Positions 1 through 64,000 are shown, numbered from the stretch's first letter. The stretch: DNA of 64,000 bases from Keratinibaculum paraultunense (GCF_016767175.1 NZ_CP068564.1:2232001-2296000), one strand, 5' to 3'. Made by a program: numbers and translations. Notes: generated from the letters alone by a model not told the origin.

Positions 1-428
1 TTTGCTTCTTGATTGAATTCTCCAATCAATACATTATAATTACTTCCATCCCAAGTAACATCCTTTCCCATACTTTCTGCTACAAATCTAAGTGGAACAA
101 AGATATTATTATCTATTAGCAATGGCTTAACATCCAATTCTAACTCTTCATCATTCACCATAGCCATATTAGAGTTTATAGTTAATAATATATTAGCATT
201 ATTTTTTATTATATAAATCTGATTGTCAACATACTCTACTTTAAAATCCAACTTCTCGCCCAGAGCCTCAACGGGTACGAAGATTCTATCACTTTCTAAG
301 ATAGTTTCCATATCTACACCAGCTCCATCTAATATAACATTGACCTTGTGACCTTGTGCATTTACTGGAATGCTTAACAAAACAACTAATATCAATACAA
401 GACTCAAGTACTTTCCTATACTTTTCAC
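1..428 (-). CDS. Exported protein with copper amine oxidase-like stalk domain (partial)
   Basis: The gene runs off the left edge, so the C-terminus is missing. A hydrophobic signal sequence (about residues 5-22, ending VNA) is followed by two copies of the pattern seen in copper amine oxidase N-terminal-like stalk domains (RIFVPVEALGEKLDF and NIFVPLRFVAESMGKDVTWDG). Such domains are non-catalytic cell-surface modules common in Clostridia. Start: AGGAG sits at 438-442. The GTG at 428 has the best spacing (9 nt); ATG codons at 434 and 437 are in frame but too close. A related domain ends the protein at 42552-43694. Confidence 0.7.
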   Translation of the reverse strand, partial: MKSIGKYLSLVLILVVLLSIPVNAQGHKVNVILDGAGVDMETILESDRIFVPVEALGEKLDFKVEYVDNQIYIIKNNANILLTINSNMAMVNDEELELDVKPLLIDNNIFVPLRFVAESMGKDVTWDGSNYNVLIGEFNQEA

Positions 429-556
429 GCTCATCATCTCCTTAACATTATTTTATCATGATTATAAAAATTATAAGTCATTTCCAATAATTGTAATAAT
501 ATTGTAAATAATAAAAATAAAAACCAGTAAGTTTTCTAACATAATAAACCTGCTGT

Positions 557-781
557 TTAATCCTCTATATCTTCTATAATTATTGCTTCTATATTCTCTT
601 GACTACATACATTTTTTAATTTAATATCATTTGTAATAAAGCAATCAACATTCATGGATATACCTGTAGCTAAAATTATCGCATCTGGAGTTTTAATATT
701 ATAATTAGCTCTAATCCTTGATGCTATATCTGCAATTTTATAATCCACATCAATAATTGATAGATTATTGTTTATTCCCAC
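557..781 (-). pseudogene. PIN-domain (VapC-like) toxin, C-terminal fragment
   Basis: This 74-residue frame matches only the second half of a PIN-domain RNase: TPDAIILATGISMNVDCFITND carries the late acidic residues (PDA and TND). The N-terminal strand with the first catalytic Asp, normally about 50-60 residues upstream, is missing. The frame opens with a GTG that overlaps the end of the VapB-like gene by 10 nt, as in intact VapBC pairs, so an internal deletion appears to have removed the 5' half. It is probably inactive. Confidence 0.65.
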
Positions 782-1014
782 GATTCTCTTTCCTCTTTTA
801 TATATTCATTAGTGTCAATATTGTTCCATAATTCCTTTCCCAATCCTCTCATAACTTTTGCAAAATTATCTGGCTTTTCCATTAATAAGATTTGCCTAGT
901 TTCTTCGTCATATAGCCATATAATTTCAGCACCTGGTCTCAATCCTGCTTTTTTTAATATTTCTTCTGGTATCTTTAGACTTCGGTCCTCATTTAGCTTA
1001 GAAATAAGACTCAT
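772..1014 (-). CDS. AbrB/SpoVT-type antitoxin (VapB-like)
   Basis: An 80-residue protein with a swapped-hairpin AbrB-like N-terminus (SLISKLNEDRSLKIPEEILKKAGLRPG) and an acidic C-terminal tail of the kind that binds a toxin. It would bind DNA as a dimer and neutralise the PIN toxin encoded directly downstream, with which it overlaps by 10 nt. The ATG at 1014 is chosen over an in-frame GTG at 1023 because it sits at a sensible distance from AAGGAAGG. The partner is truncated, so this is probably an orphaned antitoxin. Confidence 0.75.
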   Translation of the reverse strand: MSLISKLNEDRSLKIPEEILKKAGLRPGAEIIWLYDEETRQILLMEKPDNFAKVMRGLGKELWNNIDTNEYIKEERESWE

Positions 1015-1083
1015 TATTAACACTTCCTTCCTTTTATAGATATCTTAGGAGATATTAACTTACATATATTATATCATTATTTT

Positions 1084-1460
1084 TTACACATTGCCTGAAT
1101 TTGTATTAGCTTTTCTTATCTTTACTATAATTATAGATGCAATCTGTATTATGAAAGAAATAATTGTTATTAGTACTAAAAGACCACCAGGGGTAAAGGG
1201 TTTGAAATACCAGCCCCATTCTTCTGATGGCAGCTTTCTTAAAATAAGAAAATATGAAGAAATAAAACTTAATATGTTCCAATAATAAGTATAATAGTAT
1301 TATTTGTCCTAATAGCAGTGCCACAAAGAATTCCAAAACCTGCTATCATAAATCCATAGAATATCATTGTTCCAGAAGTAGCATCACCATTTATAGCTAG
1401 ATATCCATATGGAATACAATAAGCCATGAGCATTAAAAATTTTATTAGTTTTTTATTCAT
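1084..1460 (-). pseudogene. Small membrane protein gene with a frameshift
   Basis: The first frame (1269-1460) encodes a two-segment hydrophobic protein starting MNKKLIKFLMLMAYCIPYGY. It stops at TAA just after IILIIGTY. A one-base shift near 1285 opens another frame that continues to the TAA at 1084 and encodes LPSEEWGWYFKPFTPGG followed by another hydrophobic segment. Together they give a roughly 125-residue protein with about four membrane segments. I do not recognise the family. The frameshift could be real decay or a sequencing error. Confidence 0.55.
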
Positions 1461-1504
1461 ACACCTTGTTCCCCCAAATTATATTTTGTTGTACCTAAAT
1501 CTAT
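1426..1504. repeat. 79-bp repeat, copy 1
   Basis: Covers the first codons and upstream region of the frameshifted membrane gene. It recurs almost unchanged at 5970-6048, where only the start of the gene remains. It links the far-left accessory genes with the cassette at 3.5-6.6 kb. Confidence 0.85.
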
Positions 1505-1555
1505 CACTGTACGTTAAATAGAAATAATACATCATATAGGCCTATGAACTCATGA

Positions 1556-1789
1556 CTAAATGCTTCGCATTTTCTTTTTTATTAAGAACTTGATAATAAT
1601 AGCAATAAATACAATCAATGCAACAGCTAATCCATATATTTGGATGCTTGTATACCAAGGTGCTGACTGAATTTCATATAAATCAGGATGATTTATATAG
1701 TCAAAATATCTATATATAGAATGAGCTATAGATACGCCAATAAATGAGCCAATTACAGAATTTAGAATAATATTTAACCTTTGGAGCAT
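1556..1789 (-). CDS. Small two-segment membrane protein
   Basis: A 77-residue protein with a hydrophobic segment at about 9-27 and a stronger one at about 48-68, followed by a basic tail (KFLIKKKMRSI). The ATG at 1789 is preferred over an in-frame GTG at 1798 because AGAGGTG lies six bases upstream. It stands alone before the first att-like junction. I see no recognisable family or function. Confidence 0.55.
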   Translation of the reverse strand: MLQRLNIILNSVIGSFIGVSIAHSIYRYFDYINHPDLYEIQSAPWYTSIQIYGLAVALIVFIAIIIKFLIKKKMRSI

Positions 1790-1884
1790 ATTGTCCACCT
1801 CTTTCTACCCTTATCTTATTACTACATATAATCCTACTTATACTTACTATACCATTAAATAACAATTTACAATAGTCATATACA

Positions 1885-1901
1885 GGAGACCAAAGGTCTC
1901 C
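1885..1901. other. Hairpin beside att-like site
   Basis: GGAGACC-AAA-GGTCTCC forms a perfect 7-bp stem immediately left of the first att-like junction. It interrupts the otherwise conserved junction flank that is seen at about 3.45 and 6.52 kb. Confidence 0.6.
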
Positions 1902-1903
1902 CC

Positions 1904-1965
1904 TATAACTCATAGCTTGTCCTACTTATGATAGGGTTCACCCTATCAGTTATACTGGCAAAACT
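1904..1965. repeat. att-like junction 1 (rlmH end plus element arm)
   Basis: On the minus strand this reads GGTGAACCCTATCATAAGTAG, the codons GEPYHK-stop of an rlmH end, followed by GGACAAGC. The core is an 18-bp palindrome, GATAGGGTTCACCCTATC (1930-1947). The right arm, with GGCAAAACTTATTT, matches the right arms at 3531 and 6606. Confidence 0.8.
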
Positions 1966-2020
1966 TATTTATCAATCAAAATATAATGAGAATTAAGATT
2001 AAAGTAATAAATATATAAAT

Positions 2021-2057
2021 AAAGCAGTAGATTTAACTACAATAAACCTACTGCTTT
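2021..2057 (-). terminator. Terminator after hepT
   Basis: AAAGCAGTAG pairs with CTACTGCTTT around a 17-nt loop, just downstream of hepT. Similar hairpins close the next cassette (3596-3635) and the R-M operon (10108-10147). Confidence 0.7.
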
Positions 2058-2079
2058 TATAATGCATATATATTAATCC

Positions 2080-2496
2080 TTAAATAAAATTATCATTAAC
2101 AAAAATAACAAATTTCTTTATATCAATTAAATTATTTTTTAAAATGCTATATATTATTTTTTTATCTATGTTTATATATTCGTGAGACAATATATTTCTA
2201 AGACCTACCATATTCCTATAAACTTTCGTTTCCTCATCGTTTAAATATTTCTCCTTATTTAAGATGTTAAATGCTTCACCTAATGTTTCTGGACTGCCCA
2301 TATTATTATCTACAACAATGTGAGTTGCTATATCAATCATCATGTTTATTGCTATAAACAAATTATATTCTACCACATCTTGTATAATATCATCCTTTAA
2401 AAACTCTTCCAGGGATATTTCCTTAAACCTTTCTATTTTATTTATAGAAGTTGATAATTGATTTAATCTCTGTTTAATTACTTCTACATCAACCAT
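2080..2496 (-). CDS. hepT: HepT-family toxin (HEPN RNase, DUF86)
   Basis: A 138-residue all-helical protein with the HEPN signature Rx4HxY near residues 105-112 (RNILSHEY). HepT toxins are HEPN RNases that are silenced when the partner MntA AMPylates the tyrosine of this motif. The gene overlaps mntA by 8 nt in the usual antitoxin-first order, and its length is typical. Both are in cassette 1 of the array, transcribed leftward into a terminator. Confidence 0.9.
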   Translation of the reverse strand: MVDVEVIKQRLNQLSTSINKIERFKEISLEEFLKDDIIQDVVEYNLFIAINMMIDIATHIVVDNNMGSPETLGEAFNILNKEKYLNDEETKVYRNMVGLRNILSHEYINIDKKIIYSILKNNLIDIKKFVIFVNDNFI

Positions 2497-2896
2497 TAGA
2501 TTCCACCTCTTCTTTTAATCTATCTATAGTTCTATCATAAGATAAATCTAAATATCTTTTCATGTCACTATATTCAAATAAGGTTTTCACTTTATATCTG
2601 GTTTCTATAGATTTGTCACGAGTAAACAACAATATATTATTTTTGTAAATTTGATATTTTAATAATGGAGTAGCATCGTTTAATACAATTAAATCAACTT
2701 CTTTTTTACAAGTTTCTGATAAATTCATTTTAATTTCAAGATATGTCTTTATATCCATCTTCTTATTCAAATATATTGCAATGTCTATATCACTATCTAT
2801 TCTCATCTTTCCTGAAACATATGAACCAAAGATATAAGCAAAAATTATATCTTCATATTCCATCAAAATATCTTTACACTTTTTAATAATATCCAT
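2489..2896 (-). CDS. mntA: MntA-family antitoxin (minimal nucleotidyltransferase)
   Basis: A 135-residue nucleotidyltransferase with the GSxxxG...DxD active site (FGSYVSGKMRIDSDIDIAIYL) and a third acidic residue in EVDLIVL. MntA proteins transfer AMP to the HepT tyrosine and so neutralise it. The gene lies directly upstream of hepT and overlaps it by 8 nt, the standard layout. The pair presumably stabilises the cassette or acts in abortive defence. Confidence 0.9.
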   Translation of the reverse strand: MDIIKKCKDILMEYEDIIFAYIFGSYVSGKMRIDSDIDIAIYLNKKMDIKTYLEIKMNLSETCKKEVDLIVLNDATPLLKYQIYKNNILLFTRDKSIETRYKVKTLFEYSDMKRYLDLSYDRTIDRLKEEVESNG

Positions 2897-2990
2897 CTTA
2901 TCACTATCCCTTAAATGGTATGTTATATATTTATTATACCCTATTAATAAAAGTTTGCTATATGTTAAACATAATATAAAGAATGTGAAT

Positions 2991-3389
2991 CTAGATTTGA
3001 TTTGAATATTTTCTATATAAAATCCTTGTTATGATAAAATGTAGACTACTAATTATTATAAAAATAATTGAAATCATTATTCTAATGCCTAAACTAAATT
3101 CCATAAAGTTAAGGGAAATAATAAAAGCTATAAATATTAAAAAGGCTTGTATTAATAATATCCATTTGTTACTTATCGCTACTATACTGCTCAATATACT
3201 GCCTAATAAATGTATTAATGTATATGAAAAAATAAAAAATGCTGGTAAAAATAATAATAAAGTCAAATCTGTAAACAGTGGGAATTCATTATTTATATAA
3301 TTTGGATATAATTTTATCATTAAAAAAATAGAAATAAGAAACGATAAAATAATCCAAAAAGGATATATCACACTTTGAATTTTCTTCAT
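2991..3389 (-). CDS. Four-segment membrane protein of unknown function
   Basis: A 132-residue protein with hydrophobic segments at about 8-26, 43-67, 75-95 and 102-125, short loops and a basic C-terminus. It starts at ATG 3389 behind GAGGAG, and a promoter-like sequence lies 40-70 nt upstream. It is first in cassette 1, ahead of mntA-hepT. I do not recognise the family; it may be an uncharacterised membrane cargo protein. Confidence 0.6.
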   Translation of the reverse strand: MKKIQSVIYPFWIILSFLISIFLMIKLYPNYINNEFPLFTDLTLLLFLPAFFIFSYTLIHLLGSILSSIVAISNKWILLIQAFLIFIAFIISLNFMEFSLGIRIMISIIFIIISSLHFIITRILYRKYSNQI

Positions 3390-3430
3390 AATTTTCTCCT
3401 CGATTATGACGTATTTTTATACTTATATAC

Positions 3431-3460
3431 ATTATATCATTTAATCCTAATTAATAGTAA
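3431..3460 (-). promoter_or_regulatory. Conserved cassette promoter (cassette 1)
   Basis: On the minus strand, TTACTA, 18 bp, then TATAAT, reading into the 132-aa membrane gene. The same arrangement with TTATCA occurs at 6504-6533, inside a repeated flank next to the att-like site. Confidence 0.6.
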
Positions 3461-3477
3461 CCCCTCAAACATTATTC

Positions 3478-3550
3478 TATAACCCATAGCTTGTCCACTA
3501 CTTATGGTATGGTTCACCGTATCGGTTCTACTCGCAAAACTTATTTGATA
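3478..3550. repeat. att-like junction 2
   Basis: The left arm CCCATAGCTTGTCCACTACTTAT is shared with junction 3. The core at 3506-3523 (GGTATGG-TTCA-CCGTATC) is a near-palindrome. The right arm contains CTCGCAAAACTTATTTGATA. About 55 bp further left is also repeated at junction 3. On the minus strand it preserves the rlmH ending, including the stop codon. Confidence 0.85.
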
Positions 3551-3595
3551 GTTGATGTATCTAATAAAACAACAAATTAATTAAGCAGGTAAATA

Positions 3596-3635
3596 AAACC
3601 AGCAGATTTATATCATAATAAAGCTGCTAGTTTTA
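3596..3635 (-). terminator. Terminator of cassette 2
   Basis: AAACCAGCAG pairs with CTGCTAGTTT (one mismatch) just downstream of the flavodoxin-like gene. It resembles the hairpin at 2021-2057 in both stem and loop. Confidence 0.65.
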
Positions 3636-3639
3636 TATT

Positions 3640-4194
3640 TTATAAACTTAGAAATTTATTAATTTGTTCCTTTACTGCTTGGTTGGCAATAAGAGAATCT
3701 TTTATTGAATTTAGACCATACTTATGTGTTTCTAAAATAAGTATATGACTATAGCTAGAAACTGTAGAACAATTATACATTGATTCAAAAATTTGCCTAA
3801 ATGGATTACCTTTATCTATATTACCAATACCAATAATAAATAATTTGTTTAGAAATTCATTGTAATAAGATTCATTTTTCATCCAAAAATCTTGGCTTCG
3901 TTCATTCAATTTAAAATAAAGTGAAGATGGATTTCCACAATACATTGGAACGAGCCAAATAATTCTATTAACTTCTTTTGTTGATTGAAAGTACAAATAA
4001 GCATCGTCATTGTGGTATATGCACCTTTCACTCATACACTCATAATTACAATTCTTGCATTCATGGATATCTAAATCATTTATAGAAATATACTTCACTT
4101 CATAATTTAAAGATTTACTAATAATATAATCTGCCATTAAGGAGCAATTTCCTGTCTTTCGAGCACTGAAAGATACTAAACTAATCTTTCTCAC
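3640..4194 (-). CDS. Flavodoxin-fold NAD(P)H-dependent FMN reductase-like protein
   Basis: A 184-residue protein of the flavodoxin-like reductase type. The N-terminal strand and phosphate-binding loop are KISLVSFSARKTGNCSLMAD. A cysteine cluster (about residues 46-58, CKNCNYECMSERC) resembles iron-sulfur flavoproteins, and WLVPMYCGNPSS fits the second FMN loop. It would bind FMN in the cytoplasm and pass electrons to an unknown partner. It is the last gene of cassette 2, downstream of toxin-antitoxin debris. The family call is sound but the substrate is unknown. Confidence 0.7.
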   Translation of the reverse strand: MRKISLVSFSARKTGNCSLMADYIISKSLNYEVKYISINDLDIHECKNCNYECMSERCIYHNDDAYLYFQSTKEVNRIIWLVPMYCGNPSSLYFKLNERSQDFWMKNESYYNEFLNKLFIIGIGNIDKGNPFRQIFESMYNCSTVSSYSHILILETHKYGLNSIKDSLIANQAVKEQINKFLSL

Positions 4195-4253
4195 TAATAA
4201 TCCTCCCTTTCAGGTTAATGTAAATAATATATTAGATGAATAAAAGTTTTTAT

Positions 4254-4496
4254 TTATAATAATTTCTTCTGCCATTTACCATGTTCCTTATAATAATAGA
4301 ATTCGCTTAGATTATCAGACTCAAAAATGTTAAACATATCTAAAAAATCAGGAGCTAGCTTATACTCACATAAATTCTCTTTTTCTATCCAAAACACATC
4401 ACCTTCTTTTGAGGATTTTAAATTTCCTTCAAATTGATTAGTCTTAAAAAATAAAACTACATATCCCTGATTTTGCTTTGTTTGAAATTGCTTTAC
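4254..4496 (-). pseudogene. Nudix hydrolase-like C-terminal fragment
   Basis: An open frame without a start encodes about 80 residues (GYVVLFFKTNQFEGNLKSS, GDVFWIEKENL, then EFYYYKEHGKWQKKLL) that resemble the second half of Nudix hydrolases. The Nudix box itself is absent. The frame begins exactly where the mazF-like gene above it is cut off, in a different reading frame, so the two are remnants fused at a deletion or recombination point near 4497. Confidence 0.55.
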
Positions 4497-4732
4497 CCCG
4501 AATCCACTTTTAAATTTCCTTCCAACAAATCACTATTAGTAATAAATATGCTATAGTCCTTTGATGTAATATTCGAAGTAATAGCAGACACTATTATATC
4601 CTCTGTTTTAGAATTATAATCATCATTTGATAGTACAAGAACAGGTCTCTTTTTACTGGATGTCAAATCTGTAAATGGTATTGGAATTAGTAATATATCT
4701 CCTTGCTTATACATTATTCCATACCTCGTCAT
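4493..4732 (-). pseudogene. MazF/PemK-like toxin, C-terminally truncated
   Basis: The 79-residue frame has the MazF start (YKQGDILLIPIPFTDLTSSKKRPVLVLS) and continues through DIIVSAITSN to SDLLEGNLKVDSG, where it stops. Complete MazF toxins are about 110 residues and go on with a basic core and final helix. The stop is created where Nudix-like sequence joins. The antitoxin-like gene overlaps its start by 26 nt. It is likely inactive. An apparently intact MazF lies at 35252. Confidence 0.7.
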
Positions 4733-4904
4733 CTATGTCATTGTTCCAAAAGTCCATGCTACTTTTACTTGCCTCTTCTAACTCTTTAAACATATCTCTC
4801 TCATTTTTTATTTTTAAATATCCTATAAAATCTATTACTTCGTGTATTTGATTTTCTGGAATTTCATCTATAAGTTTTAATAATATTTGTTTAGCAGTGT
4901 CCAT
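4707..4904 (-). CDS. Antitoxin-like protein (DUF2281/MazE type)
   Basis: A 65-residue acidic helical protein (LIDEIPENQIHEVIDFIGYLK...) typical of small antitoxins found ahead of MazF-like or PIN toxins. The ATG at 4904 is preferred to an upstream TTG because AAGGT lies about eight bases before it. It overlaps the truncated mazF-like frame. Its toxin is broken, so it survives as an orphan antitoxin in cassette 2. Confidence 0.65.
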   Translation of the reverse strand: MDTAKQILLKLIDEIPENQIHEVIDFIGYLKIKNERDMFKELEEASKSSMDFWNNDIDDEVWNNV

Positions 4905-4985
4905 TCTATCACTACCTTTCAAATAATATAATATATATTTATTATACCATATTATTTACTACATATAATATAAATACTATATAAT

Positions 4986-5843
4986 CTAGAGATTGATGTG
5001 ATTATTTAAGTTATATCCATCATTATAGGAAGAATTACTTATCTCCAATTCTATTATTTCTCTATACCTATCTATTATTTTATTTAATTCACTAAGTGAA
5101 ATATATTCTGATAAGTTCAATGCTTTATTTAGATTCATTGCATTTAAGTAATCTAATCGAACCTTAGCTATTGATATAACTAATTCTGTTTCTCCTATAA
5201 TATCCATCATGGAGTATACATCTAAAAACAAGGCTCGAAAAAGCGAATTCATGGCCCATTTTAATGAACTTACATCATGTCCCTTGGTACAAAAATTTTT
5301 AACTTCACTCCTATACTTTTCCAAATATAAGATGGAGTTCTCCATTTCTTCTTTTATATCAAACCTTAAATTTCCAATATCTTTTTCTATATAGCCTATA
5401 GCAACATTTTGATTCATTTTTTTCCTAAGTTCACTAAAATCATATTTATAATATTTAGGTTCATTTGAATCCTCTCTTCTATTATTTAAAAAAATATATT
5501 TTCCATTTTCGGTTCCACAATAAATTACCGCATGCATCCCATTAATATTTAAACCAAGCATTGCCTTATTATTTAGATTATGTAAAAATATTAATGCATC
5601 TTCTCTATTAAATTCATTTTCTATAAACCTTAATCCTAACTTTTGCAAATAATAATTGAAATATTTATCCTCCTGAAGCATGGAACCTGATATATATCGT
5701 CCCCACTTTTCATCATATTTAAATATAAAAGGTACCTTCATTTCAATTGCTAATTCATAATCCTCTATATGAATATTAAAATCTTCAAGCATATTAGCTA
5801 CACCAGCATAAGAGCATGAGTTATTAAATGTCATATATTTCAT
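4986..5843 (-). CDS. C39/BtrH-like cysteine-fold protein
   Basis: A 285-residue protein with an N-terminal papain-like pattern: NSCSYAGVANMLEDF (Cys near residue 8) and, about 90 residues later, NGMHAVIYCG (His). These match the Cys-His pairs of peptidase C39 and BtrH N-terminal-type domains. The C-terminal half (about 160-285) is helical and unrecognised. The ATG at 5843 is chosen because GGGGG lies eight bases upstream. There is no signal peptide or neighbouring precursor peptide. It could be a peptidase or acyltransferase. Confidence 0.55.
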   Translation of the reverse strand: MKYMTFNNSCSYAGVANMLEDFNIHIEDYELAIEMKVPFIFKYDEKWGRYISGSMLQEDKYFNYYLQKLGLRFIENEFNREDALIFLHNLNNKAMLGLNINGMHAVIYCGTENGKYIFLNNRREDSNEPKYYKYDFSELRKKMNQNVAIGYIEKDIGNLRFDIKEEMENSILYLEKYRSEVKNFCTKGHDVSSLKWAMNSLFRALFLDVYSMMDIIGETELVISIAKVRLDYLNAMNLNKALNLSEYISLSELNKIIDRYREIIELEISNSSYNDGYNLNNHINL

Positions 5844-5969
5844 CCATTTATCCCCCTTAAATCTTTTCAATAGTCTTTATATGGAATTAATCTATATTAA
5901 TATATTTATTATTTCCTTTTTCATATTGTTCCCAAACATGAGGAAATTTCCATTGGACAAACTTTGCAT

Positions 5970-6048
5970 ATGAGCATTAAAAATTTTATTAGTTTTTTAT
6001 TCATATACCTTGTTCCCCCAAATTATATTTCGTTGCACCTAAATCTAT
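5970..6048. repeat. 79-bp repeat, copy 2
   Basis: Nearly identical to 1426-1504, which contains the start of a small membrane gene. Here only the first codons survive before the homology ends, so this is a relic of the same gene. Confidence 0.85.
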
Positions 6049-6111
6049 TAATGAAAATTTTATAAATTATATGCCATATAGACAGCTACAAATTGTACTA
6101 TTAATTCTAGC

Positions 6112-6456
6112 CTAAATCCCATAATGGATAACATATTTATCTCTTATCTTGGTTTTTTCAAACAATGCAATTATTTCATTATATGGTTCTTTATAGTGTT
6201 TGTTAAAAATAGATATAAAGGAATCAACTGATTCAGGTGGTATAAGTGTTATACCACAATATGCAAGATTCATTCCTGGACATTTTAGTGTATGCCAATA
6301 ACAGCAAATACACTGAAATTCTGGCAATAGCGGTTCGATAAAATCATCATTTATTTTAATAAGTTCAAATTTTTCAGGTTCATATTTATCAAATCTTTGG
6401 TATTTTTTGGGGCATTTTCCATAATTCCAAACTCGTGATATGCCATACTTATCCAC
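6112..6456 (-). CDS. Cysteine-containing protein of unknown function
   Basis: A 114-residue frame opening with GTG at 6456. It has six cysteines, including a CxCC motif (EFQCICCYWHTLKCPG) and CPKKYQRF. It is soluble with no signal peptide. It is the first gene of cassette 2, about 40 nt after a promoter-like sequence. The start is uncertain because AAAGGTGG overlaps the GTG, so an N-terminal truncation is possible. The family is not recognised. Confidence 0.45.
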   Translation of the reverse strand: MDKYGISRVWNYGKCPKKYQRFDKYEPEKFELIKINDDFIEPLLPEFQCICCYWHTLKCPGMNLAYCGITLIPPESVDSFISIFNKHYKEPYNEIIALFEKTKIRDKYVIHYGI

Positions 6457-6503
6457 CTTTCTAGATTTAAATAATTTAGCTACACCCTTTCCTACTTATA
6501 CAT

Positions 6504-6533
6504 ATTATATCATTTAATTCTAGTTTATGATAA
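6504..6533 (-). promoter_or_regulatory. Conserved cassette promoter (cassette 2)
   Basis: On the minus strand, TTATCA, 18 bp, then TATAAT, lying within the repeated flank of junction 3 and pointing into the 114-aa gene. Compare 3431-3460. Confidence 0.6.
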
Positions 6534-6549
6534 CCCCTTAAACATTATC

Positions 6550-6622
6550 CTATAACCCATAGCTTGTCCACTACTTATGATACGGTTCACCGTATCGACT
6601 CTACTAGCAAAACTTATTTGAT
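6550..6622. repeat. att-like junction 3
   Basis: The best-preserved junction. The left arm is CCCATAGCTTGTCCACTACTTAT. The core GATACGGTTCACCGTATC (6579-6596) is a perfect palindrome. The right arm is GACTCTACTAGCAAAACTTATT. The minus strand reads GGTGAACCGTATCATAAGTAG, coding GEPYHK-stop as in intact RlmH proteins. The core is identical over 14 bp to the live rlmH end at 39961-39974. Confidence 0.88.
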
Positions 6623-6648
6623 AATAGATATTTCTAATTGAATTATAA

Positions 6649-6686
6649 ATAGGACCATAGAATATTTCTAAATCCTATGGTTCTAT
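6649..6686 (-). terminator. Terminator of cassette 3
   Basis: ATAGGACCATAG pairs with CTATGGTTCTAT (one mismatch), between junction 3 and the HNH gene. Confidence 0.6.
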
Positions 6687-6754
6687 TGTACCTACTATAT
6701 TATATTTAACTAATTTTATTCAATCCGCTATAATAATTTATCATTATAATTAAC

Positions 6755-7837
6755 TTAATTTCTTTTTTTAGATACTACTAAGTTCGGAATTAGTTTAGTA
6801 ATTATATCAGCTTGTAAAGAAATACATCTTTTACTTGTAGAATCAACAATTAGCGGTATTGAAAAAGGAATTCCATCAGCTATTTCAATACTTTTTATAA
6901 CTATAATTGAAGTTACTATGTTTAATAATCTAATTATTATAAGAATCTCTTTTTGTTTATTTATATTTAATATATTTATAAAGTGCCAATTATTGTTTCC
7001 TAAAATCTGTTCTATTTCTTTTTCAAATCTAGTCACATTATCCTTATTTATAAATTCCTCCATATCTCTATCTGTCTTTATGCTAACTTCCCAATAATTG
7101 TCATAATTTTCATCTTTAGCATCTTCATTACCAATCATTTCTAAATATAACACTTCTCGTATTTTATTTATTGTTTCTTCATTTCTTAATTTTTCTGTAT
7201 TAATAATATCTCCACTACTTATAGATATAAAATATAATAACTCATATGCTATCTTTAAAAAAGCTAACTCGATTTTTCTTAAATCATATTCAAGTTTTAT
7301 ATTTATAGCTACACCTTCCCTATTTTCTTTCTTTTCATTAGTCTTCTTGTTTTTTTCAATTTCTTCAATTAATGCAAGTCGTTCTTTATCACTTAATCCT
7401 TTCCCCTTTTTCCTAATTTTTCTAGTGTTTGCTATATTAATTATCTCATCTGCAGTAGATGCTATAATTCTTATTCTACCATCTTCTTCAGCGATTACTT
7501 TTGGGTGTACTCTAATATCATATTGTTCTTTCCTTTTATTATATTTCAGACTTACACCTCGATTATTCTCCACTGTTTTCATACCAGTTGCATTTGTTAA
7601 TATATAAGGAACTTTTCCAGATTTACCTTTTAAATTTAATTTTGCTCTTTTACCTATTAAATAGAATGAATCAGTTAAATGAACATCGATTCTGCTACCT
7701 AACAAACTATTACAATCTTTACACACACAATCTATTATTAATGATTCATTACCTAATGCATCTGGAATTATATGTTCCTTATTAAAATCATTTTGCGTCT
7801 TTTTTTCATCACAAAAAATACAAAGCCTTTTTTCCAT
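6755..7837 (-). CDS. HNH endonuclease-domain protein
   Basis: A 360-residue protein. The N-terminus has an HNH/zinc pattern: CIFCDEK (6-12), KEHIIPDALG (about 20-29) and CVCKDCNSLLG (about 38-48), like the HNH nucleases found in phage-defence proteins. The remaining 300 residues include a charged lysine/glutamate-rich stretch (about 140-175) and a hydrophobic C-terminal part, neither recognised. It is the only gene of cassette 3, with its own terminator. A defence role is an inference from domain and context. Confidence 0.65.
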   Translation of the reverse strand: MEKRLCIFCDEKKTQNDFNKEHIIPDALGNESLIIDCVCKDCNSLLGSRIDVHLTDSFYLIGKRAKLNLKGKSGKVPYILTNATGMKTVENNRGVSLKYNKRKEQYDIRVHPKVIAEEDGRIRIIASTADEIINIANTRKIRKKGKGLSDKERLALIEEIEKNKKTNEKKENREGVAINIKLEYDLRKIELAFLKIAYELLYFISISSGDIINTEKLRNEETINKIREVLYLEMIGNEDAKDENYDNYWEVSIKTDRDMEEFINKDNVTRFEKEIEQILGNNNWHFINILNINKQKEILIIIRLLNIVTSIIVIKSIEIADGIPFSIPLIVDSTSKRCISLQADIITKLIPNLVVSKKRN

Positions 7838-8244
7838 AAAAGCCTCCTTTTATAAAGTACGAAGAAGTTATGAATTTTATCCTATCTAATTCCTCAGTAT
7901 CTCTTAATGAGTGTTCAATGATACTTATTATGTAAAACTGGACTGCCAATAAATCACTTCATATATTGAATTAATAATTAAAGGAATTATAATACCACTC
8001 ATTCTATATTTTTGATAATTTTATATTCATATTTATAGCTTGTCCCTACTATGATAAGGTTCACCGTATTTTTTCCCAATGTCATTTTTAAACCTAATAT
8101 ATCAACCATTATATATAAACCATTGTACAAACAATTAATCTTCTTAACCTCTTTGGACCATTGCACGTTAATTTAATAAAATAAAAATTAATATTAGTTT
8201 TATAAATACAAAAACATTAATATTTTTATTAAGTTCTACTATTT
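7838..8244. other. Intergenic region between cassettes 3 and 4
   Basis: No gene seen. It contains the degenerate att-like junction 4 and the AT-rich upstream region of the HNH gene. Confidence 0.5.
8036..8075. repeat. att-like junction 4 (degenerate)
   Basis: ATAGCTTGTCC followed by CTACTATGATAAGGTTCACCGTAT, clearly the left arm and core of junctions 1-3. The core palindrome has decayed (GATAAGG-TTCA-CCGTATT), and the usual right arm with GCAAAACTTATT is absent. Confidence 0.7.
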
Positions 8245-9912
8245 TTAAAAATTTTCCCTTCTCTTTTCATAAAAATAATAAAATATCGAATTAATAACAT
8301 TAATCATTAAAAAGAATAGTTTGCAAACTAGCTGAGGTGAAAGTTCTTTCTTTTGTATTTCATTCCAATGTGCTAATTTATTTCTATAATTATATCCTAT
8401 CTTTGTTTCTTGGGTTTTCCCAAAATAGAATAGTAAATGCTTTACTTGATATTCACCCAATATTTCTTTAATTACTTCGTTTTCAATTGATAAATACTGG
8501 CCTATAGTCCCTATACTACTGGGCACATATTCTTCATCCTGCTTAATATATTTATATGTAACCCGCAATATATTTTCTGTAAATGCACAAATATACATTG
8601 AGGGACCATAACATAAAGATTGCATTCTCTCATCATCTAGTTCTCCAATATTACTAAATATATTATCAAGCATATTGTATAATAATTTCATATCAAATAT
8701 TATATCTTTTTTCCCATATCTTAATTCTTGGCATATAAATTCTAAATATCCAATATACCAAATTAAGCTCTCTACAAATAATTTTTTATCATTCATAATT
8801 GAAAATATAGCTGCAGTCCCTACTGTTATATATACATTTAAATTCTGTTGATGGGAAAAAGTAAAATAATCATCTGAATCAATATTTGAGGATACTAAAT
8901 CTAAGAATGAAGTTTCTTCTTTAGGCGGAAAATTTAAATTACTTTTCATAATATCACATTCTTTATCGTAGCTATGTGTTAAACTCAAAGGCTTAAATTC
9001 CCATGGCATATCTGATTTTAGCATTTTTATAATATCTACAACGGGAATTTCATACGTAATAACTTTTCCTTTTTCTTTCAAATATTTGTCCATTATTTCT
9101 TCTGACACTTCAACATATCCCTCAAATTGATTTCCCTTTATATGGTTTATCCTTTTCAAAATATTATAAATTTCATAAATAGTATTTTGATGTTCCATAA
9201 TATTGTCAATACTTAATTTGTTCATTATAGATTCACCGTAATTAATAATTGTATTTACAGCAATATCTAAATAATCATATAAGTTTTCTTTTTTTCGATT
9301 ATAAACAGATGCTATTATATCACCTATTTTACTAAGTCTATAGTTAATAGCATTTTCTACTATATCTTTACTAAATAACTTTTCAAATAAGGTAGTTTGA
9401 TTTTCTAATGTCTTTTGCAGTTTATCATAGTTATCAAATATTAGGTAACTATAATTATCTATAAGATATAAAAATACATCTTCTGATATCCCCCCTTGAT
9501 ATTTTATACACAAATCAAGAGTAACATTTTTTATATCATAAATTTCCCTTTCTTTCATAAATATAGTTTTAATGTTTATATTAATAAATTTAATAATATT
9601 TCCTACACTGAATTCCTTATATTTCCCTTCTAGTTTTAAAATTAAATTTTGAAAACTTTCCTGGTTCTCCTTATTCTTAATGTATGGTATGATTTCTTGT
9701 ATTTCTATTATCTTTTTTAGAACTAAATAATCTATAAAATCATTTAAAGTTAAATCTTTTGTAAAATCTTTATCCATATAATAATCACATATGAGTATCC
9801 TATTATCTATTATATTTTTTAAATCATTCGGTGTAGCCAAATCATTCAATCCATAATACTTTACTGTCATATAGGTACCATTTTCGTTCAATACATTTAG
9901 AATGTTTCTCAT
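8245..9912 (-). CDS. Large protein with C-terminal HEPN-type RNase motif
   Basis: A 555-residue soluble protein. Near the C-terminus it carries RNKLAH (510-515) inside YNYRNKLAHWNEI, the Rx4-6H motif of HEPN RNases, followed by a hydrophobic helix, as in DUF4209-type proteins. The rest is helical and unrecognised. It follows the Type III R-M operon in the same direction, about 240 nt away behind that operon's terminator. HEPN proteins are frequent in R-M and abortive-infection loci, so a role as back-up toxin is plausible but inferred. Confidence 0.5.
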   Translation of the reverse strand: MRNILNVLNENGTYMTVKYYGLNDLATPNDLKNIIDNRILICDYYMDKDFTKDLTLNDFIDYLVLKKIIEIQEIIPYIKNKENQESFQNLILKLEGKYKEFSVGNIIKFININIKTIFMKEREIYDIKNVTLDLCIKYQGGISEDVFLYLIDNYSYLIFDNYDKLQKTLENQTTLFEKLFSKDIVENAINYRLSKIGDIIASVYNRKKENLYDYLDIAVNTIINYGESIMNKLSIDNIMEHQNTIYEIYNILKRINHIKGNQFEGYVEVSEEIMDKYLKEKGKVITYEIPVVDIIKMLKSDMPWEFKPLSLTHSYDKECDIMKSNLNFPPKEETSFLDLVSSNIDSDDYFTFSHQQNLNVYITVGTAAIFSIMNDKKLFVESLIWYIGYLEFICQELRYGKKDIIFDMKLLYNMLDNIFSNIGELDDERMQSLCYGPSMYICAFTENILRVTYKYIKQDEEYVPSSIGTIGQYLSIENEVIKEILGEYQVKHLLFYFGKTQETKIGYNYRNKLAHWNEIQKKELSPQLVCKLFFLMINVINSIFYYFYEKRRENF

Positions 9913-10107
9913 AATACCACCTCTACCATTACCATTCTAACACCTGCCATAATTGATTTTATATTTGACATCATAACCTCTCCCATTTTGTATAACGACC
10001 TTTTATCCCTTTTTACAATAAATTTATCATACTAATTCTAAACAGTTCCTTTACAATATGAACAAACATTATATTTTATAAATATATTTAATCTAATAAA
10101 AATTAAA

Positions 10108-10147
10108 ATACAGCAGTAGGCCTAATATGTCAAGCCTACTGCTGTAT
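10108..10147 (-). terminator. Terminator of the Type III R-M operon
   Basis: ATACAGCAGTAGGC pairs perfectly with GCCTACTGCTGTAT (14-bp stem) at the end of res. Confidence 0.8.
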
Positions 10148-10149
10148 AA

Positions 10150-13100
10150 TTAAAATATATCCTCTATCCTATTTTTCCAATATTTTTTATATTCCTCTGA
10201 TATACTACCTGAACCCTTTTTATTATATAATATAAGTTGCGTTTGAACTATCTCTTCCTTATATTTATACTCTTTTTTGCCTTCAAAAAACCTTTTATAA
10301 CCTCTAATCTTATAGTTAACGTCTGAAAAAGATGTACTCTTAGGGTCTACAAATAATATTTTATAGACGCCAGTTTCTTTCTCTTTCAACCAAAATATAA
10401 AATCAGGTTTAAATTGTCTATATTTATTCTTCTTCTCATCATAATAAGGTATATATATTTTATCTATGGTCTCATCTATCTTACTAAACATCCACCATTC
10501 ATACTTGTTGTCAATATTATCCTTATTATCTTCTATATAATTTTCTAAATCAATTATAAAGCAATGCTCGCTTTGTTCCTTAATAATATGTGTAATATAA
10601 TCAATTTTATCATTTTCTGTCGTAATTATAGGTAAATAATAATGCTCAGGTATATACTTTATTTGTACTCCCTCTACTTCAATTTTATCAGATATTTTAC
10701 TAGTTTCATCTAAATATTTAGTAGCTTCTTCTTTGGAAATAACCCCCTCAAGCAGCTTATCTAGTATTTCATCTCTATTAGTTTTACTCTCTTTTGCTCT
10801 TTTTACCTTTTCAATCTCTTTAACAATTTTTTCATATTTATCCTTAGATATCTTTATCTTTTTAAAGTGAATAATATCTTTATCCTCATTAATCTCTTTA
10901 AAACTTAATATTTTATCCTTCATTCTTATATGTTCTTTTAGTTTATATATCAATATATCTAAATTGGAATAAGTATTTAAATTTGTAAATTCAAAGTTGT
11001 TTTTGTCTACCAACAATTCTTTAATCTTTTTTAATTGCTTTAAACTTATGTCATGTTTCAAAAGTAAATTATTATCATTATTTTCCAAAATATATCGTCT
11101 CATTCTTTCATAGTCTGATTTTAAAATATAAAATTTTGGCATATCACATATATTTATAAATTCAGTTTCCTTATATTTGGGAACTAAAAGGGTGTATGGT
11201 GCTTCTGATTTTCTAATATTATCTATCCCTACCATTTCTATATCTTCTTCAGTATCCTTTTCCATCGCATCTATTACTTTTTCTAATACATTTTTATCGG
11301 TAGCAAATACAAATAGGCTTTCTAATGAATGACCATAAGTTAATAGAGTACTATCTTGTTTAATGGGATTTAATTTTTTTAATACTTCTTCACCTCTAAT
11401 TTTATCTATTCTCTTTCTTTCTCCTTTAATTGGTTGGATTCTAATCCCCCTACCGAGAGATTGTAGAACATATTTTTGTGATTGAGCCTGAGTGCCTATA
11501 TTAATATAGTTAATTATATTAGGTCTTAAAGAATCCCATCCTTCATAAAAGGCTCTTGAGCCCATAAGTATATTTATATCTTCATATTCATCAATATTTT
11601 CAAAATATCTTTTATCTTCATATCTTTCAGTTATAGTCAGGTTCTTTAAATTATCTTTTACCCATTTCCTAGCTTCTCCAATTCTTACAATACAAAATGG
11701 ACTTGGATTTTCAGATGTTTTTAAGAAAAAGGCAACTTCATTTTCATTGTCTTTTGAGTAGCTTATTTCAATTTCACCTTTTTCCCGTGAATTATACACA
11801 TATTTATATATTTCATCTATATCAATACCGCTGACCTTATTTGTATCTATATCAATATCACCCATTTTATACATATATTGTCCCTTGTTAAATTCATTTA
11901 TAAGCTCAATTCTTGCCTCTCTAAACAAATCAGCATCACAACCATTTTGAGCTATTTCCATTATCTCCTTAAAATATAATAGCAAATCTGGGTCTGTCTC
12001 ATATTTAGATTTGTTAACTGTGTTTACTAGAGTAAGCATCATAGGGCTATGATATATTTTATCTATATCACTTAACTCCTCATAGCATTTTTTCAAGTAA
12101 GATAATGTTATTAATCCTTTTAATACTATCTTTTTTTTGTTTCTTATAACTTCATCATCTTCTATTTTACCTTTGAAATCATCAAACTCAGATTTAGATA
12201 CATATATCTTTTTTCCATAACCTGCTTCTAAAAACTTCTTTAAGTTAAAATTATAAATTGTAGTTATTTTATCTATTTCATCCGTAAAAGTTGCAGAAAA
12301 GTTAAACAGAAAACCATTCTTAGAAAATGCTGAAAAGTATGCCTTCATTTTAGAGTCTCCACTTTCCCCTCTATGAGCCTCATCTAATATTACATACCAT
12401 TTACCATTATTTACTCTCTGAGCATAATTTAGCATCGCATCAGTATCATGGCCATCAATAAAATTATCTGACCTGTAATAGTATACAGTTATTTCATTTG
12501 AAAAAGACATAGACATCTGCTCTGTGTTAGTCTTTTTACCTTCAAATTCTTTTAAATTTACCAATCTAATATGGGGATTATCTGGGGTTAAATTAAAGTC
12601 TTCTAATTCATCTTTTAATTGCTTTAGTAAATCATTTCTAGGGGCTAATAGCATTATATTGTTTTTAGGTATTTCCCCTCTATCCATTAGAATTCCAAGT
12701 ATTTGAATAAGTTTGATTATTACAAGAGATTTTCCACTAGCAGTTGACATCCAAAAATTCATTCTATTTGTAAATTCCTTAAAACTAATAGTATCCTCTT
12801 CTACATTGAAATGTTTTTCATATATTTCAAATACTTCATCCCTAAATCCGTATTTACTACTCCTTCTTTTCTGTCCTGCAGCTGATTCAATATTTCCATC
12901 ATATATAGATTTATATATTTCAAATATAGCTGATTTTCTTTTGTCATTTGCTTCAGATTCTTCATCTATTAAATAATCTTCTATATCTTCATAATATTTA
13001 TATAACCCTAAAATTGCATACTTAATAGCTTCTTCTTGATATTCAAACAGAGTTCTTTTAAAAGAATATTTTTTTATATTAGGTATTTCCCAACTAGATG

Positions 13101-13155
13101 GAAGTTCGTCAAATTTATTTATGTCGATTATTTTTTCAAACAATATATTTTTCAT
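10150..13155 (-). CDS. res: Type III restriction enzyme Res subunit
   Basis: A 1001-residue SF2 helicase-nuclease. Walker A is STASGKS (about 137-143), the DEAH box is ILDEAH (about 256-261), followed by FSATFTDE and the motif VI-like QSLGRGIRIQP. The C-terminus has a PD-(D/E)xK-like nuclease pattern (KPDFIFWL ... LFVDPKS). Type III Res proteins work with Mod to cleave DNA after ATP-dependent sliding or translocation. The gene is coupled to mod by a TAATG overlap. It is the main defence cargo of cassette 4. Confidence 0.88.
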   Translation of the reverse strand: MKNILFEKIIDINKFDELPSSWEIPNIKKYSFKRTLFEYQEEAIKYAILGLYKYYEDIEDYLIDEESEANDKRKSAIFEIYKSIYDGNIESAAGQKRRSSKYGFRDEVFEIYEKHFNVEEDTISFKEFTNRMNFWMSTASGKSLVIIKLIQILGILMDRGEIPKNNIMLLAPRNDLLKQLKDELEDFNLTPDNPHIRLVNLKEFEGKKTNTEQMSMSFSNEITVYYYRSDNFIDGHDTDAMLNYAQRVNNGKWYVILDEAHRGESGDSKMKAYFSAFSKNGFLFNFSATFTDEIDKITTIYNFNLKKFLEAGYGKKIYVSKSEFDDFKGKIEDDEVIRNKKKIVLKGLITLSYLKKCYEELSDIDKIYHSPMMLTLVNTVNKSKYETDPDLLLYFKEIMEIAQNGCDADLFREARIELINEFNKGQYMYKMGDIDIDTNKVSGIDIDEIYKYVYNSREKGEIEISYSKDNENEVAFFLKTSENPSPFCIVRIGEARKWVKDNLKNLTITERYEDKRYFENIDEYEDINILMGSRAFYEGWDSLRPNIINYINIGTQAQSQKYVLQSLGRGIRIQPIKGERKRIDKIRGEEVLKKLNPIKQDSTLLTYGHSLESLFVFATDKNVLEKVIDAMEKDTEEDIEMVGIDNIRKSEAPYTLLVPKYKETEFINICDMPKFYILKSDYERMRRYILENNDNNLLLKHDISLKQLKKIKELLVDKNNFEFTNLNTYSNLDILIYKLKEHIRMKDKILSFKEINEDKDIIHFKKIKISKDKYEKIVKEIEKVKRAKESKTNRDEILDKLLEGVISKEEATKYLDETSKISDKIEVEGVQIKYIPEHYYLPIITTENDKIDYITHIIKEQSEHCFIIDLENYIEDNKDNIDNKYEWWMFSKIDETIDKIYIPYYDEKKNKYRQFKPDFIFWLKEKETGVYKILFVDPKSTSFSDVNYKIRGYKRFFEGKKEYKYKEEIVQTQLILYNKKGSGSISEEYKKYWKNRIEDIF

Positions 13156-15599
13156 TATTCACACCACCAAATTAGAGGTTTTATCATTTTATAATCTATA
13201 TTATTCAAATCAACCTTTGTTCCATCTTCAAATATTACTTCATCTTCTGTTATTTTCTTAATCCATTTTCCTGTTAGATTAGATAATGTTTCTGGTATAT
13301 CAATCTTTTCATATAATTTACTTAAATCTACTTTAACCTCGTCACCTTGAATTTCCATACAATAATTCAACTTTTCATCCCTTAGAAATACATATTGTTC
13401 AAATGGAGATTTGTTTTGATTATAAATCAAATGTTCATCATCTTTATATACTGCTTTTCTTAATGTATCTTCATATTGCTCTAAAGAATAGTATTTAAAA
13501 AATCCTCCACCTTGCCAATTAATGTCTTTTGAAAGATGAGGTTTCCTAATTTTATCAATCACTTTCATTGTTTTATCACCATATAAAACCCATTTCATTC
13601 TTCCTAAAATGCCTAATTTTTTTTCATTTTTTTTATCATAATAAAACTCCTTAAAATATTTTCCTAGCTCAACTCCTAAATATTTTCTATTTAATTTATG
13701 TGCAACTGCAAAGGTCGTTCCTATTCCTCCAAAAAAATCCAAAATTAAATCTCCTTTATCTGTACTAGCTTGAATAATTCTTCTCAATAAATTTTCAGGT
13801 TTTTGTGCCGAACTAAAGCCAAAGCTTTCACTTACTCTCATTTCTGATTGTGTAAATGAAAATATATCATTCCAAATATCCCCAATTGGAAATATTTTTT
13901 CATTAATTTCAATATTCTTTTTCAATAATTCACCATTTTCCCAATATTCAATATAATAATTGAAGTCATGTATTTTTTTGGGTTTTTCTATTTCTTCTTT
14001 TTTTTCTGATATCAAATCTAACCAACCAATATCAAGTTTTGTAGTATTTCTATTAGGTTTCCATAATTTATTAAATTTGCTTTTTCCATTTTTACAGTAG
14101 AAAATTGTTTGATGTTTTAATACAAAATTTTCTCCAAAACTTTTGTATCCAAATAAATCAGCTTCTTCATCTTTTGTAGCATTTGTATCAAATATAATTT
14201 CGGTAATTTCAGAATAAAGTTTTTTCAAAATTTGTTTTCCATAATCATTCGCATTATCATCTAAATGCAAATAAAAACTACCATCTTCTTTCATAAATTC
14301 TTTTCCAAGTAATATTCTGTCATATATAATTGATAACCAAGTGGAATTTTTATATTCATCAACATATATAAAATCGCTTCCAGTATTGAATGGTGGGTCT
14401 ATATATATACATTGTACTTTTCCTTTGTATTTTGGTAATAGGGTATTTAAAGCCTGATAATTTTCTGAGTGGATTAATCTCCCATCTAATTCTTCATCTA
14501 AATTGTCAAATAAACCTAGTATATCTAATTCTAAATCTTTAAAATATTTGGTATCTATAGGTAAATGTTTATGTTTTTCTTCATCTCTATTATTAAAATC
14601 AAAACCATCTTCTACCATCCCTAGCTCTTCCCATTCCCTTATTTGTCTATCTAAATTAGGATGATTTGCTATTTTGTTAATTATCTCATCTGTAAGCTTA
14701 TCTATTGTTATTACATAATTTGAATTTAAAACAAATTTAGGTTTATTCCATATTCTTACTAACTCATCTTCAAATTGAGATATAAAATCTATTACATCAT
14801 AAGCTATATCTTTTAATACCATTAGTTGATTAATTCTCTTTTCATTGAATTTATTATAACTTCTTTCCCCATCACCAAACATATACTGATAAAGATATAT
14901 ATCAAATCTATCTGTTAAAAATTTCTTTGCATTCTTATTTATAAAATAATCTACTTCTGATTGCTTTTTAAAGATTTTAAACACTTTTATTAGTTCATCT
15001 TCACTTATTTCAATACCGTTTTTATTTAATTTCTTTAATATGTCATCAATTTTAGTAGTTTTATTGCCAGATTTATACTCAGGATAAAAAATAATTTTCT
15101 TTTTGTCTTTATTTTCTTTTACTATACATTCCCTAAAAACTATCTCTTTCTTCTCATTGTTTTTTTTATGTTCTAATTTGGAAACATCAAAGTAATAGTC
15201 AATACCATCTACTTCAAATTCAATATCCTGATATAATATATCAGTTTTTACATAATAAAGCATCTGAGTTTTCCAGAACAATGATACATCTTCATTCTCA
15301 GAATAAACTTTCTCATATGTATTTTTATTTAATTCATTATAGGTATAATAAACTGAGCCAGTGTCTGTAAAATAATCTTTAAAAAAATCATATAGCCTTT
15401 CATAAAGTTCTTCTTTAAATTCTGGAAATTTCTTAGTTTTCTCATTAACTACTTTAGTCAATTCTTCTTCTATTATCTCAAAATGTTTAGCCTTCATAGT
15501 CATAAGATTTACATATCCAGAATCTCCTTTAATCGGTGTCCCAATATACATATCTTTTAATATCTCATAAAACTTATCTTCATAAGTCACAATACTCAC
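13155..15599 (-). CDS. mod: Type III DNA methyltransferase Mod subunit
   Basis: An 814-residue N6-adenine methyltransferase. The catalytic DPPFNTG motif lies near residue 400 (IYIDPPFNTGSDFIY) and the SAM-binding motif FFGGIGTT near 620, the order of beta-class Mod enzymes. About 330 extra N-terminal residues precede the catalytic core, making it larger than typical 600-650-residue Mod proteins. It overlaps res by one base (TAATG), so translation is coupled. The promoter lies in the 190-bp divergent region shared with the rlmH-like gene. Confidence 0.88.
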   Translation of the reverse strand: MSIVTYEDKFYEILKDMYIGTPIKGDSGYVNLMTMKAKHFEIIEEELTKVVNEKTKKFPEFKEELYERLYDFFKDYFTDTGSVYYTYNELNKNTYEKVYSENEDVSLFWKTQMLYYVKTDILYQDIEFEVDGIDYYFDVSKLEHKKNNEKKEIVFRECIVKENKDKKKIIFYPEYKSGNKTTKIDDILKKLNKNGIEISEDELIKVFKIFKKQSEVDYFINKNAKKFLTDRFDIYLYQYMFGDGERSYNKFNEKRINQLMVLKDIAYDVIDFISQFEDELVRIWNKPKFVLNSNYVITIDKLTDEIINKIANHPNLDRQIREWEELGMVEDGFDFNNRDEEKHKHLPIDTKYFKDLELDILGLFDNLDEELDGRLIHSENYQALNTLLPKYKGKVQCIYIDPPFNTGSDFIYVDEYKNSTWLSIIYDRILLGKEFMKEDGSFYLHLDDNANDYGKQILKKLYSEITEIIFDTNATKDEEADLFGYKSFGENFVLKHQTIFYCKNGKSKFNKLWKPNRNTTKLDIGWLDLISEKKEEIEKPKKIHDFNYYIEYWENGELLKKNIEINEKIFPIGDIWNDIFSFTQSEMRVSESFGFSSAQKPENLLRRIIQASTDKGDLILDFFGGIGTTFAVAHKLNRKYLGVELGKYFKEFYYDKKNEKKLGILGRMKWVLYGDKTMKVIDKIRKPHLSKDINWQGGGFFKYYSLEQYEDTLRKAVYKDDEHLIYNQNKSPFEQYVFLRDEKLNYCMEIQGDEVKVDLSKLYEKIDIPETLSNLTGKWIKKITEDEVIFEDGTKVDLNNIDYKMIKPLIWWCE

Positions 15600-15738
15600 C
15601 CTTGCTTTCTAATATATTTTAATTAAAATCTTACTTTAATTCTAACAATTATATCTATTTTTTACAAATAAGAAATAAAATTTTCTACCTTATCTTCTAA
15701 ATTAAAATAATTCATGGTACATCCTTTTCATTTCACCT

Positions 15739-15760
15739 CTATTCAATTATAATTGAATAG
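15739..15760. promoter_or_regulatory. 22-bp perfect palindrome between divergent genes
   Basis: The strand-symmetric sequence centred at 15749/15750 (CTATTCAATTA and its complement) lies between mod and the rlmH-like gene. It is a candidate operator controlling one or both. No regulator gene is adjacent. Confidence 0.5.
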
Positions 15761-15790
15761 TCTTTAATAATTTAATTGAAAGGATATGCT

Positions 15791-16207
15791 ATGAACTACA
15801 AAATTTATATTGTCGATGAAAATAAAATAGATAGGTTTTACATCGAAGCAATAAAAGAATATGAAAAAAGATTAAGTAAATACTGCAAAATTAAATTGCA
15901 TCATATAAAAAATAGAGAGCAATTACTTTCAAAGTTATCTAAAAATAGCCATGTGATATTAATATCCACTGAAGGTGCCAATGTTTCCTCTGAAGAACTT
16001 GCTGAAAAGATTAATTCTTATGGGGTAACTGGTATATCAAATATAACTATTATTTTAGGAGATTCTCTCGAAATGTTCAAAGATAATTTTGATGAATCTA
16101 TAATGATTAGTACTATGGATATGGAGATAGGATTACAAGCTACAATCTTATTCGAACAAATCTATAGAGCGTATCGTATAATTAACAATCAACCCTACCA
16201 TAAATAG
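15791..16207 (+). CDS. Degenerate RlmH-like protein
   Basis: A 138-residue homologue of the 159-residue chromosomal RlmH, a SPOUT 23S rRNA pseudouridine methyltransferase. The knot region is eroded: FIIGGSLG has become IILGDSLE, and the FPHQL segment is replaced by MEIGLQ. The C-terminus LFEQIYRAYRIINNQPYHK is well kept. ATG 15791 follows AAAGGA. It is therefore unlikely to be an active methyltransferase. Its 3' end resembles att-like junction 1. It faces the true rlmH across 23.7 kb in inverted orientation. Confidence 0.8.
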   Translation: MNYKIYIVDENKIDRFYIEAIKEYEKRLSKYCKIKLHHIKNREQLLSKLSKNSHVILISTEGANVSSEELAEKINSYGVTGISNITIILGDSLEMFKDNFDESIMISTMDMEIGLQATILFEQIYRAYRIINNQPYHK

Positions 16208-16216
16208 GACAAGCCT
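16188..16216. repeat. att-like sequence at the end of the rlmH-like gene (inverted)
   Basis: CAACCCTACCATAAATAGGACAAGC closely matches the minus strand of junction 1 (GAACCCTATCATAAGTAGGACAAGC). It includes the stop codon and the GGACAAGC tail that follows rlmH in all left junctions, but in the opposite orientation. Confidence 0.65.
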
Positions 16217-16256
16217 TTTATTTGCAAATAAGATATGTTTTTACAAATAAAAGGCT
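16212..16256 (+). terminator. Hairpin after the rlmH-like gene
   Basis: AGCCTTTTATTTG and CAAATAAAAGGCT form a perfect 13-bp stem with a 19-nt loop, starting five bases after the stop codon. Confidence 0.65.
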
Positions 16257-16386
16257 AATTATTTAAAACTGAACTCTCTGCAGTTAAGGTGACAAATGTG
16301 CATATTACTATGATACGGCGTTTTTTTATGTCAAAATCATGTATATATTGTATGTCTAATGCTAAAGCATCTATATATTTTATATA

Positions 16387-16458
16387 TTATAAGAACTTAT
16401 ATGAAATTATATGAAATTGCTTTTTATTGTTATAAGAAATTATATGAATTTATAAGAA
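16387..16458. repeat. Six helically phased TTATAWGAA repeats
   Basis: TTATA(A/T)GAA occurs at 16387, 16397 and 16407 and again at 16430, 16440 and 16450: two blocks of three copies at exact 10-bp spacing. They lie downstream of the 320-aa gene. They resemble iterons or a cooperative protein-binding site. Confidence 0.65.
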
Positions 16459-16530
16459 GTATATATTAGATTCCCCTTCTAAATTTTATATAGGTTTGCC
16501 TTTTATATATACTTCTACATGTTCATATTA

Positions 16531-17493
16531 TTAAATAAAGTGTATACTAGCCAAAAATAAAGCCTTTTCTTTTTCAGAAATAGGTATGAGTTCTATATTA
16601 AAACATTTGTTACTATATGAATAATCTTTAATTATTCTAATAGTCTCCTTCTCTTTTACTTCTTTTATTAAGTCCTCTATATCATTTTTCTTAGTTGATA
16701 ATTTCCTACAAAAAGTTAATGGACGCATTTCAGTCTGATTCTCCAGATTAATTTTCACTTTTGGACTTTTTTCTTTAATTTGATTAAACCTATTAAATTG
16801 CAATATATTTACTAATCGTATAGCTTGTATATTTTTATATAGTCTCACCATATTTCCATTTATAAAATTTGAATACCCATATAGAATATGACTAATAAAT
16901 TGGTCACTAATTTGAAACTTTATTTTGTGAGATTGTAAAATATAGTCCTTTAGATTATCTATTTCTAATTGATTTGCACTAATTTCAAAATCATCTATAT
17001 AGAACCTTTTAATTATCTCAGTATTTATTCTATAGTAATTTTTATTCCCATACTTTTCACTTTTATAGCAAACAAATTTTAGCAAAGTGTTAGAGAGCTT
17101 TCGTGAAAATTCATTTTGGTGTAAATATTTAAAGTCTCTTTGCAATTCAAGTAGGTCTAACTCTACACATGTATTTCTAAATATATTATAATTATTTTGT
17201 TCAAACATGTTTTTTATAAACATTTTATCAAAGTCAGAGAAAATAGAAGTATCAAATTCATCAGCTTCATATATTTTAGTCAAAGTATCTATAAAAGTTG
17301 TTTTTATTGTAGCACCCAGTTGTTTTTGTACTAATGTATGTTTATTATCTATGCCATAATTATATTTAATTTTATCAATAGACTCCATGTATATACTATA
17401 ATAATCTGGATTTTCAACAGTTATTTTAAAAAAATTTCTATCACTAAAATAATTAGTATCCATTAATGATATCTCATCATAAAATGCTTTCAT
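16531..17493 (-). CDS. Hypothetical protein, possibly a replication protein
   Basis: A 320-residue soluble protein (MKAFYDEISLMDTNYFSD...) with an acidic N-terminal half and a more basic C-terminal part (KSPKVKINLENQTEMRP, RKLSTKKND). I recognise no catalytic motif. ATG 17493 follows AGGAATG. It sits between the tyrosine recombinase remnant and a set of 10-bp phased repeats. That context would suit a replication or partition protein, but there is no direct sequence support. Confidence 0.45.
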   Translation of the reverse strand: MKAFYDEISLMDTNYFSDRNFFKITVENPDYYSIYMESIDKIKYNYGIDNKHTLVQKQLGATIKTTFIDTLTKIYEADEFDTSIFSDFDKMFIKNMFEQNNYNIFRNTCVELDLLELQRDFKYLHQNEFSRKLSNTLLKFVCYKSEKYGNKNYYRINTEIIKRFYIDDFEISANQLEIDNLKDYILQSHKIKFQISDQFISHILYGYSNFINGNMVRLYKNIQAIRLVNILQFNRFNQIKEKSPKVKINLENQTEMRPLTFCRKLSTKKNDIEDLIKEVKEKETIRIIKDYSYSNKCFNIELIPISEKEKALFLASIHFI

Positions 17494-17551
17494 TTTTTCA
17501 TTCCTTTCTTATTTTAAAGTTTCTAATTATATTACATATAGTCAATAAAAA

Positions 17552-17588
17552 AGATGTACCAATAGTCTGTCTAACTATTTGTACATCT
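17552..17588 (-). terminator. Terminator after the tyrosine recombinase
   Basis: On the minus strand, AGATGTAC...GTACATCT with an interior AATAGT/ACTATT pairing, followed by six T residues, downstream of the recombinase C-terminal fragment. Confidence 0.6.
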
Positions 17589-17721
17589 CTCTTAAAACTT
17601 TTTGATTTTTATGTTTATAAAATGTTATTATCTTCTTATTTATCTTTATTTTTATTAATTCAAACATCAAATCTTCACCCATCTTTAATTTATTTAATTC
17701 TAATAAGGTTTACAATATATC

Positions 17722-18027
17722 CTAGAATTGAACCAAGCTATATAGCTCATCCTTTTCCTCCTGAGTTATTCCAATATATTTTAATGTTATCGACTGAGAA
17801 CTATGATTGAATGTATCCATTATGAGTCCTATATTATATCTAGAAGCTTTATAAGTCCAGTATCCCCAGGTTTTCCTTAAACTATGTGTTCCAAAATCTT
17901 CTATCCCTACGGCTATGGCTGCCTTTTTAAGCACTCTATATGCTTGTGTAGTGCTTATATATATCCTTTCTGTTTTCTTTCTACTCTCAAATAGATAATC
18001 ATTATAATTTAATCCCTTATCTGCTAC
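17722..18027 (-). pseudogene. Tyrosine recombinase, C-terminal part (split by transposon)
   Basis: Encodes about 101 residues with the catalytic C-terminal pattern of phage-type integrases: HSLRKTWGYW (Arg), FNHSS (His) and LKYIGI (nucleophile Tyr). The N-terminal part is at 34645-34912. Joining VADKGLNYN here to KEYV there, with one CTAC removed, gives an unbroken protein of about 190 residues. The insertion is therefore recent and the gene was intact before it. Confidence 0.88.
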
Positions 18028-18090
18028 TGTAAACGGCAAGTACTTTTCCTTAAATTTCGGAAAATAATTTTCCCGAACAATTTCCAGTTT

Positions 18091-18843
18091 CTAATCCTCT
18101 AAAAAGGATTTTCTATGTGTAAGCCTATAGCTTTTGCCAGTCATATTAAATAACTCACATTTATAGGTAAGCCTGTCTAATATAGCTGTAGTTAATGCTG
18201 GGTCTCCTAATAATTCGTTCCAATCTCCAAAGCCCTTATTTGATGTAATTATAATTGAAGTCTGTTCGTGTAAGGCTGATATTAACTGGAAAAACATATT
18301 AGCTTCCTCACGATTAATTGGTAGATATCCAATTTCATCAATAATTACAAGGTCTGAGGAATGTATTTTATTTATCTTTATCTTACTCTTTCTCATTATA
18401 TCCTGTGTTTTTAATGAATAGACCAAATTGTCCATTGAGATGAAGCTTACCTTGTATCCCATATCTATAGCTTTATAGCCTAATGCTATGGCTAAGTGAG
18501 TTTTCCCTACACCAGGAGGACCTAGGAAGATAAGATTGTATATCTTATCTATCCAGTCCATTTCTAGAAGCCTGTTTATATGTCTTTTGCTGATAGACTT
18601 TTGAAATTCAAAATCAAATTCTTCTATTGTCTTTATTACAGGAAATCCTGCATTTTTTAATCGAGTTTGTTTTTTCCTCTGCTCCTTAGCAATTATCTCT
18701 TCATTTAATATTTGGTAAAGAAATTCTTGATATGATAAATCTTCATTTTCTCCATGTTCTATGAACTCATCTATCTTTTTCTGTAGATTTAATAGCTTTA
18801 GTTCTTTGGCATATTCTTTTATATAATCAATTTTACCTATCAT
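18091..18843 (-). CDS. istB: IS21 helper ATPase IstB, copy 1
   Basis: A 250-residue DnaC-like AAA+ ATPase with Walker [10 protein letters not shown] (about 108-116) and Walker B LVIIDEIG (about 163-170). IstB assembles on DNA and directs the IstA transposase to target sites. It starts one base after the istA stop. It differs from the second copy at one visible residue (HGENED versus HGEKED). Confidence 0.95.
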
Positions 18844-18844
18844 C

Positions 18845-20398
18845 TTATCCCTCCAATGCTTTTACATATTCTGATGTATCCCTAATTTGGGTTTTAATAT
18901 CATATCTTTGAGGGATAGAAGGGATGTTTTTATTAGCTGTTTCTAGTTTTTGGTTATCTAATTCCTTATATTTCTCACCTAAAAATTCAATTGCATCTCT
19001 AAAACTTACAGCACTGAATATCTCTCTTTCTATGCAATATTTAAGAGATTCTTCTATGAGTTTTTTCTCTACATTTTTACAAGTATTGCATATTAAACTG
19101 TATTGGTCCCTTATGTATCTTGGTTTTTCAATCCTAATTCTATCGAGAAAAATCTTGGCTTCATTGGTGTTGTTCAGTACATTTAAAGCTTTTTCATATA
19201 GTTTGTCTATCTTTAAAGTTTTATCCCTTTCAGGATGATCAATTTGTATTAATTTTCCTTTCAGTATGCACTCCTTATGTTCTGCTAAAATTTTACCTGT
19301 ATCCTTATCTATTATCTGAATAATACCATCTAAATTACGAACTCCAACTGTTTTTCCTGGTTCATATGTCCCTTTAGGAACTTGATATCTATTTTGTTTA
19401 TACGAAATGGTGTTGTCTTTTCTTACTGTATAGGTTAAAATTGAATTAGATGGTACATTTCTAAATGTTTGTGATACTGGAAGAAGGTATTTCTTTTCGA
19501 GGGAGAATACTTCTTTCGGTATCTTTTTTGTTGTTCCATGAATATTAGCATTTCCTGTTCTATCTAACCACAATAGACAATCTTCATTAAACTTGTCTAT
19601 ATCAACAAAAGTTCTATTCTTTGCAAAATTATACTTTAAATATTTAACAACTGCTTCTATTTTTCCTTTGCTTTCTGGGTCATATCCTCTACACATTCTT
19701 ACTCTAATTTTCATAAAGTCTTTAAAGTTTTGAAATTCTTCTGTAAAAATTATGTCTCCATAGTTTTCATTAACTGCTAATAGTCTGTCTTGGTCATATA
19801 CTATTTCGTGGGTTTTACCTCCAAAGTATTCAAAGGCCTTAGTATGAGCATCAATAAAATCTTTCGTTGTAAATGGCTTGTTCTGCCAATAGGCATATTT
19901 CATTCTAGAGTGAGACAGTACCATAGCAAAGGCATAAAGTTTAACTCTTTTCCCATCTGCATTGTTAAGCCATATTTGTCCAAAATCAACTTGTGCCTGA
20001 TAGCCCATTGGAAGTTCTTGCACTGCTTCATGTTGTCTTTTAGATACAACCTTTGGAATATCATATTTATCTCTTATGTATCTTACATAGTTTCTCACAC
20101 TCCTATCTGTGCATTTAATATCTCCATATCTTTCCTTTAACCAATCCAAAATCTGAGCTGCACTCATGTCTGGAAAATCTCTTAACCAACCTACTATCTC
20201 ATCTTCATATTCATCTAGTATTTTCTTTCTAACCTTCACTTTTTCCATATTTTCAGCAAACTCCTTTACCTGCATATTCCAGTATTTAGATACAGTCCCA
20301 TAGTCTAAATCTAAATATCTTGATATTTGAGATTTCTTTAGCCCTAACTCCTTCATGTTTTTAATTTCATTAAACATATGCCAACCCTTCAATCCCAT
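18845..20398 (-). CDS. istA: IS21 transposase IstA, copy 1
   Basis: A 517-residue DDE transposase: N-terminal helix-turn-helix ([23 protein letters not shown]), then the rve core with acidic residues in [18 protein letters not shown] and [16 protein letters not shown] 20398 is preceded by AGGAGG. The full-length frame suggests activity. Compared with copy 2 it has a few substitutions plus a short cluster of differences near 19365-19430. Confidence 0.95.
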
Positions 20399-20582
20399 TT
20401 TCTATCTACCTCCTGTAAGATATTTTACAGGAAAGTAGATTTGTTTCATATACAACTGGAAAAATTTCAGGATTCTTATTTTCCGAAATCTCATGATTTT
20501 ATTTTACCACTTACACATACTTAATTTAATGATGCCATGGGATGAATTAGTTCAGAAAACATGTAAAGTAGATTAAATTTAC

Positions 20583-20606
20583 AGGGATGTCATATACGAC
20601 ATCCCT
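20583..20606. terminator. Hairpin at the inner edge of IS copy 1
   Basis: AGGGATGTC-ATATAC-GACATCCCT, a 9-bp stem in the cargo segment just beyond the IS end. Confidence 0.45.
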
Positions 20607-20671
20607 ATTTAAAACCCTGCATCTATTATTATACGCTTACGAAGGAAACCGTGTTTTGTCTACAAACTGAA

Positions 20672-20700
20672 AGCCATAACAATACAGTATTGTTATGGCT
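20672..20700. terminator. Strong hairpin downstream of the ABC transporter operon
   Basis: A 13-bp perfect stem (AGCCATAACAATA, loop CAG, and the complement) followed on the plus strand by TTTT. It may act in both directions, closing the leftward RiPP operon about 115 nt after its last gene. Confidence 0.6.
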
Positions 20701-20814
20701 TTTTAATTTATTTTTCTATTTTAATTATTTATTTATAACTTCCTATTATCCTTTAGCTAAGCATTATATCCATAAAATGGTATAAAACAAAATTTCCCTA
20801 TTAAATACTAATAT

Positions 20815-22500
20815 TTAGTTACTAAAATATAATTGATAAAAATAGCTCTCATTATTCATAAGCTCTTTAAAGGTCCCATTTTCAACTATTCTTCCTTTAT
20901 CTAGAACTATTATTTCATCATACTTCTCTAAAATATTCTCATCTAATCTATGGGTAACTGCAATTAGGGTTATATCTTTTTCTAAAATATTATTTTCAAC
21001 TATAGTATAGTTTTTACCATCTAATGCAGATGTAGCTTCATCTAAAATGAAAATTTCCTTATTGTGTACTACGGATCTAGCAATTCCAATTCTTTGTTTT
21101 TCTCCACCAGAAAACTCTGCAATATTTTTGTCAATTTCAGTATCTAATTTATCAGGTAGATTCTTTATCTTTCTATCTATATTTGCAAATTCTAGGGCTT
21201 CTATTAGTTTTGAATTTAAATTTGAATTAAAATAGCTTAAATTATCTCTAATAGTACCTTGAAAAAAAGATACATTTTGCGGAATATATGAAATATTATC
21301 ATATAAACTATTTATATCTATAGATTTTAACTCTACCCCATCTACTAAAATTTCTCCAGAATAATCATAATAATAGCCTAAAATACTCTTTATTAGAGAA
21401 CTTTTGCCACTGCCACTTCCACCTACTATAGCATATTTTTTACCCTTTTCAAAAGTATAATTTATATCTTTCAAAATTGGTTTATTGATAGTTAAAGAAT
21501 AATTTTTAAATTCTATACTTTCATTAATATTATTTAATTTTACTAATTTATCTTTATCATATTCTTTAATATCAAATTTTTGAATAATATCTTTACTACC
21601 TTTAATATTTGAAATATTACTACTTATTACACTAAGAGGGCCTGTAATATTACCAGATATAAAAGCTATAGCAAAAACTTCACCCACTGTTAAAATATCA
21701 TATATTGCTAAAAACATACCAATTAATAATGCCCCTATCATTACGAAAGCTGAAGTTATGGCTGTTACATTGGACACAACACCAAGAAAGTTATATGCAT
21801 TTCTTTTTATAGTCAAAGTTTCTTTGTTAATTTTATTATGTCTGAGCTTTATAGCGTTTTCTGCATTATAAGTTTTAATCACGTTATAACCATCTAATAG
21901 TTCATTTAAACTCATAGTATAATTAGAGATACCAGTACTATAATCTGAAAATTTTTTGGATAATTTATTCTCTAATAACTTTGGTATTAATAAAGGAATA
22001 AAACTGGCAAGAATTATATAAATAGTAATCCATATGTTAATCCTTATTAAAAATACTACAGCTATTATTAAACCTATTATTTGATCATAAGTAAATCTTA
22101 TAGGATGGAAAAATTGTTCTTCTAGTAACTTGACATCATTAATTAGTGAAGAGCTGTAATCTCCGTAATCTTTTTTAATAAATTCATATAATGGCTTCTT
22201 ATTTATTTCATTAAATATTCCAACCCTAGTTCTTTTTAATGTCTCAAAATAATACTTTTGCTCATATAAAGCAGCTAAAAATTGAAATACTAATAAAAGC
22301 CCAAGAGTTATGACTAATTTAATGGCGTAGGTCCTGAATTCATTAGTTGAACCACTAATACCAATATCAAAAGCCTCTCCTAAACCCTTGCTTAAAACAG
22401 TAGCAAATATTGCGGTAAAGATATAAAATATAGTTAATATAAATATTTTTAAAGGACTATGAAAAAGCGATTTCAGAACTATATTGTTTCTTTTCTTCAT
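20815..22500 (-). CDS. ABC transporter, fused membrane and ATPase domains (second)
   Basis: A 561-residue half-transporter: six membrane segments in about 1-290, then a nucleotide-binding domain with Walker A GGSGSGKSS, signature FSGGEKQR and Walker B IFILDEATSALD. There is no C39 leader peptidase domain. The gene overlaps the preceding ABC gene by 44 nt, so the two are probably co-translated and form a heterodimer. In this cluster it would export the modified peptide or give self-immunity. Confidence 0.88.
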   Translation of the reverse strand: MKKRNNIVLKSLFHSPLKIFILTIFYIFTAIFATVLSKGLGEAFDIGISGSTNEFRTYAIKLVITLGLLLVFQFLAALYEQKYYFETLKRTRVGIFNEINKKPLYEFIKKDYGDYSSSLINDVKLLEEQFFHPIRFTYDQIIGLIIAVVFLIRINIWITIYIILASFIPLLIPKLLENKLSKKFSDYSTGISNYTMSLNELLDGYNVIKTYNAENAIKLRHNKINKETLTIKRNAYNFLGVVSNVTAITSAFVMIGALLIGMFLAIYDILTVGEVFAIAFISGNITGPLSVISSNISNIKGSKDIIQKFDIKEYDKDKLVKLNNINESIEFKNYSLTINKPILKDINYTFEKGKKYAIVGGSGSGKSSLIKSILGYYYDYSGEILVDGVELKSIDINSLYDNISYIPQNVSFFQGTIRDNLSYFNSNLNSKLIEALEFANIDRKIKNLPDKLDTEIDKNIAEFSGGEKQRIGIARSVVHNKEIFILDEATSALDGKNYTIVENNILEKDITLIAVTHRLDENILEKYDEIIVLDKGRIVENGTFKELMNNESYFYQLYFSN

Positions 22501-24190
22501 TGTCTTTCCCCCTTTTGCTACCTTGAATTAAATCATAAAAACATGTGCCTTGTTTAAATAGTTCATCATATGCACCACTTTCAACTACTACTCCATCTTT
22601 CAAAACTATAATTTCATCATACATATATAAGTTATCATTAACCCTATGGCTAATAGATATTATTGTCTTATCAAGGTTTAAAATATTCTTCTCAATTTCA
22701 ATAGAATTTTTCTTATCAAGTGCAGAAAAACTTTCATCTAATAGAAATATAGGTTTATCTGATAATAAAGCTCTAGCTAATGAAATCCTTTGTTTTTCTC
22801 CACCGGAAAAGTTCTTCCCGCCTTCTTCTATATAAGTATGAATACCATTAGGTAAGTTTTTTATTACTTTACTAAGCCCTGATAGTTCAACTGCTCTATT
22901 TATTTCTTCCTCTGTATAGATATCTGAGAATAAGGTTATATTATCCTTCAACGTCCCACTCATTATAAATACTTCCTGTTGAACATAGACTATTTGTTGC
23001 CAAAGCGAGCTATTATCTATTGCTTTTAGTTCCTCATCATTATAAAATATCCCACCATTATAATCTTTATAAAATCCCATGAGAAGTTTAATTAATGTAC
23101 TTTTACCACTACCACTACCACCAAAAATCGCATATTTTTCCCCTCTATTAAATGTAAAATTAATATCTTTTAGAACTTGATTGTCATTATAAGAAAAACT
23201 TAAATCTTTAATAGTTATTTTTTCAATATCATTAATATCTTTTAATGGAACTTGTAAGTTTTCTTCTTTATTCAAAAACTTATCTATTTTTTCCTTAACA
23301 TTTTTACTTGCATTAATTTTTTCATAATAAACTAATATAGAAGATATAGGGTTACCTATACTATTGGCATATCCAAACAAAGCTGTAGCTGCAGAAACCG
23401 CTATTATTTCAGTTACAACATCATTAACAAAAACTATTAAAGAAGCAACTTTTAAAAAATAAATTGCAATAGCAGCTAAAATAAAGTTGATTACTCCTAA
23501 AAATTTTTCATTATATCTAGTATCTTCTAATTGCAAAACATCATTTTTAAATTTTCTTCGAAATATATTATTATTATTACTAGTTATAATTTCTTCCATT
23601 CCATAGATATACTCATTGGTTTTATCATTATATCTAGTCATTTCTTTTGAACTTTCAAATCCAGCCCTACCTATTTTTTTCTTAAGCAAAAAAGGTTGGA
23701 TTAAAGAAGGTATAATTAATAATAGAATAATAAACACATATTTAATATCAATTCTTGCGATAAAATAGATCATTACAAACGCTTGAATTACTTCTCCAAT
23801 AATAGTAATTAAACTCTTGTAATATTCATTTTCTAAGACATCAATATCATTTACAATCATAGAAGAATAGTACATATTATCCTTCTCATAGAAGCTATTA
23901 TAATTTAAATTTAGTAATTTATTTAGCATATCTTCTCTTAAATATTTTGAAACTTTATAAAGAAGATATCTTTCAACAAATGACATAAGAATTAAGAAAA
24001 TTAACATTCCTAAAAGTACTAATATAACTTGAATAGCAACAACTTTTCCTTGAGCAAGATTATTGCTTATTGCAATATCTGTAATCCAAGAATATGAAGT
24101 AAATATTAAAGTTGAGAAGAGAAAAGTTATTAACGAAAAAACTCCATAAATAAATAGTATTAATTTATTTTTTCTTAAATAGTTATTCAT
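22457..24190 (-). CDS. ABC transporter, fused membrane and ATPase domains (first)
   Basis: A 577-residue half-transporter, homologous to its neighbour. The membrane domain spans about 1-300. The ATPase has GGSGSGKST, FSGGEKQR and IFLLDESFSALD. Walker B reads DES rather than DEA but keeps the catalytic Glu. ATG 24190 (MNNYLRKNK) is chosen because GGAGGAGG lies just upstream; an earlier in-frame start would run into the radical SAM gene. It starts 25 nt after that gene and probably pairs with the second transporter. Confidence 0.88.
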   Translation of the reverse strand: MNNYLRKNKLILFIYGVFSLITFLFSTLIFTSYSWITDIAISNNLAQGKVVAIQVILVLLGMLIFLILMSFVERYLLYKVSKYLREDMLNKLLNLNYNSFYEKDNMYYSSMIVNDIDVLENEYYKSLITIIGEVIQAFVMIYFIARIDIKYVFIILLLIIPSLIQPFLLKKKIGRAGFESSKEMTRYNDKTNEYIYGMEEIITSNNNNIFRRKFKNDVLQLEDTRYNEKFLGVINFILAAIAIYFLKVASLIVFVNDVVTEIIAVSAATALFGYANSIGNPISSILVYYEKINASKNVKEKIDKFLNKEENLQVPLKDINDIEKITIKDLSFSYNDNQVLKDINFTFNRGEKYAIFGGSGSGKSTLIKLLMGFYKDYNGGIFYNDEELKAIDNSSLWQQIVYVQQEVFIMSGTLKDNITLFSDIYTEEEINRAVELSGLSKVIKNLPNGIHTYIEEGGKNFSGGEKQRISLARALLSDKPIFLLDESFSALDKKNSIEIEKNILNLDKTIISISHRVNDNLYMYDEIIVLKDGVVVESGAYDELFKQGTCFYDLIQGSKRGKDNEEKKQYSSEIAFS

Positions 24191-24215
24191 TGTAACCTCC
24201 TCCCTGATATATAAG

Positions 24216-26018
24216 CTATATCTTTCGTACACTAATTTTTTGATTTGGTTTTTTACTAATACATACTTTTGTATCTTTGTACTCAAAAGATTTAGTTTTT
24301 GTATTTTGCAATAGTACAACATCAACTGGATAGTCTACAATAACTTTAGTTTTATAGTTATCAAAATTCATCATAAATGCTTCCTTACCTAAGTGAAACA
24401 TATATATTATATTTTTATTGCCCGTATGATTTGACAAAGAATAAGAAATAACTTCAATAAAGTTAAGGATTACTTGAAGAAATTCGTCCTTTAAATCCTT
24501 ATACGTTGAATCAATATCAACTTTATTAATAATTGTAGTTAAGTCATTTTTATAATAATCATAAATATCATAAATATATTTCCCTTCAAATTCCTTCATT
24601 AAATGATAATAGATATAATTAAAGAATCTATACATACAAACTAGTGAATAAATAAACTCAGAGAGATTATCGGTATTTTTTCTAACAGGTGTATCAAATT
24701 CACAAAAATTTGTAAAGCAACTAATATTATCAGTTATCAGAGTTTCGTAATTCTTAATAAATTTTTTGTCATAGAAAAAACCATTGATCCTATTTTTATC
24801 AAAATACAAATCATCCATAACTAATTCTAATTCTTTAGTACTGGGAAATGGTGTAAATCTATGCAACTGTATTCTTTTAATATTTAACTTTATTAATTCA
24901 TTAATAAAAAATAATGTAAGATGTAAATCTTCGATCTTCTCCTCTTTAAAACCATACATAAAAGACAAGGTTATAGTAATATCTTTTGTACTTAACATTC
25001 TTATTTTACTTAATGCTTCTTTTAGATTAATGTTTTTATTAATTGTTTTTTGCATACGTTGAGAACCTGTTTCAATACCAAAATAAATAGATTTACAACC
25101 TGCGTCAATCATTATATCAATTAACTCTTCATCTATCGTATCTATTCTTGCAGAACATCCCCATTCAATATTAGCATTGCTTTCTTTAAGCTTTTCGCAA
25201 AAATCAACTATCAAATCCTTATTAACAGTGAATAAATCATGTTTGAAAGCAAACGTATTAATATCATAATTACTTTTAATATATAATATTTCCTTAATAA
25301 TATTATCATTTGACTTTAATCTAAACTTACGGTTCCAAAATTTGCTAGTACAACAGAAAGTGCAAGCAAAAGGACATCCTCTTCCTACATCTACTGGATA
25401 AGAGTCTATTTTATCTTTGACTATAAATTTATCTAGGAATATAGGTTCAATAGGTTGTATCGAATCAACATCTATCATTGTTGTATCTCTGTCAGTAAAA
25501 AAAATACGGCCCTTATTTCTATATACTAAATTAGGAATGGACTTCAAATTTTCTAGGGAGTTACTCAGAATTGATTCCACAACAAATAAAATATTTTGTT
25601 CTCCTTCTCCTATCATGATCATATCTACACACGAAAAATTATTAATAGTCTCTTTAGCTGTTAACGAAGCTTGTGGCCCCCCTAAAATAATATAAATATC
25701 ATCTAAATCACTACTTTTAACCTTATCCTTAATTCTACTAGATAAATCAATCACAAAAGGGTAATTATCATTCATAGTAGTAAACCCTAAAATTTTTGGA
25801 CTTATATTAATTATATCCTCGACTATCTGATCAAGTATTTTATCTTGTATAATTGAAAATTCTTTATTGTTCACATACTTTTCATAAGAAAAATCATATA
25901 TATCTACTACAATATCATTTCTATACAAAATACTTGCCAAGTTTAAAAGTCCAATATTTGGAATGTCTTCGTAATCAGTATATCTAAAGTTTAAATTATT
26001 TATCAATAATACATCCAT
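24216..26018 (-). CDS. B12-binding-type radical SAM enzyme (RiPP maturase candidate)
   Basis: A 600-residue protein with an N-terminal Rossmann-like cobalamin-binding-type domain (about 1-170, including IYIILGGPQAS). The radical SAM core has the iron-sulfur cluster motif GRGCPFACTFC (Cys215, Cys219, Cys222). A helical C-terminal region follows, without a SPASM cysteine cluster. Class B enzymes of this type methylate or rearrange unactivated carbons. Its place beside transporters, an M16 peptidase and small peptide genes suggests precursor modification. The exact chemistry cannot be read from sequence. Confidence 0.82.
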   Translation of the reverse strand: MDVLLINNLNFRYTDYEDIPNIGLLNLASILYRNDIVVDIYDFSYEKYVNNKEFSIIQDKILDQIVEDIINISPKILGFTTMNDNYPFVIDLSSRIKDKVKSSDLDDIYIILGGPQASLTAKETINNFSCVDMIMIGEGEQNILFVVESILSNSLENLKSIPNLVYRNKGRIFFTDRDTTMIDVDSIQPIEPIFLDKFIVKDKIDSYPVDVGRGCPFACTFCCTSKFWNRKFRLKSNDNIIKEILYIKSNYDINTFAFKHDLFTVNKDLIVDFCEKLKESNANIEWGCSARIDTIDEELIDIMIDAGCKSIYFGIETGSQRMQKTINKNINLKEALSKIRMLSTKDITITLSFMYGFKEEKIEDLHLTLFFINELIKLNIKRIQLHRFTPFPSTKELELVMDDLYFDKNRINGFFYDKKFIKNYETLITDNISCFTNFCEFDTPVRKNTDNLSEFIYSLVCMYRFFNYIYYHLMKEFEGKYIYDIYDYYKNDLTTIINKVDIDSTYKDLKDEFLQVILNFIEVISYSLSNHTGNKNIIYMFHLGKEAFMMNFDNYKTKVIVDYPVDVVLLQNTKTKSFEYKDTKVCISKKPNQKISVRKI

Positions 26019-27024
26019 TTAACTCCTCCCTATAAATATAATTAGTAGTAAATTACATAATGATGTACTCCCTAGAGATACCTCATTATATATGATATTG
26101 TAATGACTAAAACTCGTTAATTTTAGATATATATTAAATAGTTATATTTACATAACTAAAATAATAACATTATTATAGATAAATATTGCCATACCAACTT
26201 CCACTAAACAACTAGGTTTACGTAATATTTCAGCTACTTTGAAAATTTATTAGCATAATCAGAAAAATATACTTACTTTATAAAATGAAGTTGATGATGG
26301 TGATAATTCATATATTTTTGTAAAAAATATTATTTAATACATTTATTATTGATGATATTTAATCAATTTTTGTTGTTGAACTTCTAATTAAAAACTAAAT
26401 ATATTTCTTAAACTAATTAGTGGTATTATAGAATTTAAATTCTATGTTACTGAAAATACCCCAAAACTTTATCGATCTGAATTACGGAGATTTAAATTAT
26501 GCTAAATTAGGCATGGAAATACATCATATTTATAGCTCTGTCCAGATAAATATTTAAAATTGATTTCCTAAGTTTGCTTATAATAGCTTAAATAAAACTA
26601 ACATACATTAACAATTAATTTAGATGCTTGAAAATATACTATTTCTACCAAAGCCATAGGACTTACGTTCTATGGTATTAATACACCTCTTTAGTTAAAG
26701 TATTATAATACATTAACAATTTTGACGATATTATTAGATAAAATTAAATATATCTAGCAGAGAGTTATACTAGAAAACTTAATAACAAAAAACCTATATT
26801 TAAAATTATAAAAATCAATGTACTAAATTAAAATGTATCCGTATAAAATCTTACCATTCATCGTAATACAGATTTGGTTCTTCAACCCCTCAAAATGGAT
26901 TAAAATAATAAAAGCTATTTCAATTAAAACTCTATACAAATATATCCATCTAGGCTATAAAAAATAACATTAAAATCTAATATTTAATTTGCTTTTATAT
27001 ATAAGCTAAATACTTTTATACTAT
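26019..27024. other. AT-rich gap inside the RiPP cluster
   Basis: About 1 kb separating the precursor genes from the radical SAM gene. I find no credible gene on either strand, only very short frames without ribosome binding sites. It may be a long leader, a decayed gene or a processing region. Confidence 0.5.
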
Positions 27025-27140
27025 TGAATTTTACGATTATATGAAGGGTAATGGCCTCTGTATAAAAAATCATATTTATCCACACAACTTTCTACATAGC
27101 TTTAAAATGGTAAGATTTTATTATTGTACATATTAAATTA

Positions 27141-27311
27141 TTATGTCTTTTCAAATGTAATCTTCCAACCATCTTTACCTTCTTCTCCATCAATAAAAAA
27201 TTCTTCAGATTCAATAGCATTTGCTAACTCTTCATTACTAATAACTATTTTTCCATCATTTATGTTTAATTCATCTTCCTTAATTGTCATTTTTTTATTC
27301 TTTTTAGTCAT
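27141..27311 (-). CDS. Candidate RiPP precursor peptide, copy 2
   Basis: A 56-residue peptide with ATG at 27311 behind a strong AAAGGAGGTGAGAG. It has a charged leader-like N-terminus (MTKKNKKMTIKEDELNIND), an acidic middle (EELANAIESEEFF) and a C-terminal candidate core GEEGKDGWKITFEKT. There is no cysteine, so lanthionine or sactionine products are excluded. Trp49, Lys and Thr are possible targets. It is identical to the copy at 27904-28074. Its role is inferred from size, ribosome binding site and neighbours. Confidence 0.7.
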   Translation of the reverse strand: MTKKNKKMTIKEDELNINDGKIVISNEELANAIESEEFFIDGEEGKDGWKITFEKT

Positions 27312-27396
27312 ACTCTCACCTCCTTTATTTTTGTTACAGAGGCCACTATTATCAATAATTAAAGCAAAATAATAAATATAGATCTTTTATGTTAGC

Positions 27397-27764
27397 TCAT
27401 AATCTTCCAAATTTACCTACTGCTGATACAAAAGCATACGTTTCATCTGAACTCTTATCTTCTATACTTTCAAATTTATCCAATAGCTTATTATAATCTT
27501 TAAGGAATTCTTCTACCGCATCCTTATCACATTTAATAATTATATTATTTGCAATTCCAAATTCATCTTTGTATATATTGTTAATTAATGCTTTAATAAT
27601 ATTAGAAAAATAATTTATTGTTTCAATAATATTACTAAACTTTCCATCATCAATAATATCTAAGTCTTCTTGTAATTTATACATTTTTTTTAGCATATTA
27701 TTTGAATCAACATCAAAATTGGTAATTATAAGCTTATTTTTATCCAATAAGTTTAATACTTGTT
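27397..27764 (-). pseudogene. Truncated copy of the 168-aa partner gene
   Basis: Encodes the C-terminal part (from about the LLDENKL region, here LLDKNKL) of the protein at 28160-28666. The N-terminal third was lost at the duplication breakpoint near 27764. An internal ATG at 27747 lacks a ribosome binding site. It is a by-product of the duplication. Confidence 0.8.
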
Positions 27765-27787
27765 TTTAGTCGTAGATAACTTATAAA

Positions 27788-28527
27788 TGAATTTTACGAT
27801 TATATGAAGGGTAATGGCCTCTGTATAAAAAATCATATTTATCCACACAACTTTCTACATAACTTTAAAATGGTAAGATTTTATTATTGTACATATTAAA
27901 TTATTATGTCTTTTCAAATGTAATCTTCCAACCATCTTTACCTTCTTCTCCATCAATAAAAAATTCTTCAGATTCAATAGCATTTGCTAACTCTTCATTA
28001 CTAATAACTATTTTTCCATCATTTATGTTTAATTCATCTTCCTTAATTGTCATTTTTTTATTCTTTTTAGTCATACTCTCACCTCCTTTATTTTTGTTAC
28101 AGAGGCCACTATTATCAATAATTAAAGCAAAATAATAAATATAGATCTTTTATGTTAGCTCATAATCTTCCAAATTTACCTACTGCTGATACAAAAGCAT
28201 ACGTTTCATCTGAACTCTTATCTTCTATACTTTCAAATTTATCCAATAGCTTATTATAATCTTTAAGGAATTCTTCTACCGTATCCTTATCACATTTAAT
28301 AATTATATTATTTGCAATTCCAAATTCATCTTTGTATATATTGTTAATTAATGCTTTAATAATATTAGAAAAATAATTTATTGTTTCAATAATATTACTA
28401 AACTTTCCATCATCAATAATATCTAAGTCTTCTTGTAATTTATACATTTTTTTTAGCATATTATTTGAATCAACATCAAAATTGGTAATTATAAGCTTAT
28501 TTTCGTCCAATAAGTTTAATATTTGTT
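27788..28527. repeat. 740-bp tandem duplication, unit 2
   Basis: The parental-looking unit: here the partner gene continues intact beyond the breakpoint at 28527. Confidence 0.92.
27904..28074 (-). CDS. Candidate RiPP precursor peptide, copy 1
   Basis: The same 56-residue peptide as at 27141-27311, with the same ribosome binding site, lying directly downstream of the intact partner gene. Two identical copies would raise precursor dosage. It is cysteine-free; the C-terminal KDGWKITFEKT is the most core-like part. Confidence 0.72.
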   Translation of the reverse strand: MTKKNKKMTIKEDELNINDGKIVISNEELANAIESEEFFIDGEEGKDGWKITFEKT

Positions 28528-28666
28528 GAACTTTTAGCTTAGGAATATTTGTTTCATGACATATTGCATCTACACTTTTGTAATCATTGAAGATAGAAAA
28601 CATTACATTAAATATGTTTTTCTCGAAAATGTCAATATCTTCTGACAAATTAATAGCTGTACTCAT
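28160..28666 (-). CDS. RiPP cluster partner protein with N-terminal winged-helix-like domain
   Basis: A 168-residue soluble protein. The first 70 residues look like a winged helix (SVDAICHETNIPKLKVQQILNLLDENKLI), a fold also used by precursor-recognition elements. The rest is helical and acidic, ending TYAFVSAVGKFGRL. ATG 28666 follows AGGAGG. It starts 23 nt after the M16 peptidase gene and immediately precedes a precursor gene, so it may present the leader peptide to the enzymes or regulate the cluster. The family is not recognised. Confidence 0.6.
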   Translation of the reverse strand: MSTAINLSEDIDIFEKNIFNVMFSIFNDYKSVDAICHETNIPKLKVQQILNLLDENKLIITNFDVDSNNMLKKMYKLQEDLDIIDDGKFSNIIETINYFSNIIKALINNIYKDEFGIANNIIIKCDKDTVEEFLKDYNKLLDKFESIEDKSSDETYAFVSAVGKFGRL

Positions 28667-28689
28667 AATTATCCTCCTATACAATTATT

Positions 28690-29964
28690 TTAATTAATTT
28701 TTTCTAACGTATCTACAACTGCCTCAATATCAGTATTACCAATCATAGCTAGTCCCAGGTTATTATACCTTAAAATGCTTCTACTTCTTTTAATTACATC
28801 CTCGAGCTGTATTTTCTTAATCTTTCGTATTGTATTCTCTAAAAAATATAATTGATTATATGAAGCATATTTCCCAAAATATATTAATTTTTTACTTATA
28901 TTATTAAAATCAAGATTCTTTTCCGTAATTAATGACATTTTAGATCTATTAAACTCTTCCTCATTAATACCGTTTTCTAATAATCGAATGATTTCTTCAA
29001 TAATAACATTTGTAGCCTCTGTAACATCCTCGTGCTTACAGACTACAGAAATTGCAAGAGTTGAAAAATTTTCATATTCAGTAACAAATCCTCCAACATT
29101 GTAAGCAATACCTCTCTTTTGCCGAATTTCATGTGTAATACGCTGACTCATTATAGGGTCTGCAAGAATTTTAACTAATAGCTTAGATATTAAAACATCT
29201 TCTATACTATCATTCTTAACTTTAAACCCTAATGAGAGAACACTATTAGGAGTATTGGAGGTTTTCTTGTAGTAAACTCCAGGTGTATCTACGATACTTT
29301 CATTGACCTTAATTGTTGAGGTGTCCTCCCAATCTCCAAATATACTCTTGATTAATTTTGTGGACTCATCATAATTAATATCTCCTATCAAAATTAAAAT
29401 AGAATTTTCTGGAGTATATGTATTTGAAACTAATTTTTCAACATCCTCAAGCTTAATGTCATTAATGTTGTCTAAAGTACCTAAGATGGGTCTTCCAATT
29501 GAATAATTCCCATAAATTGCTTGATTAATACATTCTACAATCTGATTAAAAGATGCATAATATGAACTAGCTTCCTGATATATTACTTTTCTTTCATTAA
29601 CAAATACTTCTTTATCAAATTTATTGTTATTGACAATAATAGATTTAATAGTATTTAGGCAAATTTCAAGACTTTCTTTTAAACCTTTAAAATGGTAATA
29701 TGTATATTCTTTCGTAGTAGTAGCATTATAAGTAACTCCAAAATCATTAAGCTTTTGAAAATTCTTCCCAACATCTTTGTTATAACGATTATTTCTATTA
29801 AATACCATATGCTCTGTAAAATGAGAAATTCCATTTACATCATCATTTTCATTCTTACTACCCTGTTTTATCCACATTCCAGTAGCAATCATTTTTATAT
29901 TAGGAATTTTATGTAGAAGCACCTGTAATCCATTTTCAAGGTAAAAACTTAAGACTTCATTCAT
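28690..29964 (-). CDS. M16-family zinc peptidase
   Basis: A 424-residue pitrilysin-type peptidase with the inverted zinc motif HFTEH (about 47-51, in GISHFTEHMVFN) and a downstream zinc-ligand candidate Glu in the NERKVIYQE region. The second half has the RxxxY-like region (RQKRGIAYNV) of active M16 enzymes. M16 peptidases cut leader peptides or mature products in some RiPP clusters (AlbE/AlbF in the subtilosin cluster). It is the first gene of this operon, and the transporters lack a C39 peptidase, so leader removal is the likely job. Confidence 0.85.
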   Translation of the reverse strand: MNEVLSFYLENGLQVLLHKIPNIKMIATGMWIKQGSKNENDDVNGISHFTEHMVFNRNNRYNKDVGKNFQKLNDFGVTYNATTTKEYTYYHFKGLKESLEICLNTIKSIIVNNNKFDKEVFVNERKVIYQEASSYYASFNQIVECINQAIYGNYSIGRPILGTLDNINDIKLEDVEKLVSNTYTPENSILILIGDINYDESTKLIKSIFGDWEDTSTIKVNESIVDTPGVYYKKTSNTPNSVLSLGFKVKNDSIEDVLISKLLVKILADPIMSQRITHEIRQKRGIAYNVGGFVTEYENFSTLAISVVCKHEDVTEATNVIIEEIIRLLENGINEEEFNRSKMSLITEKNLDFNNISKKLIYFGKYASYNQLYFLENTIRKIKKIQLEDVIKRSRSILRYNNLGLAMIGNTDIEAVVDTLEKIN

Positions 29965-30499
29965 ATAGTATCACCCTTCCATAAACAGTTTCCTATAAGA
30001 AATTTTTTAAATAGAAAAAATATAACATCTTAATAAAAGTTAAACAAGAAATAAACAAATTATAGTTCTAACTTCTATTATTTAACAATATAATCATTAT
30101 AGTCATTAAATTATTTGCTATATATATTTTTTATTTTAAATTAAAAATAACGTTACTTCCTTAATTAAACATTCATAAACTTTTCATTAGAATATAACAA
30201 ACTCAAAATAAGCTATAATACCCTACATAAGTTTTATATATGTATCTAAAACCATGCAATTTATTAATAAATAAATCCTTTTTTTATTATAAAATCATTC
30301 TATGTATTGAAATAATATTACACTCATATTCCTATAACCTACAAATGTATTTAGATATATACCTTTTAAGTATTGCATTAAAGCTTTCTGTACAAGTACT
30401 GTCATATAAATAACACTTAGTACTATACAATAATCAAAGTTCCTTTTATTCTACTGTTTTACGATGTTTTTTTGATATATATTATAATTCTTCATCTGA
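29965..30499. other. Region upstream of the M16 gene
   Basis: Very AT-rich. No gene is seen. It presumably holds the promoter of the leftward RiPP operon. Confidence 0.4.
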
Positions 30500-31260
30500 G
30501 TTTATAATTAAGCTTTAGCAGGTTTGTCAACAGTTATAGCATTATCTAATGCTTTTAATATTTAAGGGTATGTACATGGTTTTCGAAGATTTATATATTA
30601 TTATTTTAGAGGTATGCAGATCTAGGATATATGACAAATAAGTCCATACGTATTTTTAAGTATAGATATATATAATATCAGCTAGTCATTTTTTGTTTTT
30701 CGTATTGGTAATACTCTTATTTAAAGAAGTTTTCATCTTCACCATAAACTTTTTTATTTAAACTCGGTCTATACTTTTTAACAGCAATGAATTTAATGCC
30801 TAGTTTTTTATATGTCTTTGTATCTTTTTAAAACTAATTTCTTTATAATTTATTAAACTTGTTTTAGGTTTTTCATTTTTATTTGTCAGAATAGATGTCT
30901 CTTGGATAATTAAGCATCTACATTATGTGTATAAAAGTTATATTAATTATTTAACATATATCATCAAAATTTATTGGTTGTGAATATAGACATAGCTTTT
31001 AAAATATTTTGAATTTCTCATAAAGATTTGATGTTTCCTTCTTGATCTTTAAAATTTCTTAAGGGTTTGTAGTATCTCTTTCTACTTCAATAGCAGATTT
31101 TTTTATTTAACTACGTATTGTACTTTATCTTAATATATATTCATATGCGATACTTCTTCCACTGGTTTTCTGATAGTACTAACTCTACAATTATTGTTGT
31201 AAATTCATCTGCATAAGTATTTCTCTTAAACATTTTATGAACACCTATTTTTTCTTTCTT
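30500..31260 (-). pseudogene. Decayed IS3-family transposase
   Basis: Minus-strand frames, broken by many stops and shifts, still give OrfA-like FKRNTYADEF and OrfB-like KYVWTYLSYILDLHTSKII and LKALDNAITVDKPAK. These resemble the DDE region of IS150/IS3-type transposases. It is far too degraded to act. It marks the cargo segment as older mobile DNA. Confidence 0.65.
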
Positions 31261-31313
31261 AGTATACAAAAACTTAATTTTTAATTTTGCATCTGTTTAA
31301 AAAGATTATTTTT

Positions 31314-31364
31314 TGGTTCTGTCAAGGGCGAGCGATAGCGAGTTCATTTACCCTTGACTGGACC
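31314..31364. repeat. Inverted repeat near the IS3 relic
   Basis: TGGTTCTGTCAAGGG and CCCTTGACTGGACCA form an imperfect inverted repeat about 50 nt long. It may be a terminator or a relic of an IS end. Confidence 0.4.
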
Positions 31365-32156
31365 AAATAAATAATCTTATAATCGCAAACAAATTCATGG
31401 GGATTTATATAAATTGTTCGGTAAAAATATGTCCGAAAAAGTGTTGACATATCACTCTACTTACTTATACTAACATTGGTTAATCTATTAAAACCTATAT
31501 AATAATGATACATATACAATCATGTACAATATAATAAGATGAATATTTTAATTTAATACTATAAAATCAATTAAATGTATTAAGTTGTTTAATAATATAA
31601 TAAATACTAGCTTTACTACTTCTAATTCTATGTTTCCTTTAAAAACCCTCTTTTTTTTTTGCAAGTTTCGTTCGTCATCTTTTTCATTTTTTCGACATTT
31701 CAGGATATTCTGTCATGTTGTTAGGTTAACTAGTATTTTATCTTTAGTAACTTTAAACTTCTTATAAATACTTTTTGCAAAATAGTTAATAGTCTAGGAT
31801 TTATTATATGATGCTCCTTTTTAGTATGGTAAGTCAGATATAACTAATCATAATAAAATTAATCATGAAGCAGTAATAAAAAAGTGAAAATATCTTTAGA
31901 TTTTGATTTGACAACAATTTTAATGGTGCACAATATTACATATATAATTAATATATCTCCTTAGCAGTGACAACTCTAATTCTAGTAGAAGTTAAATTGT
32001 AAAATTTAAAAATTTTAAAGTGGAGGTTTTTACATATTTAGGAAGTTATAAAATATTAATAAAAAACCAAACTAGAATTAATTTTATCTCAAATTAACAT
32101 ATAAAAACTTGTTAATATATTAAGGAAACCTTACAATTCAAATTCCCATGGCCATT
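31365..32156. other. Non-coding stretch before IS copy 2
   Basis: AT-rich sequence without a supportable gene. It ends at the inner boundary of IS21 copy 2. Confidence 0.5.
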
Positions 32157-32219
32157 TGTAAACGGCAAGTACTTTTCCTTAAATTTCGGAAAATAATTTT
32201 CCCGAACAATTTCCAGTTT

Positions 32220-32972
32220 CTAATCCTCTAAAAAGGATTTTCTATGTGTAAGCCTATAGCTTTTGCCAGTCATATTAAATAACTCACATTTATAGGTAAG
32301 CCTGTCTAATATAGCTGTAGTTAATGCTGGGTCTCCTAATAATTCGTTCCAATCTCCAAAGCCCTTATTTGATGTAATTATAATTGAAGTCTGTTCGTGT
32401 AAGGCTGATATTAACTGGAAAAACATATTAGCTTCCTCGCGATTAATTGGTAGATATCCAATTTCATCAATAATTACAAGGTCTGAGGAATGTATTTTAT
32501 TTATCTTTATCTTACTCTTTCTCATTATATCCTGTGTTTTTAATGAATAGACCAAATTGTCCATTGAGATGAAGCTTACCTTGTATCCCATATCTATAGC
32601 TTTATAGCCTAATGCTATGGCTAAGTGAGTTTTCCCTACACCAGGAGGACCTAGGAAGATAAGATTGTATATCTTATCTATCCAGTCCATTTCTAGAAGC
32701 CTGTTTATATGTCTTTTGCTGATAGACTTTTGAAATTCAAAATCAAATTCTTCTATTGTCTTTATTACAGGAAATCCTGCATTTTTTAATCGAGTTTGTT
32801 TTTTCCTCTGCTCCTTAGCAATTATCTCTTCATTTAATATTTGGTAAAGAAATTCTTGATATGATAAATCTTCCTTTTCTCCATGTTCTATGAACTCGTC
32901 TATCTTTTTTTGCAGATTTAATAACTTTAGTTCTTTGGCATATTCTTTTATATAATCAATTTTACCTATCAT
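32220..32972 (-). CDS. istB: IS21 helper ATPase IstB, copy 2
   Basis: 250 residues, with Walker [10 protein letters not shown] and Walker B LVIIDEIG as in copy 1, differing at one visible residue (Lys for Asn in HGEKEDLS). It is coupled to istA by a one-base spacer. Confidence 0.95.
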
Positions 32973-32973
32973 C

Positions 32974-34527
32974 TTATCCCTCCAATGCTTTTACATATTC
33001 TGATGTATCCCTAATTTGGGTTTTAATATCATATCTTTGAGGGATAGAAGGGATGTTTTTATTAGCTGTTTCTAGTTTTTGGTTATCTAATTCCTTATAT
33101 TTCTCACCTAAAAATTCAATTGCATCTCTAAAACTTACAGCACTGAATATCTCTCTTTCTATGCAATATTTAAGAGATTCTTCTATGAGTTTTTTCTCTA
33201 CATTTTTACAAGTGTTGCATATTAAACTGTATTGGTCCCTGATGTATCTTGGTTTTTCAATCCTAATTCTATCGAGAAAAATCTTGGCTTCATTGGTGTT
33301 GTTCAGTACATTTAAAGCTTTTTCATATAGTTTGTCTATCTTTAAAGTTTTATCCCTTTCAGGATGATCAATTTGTATTAATTTTCCTTTCAGTATGCAC
33401 TCCTTATGTTCTGCTAAAATTTTACCTGTATCCTTATCTATTATCTGAATAATACCATCTAAATTACGAACTCCAACTGTTTTTCCTGGTTCATAGGTTC
33501 CTTTTGGTACTTGATATCTGTTTTGTTTGTAAGAAATTGTATTGTCTTTTCTTACTGTATAGGTTAAAATTGAATTAGATGGTACATTTCTAAATGTTTG
33601 TGATACTGGAAGAAGGTATTTCTTTTCGAGGAAGAATACTTCTTTCGGTATCTTTTTTGTTGTTCCATGAATATCAGCATTTCCTGTTCTATCTAACCAC
33701 AATAGACAATCTTCATTAAACTTGTCTATATCAACAAAAGTTCTATTCTTTGCAAAATTATACTTTAAATATTTGACAACTGCTTCTATTTTTCCTTTGC
33801 TTTCTGGGTCATATCCTCTACACATTCTTACTCTAATTTTCATAAAGTCTTTAAAGTTTTGAAATTCTTCTGTAAAAATTATGTCTCCATAGTTTTCATC
33901 AACTACTAATAGTCTGTCTTGGTCATATACTATTTCGTGGGTTTTACCTCCAAAGTATTCAAAGGCCTTAATATGAGCATCGATAAAATCTTTCGTTGTA
34001 AATGGCTTGTCCTGCCAATAGGCATATTTCATTCTAGAATGGGACAGTACCATAGCAAAGGCATAAAGTTTAACTCTTTTTCCATCTGCATTGTTAAGCC
34101 ATATTTGTCCAAAATCAACTTGTGCCTGATAGCCCATTGGAAGTTCTTGCACTGCTTCATGTTGTCTTTTAGATACAACCTTTGGAATATCATATTTATC
34201 TCTTATATATCTTACATAGTTTCTCACACTCCTATCTGTGCATTTAATATCTCCATATCTTTCCTTTAACCAATCCAAAATCTGAGCTGCACTCATGTCT
34301 GGAAAATCTCTTAACCAACCTACTATCTCATCTTCATATTCATCTAGTATTTTCTTTCTAACCTTCACTTTTTCCATATTTTCAGCAAACTCCTTTACCT
34401 GCATATTCCAGTATTTAGATACAGTCCCATAGTCTAAATCTAAATATCTTGATATTTGAGATTTCTTTAGCCCTAACTCCTTCATGTTTTTAATTTCATT
34501 AAACATATGCCAACCCTTCAATCCCAT
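32974..34527 (-). CDS. istA: IS21 transposase IstA, copy 2
   Basis: 517 residues and full length. Differences from copy 1 include DKPF for NKPF, HIKAF for HTKAF, LLVVDEN for LLAVNEN and VFFLEKK for VFSLEKK. The DDE residues are kept. Synonymous changes cluster around 33494-33545, which suggests a patch of different origin. Confidence 0.95.
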
Positions 34528-34644
34528 TTTCTATCTACCTCCTGTAAGATATTTTACAGGAAAGTAGATTTGTTTCATATACAACTGGAAAAATTTCAGG
34601 ATTCTTATTTTCCGAAATCTCATGATTTTATTTTACCACTTACA

Positions 34645-34912
34645 CTACATATTCTTTCAAGGATTTCTTCAACTCATCATTTAATTTTATCTTTTTTTCT
34701 TTCCCTGTTTTCTTTTCACTTAATACAAAATAATTTTTAAAATTCCCTTTTTCAGTAAAGATATCTGATACTTTAATTGGAACAACATCTGATACTCTTA
34801 ATCCCGTATTTAGTTGAAATTTTGCAAGGGTATAATCTCTCTGATTTTTTCCTTTTAAATAAGTTAAAAAATCCCCAATCTTCTTTTTATCTTTTATTGG
34901 TTCTACAGTCAT
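34645..34912 (-). pseudogene. Tyrosine recombinase, N-terminal part (split by transposon)
   Basis: Encodes about 88 residues (LTYLKGKNQRDYTLAKFQLNTGLRVSDVVPIKVSDI) including the first catalytic Arg in TGLRVSD. ATG 34912 follows GGGGGG. The frame runs into the IS end after LKEYV. The C-terminal part is at 17722-18027, 16.6 kb away. Together they would make a 190-residue recombinase of the short type used by small integrative elements or for dimer resolution. Confidence 0.88.
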
Positions 34913-35251
34913 CAGTTATCCCCCCTAAAATTAAATGTAAACTTTCCCTTATTACATCATAAAAACTATACATTCAAAAGCATTATCCTAAAAGTACTCA
35001 TAATAAAAATCATACTAATCCCTTAAATATCAATACTTATGCACATTTACTTGAATGTATGCTTTTACATAAAAAATTACATTCATTAAGTAATAATTGT
35101 TTAATTAGTGTACTGCTGAGCTCTATTTTAGTACTTTATCTAATCTGCATATTTTGAAATATATATGCAGTTATAAAAAATTATAGCATTTGTATAATAC
35201 AGTAACTAAAGATAGAAGGAGCCATTCTTAGCATTCTAAGGAGGTCTGCAA
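34913..35251. other. Divergent promoter region
   Basis: No gene. Contains an imperfect repeat of TTCAAAAGCAT and TTGAATGTATGCTTTTAC between the recombinase start and mazF. Confidence 0.4.
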
Positions 35252-35608
35252 ATGTTTAATATTAAAAGAGGAGAAATTTATTATGTGGATTTAGGCTTTG
35301 GAGAAGGTTCGGAAATTGGCAAAATTCGCCCATGTATAATCGTTCAAAATGACATCGGAAATCTGCACTCGCCTACCACCATCATATTACCTATTACCCA
35401 TAGGCTAAAAAATATTTGGCAGCCTACTCAAGTCATACTTGATAAGGGTATGTTTAATGGAAATGGAACTACTACAGGAGTAGTCATGGGAGAACAGATT
35501 CGTACAATTAATAAAACCCGCATAAAATCCTTTACGGGTGAAAGATTGTCTCCACAGGCAATGAAAAGAATTGAACAGTCTATAAAGGTTTCCGTTGGAA
35601 TTCCTTAA
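35252..35608 (+). CDS. mazF: MazF/PemK-family mRNA interferase
   Basis: A 118-residue toxin with the standard features: KRGEIYYVDLGFGEGSEIGKIRPCIIVQND, PTTIILPIT, and GVVMGEQIRTINKTRIKS with the catalytic-region Arg and Thr. MazF toxins cut mRNA at short motifs. ATG 35282-proximal alternatives are not needed: GGAGG lies nine bases before ATG 35252. No antitoxin gene lies upstream, which is unusual. It is followed by a good terminator. It probably serves to maintain the element, or the antitoxin has been lost. Confidence 0.9.
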   Translation: MFNIKRGEIYYVDLGFGEGSEIGKIRPCIIVQNDIGNLHSPTTIILPITHRLKNIWQPTQVILDKGMFNGNGTTTGVVMGEQIRTINKTRIKSFTGERLSPQAMKRIEQSIKVSVGIP

Positions 35609-35613
35609 TCAGC

Positions 35614-35640
35614 AAAGTGCCTATATAGGCACTTTTTTTA
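35614..35640 (+). terminator. Terminator after mazF
   Basis: AAAGTGCCTATATAGGCACTTT, an 11-bp self-complementary stem, followed by a run of T. Confidence 0.85.
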
Positions 35641-35855
35641 TCGCCAGTTATAAGTCACATAACAATTATCTATAATATTGTGCCCCCAATGTTTAAACTT
35701 AAATTTCTTCCCTTACAGCAAAATAAATAGGTTGAATTTGGTGAAAAAATATGACATAATTATTTATAAAATATACTAAAATCTACTATATATCAACATT
35801 TTCAGAGCTTGTTATAATAAATAATTTTTCCCGAAAGTAAAAGGAGTCATCTGAT

Positions 35856-36782
35856 ATGATACATACTTTTTCAATGTATTGTAACTTAGAAATGGAAAAT
35901 ATTACTTTTTGTGAAGAGAAGTTTGATGCTAATTATATCTTAGTCGGTGAGATTATTAGCGATAAAAAAGCTGGTATTGCTGCTACCATAAGCAATATAT
36001 ATGGTGGATGGAAATTACTTTTAACAATTGATGCTATAAAACTATTAAATAAAGCTGATATTCAGGATAATGATTATAATAAAGTTGAAAATTTTTTGCA
36101 TAGATTTTGCATGGATAATTTCGGTGAAATATTGAATTTAATTCTAACAAGAATAGAATATCGATACGACGCTAAAATGCTTCCTGAAGAAAGAGATTTT
36201 TTTCTCCGACGATACAAAAAAATCATTGATAAACAATATTTTGCCGAGAAGAAAACCTTTAATACATCCATCTATCACTCAAATAAAAGCAAGTCCAAAA
36301 TTATTTATGACAAGCAAAGCGAAAGAGATGCAAAAGGTGCAAAGATTGAATCATATGAAAAAAATGTTCTCAGATATGAAGTTAAACTCCTCAATAGACA
36401 CTTATACTATAATATGAAAAAGTATGACATTGAGAGAACTTTAAAAAATTATTGGGATTCGGAAGTTTACAGAAAATATTTCATTGAGGAGTTTGAACCA
36501 ATTTTGTATCCAGGTAATTATTATAAATTATATGATATTATGAAAATTTTATCTTCAACTAATTTAAAAGAAAAAGAAATAGAAAACCTTAGAAAATTAC
36601 TATTATCGATTAGTAGAAAAGGAGTTACAGAAGCAAGGAAATATTATAGTTCTTATATGTTTCATAAATATATTAATATATTAAATGAACTAAAAATTAA
36701 TCCCATTGTAATACCTAAAAATGAAAAATTGCCTCATAAAAAGAAATACATCAAAAATCCCTTAGCTCATTTTTTTACTTAA
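35856..36782 (+). CDS. Putative replication initiator (phage/plasmid Rep-like)
   Basis: A 308-residue protein with patterns seen in rolling-circle-type and filamentous-phage-type initiators: LTRIEYRYDA, then NTSIYHSNKS...IIYDKQSERDAKG and VLRYEVKLLNRHL, followed by a basic C-terminus. ATG 35856 follows AAAGGAG. It lies in the rlmH-proximal module beside a second possible initiator. A Rep would fit an element that replicates when excised. The family match is suggestive only; I did not find a clear catalytic Tyr motif. Confidence 0.45.
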   Translation: MIHTFSMYCNLEMENITFCEEKFDANYILVGEIISDKKAGIAATISNIYGGWKLLLTIDAIKLLNKADIQDNDYNKVENFLHRFCMDNFGEILNLILTRIEYRYDAKMLPEERDFFLRRYKKIIDKQYFAEKKTFNTSIYHSNKSKSKIIYDKQSERDAKGAKIESYEKNVLRYEVKLLNRHLYYNMKKYDIERTLKNYWDSEVYRKYFIEEFEPILYPGNYYKLYDIMKILSSTNLKEKEIENLRKLLLSISRKGVTEARKYYSSYMFHKYINILNELKINPIVIPKNEKLPHKKKYIKNPLAHFFT

Positions 36783-36818
36783 AACAAAATAAAAAGAATG
36801 TTAATTAATAATATTTAT

Positions 36819-36854
36819 AGAAGTAAGGTATCTCATACAAGATACCTTACTTCT
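36819..36854. terminator. Bidirectional terminator
   Basis: AGAAGTAAGGTATCT and AGATACCTTACTTCT form a perfect 15-bp stem between the convergent Rep-like gene and the 132-aa gene. Confidence 0.8.
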
Positions 36855-36863
36855 ATATTGAAT

Positions 36864-37262
36864 CTATAATTCAGTTATTAAAAATGTTACATATGGTATA
36901 AATTTCTTATCTAGACTTACATATAGCTCTCTACTCCAATACTCCCATGATTTAATCATTTTTGTACATTGCCATGTGTCCTTGCCTCTCTTTTTTATCA
37001 CATCTAAGGACATTAATTCATTTGTTATATTATCAATCTTTCTAAACAATTCATCATCGTTTAACTTACATTTAAATATAGCCTCGAAATCCTCATCCTC
37101 TAATATTATAGTATCCATATTGAATTCTTCATCTTTTGCAATCTTATCAGTTAAGTATAAAAGCAAAGCTTTAGCTTCTTCTCCAAGAGTATATCTAATA
37201 GTAATACTTTCATTTTGCTTTGGAGTCTTTGTTACAAAAAATGTATAATTGTTTTTTTCCAT
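36864..37262 (-). CDS. Rep_3-like winged-helix initiator domain, short form
   Basis: 132 residues resembling the first winged-helix domain of Rep_3/RepB plasmid initiators: KALLLYLTDKIAKDEEF, ITNELMSLDVIKKRG, KSWEYWSRELYVSLDKKFIPYV. It ends at FLITEL, where a full initiator would go on into a second winged helix. It is either a truncated Rep or a single-domain relative. It is convergent with the Rep-like gene at 35856. Confidence 0.45.
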   Translation of the reverse strand: MEKNNYTFFVTKTPKQNESITIRYTLGEEAKALLLYLTDKIAKDEEFNMDTIILEDEDFEAIFKCKLNDDELFRKIDNITNELMSLDVIKKRGKDTWQCTKMIKSWEYWSRELYVSLDKKFIPYVTFLITEL

Positions 37263-37330
37263 TTAATTCACCCTTTTCACTAATTTTTATAAGTTATTTA
37301 TTTCACAGCGACTATAAACAATAAAAAAAT

Positions 37331-37367
37331 AAGGTATGCCCTATAGTCATTGTCTAAGGCATACCTT
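37331..37367 (-). terminator. Terminator after small hydrophobic peptide
   Basis: AAGGTATGCC and GGCATACCTT flank a loop, with a T-rich tract following on the minus strand. Confidence 0.7.
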
Positions 37368-37469
37368 TCAAACTTTTGTTTTCTCTGTCATTTTTTTAAT
37401 TCCATATATAGTTGCAATACTCATACAGGCTATTGAGAAAATAGCAACACCAACAACCTCAATCATCAT
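37368..37469 (-). CDS. Small hydrophobic peptide (toxin-like)
   Basis: A 33-residue peptide (MMIEVVGVAIFSIACMSIATI... ending KKMTEKTKV) with one membrane span and a basic tail, behind GGAGG. A strong terminator follows at once. This layout resembles small type I toxin genes of Firmicutes or holin-like peptides, but I see no matching antisense RNA promoter. Confidence 0.5.
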   Translation of the reverse strand: MMIEVVGVAIFSIACMSIATIYGIKKMTEKTKV

Positions 37470-37583
37470 TTCACCTCCAAAAATATATTTTACTTTTATA
37501 TTATAACATATTACTGCTAGTATTCCCAGTTTATAAACAAAGTAGCCTATTATTTTAATAGACTACTTTTTAGATGCCAGTTC

Positions 37584-37922
37584 TTATTCTTCATTTTTTC
37601 CTTTTATTATATCTTCTATAAGTTCCAAAATTTCTATCGTCTCTCTAATACTCATATTTCCTTTATTCCTATGCATGATTAATAATTCCTTTAGCTTGAA
37701 GAAATCTGCTTCAAATCCTCTATTTTCTTCTTTATCTAACGGTATTCCTAATGCTGTAAATATCTTTTCCATTACATTGTAGCTGGGAGCTTTTCTTTCT
37801 CCTCTCTCTATTCGACTTAAATAGGCAGCACTAAGATTTGTCATTTCAGCTAATTCTTTTATTTTTATTCCTCTTTCTATTCTTTTATTCCTAATAATTT
37901 TTCCTATATCTTCTTGTTTCAT
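37584..37922 (-). CDS. XRE-family transcriptional repressor
   Basis: 112 residues. The N-terminal helix-turn-helix (IGKIIRNKRIERGIKIKELAEMTNLSAAYLSRIERGERKAPS) matches Cro/CI-type regulators. The C-terminal helices may dimerise. ATG 37922 follows GGGAGGTG. Two palindromes lie directly upstream, in the region divergent to the recombinase, so it probably represses itself and may control excision genes. Confidence 0.88.
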   Translation of the reverse strand: MKQEDIGKIIRNKRIERGIKIKELAEMTNLSAAYLSRIERGERKAPSYNVMEKIFTALGIPLDKEENRGFEADFFKLKELLIMHRNKGNMSIRETIEILELIEDIIKGKNEE

Positions 37923-37940
37923 TTGAACACCTCCCTTTCC

Positions 37941-37964
37941 ATAAAGTTGTTTAAACAACTTTAT
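37941..37964. promoter_or_regulatory. 24-bp palindromic operator candidate
   Basis: A perfect palindrome with centre GTTGTTTAAACAAC (37946-37959), 19 bp upstream of the XRE start codon. It shares GTTG(N6)CAAC followed by TTTATGTTTTT with the next site. Confidence 0.75.
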
Positions 37965-38007
37965 GTTTTTTGTCTGTTAATTACTGATATAATCCCATTT
38001 GCTTAAT

Positions 38008-38021
38008 GTTGATTAATCAAC
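38008..38021. promoter_or_regulatory. Second palindromic operator candidate
   Basis: GTTGATTAATCAAC, a perfect 14-bp palindrome followed by TTTATGTTTTT like the first site. It lies 62 bp away (centre to centre), between the XRE gene and the recombinase promoter. Confidence 0.75.
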
Positions 38022-38068
38022 TTTATGTTTTTATTATATCATACAAAATTGCCTTAGGCAATAATTAT

Positions 38069-38097
38069 TTGACAATTTGATTTATATGTATTATAAT
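38069..38097 (+). promoter_or_regulatory. Consensus promoter for the recombinase
   Basis: TTGACA, 17 bp, TATAAT: a perfect sigma-A-type match, upstream of the 36-aa gene and the serine recombinase. Confidence 0.85.
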
Positions 38098-38129
38098 AGG
38101 TTTACAATTAAAAAACAAGGAGGGATTGA

Positions 38130-38240
38130 ATGGATATAGAAAAGCAAACAAAAGTATTAGAATTGATACAGGTTCTTATAGAGATTATTCAACAGGAAGC
38201 AAATAAAACAAATGCCAAAACTAAAAATAAAATAGCTTAG
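38130..38240 (+). CDS. Small acidic-basic helical protein upstream of the recombinase
   Basis: 36 residues (MDIEKQTKVLELIQVLIEII..., tail NAKTKNKIA), predicted helical and amphipathic, with AGGAGGG just before its ATG. It lies directly under the consensus promoter and 140 nt before the recombinase. It could be a small co-factor or a leader peptide. The family is not recognised. Confidence 0.55.
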   Translation: MDIEKQTKVLELIQVLIEIIQQEANKTNAKTKNKIA

Positions 38241-38380
38241 TAATCTATTACTCTGGTTTGCTTAATATAAAAGGGAGTTGTCATTAATACATAATATAGG
38301 TATGACAACATAATAAAAAAGGATAAATATCAATTTCTGATTTTCAAATATATAAAAAATAATAAAAGGAGCTGATATTT

Positions 38381-39979
38381 ATCAATAAAATAAATGCCGT
38401 TGGCTATATTAGAGTGAGTACCATAAGGCAAAAAAAAGAAGGTATTTCTCTTGAAGGCCAAGAAAGAGAAATAATTGAATATTGCAAAAGGAATAATATT
38501 AATCTGGTAAAAGTTTACAGAGATGAAGGTATAAGTGGAAAAGATATAGAGGGCAGGGATGAATTTAAAGAAATGCTTGATTATGCCTTGAAAAATAATG
38601 TTGATACTATTATATCTTTTAAGCTAAGTAGGTTTACACGAAAACTAAAAGATTTAGCCAATACAATAGATTTATTAGATGAAAATGACATTAATCTAAT
38701 TTTTATCGAAGATGGAATAAATACAAAAACCCCTACTGGAAGATTTATGTGCTATATCGTTGGTGCAGTAGCAGAAATGGAAAGAGAGAATACTTCTGAC
38801 TTTGTAAGTATGACTATGGGACAAAATGCTCTTAAAGGAAATTGGAATGGCGGTATTGTTTTTGGTTATGATTCTGATGATAGTAAAAAACTTATAATAA
38901 ACAAAGATGAAAAGATGATTGTAGAAAAAATTTTTTATTATTTTACTGAAAAAAACTGGGGATATAAAAAAATTGCAAACTATTTAAATCACAGAAATTT
39001 AAAAACTAAAAAAGGTACTGATTGGTCAATTAATAGCATTAAACAAGTTCTAGACAATCCTATCTATGTAGGAAAAGTTAGATGGGGACAACATAAGGAT
39101 TGGGATAAAAAAAGAAGAAAAGGAAAAACTGAAGAGTATATTTTAGTAGATGGTAATCACGAACCAATTATTTCAGAGGAAACATGGGAAAAAGCTCAAG
39201 CAATAAGAAAAGTAAGAGGAAAAAAATCAGCTAAAGTATATGAGGGAAATTTTCTATTAAGTGGGCTACTTCGGTGCCCCCAATGTGGGGCATCCATGCT
39301 TAGCCACAGAACCAAAAAGAAAAATGGAAAAGGATATTATCGCTATTATCAATGTTCTAGTTTTTTCAACAAAGGTTCAAGCGTATGCAAGTCTAACCTA
39401 ATAAACGCAGATTTAGCAGAAGAAACAGTGATTAAGAAAATAAATGAATTTGTTCAAAAACCAGAAATTATAGAAACAATAGTCAAAGAAATAAAATCTC
39501 AAAGCCAAATAGATACAGAGCCATATATACGAGATTTACAAGTAATAGACAAAGAGTTAGCTAAAGTTGAAAAAAAGAAAAAAGAAAATCTGCAACTTCA
39601 ATTCAATGAAAAAATAGATGCAGAAACCTTATCTGAAATGAATTCATTTTTAAGAGAGAAAGAGAAAAATTTAAATTATAAAAAGATAGCAATAATGGAA
39701 GATTTGAACCAACTACAATCAAACACTATTCTAGATGCTGATGAAATACAAGCCATTTTTGAAAATTTCAATCTTCTATTTGAAAAAGCCGATGTGGAGC
39801 AAAAAAAGAAATTATTAAGGTCTATTATAGATGAAATTTACGTAAATGATTCTGATAATATTAAAAACAGAACAGTTAGGCAAATTAAGTTTTATTTTGA
39901 GCCACAAGAAATCCCAGAACTTGCGGCTTCTAAAAAACAAAGTAATTTTGCGACTAACGGTGATACGGTTCACCTCTAA
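38381..39979 (+). CDS. Large serine recombinase of the rlmH island
   Basis: A 532-residue recombinase. The catalytic domain is about 1-155, with nucleophile Ser13 in GYIRVS and Arg residues in FKLSRFTRKLKDL. The recombinase domain follows, then a zinc ribbon (LLRCPQCGASM ... YYQCSSF ... VCKS) and a C-terminal coiled coil. The only start that keeps Ser13 and the first strand is ATC at 38381 (giving MNKINAVGYIRVS), nine bases after GGAG. The GTG at 38414 would begin inside the active site. The last 8 codons lie in the rlmH end. It probably catalyses insertion and excision. Confidence 0.88.
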   Translation: MNKINAVGYIRVSTIRQKKEGISLEGQEREIIEYCKRNNINLVKVYRDEGISGKDIEGRDEFKEMLDYALKNNVDTIISFKLSRFTRKLKDLANTIDLLDENDINLIFIEDGINTKTPTGRFMCYIVGAVAEMERENTSDFVSMTMGQNALKGNWNGGIVFGYDSDDSKKLIINKDEKMIVEKIFYYFTEKNWGYKKIANYLNHRNLKTKKGTDWSINSIKQVLDNPIYVGKVRWGQHKDWDKKRRKGKTEEYILVDGNHEPIISEETWEKAQAIRKVRGKKSAKVYEGNFLLSGLLRCPQCGASMLSHRTKKKNGKGYYRYYQCSSFFNKGSSVCKSNLINADLAEETVIKKINEFVQKPEIIETIVKEIKSQSQIDTEPYIRDLQVIDKELAKVEKKKKENLQLQFNEKIDAETLSEMNSFLREKEKNLNYKKIAIMEDLNQLQSNTILDADEIQAIFENFNLLFEKADVEQKKKLLRSIIDEIYVNDSDNIKNRTVRQIKFYFEPQEIPELAASKKQSNFATNGDTVHL

Positions 39980-39985
39980 TTATCC
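39930..39985. repeat. attR-type site at the live rlmH end
   Basis: The element arm ATTTTGCGACTAACGG joins core TGATACGGTTCACC (39961-39974) and then rlmH coding sequence. The element arm is an inverted match to the right arms of junctions 1-3 (TTTTGC followed by AGTA or ACTA and GATACGGT). The core is identical to junction 3. Confidence 0.82.
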
Positions 39986-40433
39986 TAAAACTTCTATATA
40001 TTTGCTCTAACAGTACCATTCTCATCAACTGATGAGGAAAAGTCATTTTTGAAAATGATAATTTTAAATTGCTTTTTTCTATTACTTCACGAGATAGTCC
40101 TAATGATCCTCCAATTATAAAAGTTAGGTTATTTACACCTTCTATCATCAAGTCTTCTATTTTGTTAGCTAGTTCTTCTGAAGACATTTGTTTTCCTTCT
40201 ATTACCAAGGAAATTATATGTGAATTTGGTGAAATTTTAGATAAAATTCTTTTACCTTCCTTATCCTTTATTATATCTATTTCTCTATTTGTTAAATTTT
40301 CTTGTGTTTTTTCATCTTCTACTTCTATTATTTCTACACTACAATATCTAGAAAGTCTTTTTAAATATTCATTAATACCATCTCTTATATATTTTTCTTT
40401 TATCTTACCAACTGCAATAACTCTAATCTTCAT
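39954..40433 (-). CDS. rlmH: 23S rRNA (pseudouridine1915-N3)-methyltransferase RlmH
   Basis: A 159-residue SPOUT methyltransferase, the standard length. The SAM knot has FIIGGSLGLSREV and MTFPHQLMRMVLLEQIYRSFRIIRGEPYHR. It methylates N3 of pseudouridine 1915 in 23S rRNA. It is the insertion target of the island: the final His-Arg-stop (CAC CGT TAG) comes from the element, where the left junctions keep His-Lys-stop. Function should be preserved. It overlaps the HNH gene upstream by 11 nt and converges on the recombinase by 26 nt. Confidence 0.96.
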   Translation of the reverse strand: MKIRVIAVGKIKEKYIRDGINEYLKRLSRYCSVEIIEVEDEKTQENLTNREIDIIKDKEGKRILSKISPNSHIISLVIEGKQMSSEELANKIEDLMIEGVNNLTFIIGGSLGLSREVIEKSNLKLSFSKMTFPHQLMRMVLLEQIYRSFRIIRGEPYHR

Positions 40434-40860
40434 GTTTCCCTCCTAATAATATAATTCGCTCTATAGTATTGTTTTTTATATAAAATCTCATATGTTTACT
40501 TTGAAAAACAAAGTTAGGTCGAATCTCTTCTATTCTATCTATATTTAAAATTTCCTCTTTTAAATCCTCTTTAGATACTATAATATTACCAATTTTAATC
40601 ATTTTATCGTAAAAGGCTTTTTGAAATAATTTAATTATTTTTCTTTCATAATTTCTAGGTATTTTATTTCCCTTTAATCTATTACATTTCCTACAGGATA
40701 ATACCAAATTAAATATATCTTCAGTTCCTCCTTTTGATTTAGGCAAGTAATGATCTAAGGTTATTTGTCTAAATTTAAGGTTCTTCCCACAATAAAAACA
40801 TTTTTTCTTTTCTCGTTCGTATATATATATCTTTTCACTGTTGGGAATATTCATGTACAT
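40423..40860 (-). CDS. HNH endonuclease-family protein
   Basis: 145 residues with a compact HNH/zinc finger: CFYCGKNL (about 21-28), LDHYLPKSKGG (about 35-45), NLVLSCRKCNRLKGNK (about 50-65). Such stand-alone HNH proteins are common in Clostridia and of unknown role, perhaps DNA repair or processing. It overlaps rlmH by 11 nt and is probably co-transcribed with it, so it belongs to the core side of the boundary. Confidence 0.85.
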   Translation of the reverse strand: MYMNIPNSEKIYIYEREKKKCFYCGKNLKFRQITLDHYLPKSKGGTEDIFNLVLSCRKCNRLKGNKIPRNYERKIIKLFQKAFYDKMIKIGNIIVSKEDLKEEILNIDRIEEIRPNFVFQSKHMRFYIKNNTIERIILLGGKHED

Positions 40861-40910
40861 TCACCTTTTCCTATAAAACTTATTATAACATTTTTCCCTT
40901 AAACTTAAAA

Positions 40911-40944
40911 AAGCTGCAGATACTCAAACAGTATCTACAGCGTT
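40911..40944 (-). terminator. Terminator after rubrerythrin
   Basis: GCTGCAGATACT pairs with AGTATCTACAGC (one mismatch), followed on the minus strand by T-rich sequence. Confidence 0.75.
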
Positions 40945-40951
40945 CTTTTGT

Positions 40952-41539
40952 TTAATAAGTTTCTACAAATACTTCAAAGTAGCCTCTAGGATGAGCACAA
41001 GCTGGACATTTTTCTGGAGCAGATTTTCCTTTATGAATATATCCACAATTGTTACACTTCCATTCTACTTCTTCATCCTTTTCAAACACCTTGTTGTTTT
41101 CAATATTTGCTAAAAGCTTTCTATATCTAATTTCATGACGTTCTTCCACTTCTGCAATTTCTCTAAATACATATGCAATTTCTGGGAATCCTTCCTCTTC
41201 TGCAATATCTGCAAACTTTGGATAAAGCTCTGTCCATTCTTCATTTTCTCCTTCAGCTGCAGCTTTTAAGTTTACCTTTGTATCCCCTAAAGCTACTGGA
41301 TAAGAAGCTTCATTAATTTCTACAGCTTCTCCACATAAATCTTTATTCAAAAACTTAAAAAATCTTTTAGCATGTTCCTTTTCATTTTCTGCAGTTTCTA
41401 AAAATATATTGGATATTTGTACATACCCTTCTTTTCTTGCTTGAGAAGCATAGTATGTATACCTTGTTCTAGCTTGAGATTCTCCTGCAAATGATTTCAT
41501 TAAATTTTCTGCTGTTTTAGTACCTTTTAAAGATTTCAT
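40952..41539 (-). CDS. Rubrerythrin
   Basis: 195 residues: an N-terminal ferritin-like four-helix bundle with diiron ligands ([36 protein letters not shown]), then a C-terminal rubredoxin-type domain ([10 protein letters not shown] ... CPACAHP). Rubrerythrins reduce hydrogen peroxide in anaerobes. ATG 41539 is seven bases after GGAGG. It is monocistronic with its own terminator and supports an anaerobic lifestyle. Confidence 0.95.
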
Positions 41540-41637
41540 CAAAATTCCTCCTATCTTTTTTACAATTATTTTATCATGTTAAAATTGTCCCTATATGATG
41601 ATACCCAAATTTCTAATAATATATCTATAAATTTTAC

Positions 41638-42390
41638 TTAAATCCAGTTTTCAACTTCTTTTAATAGATTAAAATTTGTAAGATCATAATGTAAAGGAGT
41701 TATAGTTATATATCCTTGAGATAAATAAAATCTATCAGTACCCTCTTCAAATTCCACATCTTTACGACCTTCAAGTTTTAATATTTTCTCGCCTTTATTT
41801 CCATTATCTTCCATGACATAATAATCATATATAACTCCTCCTATTTTGCATACTTTTATTCCTTTGATTTCTTTGCCATCTAAATAAGGTGTATTAACAC
41901 TCAATATAATATTATTTCTAATAAAATATTCTTTAGATTTTTCTAAAATATATTTACCATACTTTGCTGCTAAATGATAGTCAATCTTATCATCTATTAA
42001 TTCAGTTGATAATGCCATTGCAGGTAAATTATACATATTTGCCTCTATAGCTGCAGATACCGTACCAGAATAGAGTATATCCATACCTGCATTTAGTCCC
42101 CTATTTATGCCTGATATAACTAAATCAACAGGTTTTTCTATTAATTTATCTAAAGCTATTCTTACACAATCTACAGGCGTACCAGATATGCTATAAGCTT
42201 TTGACGTTATTCCTTTCAATTTGACCTCTTTTACAATTATATCTTTTTCTATTGTAATAGCTTGACTTTGAGCACTTCTCTGCTCTTCTGGAGCTACTAT
42301 AATTACTTCATGATCTTTTTCTAAAGTCCTTGCTAATATGTGTATTCCTTCGGAATGTATTCCATCATCATTAACCAACAATATTCTCAT
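41638..42390 (-). CDS. surE: 5'-nucleotidase SurE
   Basis: 250 residues with the SurE N-terminus MRILLVNDDGIHSEG (metal-binding Asp pair), then SAQSQAIT, SGTPVDCVRIAL and SGINRGLNAGMDILYSGTVSAA. SurE dephosphorylates nucleoside monophosphates using divalent metal. Length and all family motifs are intact. It is transcribed leftward, apparently alone. Confidence 0.96.
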   Translation of the reverse strand: MRILLVNDDGIHSEGIHILARTLEKDHEVIIVAPEEQRSAQSQAITIEKDIIVKEVKLKGITSKAYSISGTPVDCVRIALDKLIEKPVDLVISGINRGLNAGMDILYSGTVSAAIEANMYNLPAMALSTELIDDKIDYHLAAKYGKYILEKSKEYFIRNNIILSVNTPYLDGKEIKGIKVCKIGGVIYDYYVMEDNGNKGEKILKLEGRKDVEFEEGTDRFYLSQGYITITPLHYDLTNFNLLKEVENWI

Positions 42391-42520
42391 ATTTCATCTC
42401 TCCTAAAACTTCATTATTTAACAATTGTAATAGCAAGAATTCTCCCATAAGCAAGTAGGAAGTAATTAATAGTTTGCTTTACAAATATATTATATCAAAA
42501 CATTTAAAAAATAGTATAAG

Positions 42521-42546
42521 AAAACCCTCTCTTAAGAGAGGGTTTT
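42521..42546. terminator. Bidirectional-type terminator
   Basis: AAAACCCTCTC-TTAAGAGAGGGTTTT, a perfect stem just after the DUF3298-type gene. Confidence 0.85.
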
Positions 42547-42551
42547 CTTAT

Positions 42552-43694
42552 TTAATATTTTATATTCAATATACCGTCATCAGTAACATAGACCATTCCT
42601 TGCAATACTTGATCTATAAAACTAATAGGCACAAAAGTTGTCCCATCTATTAGCTTAGATGTTTCTTCTAAATATACAAACGCTTTAGAAAAATAATACC
42701 TATCTTCACCTATATAAGCGCCGGCTAATACAGGCCCTTTATTCATAGTTGCAACTTTGTTTTTCCCATCCCATGCTACCTTAAACCCTAATGATTCGGC
42801 AACTTCTCTAAAGGGAAACATTACTATACCTTTTTCAGATTTAAACATGGGCTTGCTTAATTCTAATTCTTTATCATTTATAATAATCTTATTGAAGTTT
42901 GTAACTTCATTTTCAATTATCGCTTTTGAATCCTTCAATATATTAGCTATGCTTTTACTTGGTATTTTAAACTCTGGATGCCCCATATACCAAGGAGTTA
43001 TTTCATAAGGTTGAAAAGTAATTACTATATCGCCATCTTTATCTATATAAAAATCTTGCGAATCATCTATAGTTATAAATTTTTCATCATCGGTAAAATA
43101 CGATTTAGCTTCTTCAGCTATTTGCCTTTTTATTTCTTTATTTATTTCATCACTTATAATACTTTTGAAATCACTATTTTCTTTAAATAAATCTGATAAT
43201 TGAATAATTTTATTCTTATCTATATCTATATTATAGTAATCTCTCCTAGAACTTCCATGAGCACCCCCTGTGAAAATATAGTTATCAATTACAATAGATA
43301 ATATATTTTCACTGGATTTAACATCATATCCTACTATCATCTGTGGTTCCCAATCAACATTTAATTTCTTTAACTCTTCTATATCTTTTTTAAATTCCTT
43401 TAAATCTTTTTCTACAGACGTTCTAATAGTACGATTTAATTTTTCTTGAAAATGGTCATCTTTTAATCCTTTTATTACTGGTATCTTAATATTTACTTCT
43501 GCACCATCAATGTTTGGTTTAATAACTTCTGTATATACTTTTACTTTGTTTTCTTTTAATTCTGCGTTAATAGATATTGGATTTATCACTTGATCTTTAG
43601 TATTAACTCGCACAAATTTATCTGCTAAAACTACAGACATATTTCCCATTATTAAACATCCAGCTAAACCTATTGTTATTATTTTTTTATTCAT
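42552..43694 (-). CDS. Exported protein with DUF3298-type and copper amine oxidase-like stalk domains
   Basis: 380 residues. A signal peptide (1-24, ending VLA) is followed by an RsiV/PdaC-like DUF4163-DUF3298 region (about 60-265, including FTGGAHGSSRRDY) and a C-terminal stalk-type domain (FPFREVAESLGFKVAWDG). DUF3298 domains occur in lysozyme-binding anti-sigma factors and peptidoglycan deacetylases, so a cell-wall role is likely. There is no catalytic deacetylase domain here. Confidence 0.8.
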   Translation of the reverse strand: MNKKIITIGLAGCLIMGNMSVVLADKFVRVNTKDQVINPISINAELKENKVKVYTEVIKPNIDGAEVNIKIPVIKGLKDDHFQEKLNRTIRTSVEKDLKEFKKDIEELKKLNVDWEPQMIVGYDVKSSENILSIVIDNYIFTGGAHGSSRRDYYNIDIDKNKIIQLSDLFKENSDFKSIISDEINKEIKRQIAEEAKSYFTDDEKFITIDDSQDFYIDKDGDIVITFQPYEITPWYMGHPEFKIPSKSIANILKDSKAIIENEVTNFNKIIINDKELELSKPMFKSEKGIVMFPFREVAESLGFKVAWDGKNKVATMNKGPVLAGAYIGEDRYYFSKAFVYLEETSKLIDGTTFVPISFIDQVLQGMVYVTDDGILNIKY

Positions 43695-43794
43695 CCATAA
43701 AACCCCCTTAATTTTTCTGTTATATATATGGTAACATTTATATAATAGTTTTTGGTTACATTAAGGTTACATAGAAGTTACATTCAGTTAAAAT

Positions 43795-44937
43795 CTATCC
43801 TTTAACAACTCCTAAAGGGGTTAGCTTTATTACTCTTTTTACCAAATCCTTTTGATTATCCATTACTTCTTCTATATCCTTATAAGCCATTGGGGCTTCT
43901 GAAAAATCTTTTTCCCAGCCCTTGTGCACTATATCTCCCATAGATTTATCTGCCATCTCTTTGGTAATAGTTTTATTAGCTTGTCTTCTAGACATTACTC
44001 TACCTGCTCCATGAGAGCAACTTCTAAAGCTTTCAGGATTTCCTAACCCTTCTACTATATATGATGGAGTCCCCATAGATCCAGGAATAATCCCTAACTC
44101 TCCTTTTTCTGCCCTTATAGCTCCTTTCCTATGAACTATAACTTCCTTTCCAAAATGTTCTTCTATTGAAGCATAATTATGGTGGATAGAAACTTTTTTG
44201 AGTATTTTTTCAGACTTTGTTTCTTTCCTAAATATACTATAAAATTGTTCTAATAATTGCCTTCTGTTTTCTGCTGCAAATTTTAAAGCATAACTCATAG
44301 CATTAAAGTATTCTTTTCCCTCTTTAGAGTCTATATAAAGCCCTGCTAAATCTTGTTTTGGAGGAACTAATTTTATCTTCTCATTTAAATTTATAGCTAA
44401 GTTATTATAGTATTCAGCTATTTTATATCCAAAATTCCTACTCCCAGAATGTACCATTAACCATATGTGTCCATCGCTACCCTTCTCTATGCTTAAAAAA
44501 TGATTTCCTCCTCCTAAAGTTCCCAACTGGTATCTAGCTGCATCTAATTCTTCCATTACTATTTTTGAGTTAGGTTGATTATTAAAACCTTCCCATTTCC
44601 TTGGTTTCTTATGATTATTAAATCCCAAAGGTATAACTTTATGAGCTTTATCAACTATTTTTTTAATAGATTTAATGTCTATTTCCTTAATATCCGTTTT
44701 TACTGCAATAATACCACAGCCTATATCTACTCCAACAGCATTAGGTATAATTACCCCTGAAGAAGCCAAAACTCCTCCTATAGGCATTCCAAATCCCACA
44801 TGAGCATCGGCCATTAATGCAATATGAGAATAAGCAAAACTTAAATTAGAAAGATTTTCAGCCTGTTGTAAAGTTTCCTCATCTAAATCTGTTGCCCAAG
44901 ATTTTATGGGTATTCTTCCTAAATTGTAAATCTTCAT
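43795..44937 (-). CDS. rtcB: RNA-splicing ligase RtcB
   Basis: 380 residues with RtcB metal and nucleotide motifs: DAHVGFGMPIGG, VGVDIGCGI (metal-binding Cys), LGGGNHFLSIE, HSGSRNFGY and SCSHGAGRVMSRR (the guanylylated His region). RtcB joins 2',3'-cyclic phosphate RNA ends to 5'-OH ends using GTP and manganese. The shorter length is typical of bacterial RtcB2-type proteins. It lies next to the yyzF-like gene. Confidence 0.95.
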   Translation of the reverse strand: MKIYNLGRIPIKSWATDLDEETLQQAENLSNLSFAYSHIALMADAHVGFGMPIGGVLASSGVIIPNAVGVDIGCGIIAVKTDIKEIDIKSIKKIVDKAHKVIPLGFNNHKKPRKWEGFNNQPNSKIVMEELDAARYQLGTLGGGNHFLSIEKGSDGHIWLMVHSGSRNFGYKIAEYYNNLAINLNEKIKLVPPKQDLAGLYIDSKEGKEYFNAMSYALKFAAENRRQLLEQFYSIFRKETKSEKILKKVSIHHNYASIEEHFGKEVIVHRKGAIRAEKGELGIIPGSMGTPSYIVEGLGNPESFRSCSHGAGRVMSRRQANKTITKEMADKSMGDIVHKGWEKDFSEAPMAYKDIEEVMDNQKDLVKRVIKLTPLGVVKG

Positions 44938-44966
44938 AAATCTCTCCTTTCAAATTAACTCTAAAC

Positions 44967-45128
44967 CACTAAATATTTAGGCGGTTTTTCACAATAATTA
45001 CAAGTGCGAGGGCTAGCCCAATCAGTAAAAGAAACTTTTTCTAGTTCGTATATATCTGGTGGTTGTTCATATACTTCTACAAAATCCTCTATTGCATCTT
45101 CTAGATGTTCATTACATACTACGTACAT
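44967..45128 (-). CDS. yyzF: YyzF-like small protein with altered C-terminus
   Basis: 53 residues (MYVVCNEHLEDAIEDFVEVY..., then VSFTDWASPRTC) of the CxxH/CxxC (BA_5709/YyzF) family, which lies near htrA, walJ and rlmH in Bacillus. CNEH is intact. The final CxxC-PPKYLVV exists in the DNA but in another frame: two extra bases (a GTGT run near 45000) shift translation after RTC to a stop at 44967. The true product is therefore missing the second metal-binding pair, or the base call is wrong. Confidence 0.7.
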
Positions 45129-45200
45129 AATATCAACTCCACTCTTTTAATAAAATTAAACTCATTTGCATTTAGTATAAACATTTTCTTAATGTTTATA

Positions 45201-45226
45201 AAAGCTTGACAATATTGTCAAGCTTT
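45201..45226. terminator. Terminator after htrA
   Basis: A 26-bp perfect palindrome (AAAGCTTGACAAT and its complement) ten bases after the htrA stop. Confidence 0.75.
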
Positions 45227-45236
45227 TAAATTGATA

Positions 45237-46376
45237 TTATTTCATTTGATTAAATACAACTGAAACAGACATTTCCTTGCCATTTCTAATAATCGTTAAA
45301 TTAGCTTTATCTCCTTTTTTATATTTATATAGCATTTTCTTTAATTGATTCATACTTTCAATCTCTTGATTATCCATCTTAACTAATATATCTCCTGGTC
45401 TAAGACCCGCTTTATCAGCTGGGCTATTAGCATCAATTTCTAATAATATAACACCTTTATCAACACTTAATTCTACTCCAATTTGTCTTTCGTATCTTTC
45501 TACTTCTATGCCTGCAACACCTAAATATACAATTTTAAAATCTCCTTCTTCAACTATCTGTTCTATAATAGGTTTTACCACATTAATAGGTATGGCAAAT
45601 CCTAAACCTTCCGCTGCAGAAGATTTTATCTTTACAGTATTTATACCTATTACTTCTCCTTTGTTATTTAACAATGGACCTCCACTATTTCCAGGATTTA
45701 TAGAAGCATCAGTTTGTATCAAATTATCTATAATATTATACTCATCTACTCTTATAGATCTATTCAAACCAGATATAATACCTGCAGTAACTGTCCTTTG
45801 AAAATCTAATCCTAAAGGATTTCCTATAGCTACAGCCAACTGACCAACCTCTAAAGAATCTGAATCTCCTAAATCAGCAACTGGAAGTCCAGTAGCTTCT
45901 ACTTTAACTACTGCCAAATCTAATGCTTTATCATACCATAATAATTTTCCTGGAAGCATATCACCATTTTCAAATAAAACACTTATTTTTTTAGCTTTAC
46001 CATCTCCTACCACATGAGAATTGGTAAGTATATATCCATTAGGGTTTACTATAATCCCTGAACCTACTCCTTCAACCTCCCATTCCCATATAAGTTCCCT
46101 TTGAACCTGAACAGTAGTTATCCCCACTACAGAACTCATTGCCTTCTTTGCAACTGCTTCTACTGAAGATATATCATCCGAAGGTGTAATATTTATTTGT
46201 TGCCCTGTATTGTATGGGGCTTTTCCATCATAATTTCCTGGTACTGGTAATACCTTACCATATAGATATGTTGGTGCAATGTAAGCACTTATTATTCCTC
46301 CAACAATAGCTGCAATTAATGCAACTATGAAATAAGAAAAAAATCCCCTTTTTTTAGGTGGCCTTTCATAATACAT
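45237..46376 (-). CDS. htrA: HtrA-like membrane-anchored serine protease
   Basis: 379 residues: an N-terminal membrane anchor (about 12-32), a trypsin-like domain with His in TNSHVVG, Asp in ALDLAVVKV and Ser in GNSGGPL, and a C-terminal PDZ domain (about 285-375, SPADKAGLRPGDILVKM). It acts outside the membrane in protein quality control. In Bacillus its homologue (YyxA/HtrC) follows walJ, and the same order is seen here with an 17-nt gap. Confidence 0.95.
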   Translation of the reverse strand: MYYERPPKKRGFFSYFIVALIAAIVGGIISAYIAPTYLYGKVLPVPGNYDGKAPYNTGQQINITPSDDISSVEAVAKKAMSSVVGITTVQVQRELIWEWEVEGVGSGIIVNPNGYILTNSHVVGDGKAKKISVLFENGDMLPGKLLWYDKALDLAVVKVEATGLPVADLGDSDSLEVGQLAVAIGNPLGLDFQRTVTAGIISGLNRSIRVDEYNIIDNLIQTDASINPGNSGGPLLNNKGEVIGINTVKIKSSAAEGLGFAIPINVVKPIIEQIVEEGDFKIVYLGVAGIEVERYERQIGVELSVDKGVILLEIDANSPADKAGLRPGDILVKMDNQEIESMNQLKKMLYKYKKGDKANLTIIRNGKEMSVSVVFNQMK

Positions 46377-46393
46377 TAAAATCCCCTCCTATA

Positions 46394-47182
46394 TTATAAG
46401 CTATATACTTTAGTTGCTCTATCTCTATATGTCAAATCTAAAGTAATATCTTTATGTATATTTATTCCACAATCTTTCACAAAACTACCTACAGTTTCAT
46501 GAGCTAAATATGGAATATTGTTTTCTTGGCTTAAATGTGCTAAAAGTATTATCTCCCCATTTCCTAATAAAACCTGAGATAAAACTCTACCTGCATCATC
46601 ATTTGATAGATGTCCCTTAGTACTTAATATCCTTTTTTTTAAATACCAAGGATACTTTCCATATTTAAGCATATTTACATCATGATTTGACTCTAATAGG
46701 TATAGAGAAGAACCTTTTATTATATTCTTCATTTCATTATTTACCCATCCTGTATCAGTCATAATAGTTATTTTTATATTTTTATAAAAAAATATGTAAC
46801 CAACAGGATCACAGGCATCATGAAAAATTTTAAAAGGGTGAACACCTAAATCTGCAATTTCAAAATCCTTATCTGTATGTATTATTTTTATATTTTTATT
46901 ATCTATTTCCCCTATCTTACTACTCATATTTATCCAAGTTCCTTCATTAGCAAATATAGGTATGTCATATCTTCTGGATAATACTCCTACACCTTTTATA
47001 TGATCCATATGTTCATGAGTTACAAATATGCAATCAATCGTTGAAGGACATACACCTATAGAAGATAATAAATCTTCTACCTTTCTACCACTAAAACCTG
47101 CGTCTATTAATATTCTAACCTTATCTGTTTCAATATATTGACAATTACCACTACTGCCACTTGATAAGGAGCAAAATTTCAT
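46394..47182 (-). CDS. walJ: Metallo-beta-lactamase-fold exonuclease WalJ (YycJ)
   Basis: 262 residues. MKFCSLSSGSSGNCQYIE and the metal motif FVTHEHMDHIKGV identify YycJ/WalJ, a metal-dependent nuclease-like protein linked to cell division and replication coordination. ATG 47182 is chosen because GGAGGG precedes it; an earlier in-frame start is weaker. A terminator separates it from walI, so it seems to have its own promoter. Confidence 0.95.
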   Translation of the reverse strand: MKFCSLSSGSSGNCQYIETDKVRILIDAGFSGRKVEDLLSSIGVCPSTIDCIFVTHEHMDHIKGVGVLSRRYDIPIFANEGTWINMSSKIGEIDNKNIKIIHTDKDFEIADLGVHPFKIFHDACDPVGYIFFYKNIKITIMTDTGWVNNEMKNIIKGSSLYLLESNHDVNMLKYGKYPWYLKKRILSTKGHLSNDDAGRVLSQVLLGNGEIILLAHLSQENNIPYLAHETVGSFVKDCGINIHKDITLDLTYRDRATKVYSL

Positions 47183-47278
47183 ACCCAATATGATTCCCTC
47201 CAATAAATTTTAATATATATAAAACTTACACATATTAATATTTTATCACAAAATTAATTTTAAAAAAACAAATTAAAA

Positions 47279-47299
47279 AGAAGAACTCGTAGGTTCTTC
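47279..47299 (-). terminator. Terminator of the walRKHI operon
   Basis: GAAGAAC-CTACGA-GTTCTTC on the minus strand followed by TTTTT, directly after walI. Confidence 0.75.
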
Positions 47300-48145
47300 C
47301 TAATAATCATCTATAAACACCTTATACCCATCTTGAAATTGAATTCTCCAAGCTGGAATTGCTTTTCCTTGTATAGTCTCTTCAGGTTCTTCTAAGTAAT
47401 CATGTTTTTGAGGATCAAAATAATAGCACAAAGAAATATTTGTAATGGTTTTCCCATATATTTCTTCTATATCCAATAAAGCCAATAAAGCTTTTGGTGC
47501 TGTACTTATATATATTTCTGTTTCACCTAAATCTTCAACTATAAACCATAATCTTTCAAATCTTTTTACTCCTCTTTTATCTATTTGAAAATTTGTAAAT
47601 GCTCTTTCTACAAATACATCATTATACATTTTTGAATATTCTATATAAAAAGTCCCTTTTTCTTCTTTAATAAAAGTCATTTCCATATCTGATGTATCAA
47701 AGTTCTTCTCTTTTAAAAAATCTTCTGCAATTTGAATAGCTTTTTCTTTATCTAGATTTCCAAATATTTTTTTCTCTTCTTTATTTTCATATATTATCAA
47801 TTTATTGTTTGTAATCACCAAAGATTCATTATCCTTAATTATCTGCCCAAATGCATCTTTATTTTCAATTAAATCCCCTTTACCCTTAAAAAACATTTCA
47901 TTTAATTTTTCTAATTTCATCTTTTCATAACTTACATTCATAGTATATAAACATGGTATTTCCGTTGGTATATGAGTATTTATAGATATATTTTTATGTT
48001 CCAATAATTTTACTACATCCTCTATAAAATCCTCATTTAAAGTAGGTTCATCTATAGTTTTTTCTCCTATAAGGATGTATATTAATAACACATTGGTTAT
48101 AATAAAAGCAACTATTAAAATGGTTTTAGCCTTTGACCAATCCAT
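47300..48145 (-). CDS. walI: WalK regulator WalI (YycI)
   Basis: 281 residues: an N-terminal membrane anchor (KTILIVAFIITNVLLIYILI, about 6-25) and a YycI-type extracytoplasmic domain with IQIAEDFLKEKNF-like and PAWRIQF segments. With WalH it binds the transmembrane part of WalK and restrains its kinase activity in Bacillus. It is the last gene of the wal operon here, 31 nt after walH. Confidence 0.9.
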   Translation of the reverse strand: MDWSKAKTILIVAFIITNVLLIYILIGEKTIDEPTLNEDFIEDVVKLLEHKNISINTHIPTEIPCLYTMNVSYEKMKLEKLNEMFFKGKGDLIENKDAFGQIIKDNESLVITNNKLIIYENKEEKKIFGNLDKEKAIQIAEDFLKEKNFDTSDMEMTFIKEEKGTFYIEYSKMYNDVFVERAFTNFQIDKRGVKRFERLWFIVEDLGETEIYISTAPKALLALLDIEEIYGKTITNISLCYYFDPQKHDYLEEPEETIQGKAIPAWRIQFQDGYKVFIDDY

Positions 48146-48176
48146 TTTCCTTCACCATCCAAATACTCCTTCTAAG

Positions 48177-49613
48177 CTACTTTTCAAATACTAATTCTCC
48201 ACTATATACATCAAAAGCATAAACCTTATTGTCAGTTTCCAAAAGCCATACTCCTATAAGCTTATTTTCTTGTTCTTTAGAACAAGGATCCATATAAGCT
48301 ATATCTATATTACAGATAGAAGATAAAGTATCTTCCATTATCGTTTTTTTATCTATTTTTTCTTTATTTAGTCTTTTATAATATATATAGTCTTTTTCTA
48401 GTATATCATAATTCATATTAATAATATCAAAAGTAGAAAGTATACGTTTATTTTTCTCTATATTAAAGTTAGATATATTTTTATTTTCCCTAGAAAATAT
48501 TTTATAATTTCTAATATATTTATTAAACACATCTATCTCAATAAAATCTTCGATATCATTGTTTGCCAATATTACTGGCAAGCCCATCACTCTATGCCCA
48601 AAAATAAGTTTATAACCTAAGTTTTCTTCAAATTTTATTTCCTCTATTTTAGCTAAATACATATCCTCTGGATTATCAATATGATTTGATAAAAACTCTG
48701 CTACAGTATTTAAACTAATATATAAATTTCTCTCTAATACAGGTTCTTCAAGGGGACTAAAATATTCTAAAATGCCATTTTGATTAATCTTTAGTACTTT
48801 TTGATCATATAAATATATTATAGAACCATCCTTTTCAACTATTTCTCTTATATAATCTATGTCCTTATTGAAATATTCTTTTGCAATATCCCTAATTTCC
48901 TCTATGTTTTCTGGATTCAATTTCCTTTCTACAGAAACTAAGGGTAAGTTCTTTGACATTTCATATGGAATAAAAGTATTATTATTGCTACCTAAAGTAT
49001 CTTTCATAGGATAATAATATGTATAGTCAACTGTTTCTTCTATTCCTTTCACATATTCTTTTAAAGTAGTAATATCTACATCTATATCATATATATCATA
49101 AACCATTAAATGATCATTCCCATTACTAAATATAAAAAAAGGTTTACCACTACCTATATATAAATAAATACTTTCTACCTTTGGCATTTTTTCCGTTATA
49201 CTATTAGGCTTATTAATCTCCAAAGAACGAGCCAATATGTAAGTATTAAATTTTTCAGGGAAATAGAAAACTATGGACCTTTTTTTAAGATATTTAAAAA
49301 ATTCGTCATCAGTTATTACATCTGTCTTAAAATTACTAGAAGATAAAACATTTGATAATATAGGACAAGTACTTATCCATAAGTTTTCTTTGTGTTTACT
49401 ATAAAACATGGTGTGTGTTTTCCTATCAAAATTTAATAAATATTTATGAGGCTCTAACATATCAGCTAACAAATAACTAGCACCTAAATATTCCTCTTTT
49501 TTAATTAAAGAAAATACTTTATAAGGCATCTTCATCCAAAGTTGATTAGTTAAAAATATGCTAATGCACACCAAAAGTAAAAGTAGAAAAGTTTTAAACC
49601 TTTCCTTTACCAT
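48177..49613 (-). CDS. walH: WalK regulator WalH (YycH)
   Basis: 478 residues with one N-terminal membrane helix (about 7-23) and a long extracellular domain. Sequence similarity within the family is low; identification rests on length, topology and position between walK and walI. YycH proteins bind WalK with YycI and modulate cell-wall homeostasis signalling. The gene starts 30 nt after the 163-aa exported protein. Confidence 0.85.
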   Translation of the reverse strand: MVKERFKTFLLLLLVCISIFLTNQLWMKMPYKVFSLIKKEEYLGASYLLADMLEPHKYLLNFDRKTHTMFYSKHKENLWISTCPILSNVLSSSNFKTDVITDDEFFKYLKKRSIVFYFPEKFNTYILARSLEINKPNSITEKMPKVESIYLYIGSGKPFFIFSNGNDHLMVYDIYDIDVDITTLKEYVKGIEETVDYTYYYPMKDTLGSNNNTFIPYEMSKNLPLVSVERKLNPENIEEIRDIAKEYFNKDIDYIREIVEKDGSIIYLYDQKVLKINQNGILEYFSPLEEPVLERNLYISLNTVAEFLSNHIDNPEDMYLAKIEEIKFEENLGYKLIFGHRVMGLPVILANNDIEDFIEIDVFNKYIRNYKIFSRENKNISNFNIEKNKRILSTFDIINMNYDILEKDYIYYKRLNKEKIDKKTIMEDTLSSICNIDIAYMDPCSKEQENKLIGVWLLETDNKVYAFDVYSGELVFEK

Positions 49614-49643
49614 TATTGATCATCTCCATAGAACCAGGGTTTA

Positions 49644-50135
49644 TCATTTAGTTGGTGCTAATAAATATGGATTTTTTGCAGCTTTTTCTGCTAATGCTTT
49701 GTCGTAAACATAAAATATCTTTTCAACTGTATCTACTCCATTTACCTTAAATATAACCATTACTTTATTTATTCCAGAAACTAATTCGACTTCTTTAGCA
49801 AATCCAATTTTCCCGGCATTTATTGTTTCTTTCGAGATGAGAATATAATCATTATTTTGTGGCAAATTAGTTAGTGAAAAATTCTGCCCTGTTAAATCCG
49901 TAGTCCCATAAACTTCTATCACAATACTAGTTCCCTTTGGAGCCTTTCCAGATATTAATACTGTTTTTTTATCTGTAGCTATAGCATTCTTGCTCGGTAC
50001 TGTAACCTGGTAATCATTATTATTTTTTTTAGCAATTTGAATGTTTAATGTTTTTGCACTAGCTGCATATCCTGTTAAAGAAAATGAGAATATTATTAAT
50101 ATAATAAATAAATTAGCTGTTATTTTTTTCCACAT
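49644..50135 (-). CDS. Exported protein of unknown function in the wal operon
   Basis: 163 residues with a signal peptide (about 1-26, ending GYAASA) and a beta-rich secreted domain (TVLISGKAPKGTSIVIEVYG ... VSGINKVMVIFKVNG) that resembles bacterial Ig-like or filament-associated modules. It sits between walK and walH, a place with no gene in Bacillus. It may be an extracellular ligand or envelope protein co-expressed with the kinase. The family is not recognised. Confidence 0.7.
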   Translation of the reverse strand: MWKKITANLFIILIIFSFSLTGYAASAKTLNIQIAKKNNNDYQVTVPSKNAIATDKKTVLISGKAPKGTSIVIEVYGTTDLTGQNFSLTNLPQNNDYILISKETINAGKIGFAKEVELVSGINKVMVIFKVNGVDTVEKIFYVYDKALAEKAAKNPYLLAPTK

Positions 50136-50207
50136 ATTCTCAACTCCCCTCCCTATATTTAAACTTAATTACATTATATAATATGGATGTTACAGAATTA
50201 TTACAAG

Positions 50208-52037
50208 CTAATTAAGATTAAGTGACACATTAGTAGCTACAGGCAATATAATATCTACTTTGGTACCAACTTTATATTGGGATTTAAATATTATATCACC
50301 ATCATGGGCTTCCACTATTTGCTTGGCTATAGATAATCCTAAACCAGTTCCACCTAATTCTCTACTTCTACCTTTATCTACCCTATAAAATCTTTCAAAT
50401 ATCCTATCTTTATCCTCTTCTGGTATACCTATTCCATTATCCTTTACGCTAATAATTACTTTATTATCTTTATATTTAGCACTCACATCTATATTCCCAT
50501 TATTTGGAGTATATTTTATTGCATTAGATATTATATTTAGTATTACCTGCTCTATACCATCTTTATCTATTACAATATCTGGAATATCATCTTCTATATC
50601 TATATGTAAAGTATGACCTTTTTCTTTAAAAGCAAATTCTAATTTTGAACAAGAATCATAAATTAATTTTTTAACAGAATATTCTATTTTATTCCATTTC
50701 GTTTTATTATAATCTAAATTTGAAAGTTGCAGTAAATTTTTAACTATTCTTGCCATCCTATCACATTCACTATCTATTATAGATAAAAATTTACAAGCAA
50801 GTTCCTCATCAATATCTTTATAATCCATAAGGGTTTCTGTATAACTTTTGATAGTAGTTATCGGAGTTTTTAATTCATGAGATACATTGGCAACGAACTC
50901 TTTTCTCATATTATCTAATTTATGTTGCTCTGTTATATCTTGAAATACAATTATAATACCACCAATATAACCTTTTTCATTTCTAAAAGGAGCATATCTC
51001 ATTCTATATACTATTGAATTTATTTCTACTATATCATCACCTTCTAAAGTATTTACATCATTATAATCAATTTTCTTTAAATTAATATTCTCTATTGGAA
51101 AAACCTTTCTATTTAACAACTCTTCATTTATTGTATCTTCTAATCCCAATATATTTACTGCAATAGGGTTAGCATGAATTATATATCCATTTAAATCTAT
51201 GGCTATAACTCCATCAGCCATATATTTAAATATAGTATCTAATTTACTTCTTTCTAAATCCATCTCTTGAATAGTATTTTTTAATTTTAACGTCAAATAA
51301 TTAAACATACTTGCCAATTGACCTATTTCGTCTTCTGATTTTACTTCTACAAATTGATCAAAGTCTCCTTTTGCCATTCTCTCAGCTTTTTTTGTTACAT
51401 CCCTAATAGGTTCAGTTATACTACTAGCTATTAAAAAACCTAGTATTATTGTTATTATTAATGCTAACATAGTAGCACTAGTTAATATTTTTTTAGATTC
51501 ATCTAATGTATCATAAATATCTTGAAGATCAGATGTCATGTAAAAAACACCTTTTACTTGCCCTACTTCATTTAAAACAGGATAAGCCAAATGCTTGAAA
51601 ATTTCATCTTTATTAAGATCTTTTTTTACCGCTTCTTTTTTTTCCCCTTCATATGCTGATAATATTAAAGTAGGATCAAAATCTTTATATCTTAATGCAT
51701 TTTTCCCTACTGTTTGATCTTGTTTTTTCGATGAAGTAGCTATTATTCTAGGAATATTTTCCTCATATTCATATATAATATATAAAGTTTCTGCTCCATC
51801 AAATCTCCATTCATTCAGCATGCTTTGGATTTCATTACTAACTTCAGCCCAATTATCTTCTGATAAATAACTAGATGCACTTATTATAGATTCAATTTGC
51901 TTTGTCATTGAACTAGTCCTATTTTCTAATTGTTGCATTTCAAATTTTTGTACTATGAATACTCCTACAATTACCATGGCAATAAATACTAGCAAAAAAT
52001 ATACTACAATAAACTTCCACCTAATACTATTGAACAT
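50208..52037 (-). CDS. walK: Sensor histidine kinase WalK
   Basis: 609 residues: membrane helix (8-30), extracellular sensor (31-185), second helix (186-206), HAMP (about 207-260), PAS (about 265-370), HisKA with phospho-acceptor His387 in NVSHELKTP, and ATPase boxes (NAIKYTPNNG, DNGIGIPEED, GTGLGLSIAKQIV). It phosphorylates WalR to control cell-wall turnover. It lies four bases from walR. Domain order matches the Bacillus and Staphylococcus proteins. Confidence 0.96.
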   Translation of the reverse strand: MFNSIRWKFIVVYFLLVFIAMVIVGVFIVQKFEMQQLENRTSSMTKQIESIISASSYLSEDNWAEVSNEIQSMLNEWRFDGAETLYIIYEYEENIPRIIATSSKKQDQTVGKNALRYKDFDPTLILSAYEGEKKEAVKKDLNKDEIFKHLAYPVLNEVGQVKGVFYMTSDLQDIYDTLDESKKILTSATMLALIITIILGFLIASSITEPIRDVTKKAERMAKGDFDQFVEVKSEDEIGQLASMFNYLTLKLKNTIQEMDLERSKLDTIFKYMADGVIAIDLNGYIIHANPIAVNILGLEDTINEELLNRKVFPIENINLKKIDYNDVNTLEGDDIVEINSIVYRMRYAPFRNEKGYIGGIIIVFQDITEQHKLDNMRKEFVANVSHELKTPITTIKSYTETLMDYKDIDEELACKFLSIIDSECDRMARIVKNLLQLSNLDYNKTKWNKIEYSVKKLIYDSCSKLEFAFKEKGHTLHIDIEDDIPDIVIDKDGIEQVILNIISNAIKYTPNNGNIDVSAKYKDNKVIISVKDNGIGIPEEDKDRIFERFYRVDKGRSRELGGTGLGLSIAKQIVEAHDGDIIFKSQYKVGTKVDIILPVATNVSLNLN

Positions 52038-52040
52038 GAA

Positions 52041-52736
52041 TTAGCCCCTCCTGAAATAATATCCTACTCCTCTTTTAGTTATAATATATTTAAATTCACC
52101 ATCTTCATCTTCTATTTTTTCCCTTAATCTTCTTACAGTTACATCTACTGTCCTTATATCCCCATAGTATTCATAACCCCATACTTCTTCTAGCAGTTGC
52201 TCTCTAGTAAACACTTGGTCAGCATTAGCAGCTAAAAATTTAAGCAATTCAAATTCCCTAAGAGTAAGATCTATAACTTGTCCTCTTTTTTTAACCTCAT
52301 ACTTATTTAAATCAATAATTAAATCTCCTGCTACTAATATATCTTCATCGCATAACTCTCCATTAGAAAACTCCACTCTTCTTAAATTAGCTTTAACTCG
52401 GGCTATTAATTCTCTCATGCTAAAAGGTTTAGTAATGTAGTCATCAGCACCTAATTCCAATCCTAATACTTTATCTACTTCTTCCTCCTTAGCTGTCAAC
52501 ATAAGTACTGGAATTTTAAATTCCTTTCTAATTTCTTTCAACACTTGAAATCCGTCTTTTTTAGGAAGCATAATATCCAATAAAACTAAATCTGGCAATA
52601 CCTCATAAACTTTTTTAAGTGCTTCTTCACCATCATAAGCTAAATCAACTTCATAACCTTCCTTTTCTAAATTAAACTTAATTATATCTGCAATAGATTT
52701 TTCATCATCTACCACTAATATTTTTTTATTATCCAT
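52041..52736 (-). CDS. walR: Response regulator WalR
   Basis: 231 residues, OmpR/PhoB type: a receiver domain with Asp54 ([13 protein letters not shown]) and Lys in [10 protein letters not shown], then a winged helix ([15 protein letters not shown] ... [15 protein letters not shown]). It is the essential regulator of peptidoglycan hydrolases in low-GC Gram-positives. It is the first gene of the operon; the conserved operon supports the assignment. Confidence 0.97.
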
Positions 52737-52852
52737 AATAATATCACTCCAAAATTGATAATTTCATACTATTATCTATGCATAAATTATCTAATAATTA
52801 ATTAATATTGTCAAATTAATATTGCTTTTTGAATTTTATATATGTATAGCTA

Positions 52853-52881
52853 TTGAAGTATTTATATCTATGATATATAAT
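52853..52881 (+). promoter_or_regulatory. Promoter of the riboswitch-controlled ATPase
   Basis: TTGAAG, 17 bp, TATAAT, ten bases before the aptamer begins. Confidence 0.8.
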
Positions 52882-52890
52882 ATCATTGTA

Positions 52891-52980
52891 AAAGGGGAGT
52901 AGCTTTATAATAATTAGCCGTCAATACGGATAAAATCCCGGCTAATTATCCTGCAAATAAATGTAGGTAGCAAGACCTTT
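52891..52980 (+). ncRNA. yybP-ykoY manganese riboswitch aptamer
   Basis: Shows the conserved family elements in order: AAAGGGGAGTAGC, CCGTCAATACGG, CCCGGCTAAT and TAGCAAGACCTTTG. The P1 helix pairs AAAGG (52891) with CCTTT (52976-52980). The same CCTTT is part of the terminator stem, so folding of P1 on Mn2+ binding would prevent termination: an ON switch, as known for this class. Confidence 0.95.
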
Positions 52981-53013
52981 GTTTAAACGATCGTTTGAAC
53001 AAAGGTCTTTTTT
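52973..53013 (+). terminator. Riboswitch expression-platform terminator
   Basis: AAGACCTTTGTTTAAACG pairs with its near-complement around ACGATCGT, followed by six T. It competes with aptamer helix P1. Confidence 0.9.
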
Positions 53014-53134
53014 GATACTATAATATATACTAACAATTATACATCTATTAATCAATAACTTCTAAAATGTAACATTTTTGTTTTAATTTCTTTTTAAAAT
53101 GGGATAATAAATAAAATAGAAAGGAAGGGATAGG

Positions 53135-55816
53135 ATGGATTGGTATAAGAAAACTAAAGAAGAAGTGTTATCACAACTAAATACTTCAATGGATAAAGGT
53201 CTTTCTCAACAAGAAGCAGAAAAACGCCTAATAAAATATGGACCAAATGAATTAAAAGAAGAAGTTAAAAAAAGCTTTATGTCTAAATTAATAGCTCAAT
53301 TTAAAGATTTTTTAGTAATAATATTAATTATAGCAAGTATTATATCTTTCGCTGTAGGAGAAAAAGCAGATGCAATTGTAATTTTAGCCATAGTAATAAT
53401 AAATGCCTTTTTAGGTTTGTATCAAGAAGGTAAAGCTGAAAAAGCCTTAGATGCATTAAAAAAAATGGCTGCTCCTAATGCTAAAGTTATAAGAGATGGC
53501 AATACTACTATTGTACCAGCAAGTTCTTTAGTTCCTGGAGATATTGTATTGTTGGAATCTGGTGATATAATACCTGCAGATTTAAGATTAATTGAAACTT
53601 CAAATTTAAAAATAGAAGAAGCATCTCTAACTGGTGAATCAGTACCTGTAGAAAAAAATAGCAATACTTTATATGAAGAAGCATCTCTAGGCGATAGGAC
53701 AAATATGGCTTTTATGAGTACCATAGTTACTTACGGCAGGGGTAAAGGAGTTGTAGTAAATACAGGGCATAATACAGAGATAGGGAAAATTGCTACTATG
53801 ATACAATCATTTGATGATGAAACTACTCCTTTACAAAAAAATTTAGATAGACTTGGAAAAACTTTAGGCGTAGCTTGCATAATAGTTTGTCTATTAGTAT
53901 TTGGAATAGGTCTACTTCAAAATAGAGATCTGCTTCAAATGTTTATGGTTTCCATTAGTTTAGCTGTAGCTGCCATCCCTGAAGGATTACCTGCTATAGT
54001 AACTATAGTACTTGCTTTGGGTATGAATCGAATGGTTAAACGCAATGCTATTGTGAAAAAGCTACTTGCTGTTGAAACTTTAGGGTGTACTACTGTTATT
54101 TGTTCTGATAAAACAGGAACTTTAACTCAAAATGAAATGACAGTAGTTAAAGCATATGCAGATGGGAAAATTTTTGATATTACAGGAACAGGCTATGAAC
54201 CTAAAGGAGAATTTAAAATAGATGGAAATTCAGTTGATCCAAAAAATGTTGATGGGTTAAATAAATTGATTACTATAGGTGCTTTATGTAATGATGCAAC
54301 ATTAGAGAAGAATGAAGAAGGTTATAGAATTTTAGGGGATCCTACTGAAGGAGCTTTAATCACTTTAGCTGGAAAAGGAAATATATTTAAAGATGAAATA
54401 AATAAAAAATTCCCAAGAATTGAAGAAATTCCTTTTGATTCTGATAGAAAAATGATGACTACATTTCATGATAACTATATTCCAAATAAAGTAGTATCTT
54501 TTACTAAAGGTGCACCAGATATAGTGATTAGTAGATGTAATCAAATTTATATCAATGGGGAAATAAAACCATTAACAGATGAATTAAAAGAAAAAATAAT
54601 GAATATAAATAGTCAATTTTCAAGAAATGCATTGAGAGTCCTCGCTTTTGCATTTAAAAAATATGATAAATTGCCTAATAATATTTCAACTGAAACAATA
54701 GAAAATCAAATGATATTCGTTGGGTTAGTTGGAATGATAGATCCACCAAGAGAAGAAGCCAAAAAAGCTATACAACTCTGTAAAAAAGCAGGAATTCAAA
54801 CTATCATGATTACTGGAGATTATAAAGAAACTGCTTTTGCTATTGCTAAAGAATTAGGTATAGCAAAACATGAAGATGAAGCTATCACGGGTAAAGAATT
54901 AGATAATATTTCTGATGAAGATTTAAAAGAATTAGTAAAACATAAAAAAGTATATGCTAGAGTTTCACCAGAACATAAAGTAAGAATAGTTTCTGCATTA
55001 AAAGCTAATGGAGAGATTGTAGCCATGACTGGAGATGGCGTTAATGATGCTTTAGCTTTAAAAAAATCAGATATTGGCGTAGCAATGGGAATTACTGGAA
55101 CTGATGTAGCAAAGAATACTGCTGAAGTTATATTAACTGATGATAATTTTGCCAGCATTGTAGCAGCTGTAGAAGAAGGTAGAATAATATATAGCAATAT
55201 TAAAAAATTTGTTTTCTTCTTATTATCCTGTAATATTGGAGAAATTTTAATTATATTTTTTAGTATATTATTTAATTTACCAGTTCCCCTTATACCTATA
55301 CAATTACTTTGGCTTAATTTAGTAACAGATAGTTTCCCAGCTTTAGCCTTAGGAGTTGAAGAAGGGGAACCAGAAATTATGGAAATTCCTCCAAGAAATC
55401 CAGAAGAGCCTATATTAAACAAAAAAATGACCACAGCTATTGTTTTTCAAAGTATTGCTATCGCTGCTGCTTCATTATTAGCATATAGGTGGGGATTAAA
55501 AACTTATGGTAATCAAAATTTAATAATTGCTAGAACTATTACTTTTGCTACTTTAATCACAGCAGAATTATTGAGAGCTTACTCCAGTAGATCAGAAAAA
55601 CATACTATATTTGAAATAGGGGTGTTTTCAAATAAAACTTTAACTTTTGCTACTATTATTTCATTTTTACTATTAATTGTAGTAATATATGTACCTTTCT
55701 TGCAACCTGTATTTGATACCTATCCATTGAGCATTTCTGACTGGACTATAGTTCTTATATATTCTTTCTTACCTCTTGTAATAGGTGAATTATATAAATT
55801 GTTTATAAGAAAATAA
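53135..55816 (+). CDS. P-type cation ATPase (Mn2+/Ca2+ exporter type)
   Basis: 893 residues, a type IIA P-ATPase: actuator TGES, phosphorylated Asp325 in [15 protein letters not shown] in membrane helix 4 (283-287), hinge [13 protein letters not shown] and the helix 6 motif NLVTD. Such motifs occur in Ca2+ and Mn2+ pumps. The upstream yybP-ykoY riboswitch points to manganese export, as for YoaB in Lactococcus. ATG 53135 follows AGGAAGGGA. It is monocistronic with a terminator. Confidence 0.93.
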
Positions 55817-55842
55817 AAAAAGCCCTATAGGGCTTTTTTTTT
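55817..55842 (+). terminator. Terminator after the P-type ATPase
   Basis: AAAAAGCCCTATAGGGCTTTTT with a long T run. Confidence 0.9.
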
Positions 55843-55891
55843 AGCACTTTTTAGAAGCTATTGCATAGAATAGAACAAGGAAGGTGGTTTT

Positions 55892-57178
55892 ATGAATAAT
55901 ATAAGTTATTCTAAAATATGCCCAATACTGAGTGCTAAAATAATGTCTCAATCACAGGAAGAATTGCCAGTAATAATTCAACTAGCCCACAATAACAGTA
56001 CGCTAATAAATGGAATTAAAAATCTATCTACAAAAATGAAAACAAATTTACCTTTAATCAATGGAATTGCATGTAACTTAACTACTGATATCATTTATAA
56101 GCTTTCTACTAATCCTGAAGTAGAATATATCAGTTTTGACTCTGAGGTATATACTCAACTAGACATAGCAATTCCTACCATAGAAGGACATTTCCCTAAT
56201 AATATAGGTTATAAAGGAAATGGTGTAACAATTGCAGTTATAGATACAGGGGTAGCTCCTCATCTTGATTTAACAGTACCAAATAATCGAATCATTGGCT
56301 TTGTCGACTTTATAAACAATAAACTATCTCCTTATGATGACAATGGTCATGGTACACATGTAACTGGAATTATTGCTGGAAATGGCTACGCTTCTAATGG
56401 TAAATATACTGGTGTTGCTCCAGAAGCCAATATATTAGCTATAAAAGCACTAGACAGTGAAGGTAGTGGAAATACTTCTACTTTAGTTAAAGCTATATCC
56501 TATGTTGTTGAAACTAAAGATGAATATAATACAAAGATTATAAATCTTTCTATAGGGACACCTGCAAATAATTCTTATAAAAATGATCCTTTATGTAAAG
56601 CTGTTGAAAAAGCTGTTCAAGCAGGTTTAGTAGTTGTAGTCGCTGCAGGAAATAATGGTCCAGGTGAAAAAACCATACTCTCACCTGGAATCAGTAAATA
56701 TGCCATAACTGTAGGAGCTGCTGATGATAAAAGAACCATAAATATCGAAGATGATACTGTTGCTTCTTTTTCCAGCCGTGGTCCCACCATAGAAGGACTT
56801 TTAAAACCTGATTTAGTAGCACCAGGTGTTAATATTAATTCTTTATCCAATGTAGAATTAGATGGATATCGCAATTCAAGTGGTACATCTATGGCTACTC
56901 CATTAGTAGCTGGTAGTATAGCATTATTATTAAATAAATATAAAAATCTTAAACCTGAGGAGATAAAATATAAACTATTAAATTCATGTATTGATCTTAA
57001 AGATTCTGAAGATACACAAGGTGCAGGTATGTTAAATTTAAAATTATTATTTAATGAAGATGATAATACTTCAATCAATATTCCTCCAACATATGTAGAT
57101 TTAAAAAAAGATAAGCTTTTTGAAAATATTATTACCCTTTTAATTTTATTATTCTTATTTGATTCCCCTAAACATTAA
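55892..57178 (+). CDS. Subtilisin-like serine protease (AprX type)
   Basis: 428 residues. An I9-like propeptide region (about 20-95) precedes an S8 catalytic domain with Asp in VIDTGVAPHLD, His in GHGTHVTGI and Ser in SGTSMATP, plus the oxyanion Asn in AAGNNGPG. There is no signal peptide, so it may act inside the cell like AprX/IspA-type proteases. A hydrophobic C-terminal stretch (LLILLFLF) is unusual and could anchor it. It is bounded by terminators on both sides. Confidence 0.93.
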   Translation: MNNISYSKICPILSAKIMSQSQEELPVIIQLAHNNSTLINGIKNLSTKMKTNLPLINGIACNLTTDIIYKLSTNPEVEYISFDSEVYTQLDIAIPTIEGHFPNNIGYKGNGVTIAVIDTGVAPHLDLTVPNNRIIGFVDFINNKLSPYDDNGHGTHVTGIIAGNGYASNGKYTGVAPEANILAIKALDSEGSGNTSTLVKAISYVVETKDEYNTKIINLSIGTPANNSYKNDPLCKAVEKAVQAGLVVVVAAGNNGPGEKTILSPGISKYAITVGAADDKRTINIEDDTVASFSSRGPTIEGLLKPDLVAPGVNINSLSNVELDGYRNSSGTSMATPLVAGSIALLLNKYKNLKPEEIKYKLLNSCIDLKDSEDTQGAGMLNLKLLFNEDDNTSINIPPTYVDLKKDKLFENIITLLILLFLFDSPKH

Positions 57179-57187
57179 CCTAAATAA

Positions 57188-57213
57188 AAAAGAGGAAGAA
57201 AATCTTCCTCTTT
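57188..57213. terminator. Bidirectional terminator
   Basis: AAAGAGGAAGA-AAA-TCTTCCTCTTT between the convergent protease and M23 peptidase genes; it touches the stop codon of the latter. Confidence 0.85.
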
Positions 57214-58636
57214 ATCTCACATATTTTGAAGGATTTTGATTCCTTCCATTTTTTAATACTTCAAAATGAAGATGAGAACCACTAGCTCTTCCAGTACTGC
57301 CTACTTTAGCAATAACTTGCCCTTTATAAACTCTTTCTCCTACTTTAACATTTATACTACTACAATGTCCATATCTAGTAATATAACCATTGCCATGATC
57401 TATTTCAACTAAATTACCATATGCCCCGTTTCTTCCTGCAAATACAACTTTCCCGCCATCAGCAGCTTTGATAGGAGTCCCTTTTTTAGCAATAATATCT
57501 ATACCTTTATGCATACGACCATTTCTCATTCCATATCTAGATGATATAGAACCTCTAGTAGGCATCAAAAATGCACCAGTAGCTATTGTTTTAGGTACAT
57601 CCTTAGTTCCTTTTACTATTAATTCATCAACAGGTTCTTTAACTATTTTTTCCTCTATTATTTCTTTATCTACAATTATCCCATTATGTTTTACCACTTT
57701 TGCAATAATTTCACTTTCACCTTGTGATCCTTTTACTTTAACTTTTTTATTTGTTTTATACATACTTTTATCATATTCAACCTTTACTTCGTAATCAATT
57801 TTTTCATTATATTTAACTTCCTCTACTGTCGCTACTGTTACCATAGATTTAGGCATTAGTAATTTTATTTCATCGCCTATTTGTAATTTTTCTGGATCTT
57901 TGTCAGGATTAACTGCTATTAAATCTTCTACCGGTATATCATAAATTTTTGATATCGTCCAAAGACTTTCTCCTACTTCTACAACATGGGTTTTTACTTC
58001 ATCTTCTCCTGATAATATGTAATTAAAAAGTTCATCTTTACTTTTTAATTTATTTAAAGGTACATTTCTTTTTTCTATTTTTATATCTTCAAGAAACTTT
58101 ATTTCTTTAATTTCTCCATCATCAGTTCTATCTTTTATGTATAGATCCTTAATCTTATCCAATACTTCTTCTAAATCCTCTTTAGTCCTTGTTGCACCTA
58201 CTTCTTCATTGTCTACTAATAATATGTATCCACTAACTAAAAAAGTCATCTTAGACTTAATATTTTCTCTCAATTCATCCATAGAAGCTAACATATTGTC
58301 TTTTGCATGAGTATCTTTAAATGTAATGTTTTCATTTAATACTATATCAATATCATATTTATTTACCAGTTCCTGTCTTAATTCTTCTAATATATTTAAT
58401 GCTTGCTCTTTATCTCTAACAATTCCTACATTTTCATTCCCAAAACTAACTATAAAAGCTCTAGTTCGTATTTCATTAACTTTATATACTATAGTAGATA
58501 AACTAGTTACGGTAACTAGTATTATCATTATAAGCACTTTTTTAAAATTAAATTTATTCTTTGTTTCCCCTAAAAGCAGCTTGCTCCCTGGGGGATGACT
58601 GTTATTTCCCGTTTCTAGATTATTCTGTTCATCCAT
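57212..58636 (-). CDS. M23 peptidase with LysM and G5 domains
   Basis: 474 residues: a membrane anchor (about 32-52), an unassigned domain (about 55-215), LysM (about 219-265, HVVEVGESLWTISKIYDIP), G5 (about 270-345) and a C-terminal LytM/M23 domain with zinc ligands HKGIDI and HLHFEV. It would cut peptidoglycan cross-bridges at the cell surface. This architecture is typical of clostridial cell-wall hydrolases, some active in sporulation. It converges on the protease gene. Confidence 0.93.
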   Translation of the reverse strand: MDEQNNLETGNNSHPPGSKLLLGETKNKFNFKKVLIMIILVTVTSLSTIVYKVNEIRTRAFIVSFGNENVGIVRDKEQALNILEELRQELVNKYDIDIVLNENITFKDTHAKDNMLASMDELRENIKSKMTFLVSGYILLVDNEEVGATRTKEDLEEVLDKIKDLYIKDRTDDGEIKEIKFLEDIKIEKRNVPLNKLKSKDELFNYILSGEDEVKTHVVEVGESLWTISKIYDIPVEDLIAVNPDKDPEKLQIGDEIKLLMPKSMVTVATVEEVKYNEKIDYEVKVEYDKSMYKTNKKVKVKGSQGESEIIAKVVKHNGIIVDKEIIEEKIVKEPVDELIVKGTKDVPKTIATGAFLMPTRGSISSRYGMRNGRMHKGIDIIAKKGTPIKAADGGKVVFAGRNGAYGNLVEIDHGNGYITRYGHCSSINVKVGERVYKGQVIAKVGSTGRASGSHLHFEVLKNGRNQNPSKYVR

Positions 58637-58994
58637 GATAATAGTACCTCCCTGTTTTTAAAAATAATTTTAATACCATTTTTTTAATTTTTATTAGATT
58701 TTTGTAACCATTTTGTAATAACTGAAATTATTATACCATAGATAAAAAATTTTTCAATAATCTAAGCCTGTCTACTTTCTATTATATTCAGTTTATATAT
58801 ATATATTCCAATCTTCTTTTCATCTTAATTTAAGTAAAACCACTGTTATTTGTTAATAATATATTTTCTATACAATATACTATTAGAATATTTTAACATT
58901 TTATAAATTAAAGTATTTATATTTTTTACATGGATATACTTTTATTATACAGCATAAACCATAATATTTACCAAAAACAAATAGGAGGTTCAAT
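58637..58994. other. Divergent intergenic region
   Basis: About 360 bp, AT-rich. No gene is seen. It should contain the promoters of the M23 peptidase and yyaC. Confidence 0.5.
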
Positions 58995-59579
58995 ATGGCA
59001 GATATTATTAGCAAAAATTACATAAATATAAACTCACCTCATGCCATCATGGATGCTTCAAAACTTATATTTGATAATCTTTACTCTAATATTAATTATT
59101 TTCAAGATTTAATTATATTATGTATAGGTACTGATAGATCTACTGGAGACTCACTAGGTCCTCTTGTAGGACACAAGTTAAACCATTATTTATCTCCCTA
59201 TAAAAAAGTTCATCTATTTGGTACTTTAGATGAACCAGTTCATGCTAAAAATTTAGAACATGCTATTAATCAAATAGATTCAGCATATATAAACCCTTTC
59301 ATATTAGCTGTAGATGCTTCATTAGGGAATTTCAATAAAATAGGATATATAAATATCAATAAAGGTCCATTAAAACCGGGATTAGGTGTTAATAAAGATC
59401 TGCCTCCCATTGGAGACATGAATATTACTGGAATCGTAAATGTTGGGGGTATAATGGAATATATGGTATTACAAAATACTAGATTAAGCTTAGTAATGAA
59501 TATGGCAGAAACTATAACTAAAAGTATTAATATAGCTTTGTTTAAACTATACAACAAAACTATAAACCAACAAAAGTAG
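58995..59579 (+). CDS. yyaC: YyaC family spore protease-like protein
   Basis: 194 residues of the DUF1256/YyaC family: LIILCIGTDRSTGDSLGPLVGHKL, then GTLDEPVHAKNL and AVDASLG. The fold is related to the germination protease Gpr. YyaC is made in sporulating Bacilli and Clostridia near the chromosomal origin. AGGAGG is six bases before ATG. Its presence supports a spore-former. Confidence 0.93.
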   Translation: MADIISKNYININSPHAIMDASKLIFDNLYSNINYFQDLIILCIGTDRSTGDSLGPLVGHKLNHYLSPYKKVHLFGTLDEPVHAKNLEHAINQIDSAYINPFILAVDASLGNFNKIGYININKGPLKPGLGVNKDLPPIGDMNITGIVNVGGIMEYMVLQNTRLSLVMNMAETITKSINIALFKLYNKTINQQK

Positions 59580-59599
59580 CCTTTATAAAGGCTACTTTT
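59572..59599. terminator. Bidirectional terminator
   Basis: A 28-bp perfect palindrome (AAAAGTAGCCTTTA and its complement) between the convergent yyaC and DUF4446 genes. Confidence 0.9.
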
Positions 59600-60118
59600 C
59601 TAAATACTCTCCGTATAATATTCTTTTTTAACAGCCCTATCTATTGCTTGCATTTCCTCAACTGATAATGGGTATTCAGATTTTCCATTTTTTATTGGTT
59701 TTGCATAGCAAGTAGAATGTTCTCTTCCATAAATACTTGTTAACACAAAACCATTTAAAAAATCATCTAAAAAAGCTATAGAAAAACTTAACTCTGAACC
59801 CATATCTCCAAAAGCATTATATCTAATAAAACCTATTTTTTGAACTGCAAAATTTAATTTTTTCTCTAATTTATCCAATTTTTCATATATTTCAACAATA
59901 TCATCTTTCATTTTATCTATTTCATATCCATTTTTTATTAAAAGTTCTTCAATATCTATTCCATCTTTACCTTGCACTAATTTATCATACCTAGTCTTTA
60001 ATTTAGAAAATTTAATTTCAACAATTAAGTATAATGCCAACAATAATAAAAAAGCCACTAACAAACCTAAAACAATTTCAACATTATGTATTTCAACTAT
60101 TTCCCGTATCTGCTCCAT
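59600..60118 (-). CDS. DUF4446 family membrane-anchored protein
   Basis: 172 residues: one N-terminal membrane helix (about 15-34), a coiled coil (about 65-92, DKMKDDIVEIYEKLDKLEKKL) and the conserved IGFIRYNAFGDMGSELSFSIAFLD segment that marks DUF4446. Members are common near yyaC and parAB in Clostridia. Function is unknown. It lies 18 nt after the end of the upstream aminotransferase gene and is probably in its transcript. Confidence 0.85.
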   Translation of the reverse strand: MEQIREIVEIHNVEIVLGLLVAFLLLLALYLIVEIKFSKLKTRYDKLVQGKDGIDIEELLIKNGYEIDKMKDDIVEIYEKLDKLEKKLNFAVQKIGFIRYNAFGDMGSELSFSIAFLDDFLNGFVLTSIYGREHSTCYAKPIKNGKSEYPLSVEEMQAIDRAVKKEYYTESI

Positions 60119-60136
60119 ATATATATTTCTCCTTTC

Positions 60137-61282
60137 TTAATTTCCTTTAGATATTTCCCTTATAGCTTTTATTCCTTGCTCAATTTCATCATGAGTATTA
60201 TAGGGACCAAAACTAAATCTTACAACACCTTGCTTAAAAGTACCTATAGTTTTATGAGCAAGGGGAGCACAATGTAATCCTGGTCTTACACATATATTAT
60301 AGTTTTCATCCAATATATAACTAATTTCTGAAGAATCTTCAGTCCCAATATTGACAGCTACTACAGCTCCTTGTTCTTTTACATTTAAAGGTCCATATAT
60401 TTTTACTTCTTCTATTTTTGAAACTTCTTCAATAAAATGACTAGTCAATTCTTCTTCATGTTTTCTTATGTTTTCTATACCTTTTTGTAGTATATATTTA
60501 ACACCTGATCCTAAGCCAACTATACCAGGACCATTAGGAGTTCCGCTTTCATATCTGTCAGGATTAATTTTGGGTTGCTCTAATAGATGAGATACACTTC
60601 CTGTACCTCCTTGTTTTAACTCTTTCACATCTAATCCTTCTCTTATATATAATCCTCCTGTTCCTTGAGGACCTAATAATCCTTTATGTCCTGGGAAAGC
60701 CAATATATCTATATTCATCTCTTTTACATCTATATCATAGACTCCTGCCGACTGAGCTGCATCTACTAAAAAATATATGCCATTTTCTTTAGCAATTTCC
60801 CCAATTTCCTTTACAGGCATAATAGTACCAGTCAAATTAGAAACATGAGTCATTACTATTAATTTAGTATTTTCTTTAATATTATTTTCAATATCAATAG
60901 GATCTATTTTCCCCGCAGAATCTCCTCTTACTATAGTAACTTCTATTATTCCTTCTCTCTTTAAATCCATCAATGGTCTTAAAACTGAATTATGCTCCAT
61001 AGAAGTAGTTATTACATGATCCCCTTTTTTCAATATACCTTTAATTCCTACATTTAAACTTTCTGTACAATTAAAGGTAAATATAACATTCATAGGATTA
61101 TCTATATTAAACAACTGGGCTATTATTTCCCTGGTCTCAAATATCTCCCTTCCAAGTTTTAGTGCTAATTTATGCCCAGATCTACCAGGATTTGCACCAT
61201 ATTCTTTCATAGCTTGTAAAATAGAGTCATAAACTATATTTGGCTTAGGAAATGATGTTGCAGCATTATCAAAATAAATCAT
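60137..61282 (-). CDS. Class V aminotransferase, cysteine desulfurase family
   Basis: 381 residues with the PLP fold: MIYFDNAATSFPKP start, THVSNLTG, LVDAAQSAG, PLP-binding Lys in FPGHKG and the sulfur-carrying Cys candidate in RPGLHCAPLAHK. This matches the TIGR01977 type of cysteine desulfurase-like proteins. No IscU or other Fe-S gene is adjacent, so the sulfur acceptor is unknown. ATG 61282 follows GGAGGTG. Confidence 0.9.
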   Translation of the reverse strand: MIYFDNAATSFPKPNIVYDSILQAMKEYGANPGRSGHKLALKLGREIFETREIIAQLFNIDNPMNVIFTFNCTESLNVGIKGILKKGDHVITTSMEHNSVLRPLMDLKREGIIEVTIVRGDSAGKIDPIDIENNIKENTKLIVMTHVSNLTGTIMPVKEIGEIAKENGIYFLVDAAQSAGVYDIDVKEMNIDILAFPGHKGLLGPQGTGGLYIREGLDVKELKQGGTGSVSHLLEQPKINPDRYESGTPNGPGIVGLGSGVKYILQKGIENIRKHEEELTSHFIEEVSKIEEVKIYGPLNVKEQGAVVAVNIGTEDSSEISYILDENYNICVRPGLHCAPLAHKTIGTFKQGVVRFSFGPYNTHDEIEQGIKAIREISKGN

Positions 61283-61353
61283 TTTTATACACCTCCACAT
61301 ATTTATAATATAATTATAGCATATTAAACCACTTATTTATCTAATTTAAATTT

Positions 61354-61382
61354 AAAAAGGAACTCAAATTGAGTTCCTTTTT
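61354..61382. terminator. Terminator after the cyclodeaminase-like gene
   Basis: AAAAAGGAACTCAAATTGAG followed by the complementary TTCCTTTTT: a near-perfect 29-nt hairpin. Confidence 0.85.
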
Positions 61383-61384
61383 AC

Positions 61385-62023
61385 TTAACCTAATCTTTTA
61401 TATACTATTTTCATCAATTCTTTTTTTAATTTAATTCCTTCATTTAATAATTCTTCTATTTTTTTCTCCATTTCATTTCTATATACCTCATCCTTTATAC
61501 TAAGTAAATTAATTTTAACATTTAATAAAGCTCCTTCAAGACCAGCAGCTGCTAAAAGTGTACCAACTCCCACATCTGTAATAGCATTAATATTACCATA
61601 GTGTGCAAACACATCCTGTAATTTTAATACACGGAAACATTCTTCTGCACATTTTAGAGGTACCTCCAATGCTTTCTTATATCCTTCTTGAATTGCAGCA
61701 TTCCTTTTTGTTTTTTCTTCTTCAGTTTCTTTAGGCATTTTAAAAGCTTCCATTACTTTATCAAAAGCTTTCGTGTCTTCATCTACAATTTTATTTAATT
61801 TTTCTATACTCTTTTGTAGTTCTTTAAAATTACTATTCATTTCTTCTTTAACTTCTTCATCTAATTCTTCATATGCTTTTTTACCAAAAGTTAAATTACC
61901 TACCATAAATGTAAGTGCTGCCCCTAAACTACCTGCTAATGCAGAAACACTACCCCCTCCTGGAGTAGGCTCTTTAGATGCTACTTTATCAATAAAATCC
62001 TCTAAAGTTTCTTTTATTAACAT
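61385..62023 (-). CDS. Cyclodeaminase/cyclohydrolase family protein
   Basis: 212 residues, mostly helical, with the family start LEDFIDKVASKEPTPGGGSVSALAGSLGAAL. It is related to formiminotetrahydrofolate cyclodeaminase (FchA) and methenyl-THF cyclohydrolase of clostridial one-carbon metabolism. No folate genes are adjacent, so the exact reaction is unproven. ATG 62023 follows GGTGGTG. Confidence 0.88.
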   Translation of the reverse strand: MLIKETLEDFIDKVASKEPTPGGGSVSALAGSLGAALTFMVGNLTFGKKAYEELDEEVKEEMNSNFKELQKSIEKLNKIVDEDTKAFDKVMEAFKMPKETEEEKTKRNAAIQEGYKKALEVPLKCAEECFRVLKLQDVFAHYGNINAITDVGVGTLLAAAGLEGALLNVKINLLSIKDEVYRNEMEKKIEELLNEGIKLKKELMKIVYKRLG

Positions 62024-62124
62024 CAAATCACCACCATTTAATTATTATAAAATCTTATTTAATGCAATTTAATTATATCATACACAAATAATTATATGTT
62101 TAAAAATATTTTACTTTTATTTTT

Positions 62125-63072
62125 TTAAAACAACATAAATAAATAAACTACATAAGTTCCCAATAATATCAAACCTGTAATTCGCCCTATTTTTTCTCTT
62201 AATAAACCAACTCCAACAAATAAAAGGGCTACTAGCATTGCCATAGGAATATCGGTAAATAATGTATGCCCTGTAACAATTAATCCTTTATCACTTACTA
62301 ATGAAGAAACTCCTATTATAACAGAAATATTTAATATATTAGCTCCTAAAATATTTCCTAAAGAAATACTTTGTTGTCTTTTAAATGTAGCCATCAATGA
62401 AGTTATAAATTCAGGTATCGAAGTCCCTACTGCAAGAAGAGTTAAGCTAACTACTTGTTTTGGTATTCTTAATATATTTGCTATTTCTACACCACTATCA
62501 ACTAAAATATGTGCTCCATATACTATTAACACTATTCCTACCATAAATTTTATTCCATTTTTTACTAACTCCTTTTTATTTATGGTTTTTCTCTTATTCT
62601 TACTCCTACATGGGCTATTTTTTCGATGTTCCAATATATTTATAAATATAAAAAATATAATTAATAAAACCATTATATATCCTTCATTAAAATTTATAAA
62701 ACCATCCTTGCTAAATAAAAAAAACACACATAAATAACCTATCATCATTACCCCTTTTATGCCAAAGAACTTATCTTTTATATTTATTGGTCTTATCAAT
62801 GAACATATTCCAATTATAAAAGCTATATTACAAATATAAGAACCTATAGCATTACCAACGGCCATTTCAGAAAATCCTTCTCTACTTGCTACAGTAGAAA
62901 CAAAAAATTCTGGCAATGTGGTTGCCATACTAACAATAGTTGCAGCTATAATTCCAGAGGAAATACCAGTCTTTTCAGCAATCCATATAGCAGCATCTAC
63001 AAAAATATCCCCTCCTTTTACAGTCATAATAAGTCCAACTATAAAAAATATTATAACCAACCCAATTTCCAT
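62125..63072 (-). CDS. Calcium/sodium antiporter, CaCA family (YrbG type)
   Basis: 315 residues with about ten membrane segments and the two inverted alpha-repeats of the CaCA family: VSMATTLPEFFVSTVAS (about 45-63) and LAVGTSIPEFITSLMA (about 212-227), each with the ion-binding Pro-Glu. It probably exchanges Na+ (or K+) for Ca2+ across the cell membrane. A charged loop (about 150-165) separates the halves. Confidence 0.92.
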   Translation of the reverse strand: MEIGLVIIFFIVGLIMTVKGGDIFVDAAIWIAEKTGISSGIIAATIVSMATTLPEFFVSTVASREGFSEMAVGNAIGSYICNIAFIIGICSLIRPINIKDKFFGIKGVMMIGYLCVFFLFSKDGFINFNEGYIMVLLIIFFIFINILEHRKNSPCRSKNKRKTINKKELVKNGIKFMVGIVLIVYGAHILVDSGVEIANILRIPKQVVSLTLLAVGTSIPEFITSLMATFKRQQSISLGNILGANILNISVIIGVSSLVSDKGLIVTGHTLFTDIPMAMLVALLFVGVGLLREKIGRITGLILLGTYVVYLFMLF

Positions 63073-63229
63073 ATTCTCCTCCTTTTTTTCTTATTTAGTT
63101 TCTAATTATATTTATATATAAGTAAATCTACTATTATTACTTAAGAGCTTCTTTTAATATATAGCTTGTAACAATAAGTATTACTTAGAATAAAATGATA
63201 ATAGTTATAAAACACAAAGGAGGCTTAAT

Positions 63230-63850
63230 ATGGAAACAATATTATTAGTTCTTACCTTATCCATAGATGCATTTGTAGCTAGTTTAGCTTATGGTACTAA
63301 CAGAATAAAAATTCCAATGAAATCTATAATATTCATCGACATCATATGTGCTATTTTTTTAGCTCTTTCAATGTTATTAGCAATATCTTTTAAAAAAATA
63401 CTTCCTGTCAATGTAACTTCTATTATAAGTTTTATACTTCTAATAATTTTAGGAATATATTATTTATTTGAAAGTATTATAAAAAAATATTTGAATGAAA
63501 AATCTTCCAAAAAAAGACAAGTTAAGTTGAAACTTTTTAACTTATGGTTAATTATAGATATTTATATAGATGAAACTAAAGCAGATTTAGACAATTCAAA
63601 AACCATTAGCTTAAATGAAGCATTATATTTAGCTGCTGCTTTATCTATAGACTCCATAGCAATAGGTTTTGGAACAGGAATTGGAAACATAAACTACTTT
63701 GCTGTAATAGTTTTATCCTTAATTTGGGATATAATTGCAATATGGAGTGGTTTATTCTTAGGTAGAAAGTTCACTGAAAAGATAAATATAAATTTATCCT
63801 GGTTATCAGGTATATTGCTTATCTTACTAGCATTTTTGAAACTAAAATAA
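63230..63850 (+). CDS. ytaF: Sporulation membrane protein YtaF (MntP-like)
   Basis: 206 residues, six membrane segments. The two repeats each carry the family Asp in TLSIDAFVASLAYG (about 9-22) and ALSIDSIAIGFGTG (about 137-150), as in MntP/YtaF. YtaF is associated with sporulation in Bacilli. The MntP relation suggests metal export, but the substrate is unknown. ATG follows AAAGGAGG. Confidence 0.9.
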   Translation: METILLVLTLSIDAFVASLAYGTNRIKIPMKSIIFIDIICAIFLALSMLLAISFKKILPVNVTSIISFILLIILGIYYLFESIIKKYLNEKSSKKRQVKLKLFNLWLIIDIYIDETKADLDNSKTISLNEALYLAAALSIDSIAIGFGTGIGNINYFAVIVLSLIWDIIAIWSGLFLGRKFTEKININLSWLSGILLILLAFLKLK

Positions 63851-63880
63851 TTTAAACCAACCTTTAAAGGTTGGTTTAAA
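63851..63880. terminator. Bidirectional terminator
   Basis: A 30-bp perfect palindrome with centre CCTTTAAAGG between convergent ytaF and the PhzF-like gene; it overlaps the stop codon of the latter. Confidence 0.9.
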
Positions 63881-64000
63881 AATATATAGTACCTTCTAAT
63901 ACCATTATAGCTTTTCCACCTATTTTTATTCTATAATTTTCATTGTCTTTGAAAATTTGGCAATGAATAAAACTAGGTCTTCCCATTGTCTCACCTTGAA
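63876..64000 (-). CDS. PhzF-family isomerase-like protein (C-terminal fragment)
   Basis: Only the last 40 residues are in the window. QGETMGRPSFIHCQI and the IKIGGKAIMVLEGTIYF ending match the C-terminus of PhzF-fold proteins (related to diaminopimelate epimerase). The rest lies beyond the right edge. Confidence 0.75.
   Translation of the reverse strand, partial: QGETMGRPSFIHCQIFKDNENYRIKIGGKAIMVLEGTIYF

Follow-up and report, generated by a model that had tools for sequence, protein, structure and literature searches.

The window, by which we mean the whole 64,000-nucleotide stretch of Keratinibaculum paraultunense DNA analyzed, contains the chromosomal rlmH gene at 39954..40433 on the minus strand. 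Its product ends in GEPYHR because an inserted element supplies the 3' end of the gene, whereas GEPYHK is the C-terminus of RlmH in relatives. In genome G001, from the same genus, rlmH has one extra codon at the attachment site (YHRK-stop; L087 7593-7626). Tail to tail with rlmH, and overlapping its 3' end, lies the plus-strand gene (38414..39979) of a CcrB-like large serine recombinase of 521 aa. The best profile score of this protein was obtained with NCBIfam CcrB (306 bits), and CcrC gave 262 bits. As the equivalog cut-off for these CcrB and CcrC profiles is 900 bits, and the protein reaches none of the curated cut-offs (CcrA, CcrB, CcrC), it is considered related to the cassette-chromosome recombinases without belonging to any named one. 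The junction of the inserted element with rlmH, designated B.P, spans 39935..39974 on the minus strand, with the core octamer GGTGAACC at 39967-39974 followed by an arm P that mirrors the arm P' found in the cassettes.

A large proximal element (8245..39953) extends from rlmH to a degraded site, S11, although its outer limit might also be the next site, S10. Besides the recombinase, it encodes Rep-like and XRE proteins, a type III restriction-modification (R-M) system and a second rlmH, and it holds a peptide-modification/ABC-transporter cluster and two IS21-type copies. The cluster (20815-29964) encodes a radical SAM/B12-binding protein, two ABC transporters, repeated small proteins and an M16 peptidase, and resembles one for a modified peptide of the bacteriocin type. 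The two IS21-type copies (IstA/IstB-like; 18091-20398 and 32220-34527) are near-identical, and a truncated phage-integrase fragment is present at 17722-18039. The second rlmH-like gene (15776-16207, plus strand, 44% identical) ends in QPYHK-stop-GGACAAGC and adjoins the type III R-M system; it was rejected as an anchor of the array because of its opposite orientation and is possibly a carried decoy or a spare attachment site. Extra rlmH-like matches beside the main rlmH were also seen in G034 and G047.

The first-pass annotation of this DNA had proposed a tandem array with four junctions, at which the end of rlmH recurs at about 1930, 3506 and 6579 and, in degraded form, at 8053. These copies are present, all on the minus strand and far above chance, and the first three have one foreign arm in common (minus-strand reading AAATAAGTTTTGCNAGTA...GATACGGTGAACC) that the copy at 8053 does not possess. 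However, they are only part of the array: a whole-genome search detected at least 11 sites behind rlmH, all on the minus strand between 2,213.8 and 2,240.1 kb of the genome, mostly 1.3-3 kb apart with a single gap of 8 kb. At least seven of them lie, in identical orientation, in the roughly 20 kb by which the array extends leftward past the window edge, so that the window contains only part of the array. A 21-nt site pattern gave 6 matches at up to 3 mismatches, compared with 0.01 expected. The sites in the window, all on the minus strand, are S8 (1909..1971; the array continues to its left at genome 2,213.8-2,225.9 kb), S9 (3483..3550) and S10 (6556..6623), each with the layout P'-core-B', and S11 (8035..8069), which consists of a core and the B' half without a P' arm. 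The core GGTGAACC is found at 1935-1942, 3511-3518 and 6584-6591, and a degraded core at 8058-8065; S1 and S11 are degraded sites of the array. In the copies at 3506 and 6579, TG stands between the stop codon and GGACAAGC. The whole row behind rlmH comprises about 60 kb and about a dozen small gene packages, nearly all in one direction. The last interval (a 555-aa protein and a type III R-M system) has no further copy to close it before rlmH, 32 kb away.

Read in the direction of rlmH, a complete site consists of the P' arm (TTTTGC.AGTA......GATACGGT), a central GA and B' (ACC.TA.CATAARTAG), followed by GGACAAGC. The end of rlmH in the window has the layout B-core-P, with P lying within the end of the recombinase gene. 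When P was compared with the mirror image of P', 21-24 of 32 positions matched, and 14-16 of the outer 24; for the outer 24 positions, about 8 of 10,000 windows would be expected to give at least 16 matches by chance. By itself, the P arm is a weak database match (E 0.76) and carries weight only because position and register had been set in advance. As P mirrors P', P-core-P' forms a near-palindrome about GA, as expected for a site of a large serine recombinase. Judged from their sequence, the cassette sites are hybrid, combining P' with the rlmH-end half B'. Where relatives lack such an element, rlmH ends in an intact B-core-B', and a cassette head follows directly. Insertion at the rlmH 3' end, one criterion for SCC and for the Enterococcus cassette chromosome (ECC), is thus met, and so is the criterion for their att sites, namely direct repeats together with inverted repeats and a TATCATAA motif, here the dyad GATACGGT-GA-ACCGTATC followed by ATAAG; use of the TATCATAA motif as a criterion was taken from PMC6222049.

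Four cassettes, all on the minus strand, lie wholly or partly in the window. Cassette c1 (6588..8061) encodes an HNH-endonuclease-domain protein (6755-7837; PF14279). Cassette c2 (3515..6587), probably a fusion of older cassettes, contains genes for a 114-aa protein, a 294-aa unknown protein and an NADPH-FMN-reductase-like protein, as well as an antitoxin-like gene with a truncated MazF/PemK remnant. A membrane protein and an MntA/HepT pair (2489-2896 and 2080-2496) are encoded by c3 (1939..3514), and positions 1..1938 belong to the rlmH-proximal part of c4, which measures 8.0 kb, leaves the window and reaches genome position ~2,225,905. Two further features are seen in L042 (349-1537 and 8864-9052). 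Just past the last clear site there is a set of sigma-factor and serpin-like genes, and a weak P' remnant at about 2,211.2 kb of the genome suggests that this set is an older cassette. Cassette c7 is headed by a fragment of a related sigma-factor gene.

To the same order belong ten other genomes with a similar array behind an intact rlmH end. With a site profile, rlmH and co-oriented sites were detected in G012 (8 sites), G015 (3), G017 (1), G043 (3), G221 (3) and G222 (3), and also in G031, G045, G057 and G220; the same-genus G001 has two array fragments. A 26-nt pattern allowing up to 2 mismatches matched 36 of 249 genomes of the order, the reversed control giving 0 matches, and in an even sample of the class the full site was found, besides this genome, in only one genome outside the order. 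A further complete P'-core-B' site of G017 lies about 256 kb away from rlmH and adjoins cassette-tail sequence (L082 ~6476-6542); it is either a displaced piece of an array or a secondary insertion site.

Unit statistics were obtained from 45 intervals in 13 array sequences, considering ORFs of at least 60 aa. Units are mostly 0.7-3 kb in size, and 148 of their 159 ORFs point as rlmH does; several of those in the opposite direction resemble transposon genes. A terminator-like hairpin, whose spacing from the core varies rather little, is present in 39 of 45 unit tails versus 27 of 292 interior windows, and 30 of 45 heads contain TATAAT in their initial 130 nt, versus 174 of 702 interior windows. 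The cargo includes HepT/MntA, DUF6036 nucleotidyltransferase pairs, MazF-like, PIN and Fic proteins, GNAT acetyltransferases, methyltransferases, NUDIX and HNH proteins.

Only one array genome yielded a recombinase close to that of the window. In the others the best CcrB-profile score was at most 183 bits, with no match at the threshold used in G001, G031 and G222, and no recombinase fragments were detected in the other 15 array sequences. Most arrays are recombinase-less, and since most array genomes have no close recombinase, the agent of most past events remains unseen. A serine recombinase had already been named as the builder of the array, and a CcrB-like enzyme does lie at the rlmH end, but that this enzyme, as opposed to a lost relative, moved the cassettes has not been shown. 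Relatives of the window recombinase were absent from viral contigs, occurred on plasmids only at <60% identity and, among genome contigs, were represented by one 34% relative in Staphylococcus auricularis. Six relatives in the order with 33-40% identity (G026, G028, G029, G062, G152, G239) were discarded because none of them is located at a site bearing this P' arm. A conserved serine recombinase, of which G000, G012, G015, G017 and G045 each have one copy, was also rejected as a trans-acting cassette enzyme: in several relatives it adjoins pieces of a sigK-like sigma-factor gene (L118-L120) and therefore looks like an unrelated, skin-element-type recombinase. Further specificity classes are suggested by other CcrB-like recombinases (L129, L130, also L127), in the vicinity of which there are rlmH-type sites whose P' arm differs, for example AAAACCGCAG...TTACGGTGAACC.

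The first-pass annotation had suggested looking for the cassettes in other orders or singly at rlmH in other genomes, and both other orders and cassettes joined directly to rlmH were encountered. The same units (HepT/MntA, the DUF6036 pair and GNAT) recur at 87-99% nucleotide identity across genomes, in other orders or first at rlmH, while rlmH itself mostly shows 69-77% identity between the compared genomes. HepT/MntA is in c3 here, in c4 in G012 and in c1, the first behind rlmH, in G031 and G045; the start of this unit also lies directly behind rlmH in G001. The first 2.8 kb of c4 of the window correspond to the first cassette behind rlmH in G012 (97.3% identical), and the single cassette of G017 to the third of G222 (96.6% over 1,018 nt), the homology starting at the core in both cases. 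In the same-genus G001 a c10-type unit is followed by a c5-type unit and then by a match to the chromosomal flank. The criterion for an integron, exchangeable cassettes in the same direction at one site, is therefore met. Decay of one large SCC-like element, whose internal duplications and deletions after a single insertion would have left the repeats behind, had been named as the likelier reading should the order be fixed in all relatives and no cassette ever be found alone. The degraded S1 and S11 and gene remnants in some units, such as the truncated MazF, would agree with it. However, orders differ between genomes, even within the genus, units are found at rlmH elsewhere, and recombinase remnants are absent from the arrays, and as reordered units are moreover combined with breakpoints in the core, such decay is not the explanation and is retained only as a very improbable one.

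Breakpoints were located by base-by-base comparison of six tail pairs, four of which were resolved, and of two head pairs, in which the head adjoins rlmH in one genome and another cassette in the other. Ahead of the core, the four tail pairs differ at 0-3 of 56 nt, and beyond it at 28-40 of 60 nt, the first mismatch after the core being at +5 in all four, whereas the two head pairs differ at 37-39 of 56 nt ahead of the core and at 2 of 60 nt beyond it. The pairs G221/G222 and G012/G220 had diverged already before the core, leaving their breakpoint unresolved. The switch of homology thus falls inside or at the edge of GGTGAACC, which favors a site-specific enzyme over homologous recombination between the repeats of about 160 nt (arm, core and head). 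Homologous recombination could move units without such an enzyme, as heads and tails are conserved enough to recombine (about 75-95%), and joints inside units, where a variable first gene is combined with a shared second pair, do lie away from the core. It is nevertheless considered unlikely, because identity collapses in or just after the 8-bp core instead of being scattered over the repeat and because the joint at rlmH has only the core and B' in common. Serial insertion of complete recombinase-bearing elements, each later losing its recombinase and most of its length, appears less probable again. One such element now occupies rlmH, and staphylococcal SCC remnants without ccr are known, but the units are compact, run from promoter to terminator, mostly measure 0.7-3 kb and are common to different families, and the array sequences other than that of the window contain no piece of a recombinase.

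We therefore prefer to interpret the region as an array of small, mobile, non-autonomous cassettes that SCC/ECC-type site-specific recombination has gathered at the rlmH 3' end, with a probability of roughly 75%. The integron-like reading of the first-pass annotation is upheld, given the reordering of cassettes between genomes and homology breaks inside the 8-bp core; the closest known systems, SCC and ECC, which likewise use the rlmH end, were absent from it. Site positions and orientation, unit structure, exchange of cassettes between genomes and the core breakpoints were observed directly. Each unit consists of a head (the B' half, usually followed by a promoter-like stretch), 1-5 genes directed away from rlmH, a terminator and the tail arm P', the activity of promoter and terminator being inferred. 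Strand exchange would take place within GGTGAACC, most likely at the central GA. A circular intermediate with P'-core-B', likewise inferred, would insert at the rlmH end, restore the last rlmH codons and leave P'-core-B' at the far side, so that units could stack without limit, the newest adjoining rlmH. The recombinase, which the cassettes do not carry, would be supplied by a separate element such as the one parked at rlmH in the window; that this enzyme is the agent is an inference.

The pairing of sites is also inferred, and two routes can be envisaged, neither of which has been shown. In the direct route, a P'.B' circle would insert at rlmH B.B' and regenerate the rlmH end, which is the SCC geometry and resembles the description of ECC (PMC6222049). 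In the shuttle route, the recombinase element would enter by P.P' x B.B' and exit by B.P x any downstream P'.B', thereby picking up or dropping cassettes. The shuttle would need only pairings accepted by classical serine integrases, which do not use P'.B' x B.B' (PMC3783163); as CcrA and CcrB are reported to be more permissive in pairing (PMC3783163), the direct route is not excluded. Against the preferred interpretation, neither circular cassettes nor a restored junction were seen, and since many units give the impression of older cassettes fused together, some exchange may occur by other means. A more specific and tentative version, to which we give slightly less than even odds, is a clostridial counterpart of the integron, in which rlmH would be the entry gate, mini-cassettes with promoter, terminator and hybrid P'.B' sites would be exchanged, and a rare CcrB-like shuttle would load or unload any number of them, leaving recombinase-less arrays.

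If the cassette-array interpretation is true, the SCC principle, with its large staphylococcal and enterococcal islands, is turned, in another order of bacteria, into a system of cassette arrays, and toxin-antitoxin, acetyltransferase and defence-like cargo moves between families. With dozens of natural att sites with readable breakpoints, the site pairings accepted by Ccr-type recombinases are directly testable, and the array sites offer a simple marker for new small defence or toxin-antitoxin modules.

In integrons, small cassettes in the same direction are ordered at one anchor, the cargo is rich in toxin-antitoxin and acetyltransferase genes, and integrase-less arrays (CALIN) exist. The present system resembles integrons (attI/attC, IntI) in its ordered, same-direction array at one anchor, its similar cargo and its recombinase-less arrays, but its anchor recombinase is a serine recombinase, its sites, judged by sequence alone, resemble double-strand dyad sites placed where a protein-coding gene ends, and its cassettes seem to bring their own promoter and terminator. 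The parked element has the canonical P.P' layout with a central GA known from serine-integrase prophages and integrative mobilizable elements; in contrast, the cassettes have hybrid P'.B' sites and no integrase. In SCC/SCCmec composite islands, the rlmH end is attB, the end of the rlmH frame is kept, and tandem and ccr-less units occur; here, by contrast, the recombinase is below the CcrA, CcrB and CcrC cut-offs and the array units consist of a single gene to a few genes. ECC elements insert at the rlmH 3' end by CcrAB large serine recombinases, have att sites around TATCATAA with dyad symmetry in the circle and far-end sites, measure 21-78 kb, carry ccrAB and have fewer than 5 att sites per genome; half of them have at least two far-end sites (PMC6222049). 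The array shares with ECC the rlmH 3' end, a large serine recombinase and dyad att sites around TATCATAA, but differs by up to 11 sites per array and by units of about 1-3 kb without a recombinase. No report of such arrays in Clostridia was found in the literature searched, and the papers found do not describe the number of units, their small size, recombinase-less nature and promoter-to-terminator build, or their spread in another order. Anchor, site layout and recombinase family place the array beside SCC and ECC, and in functional terms it is best read as working like an integron.
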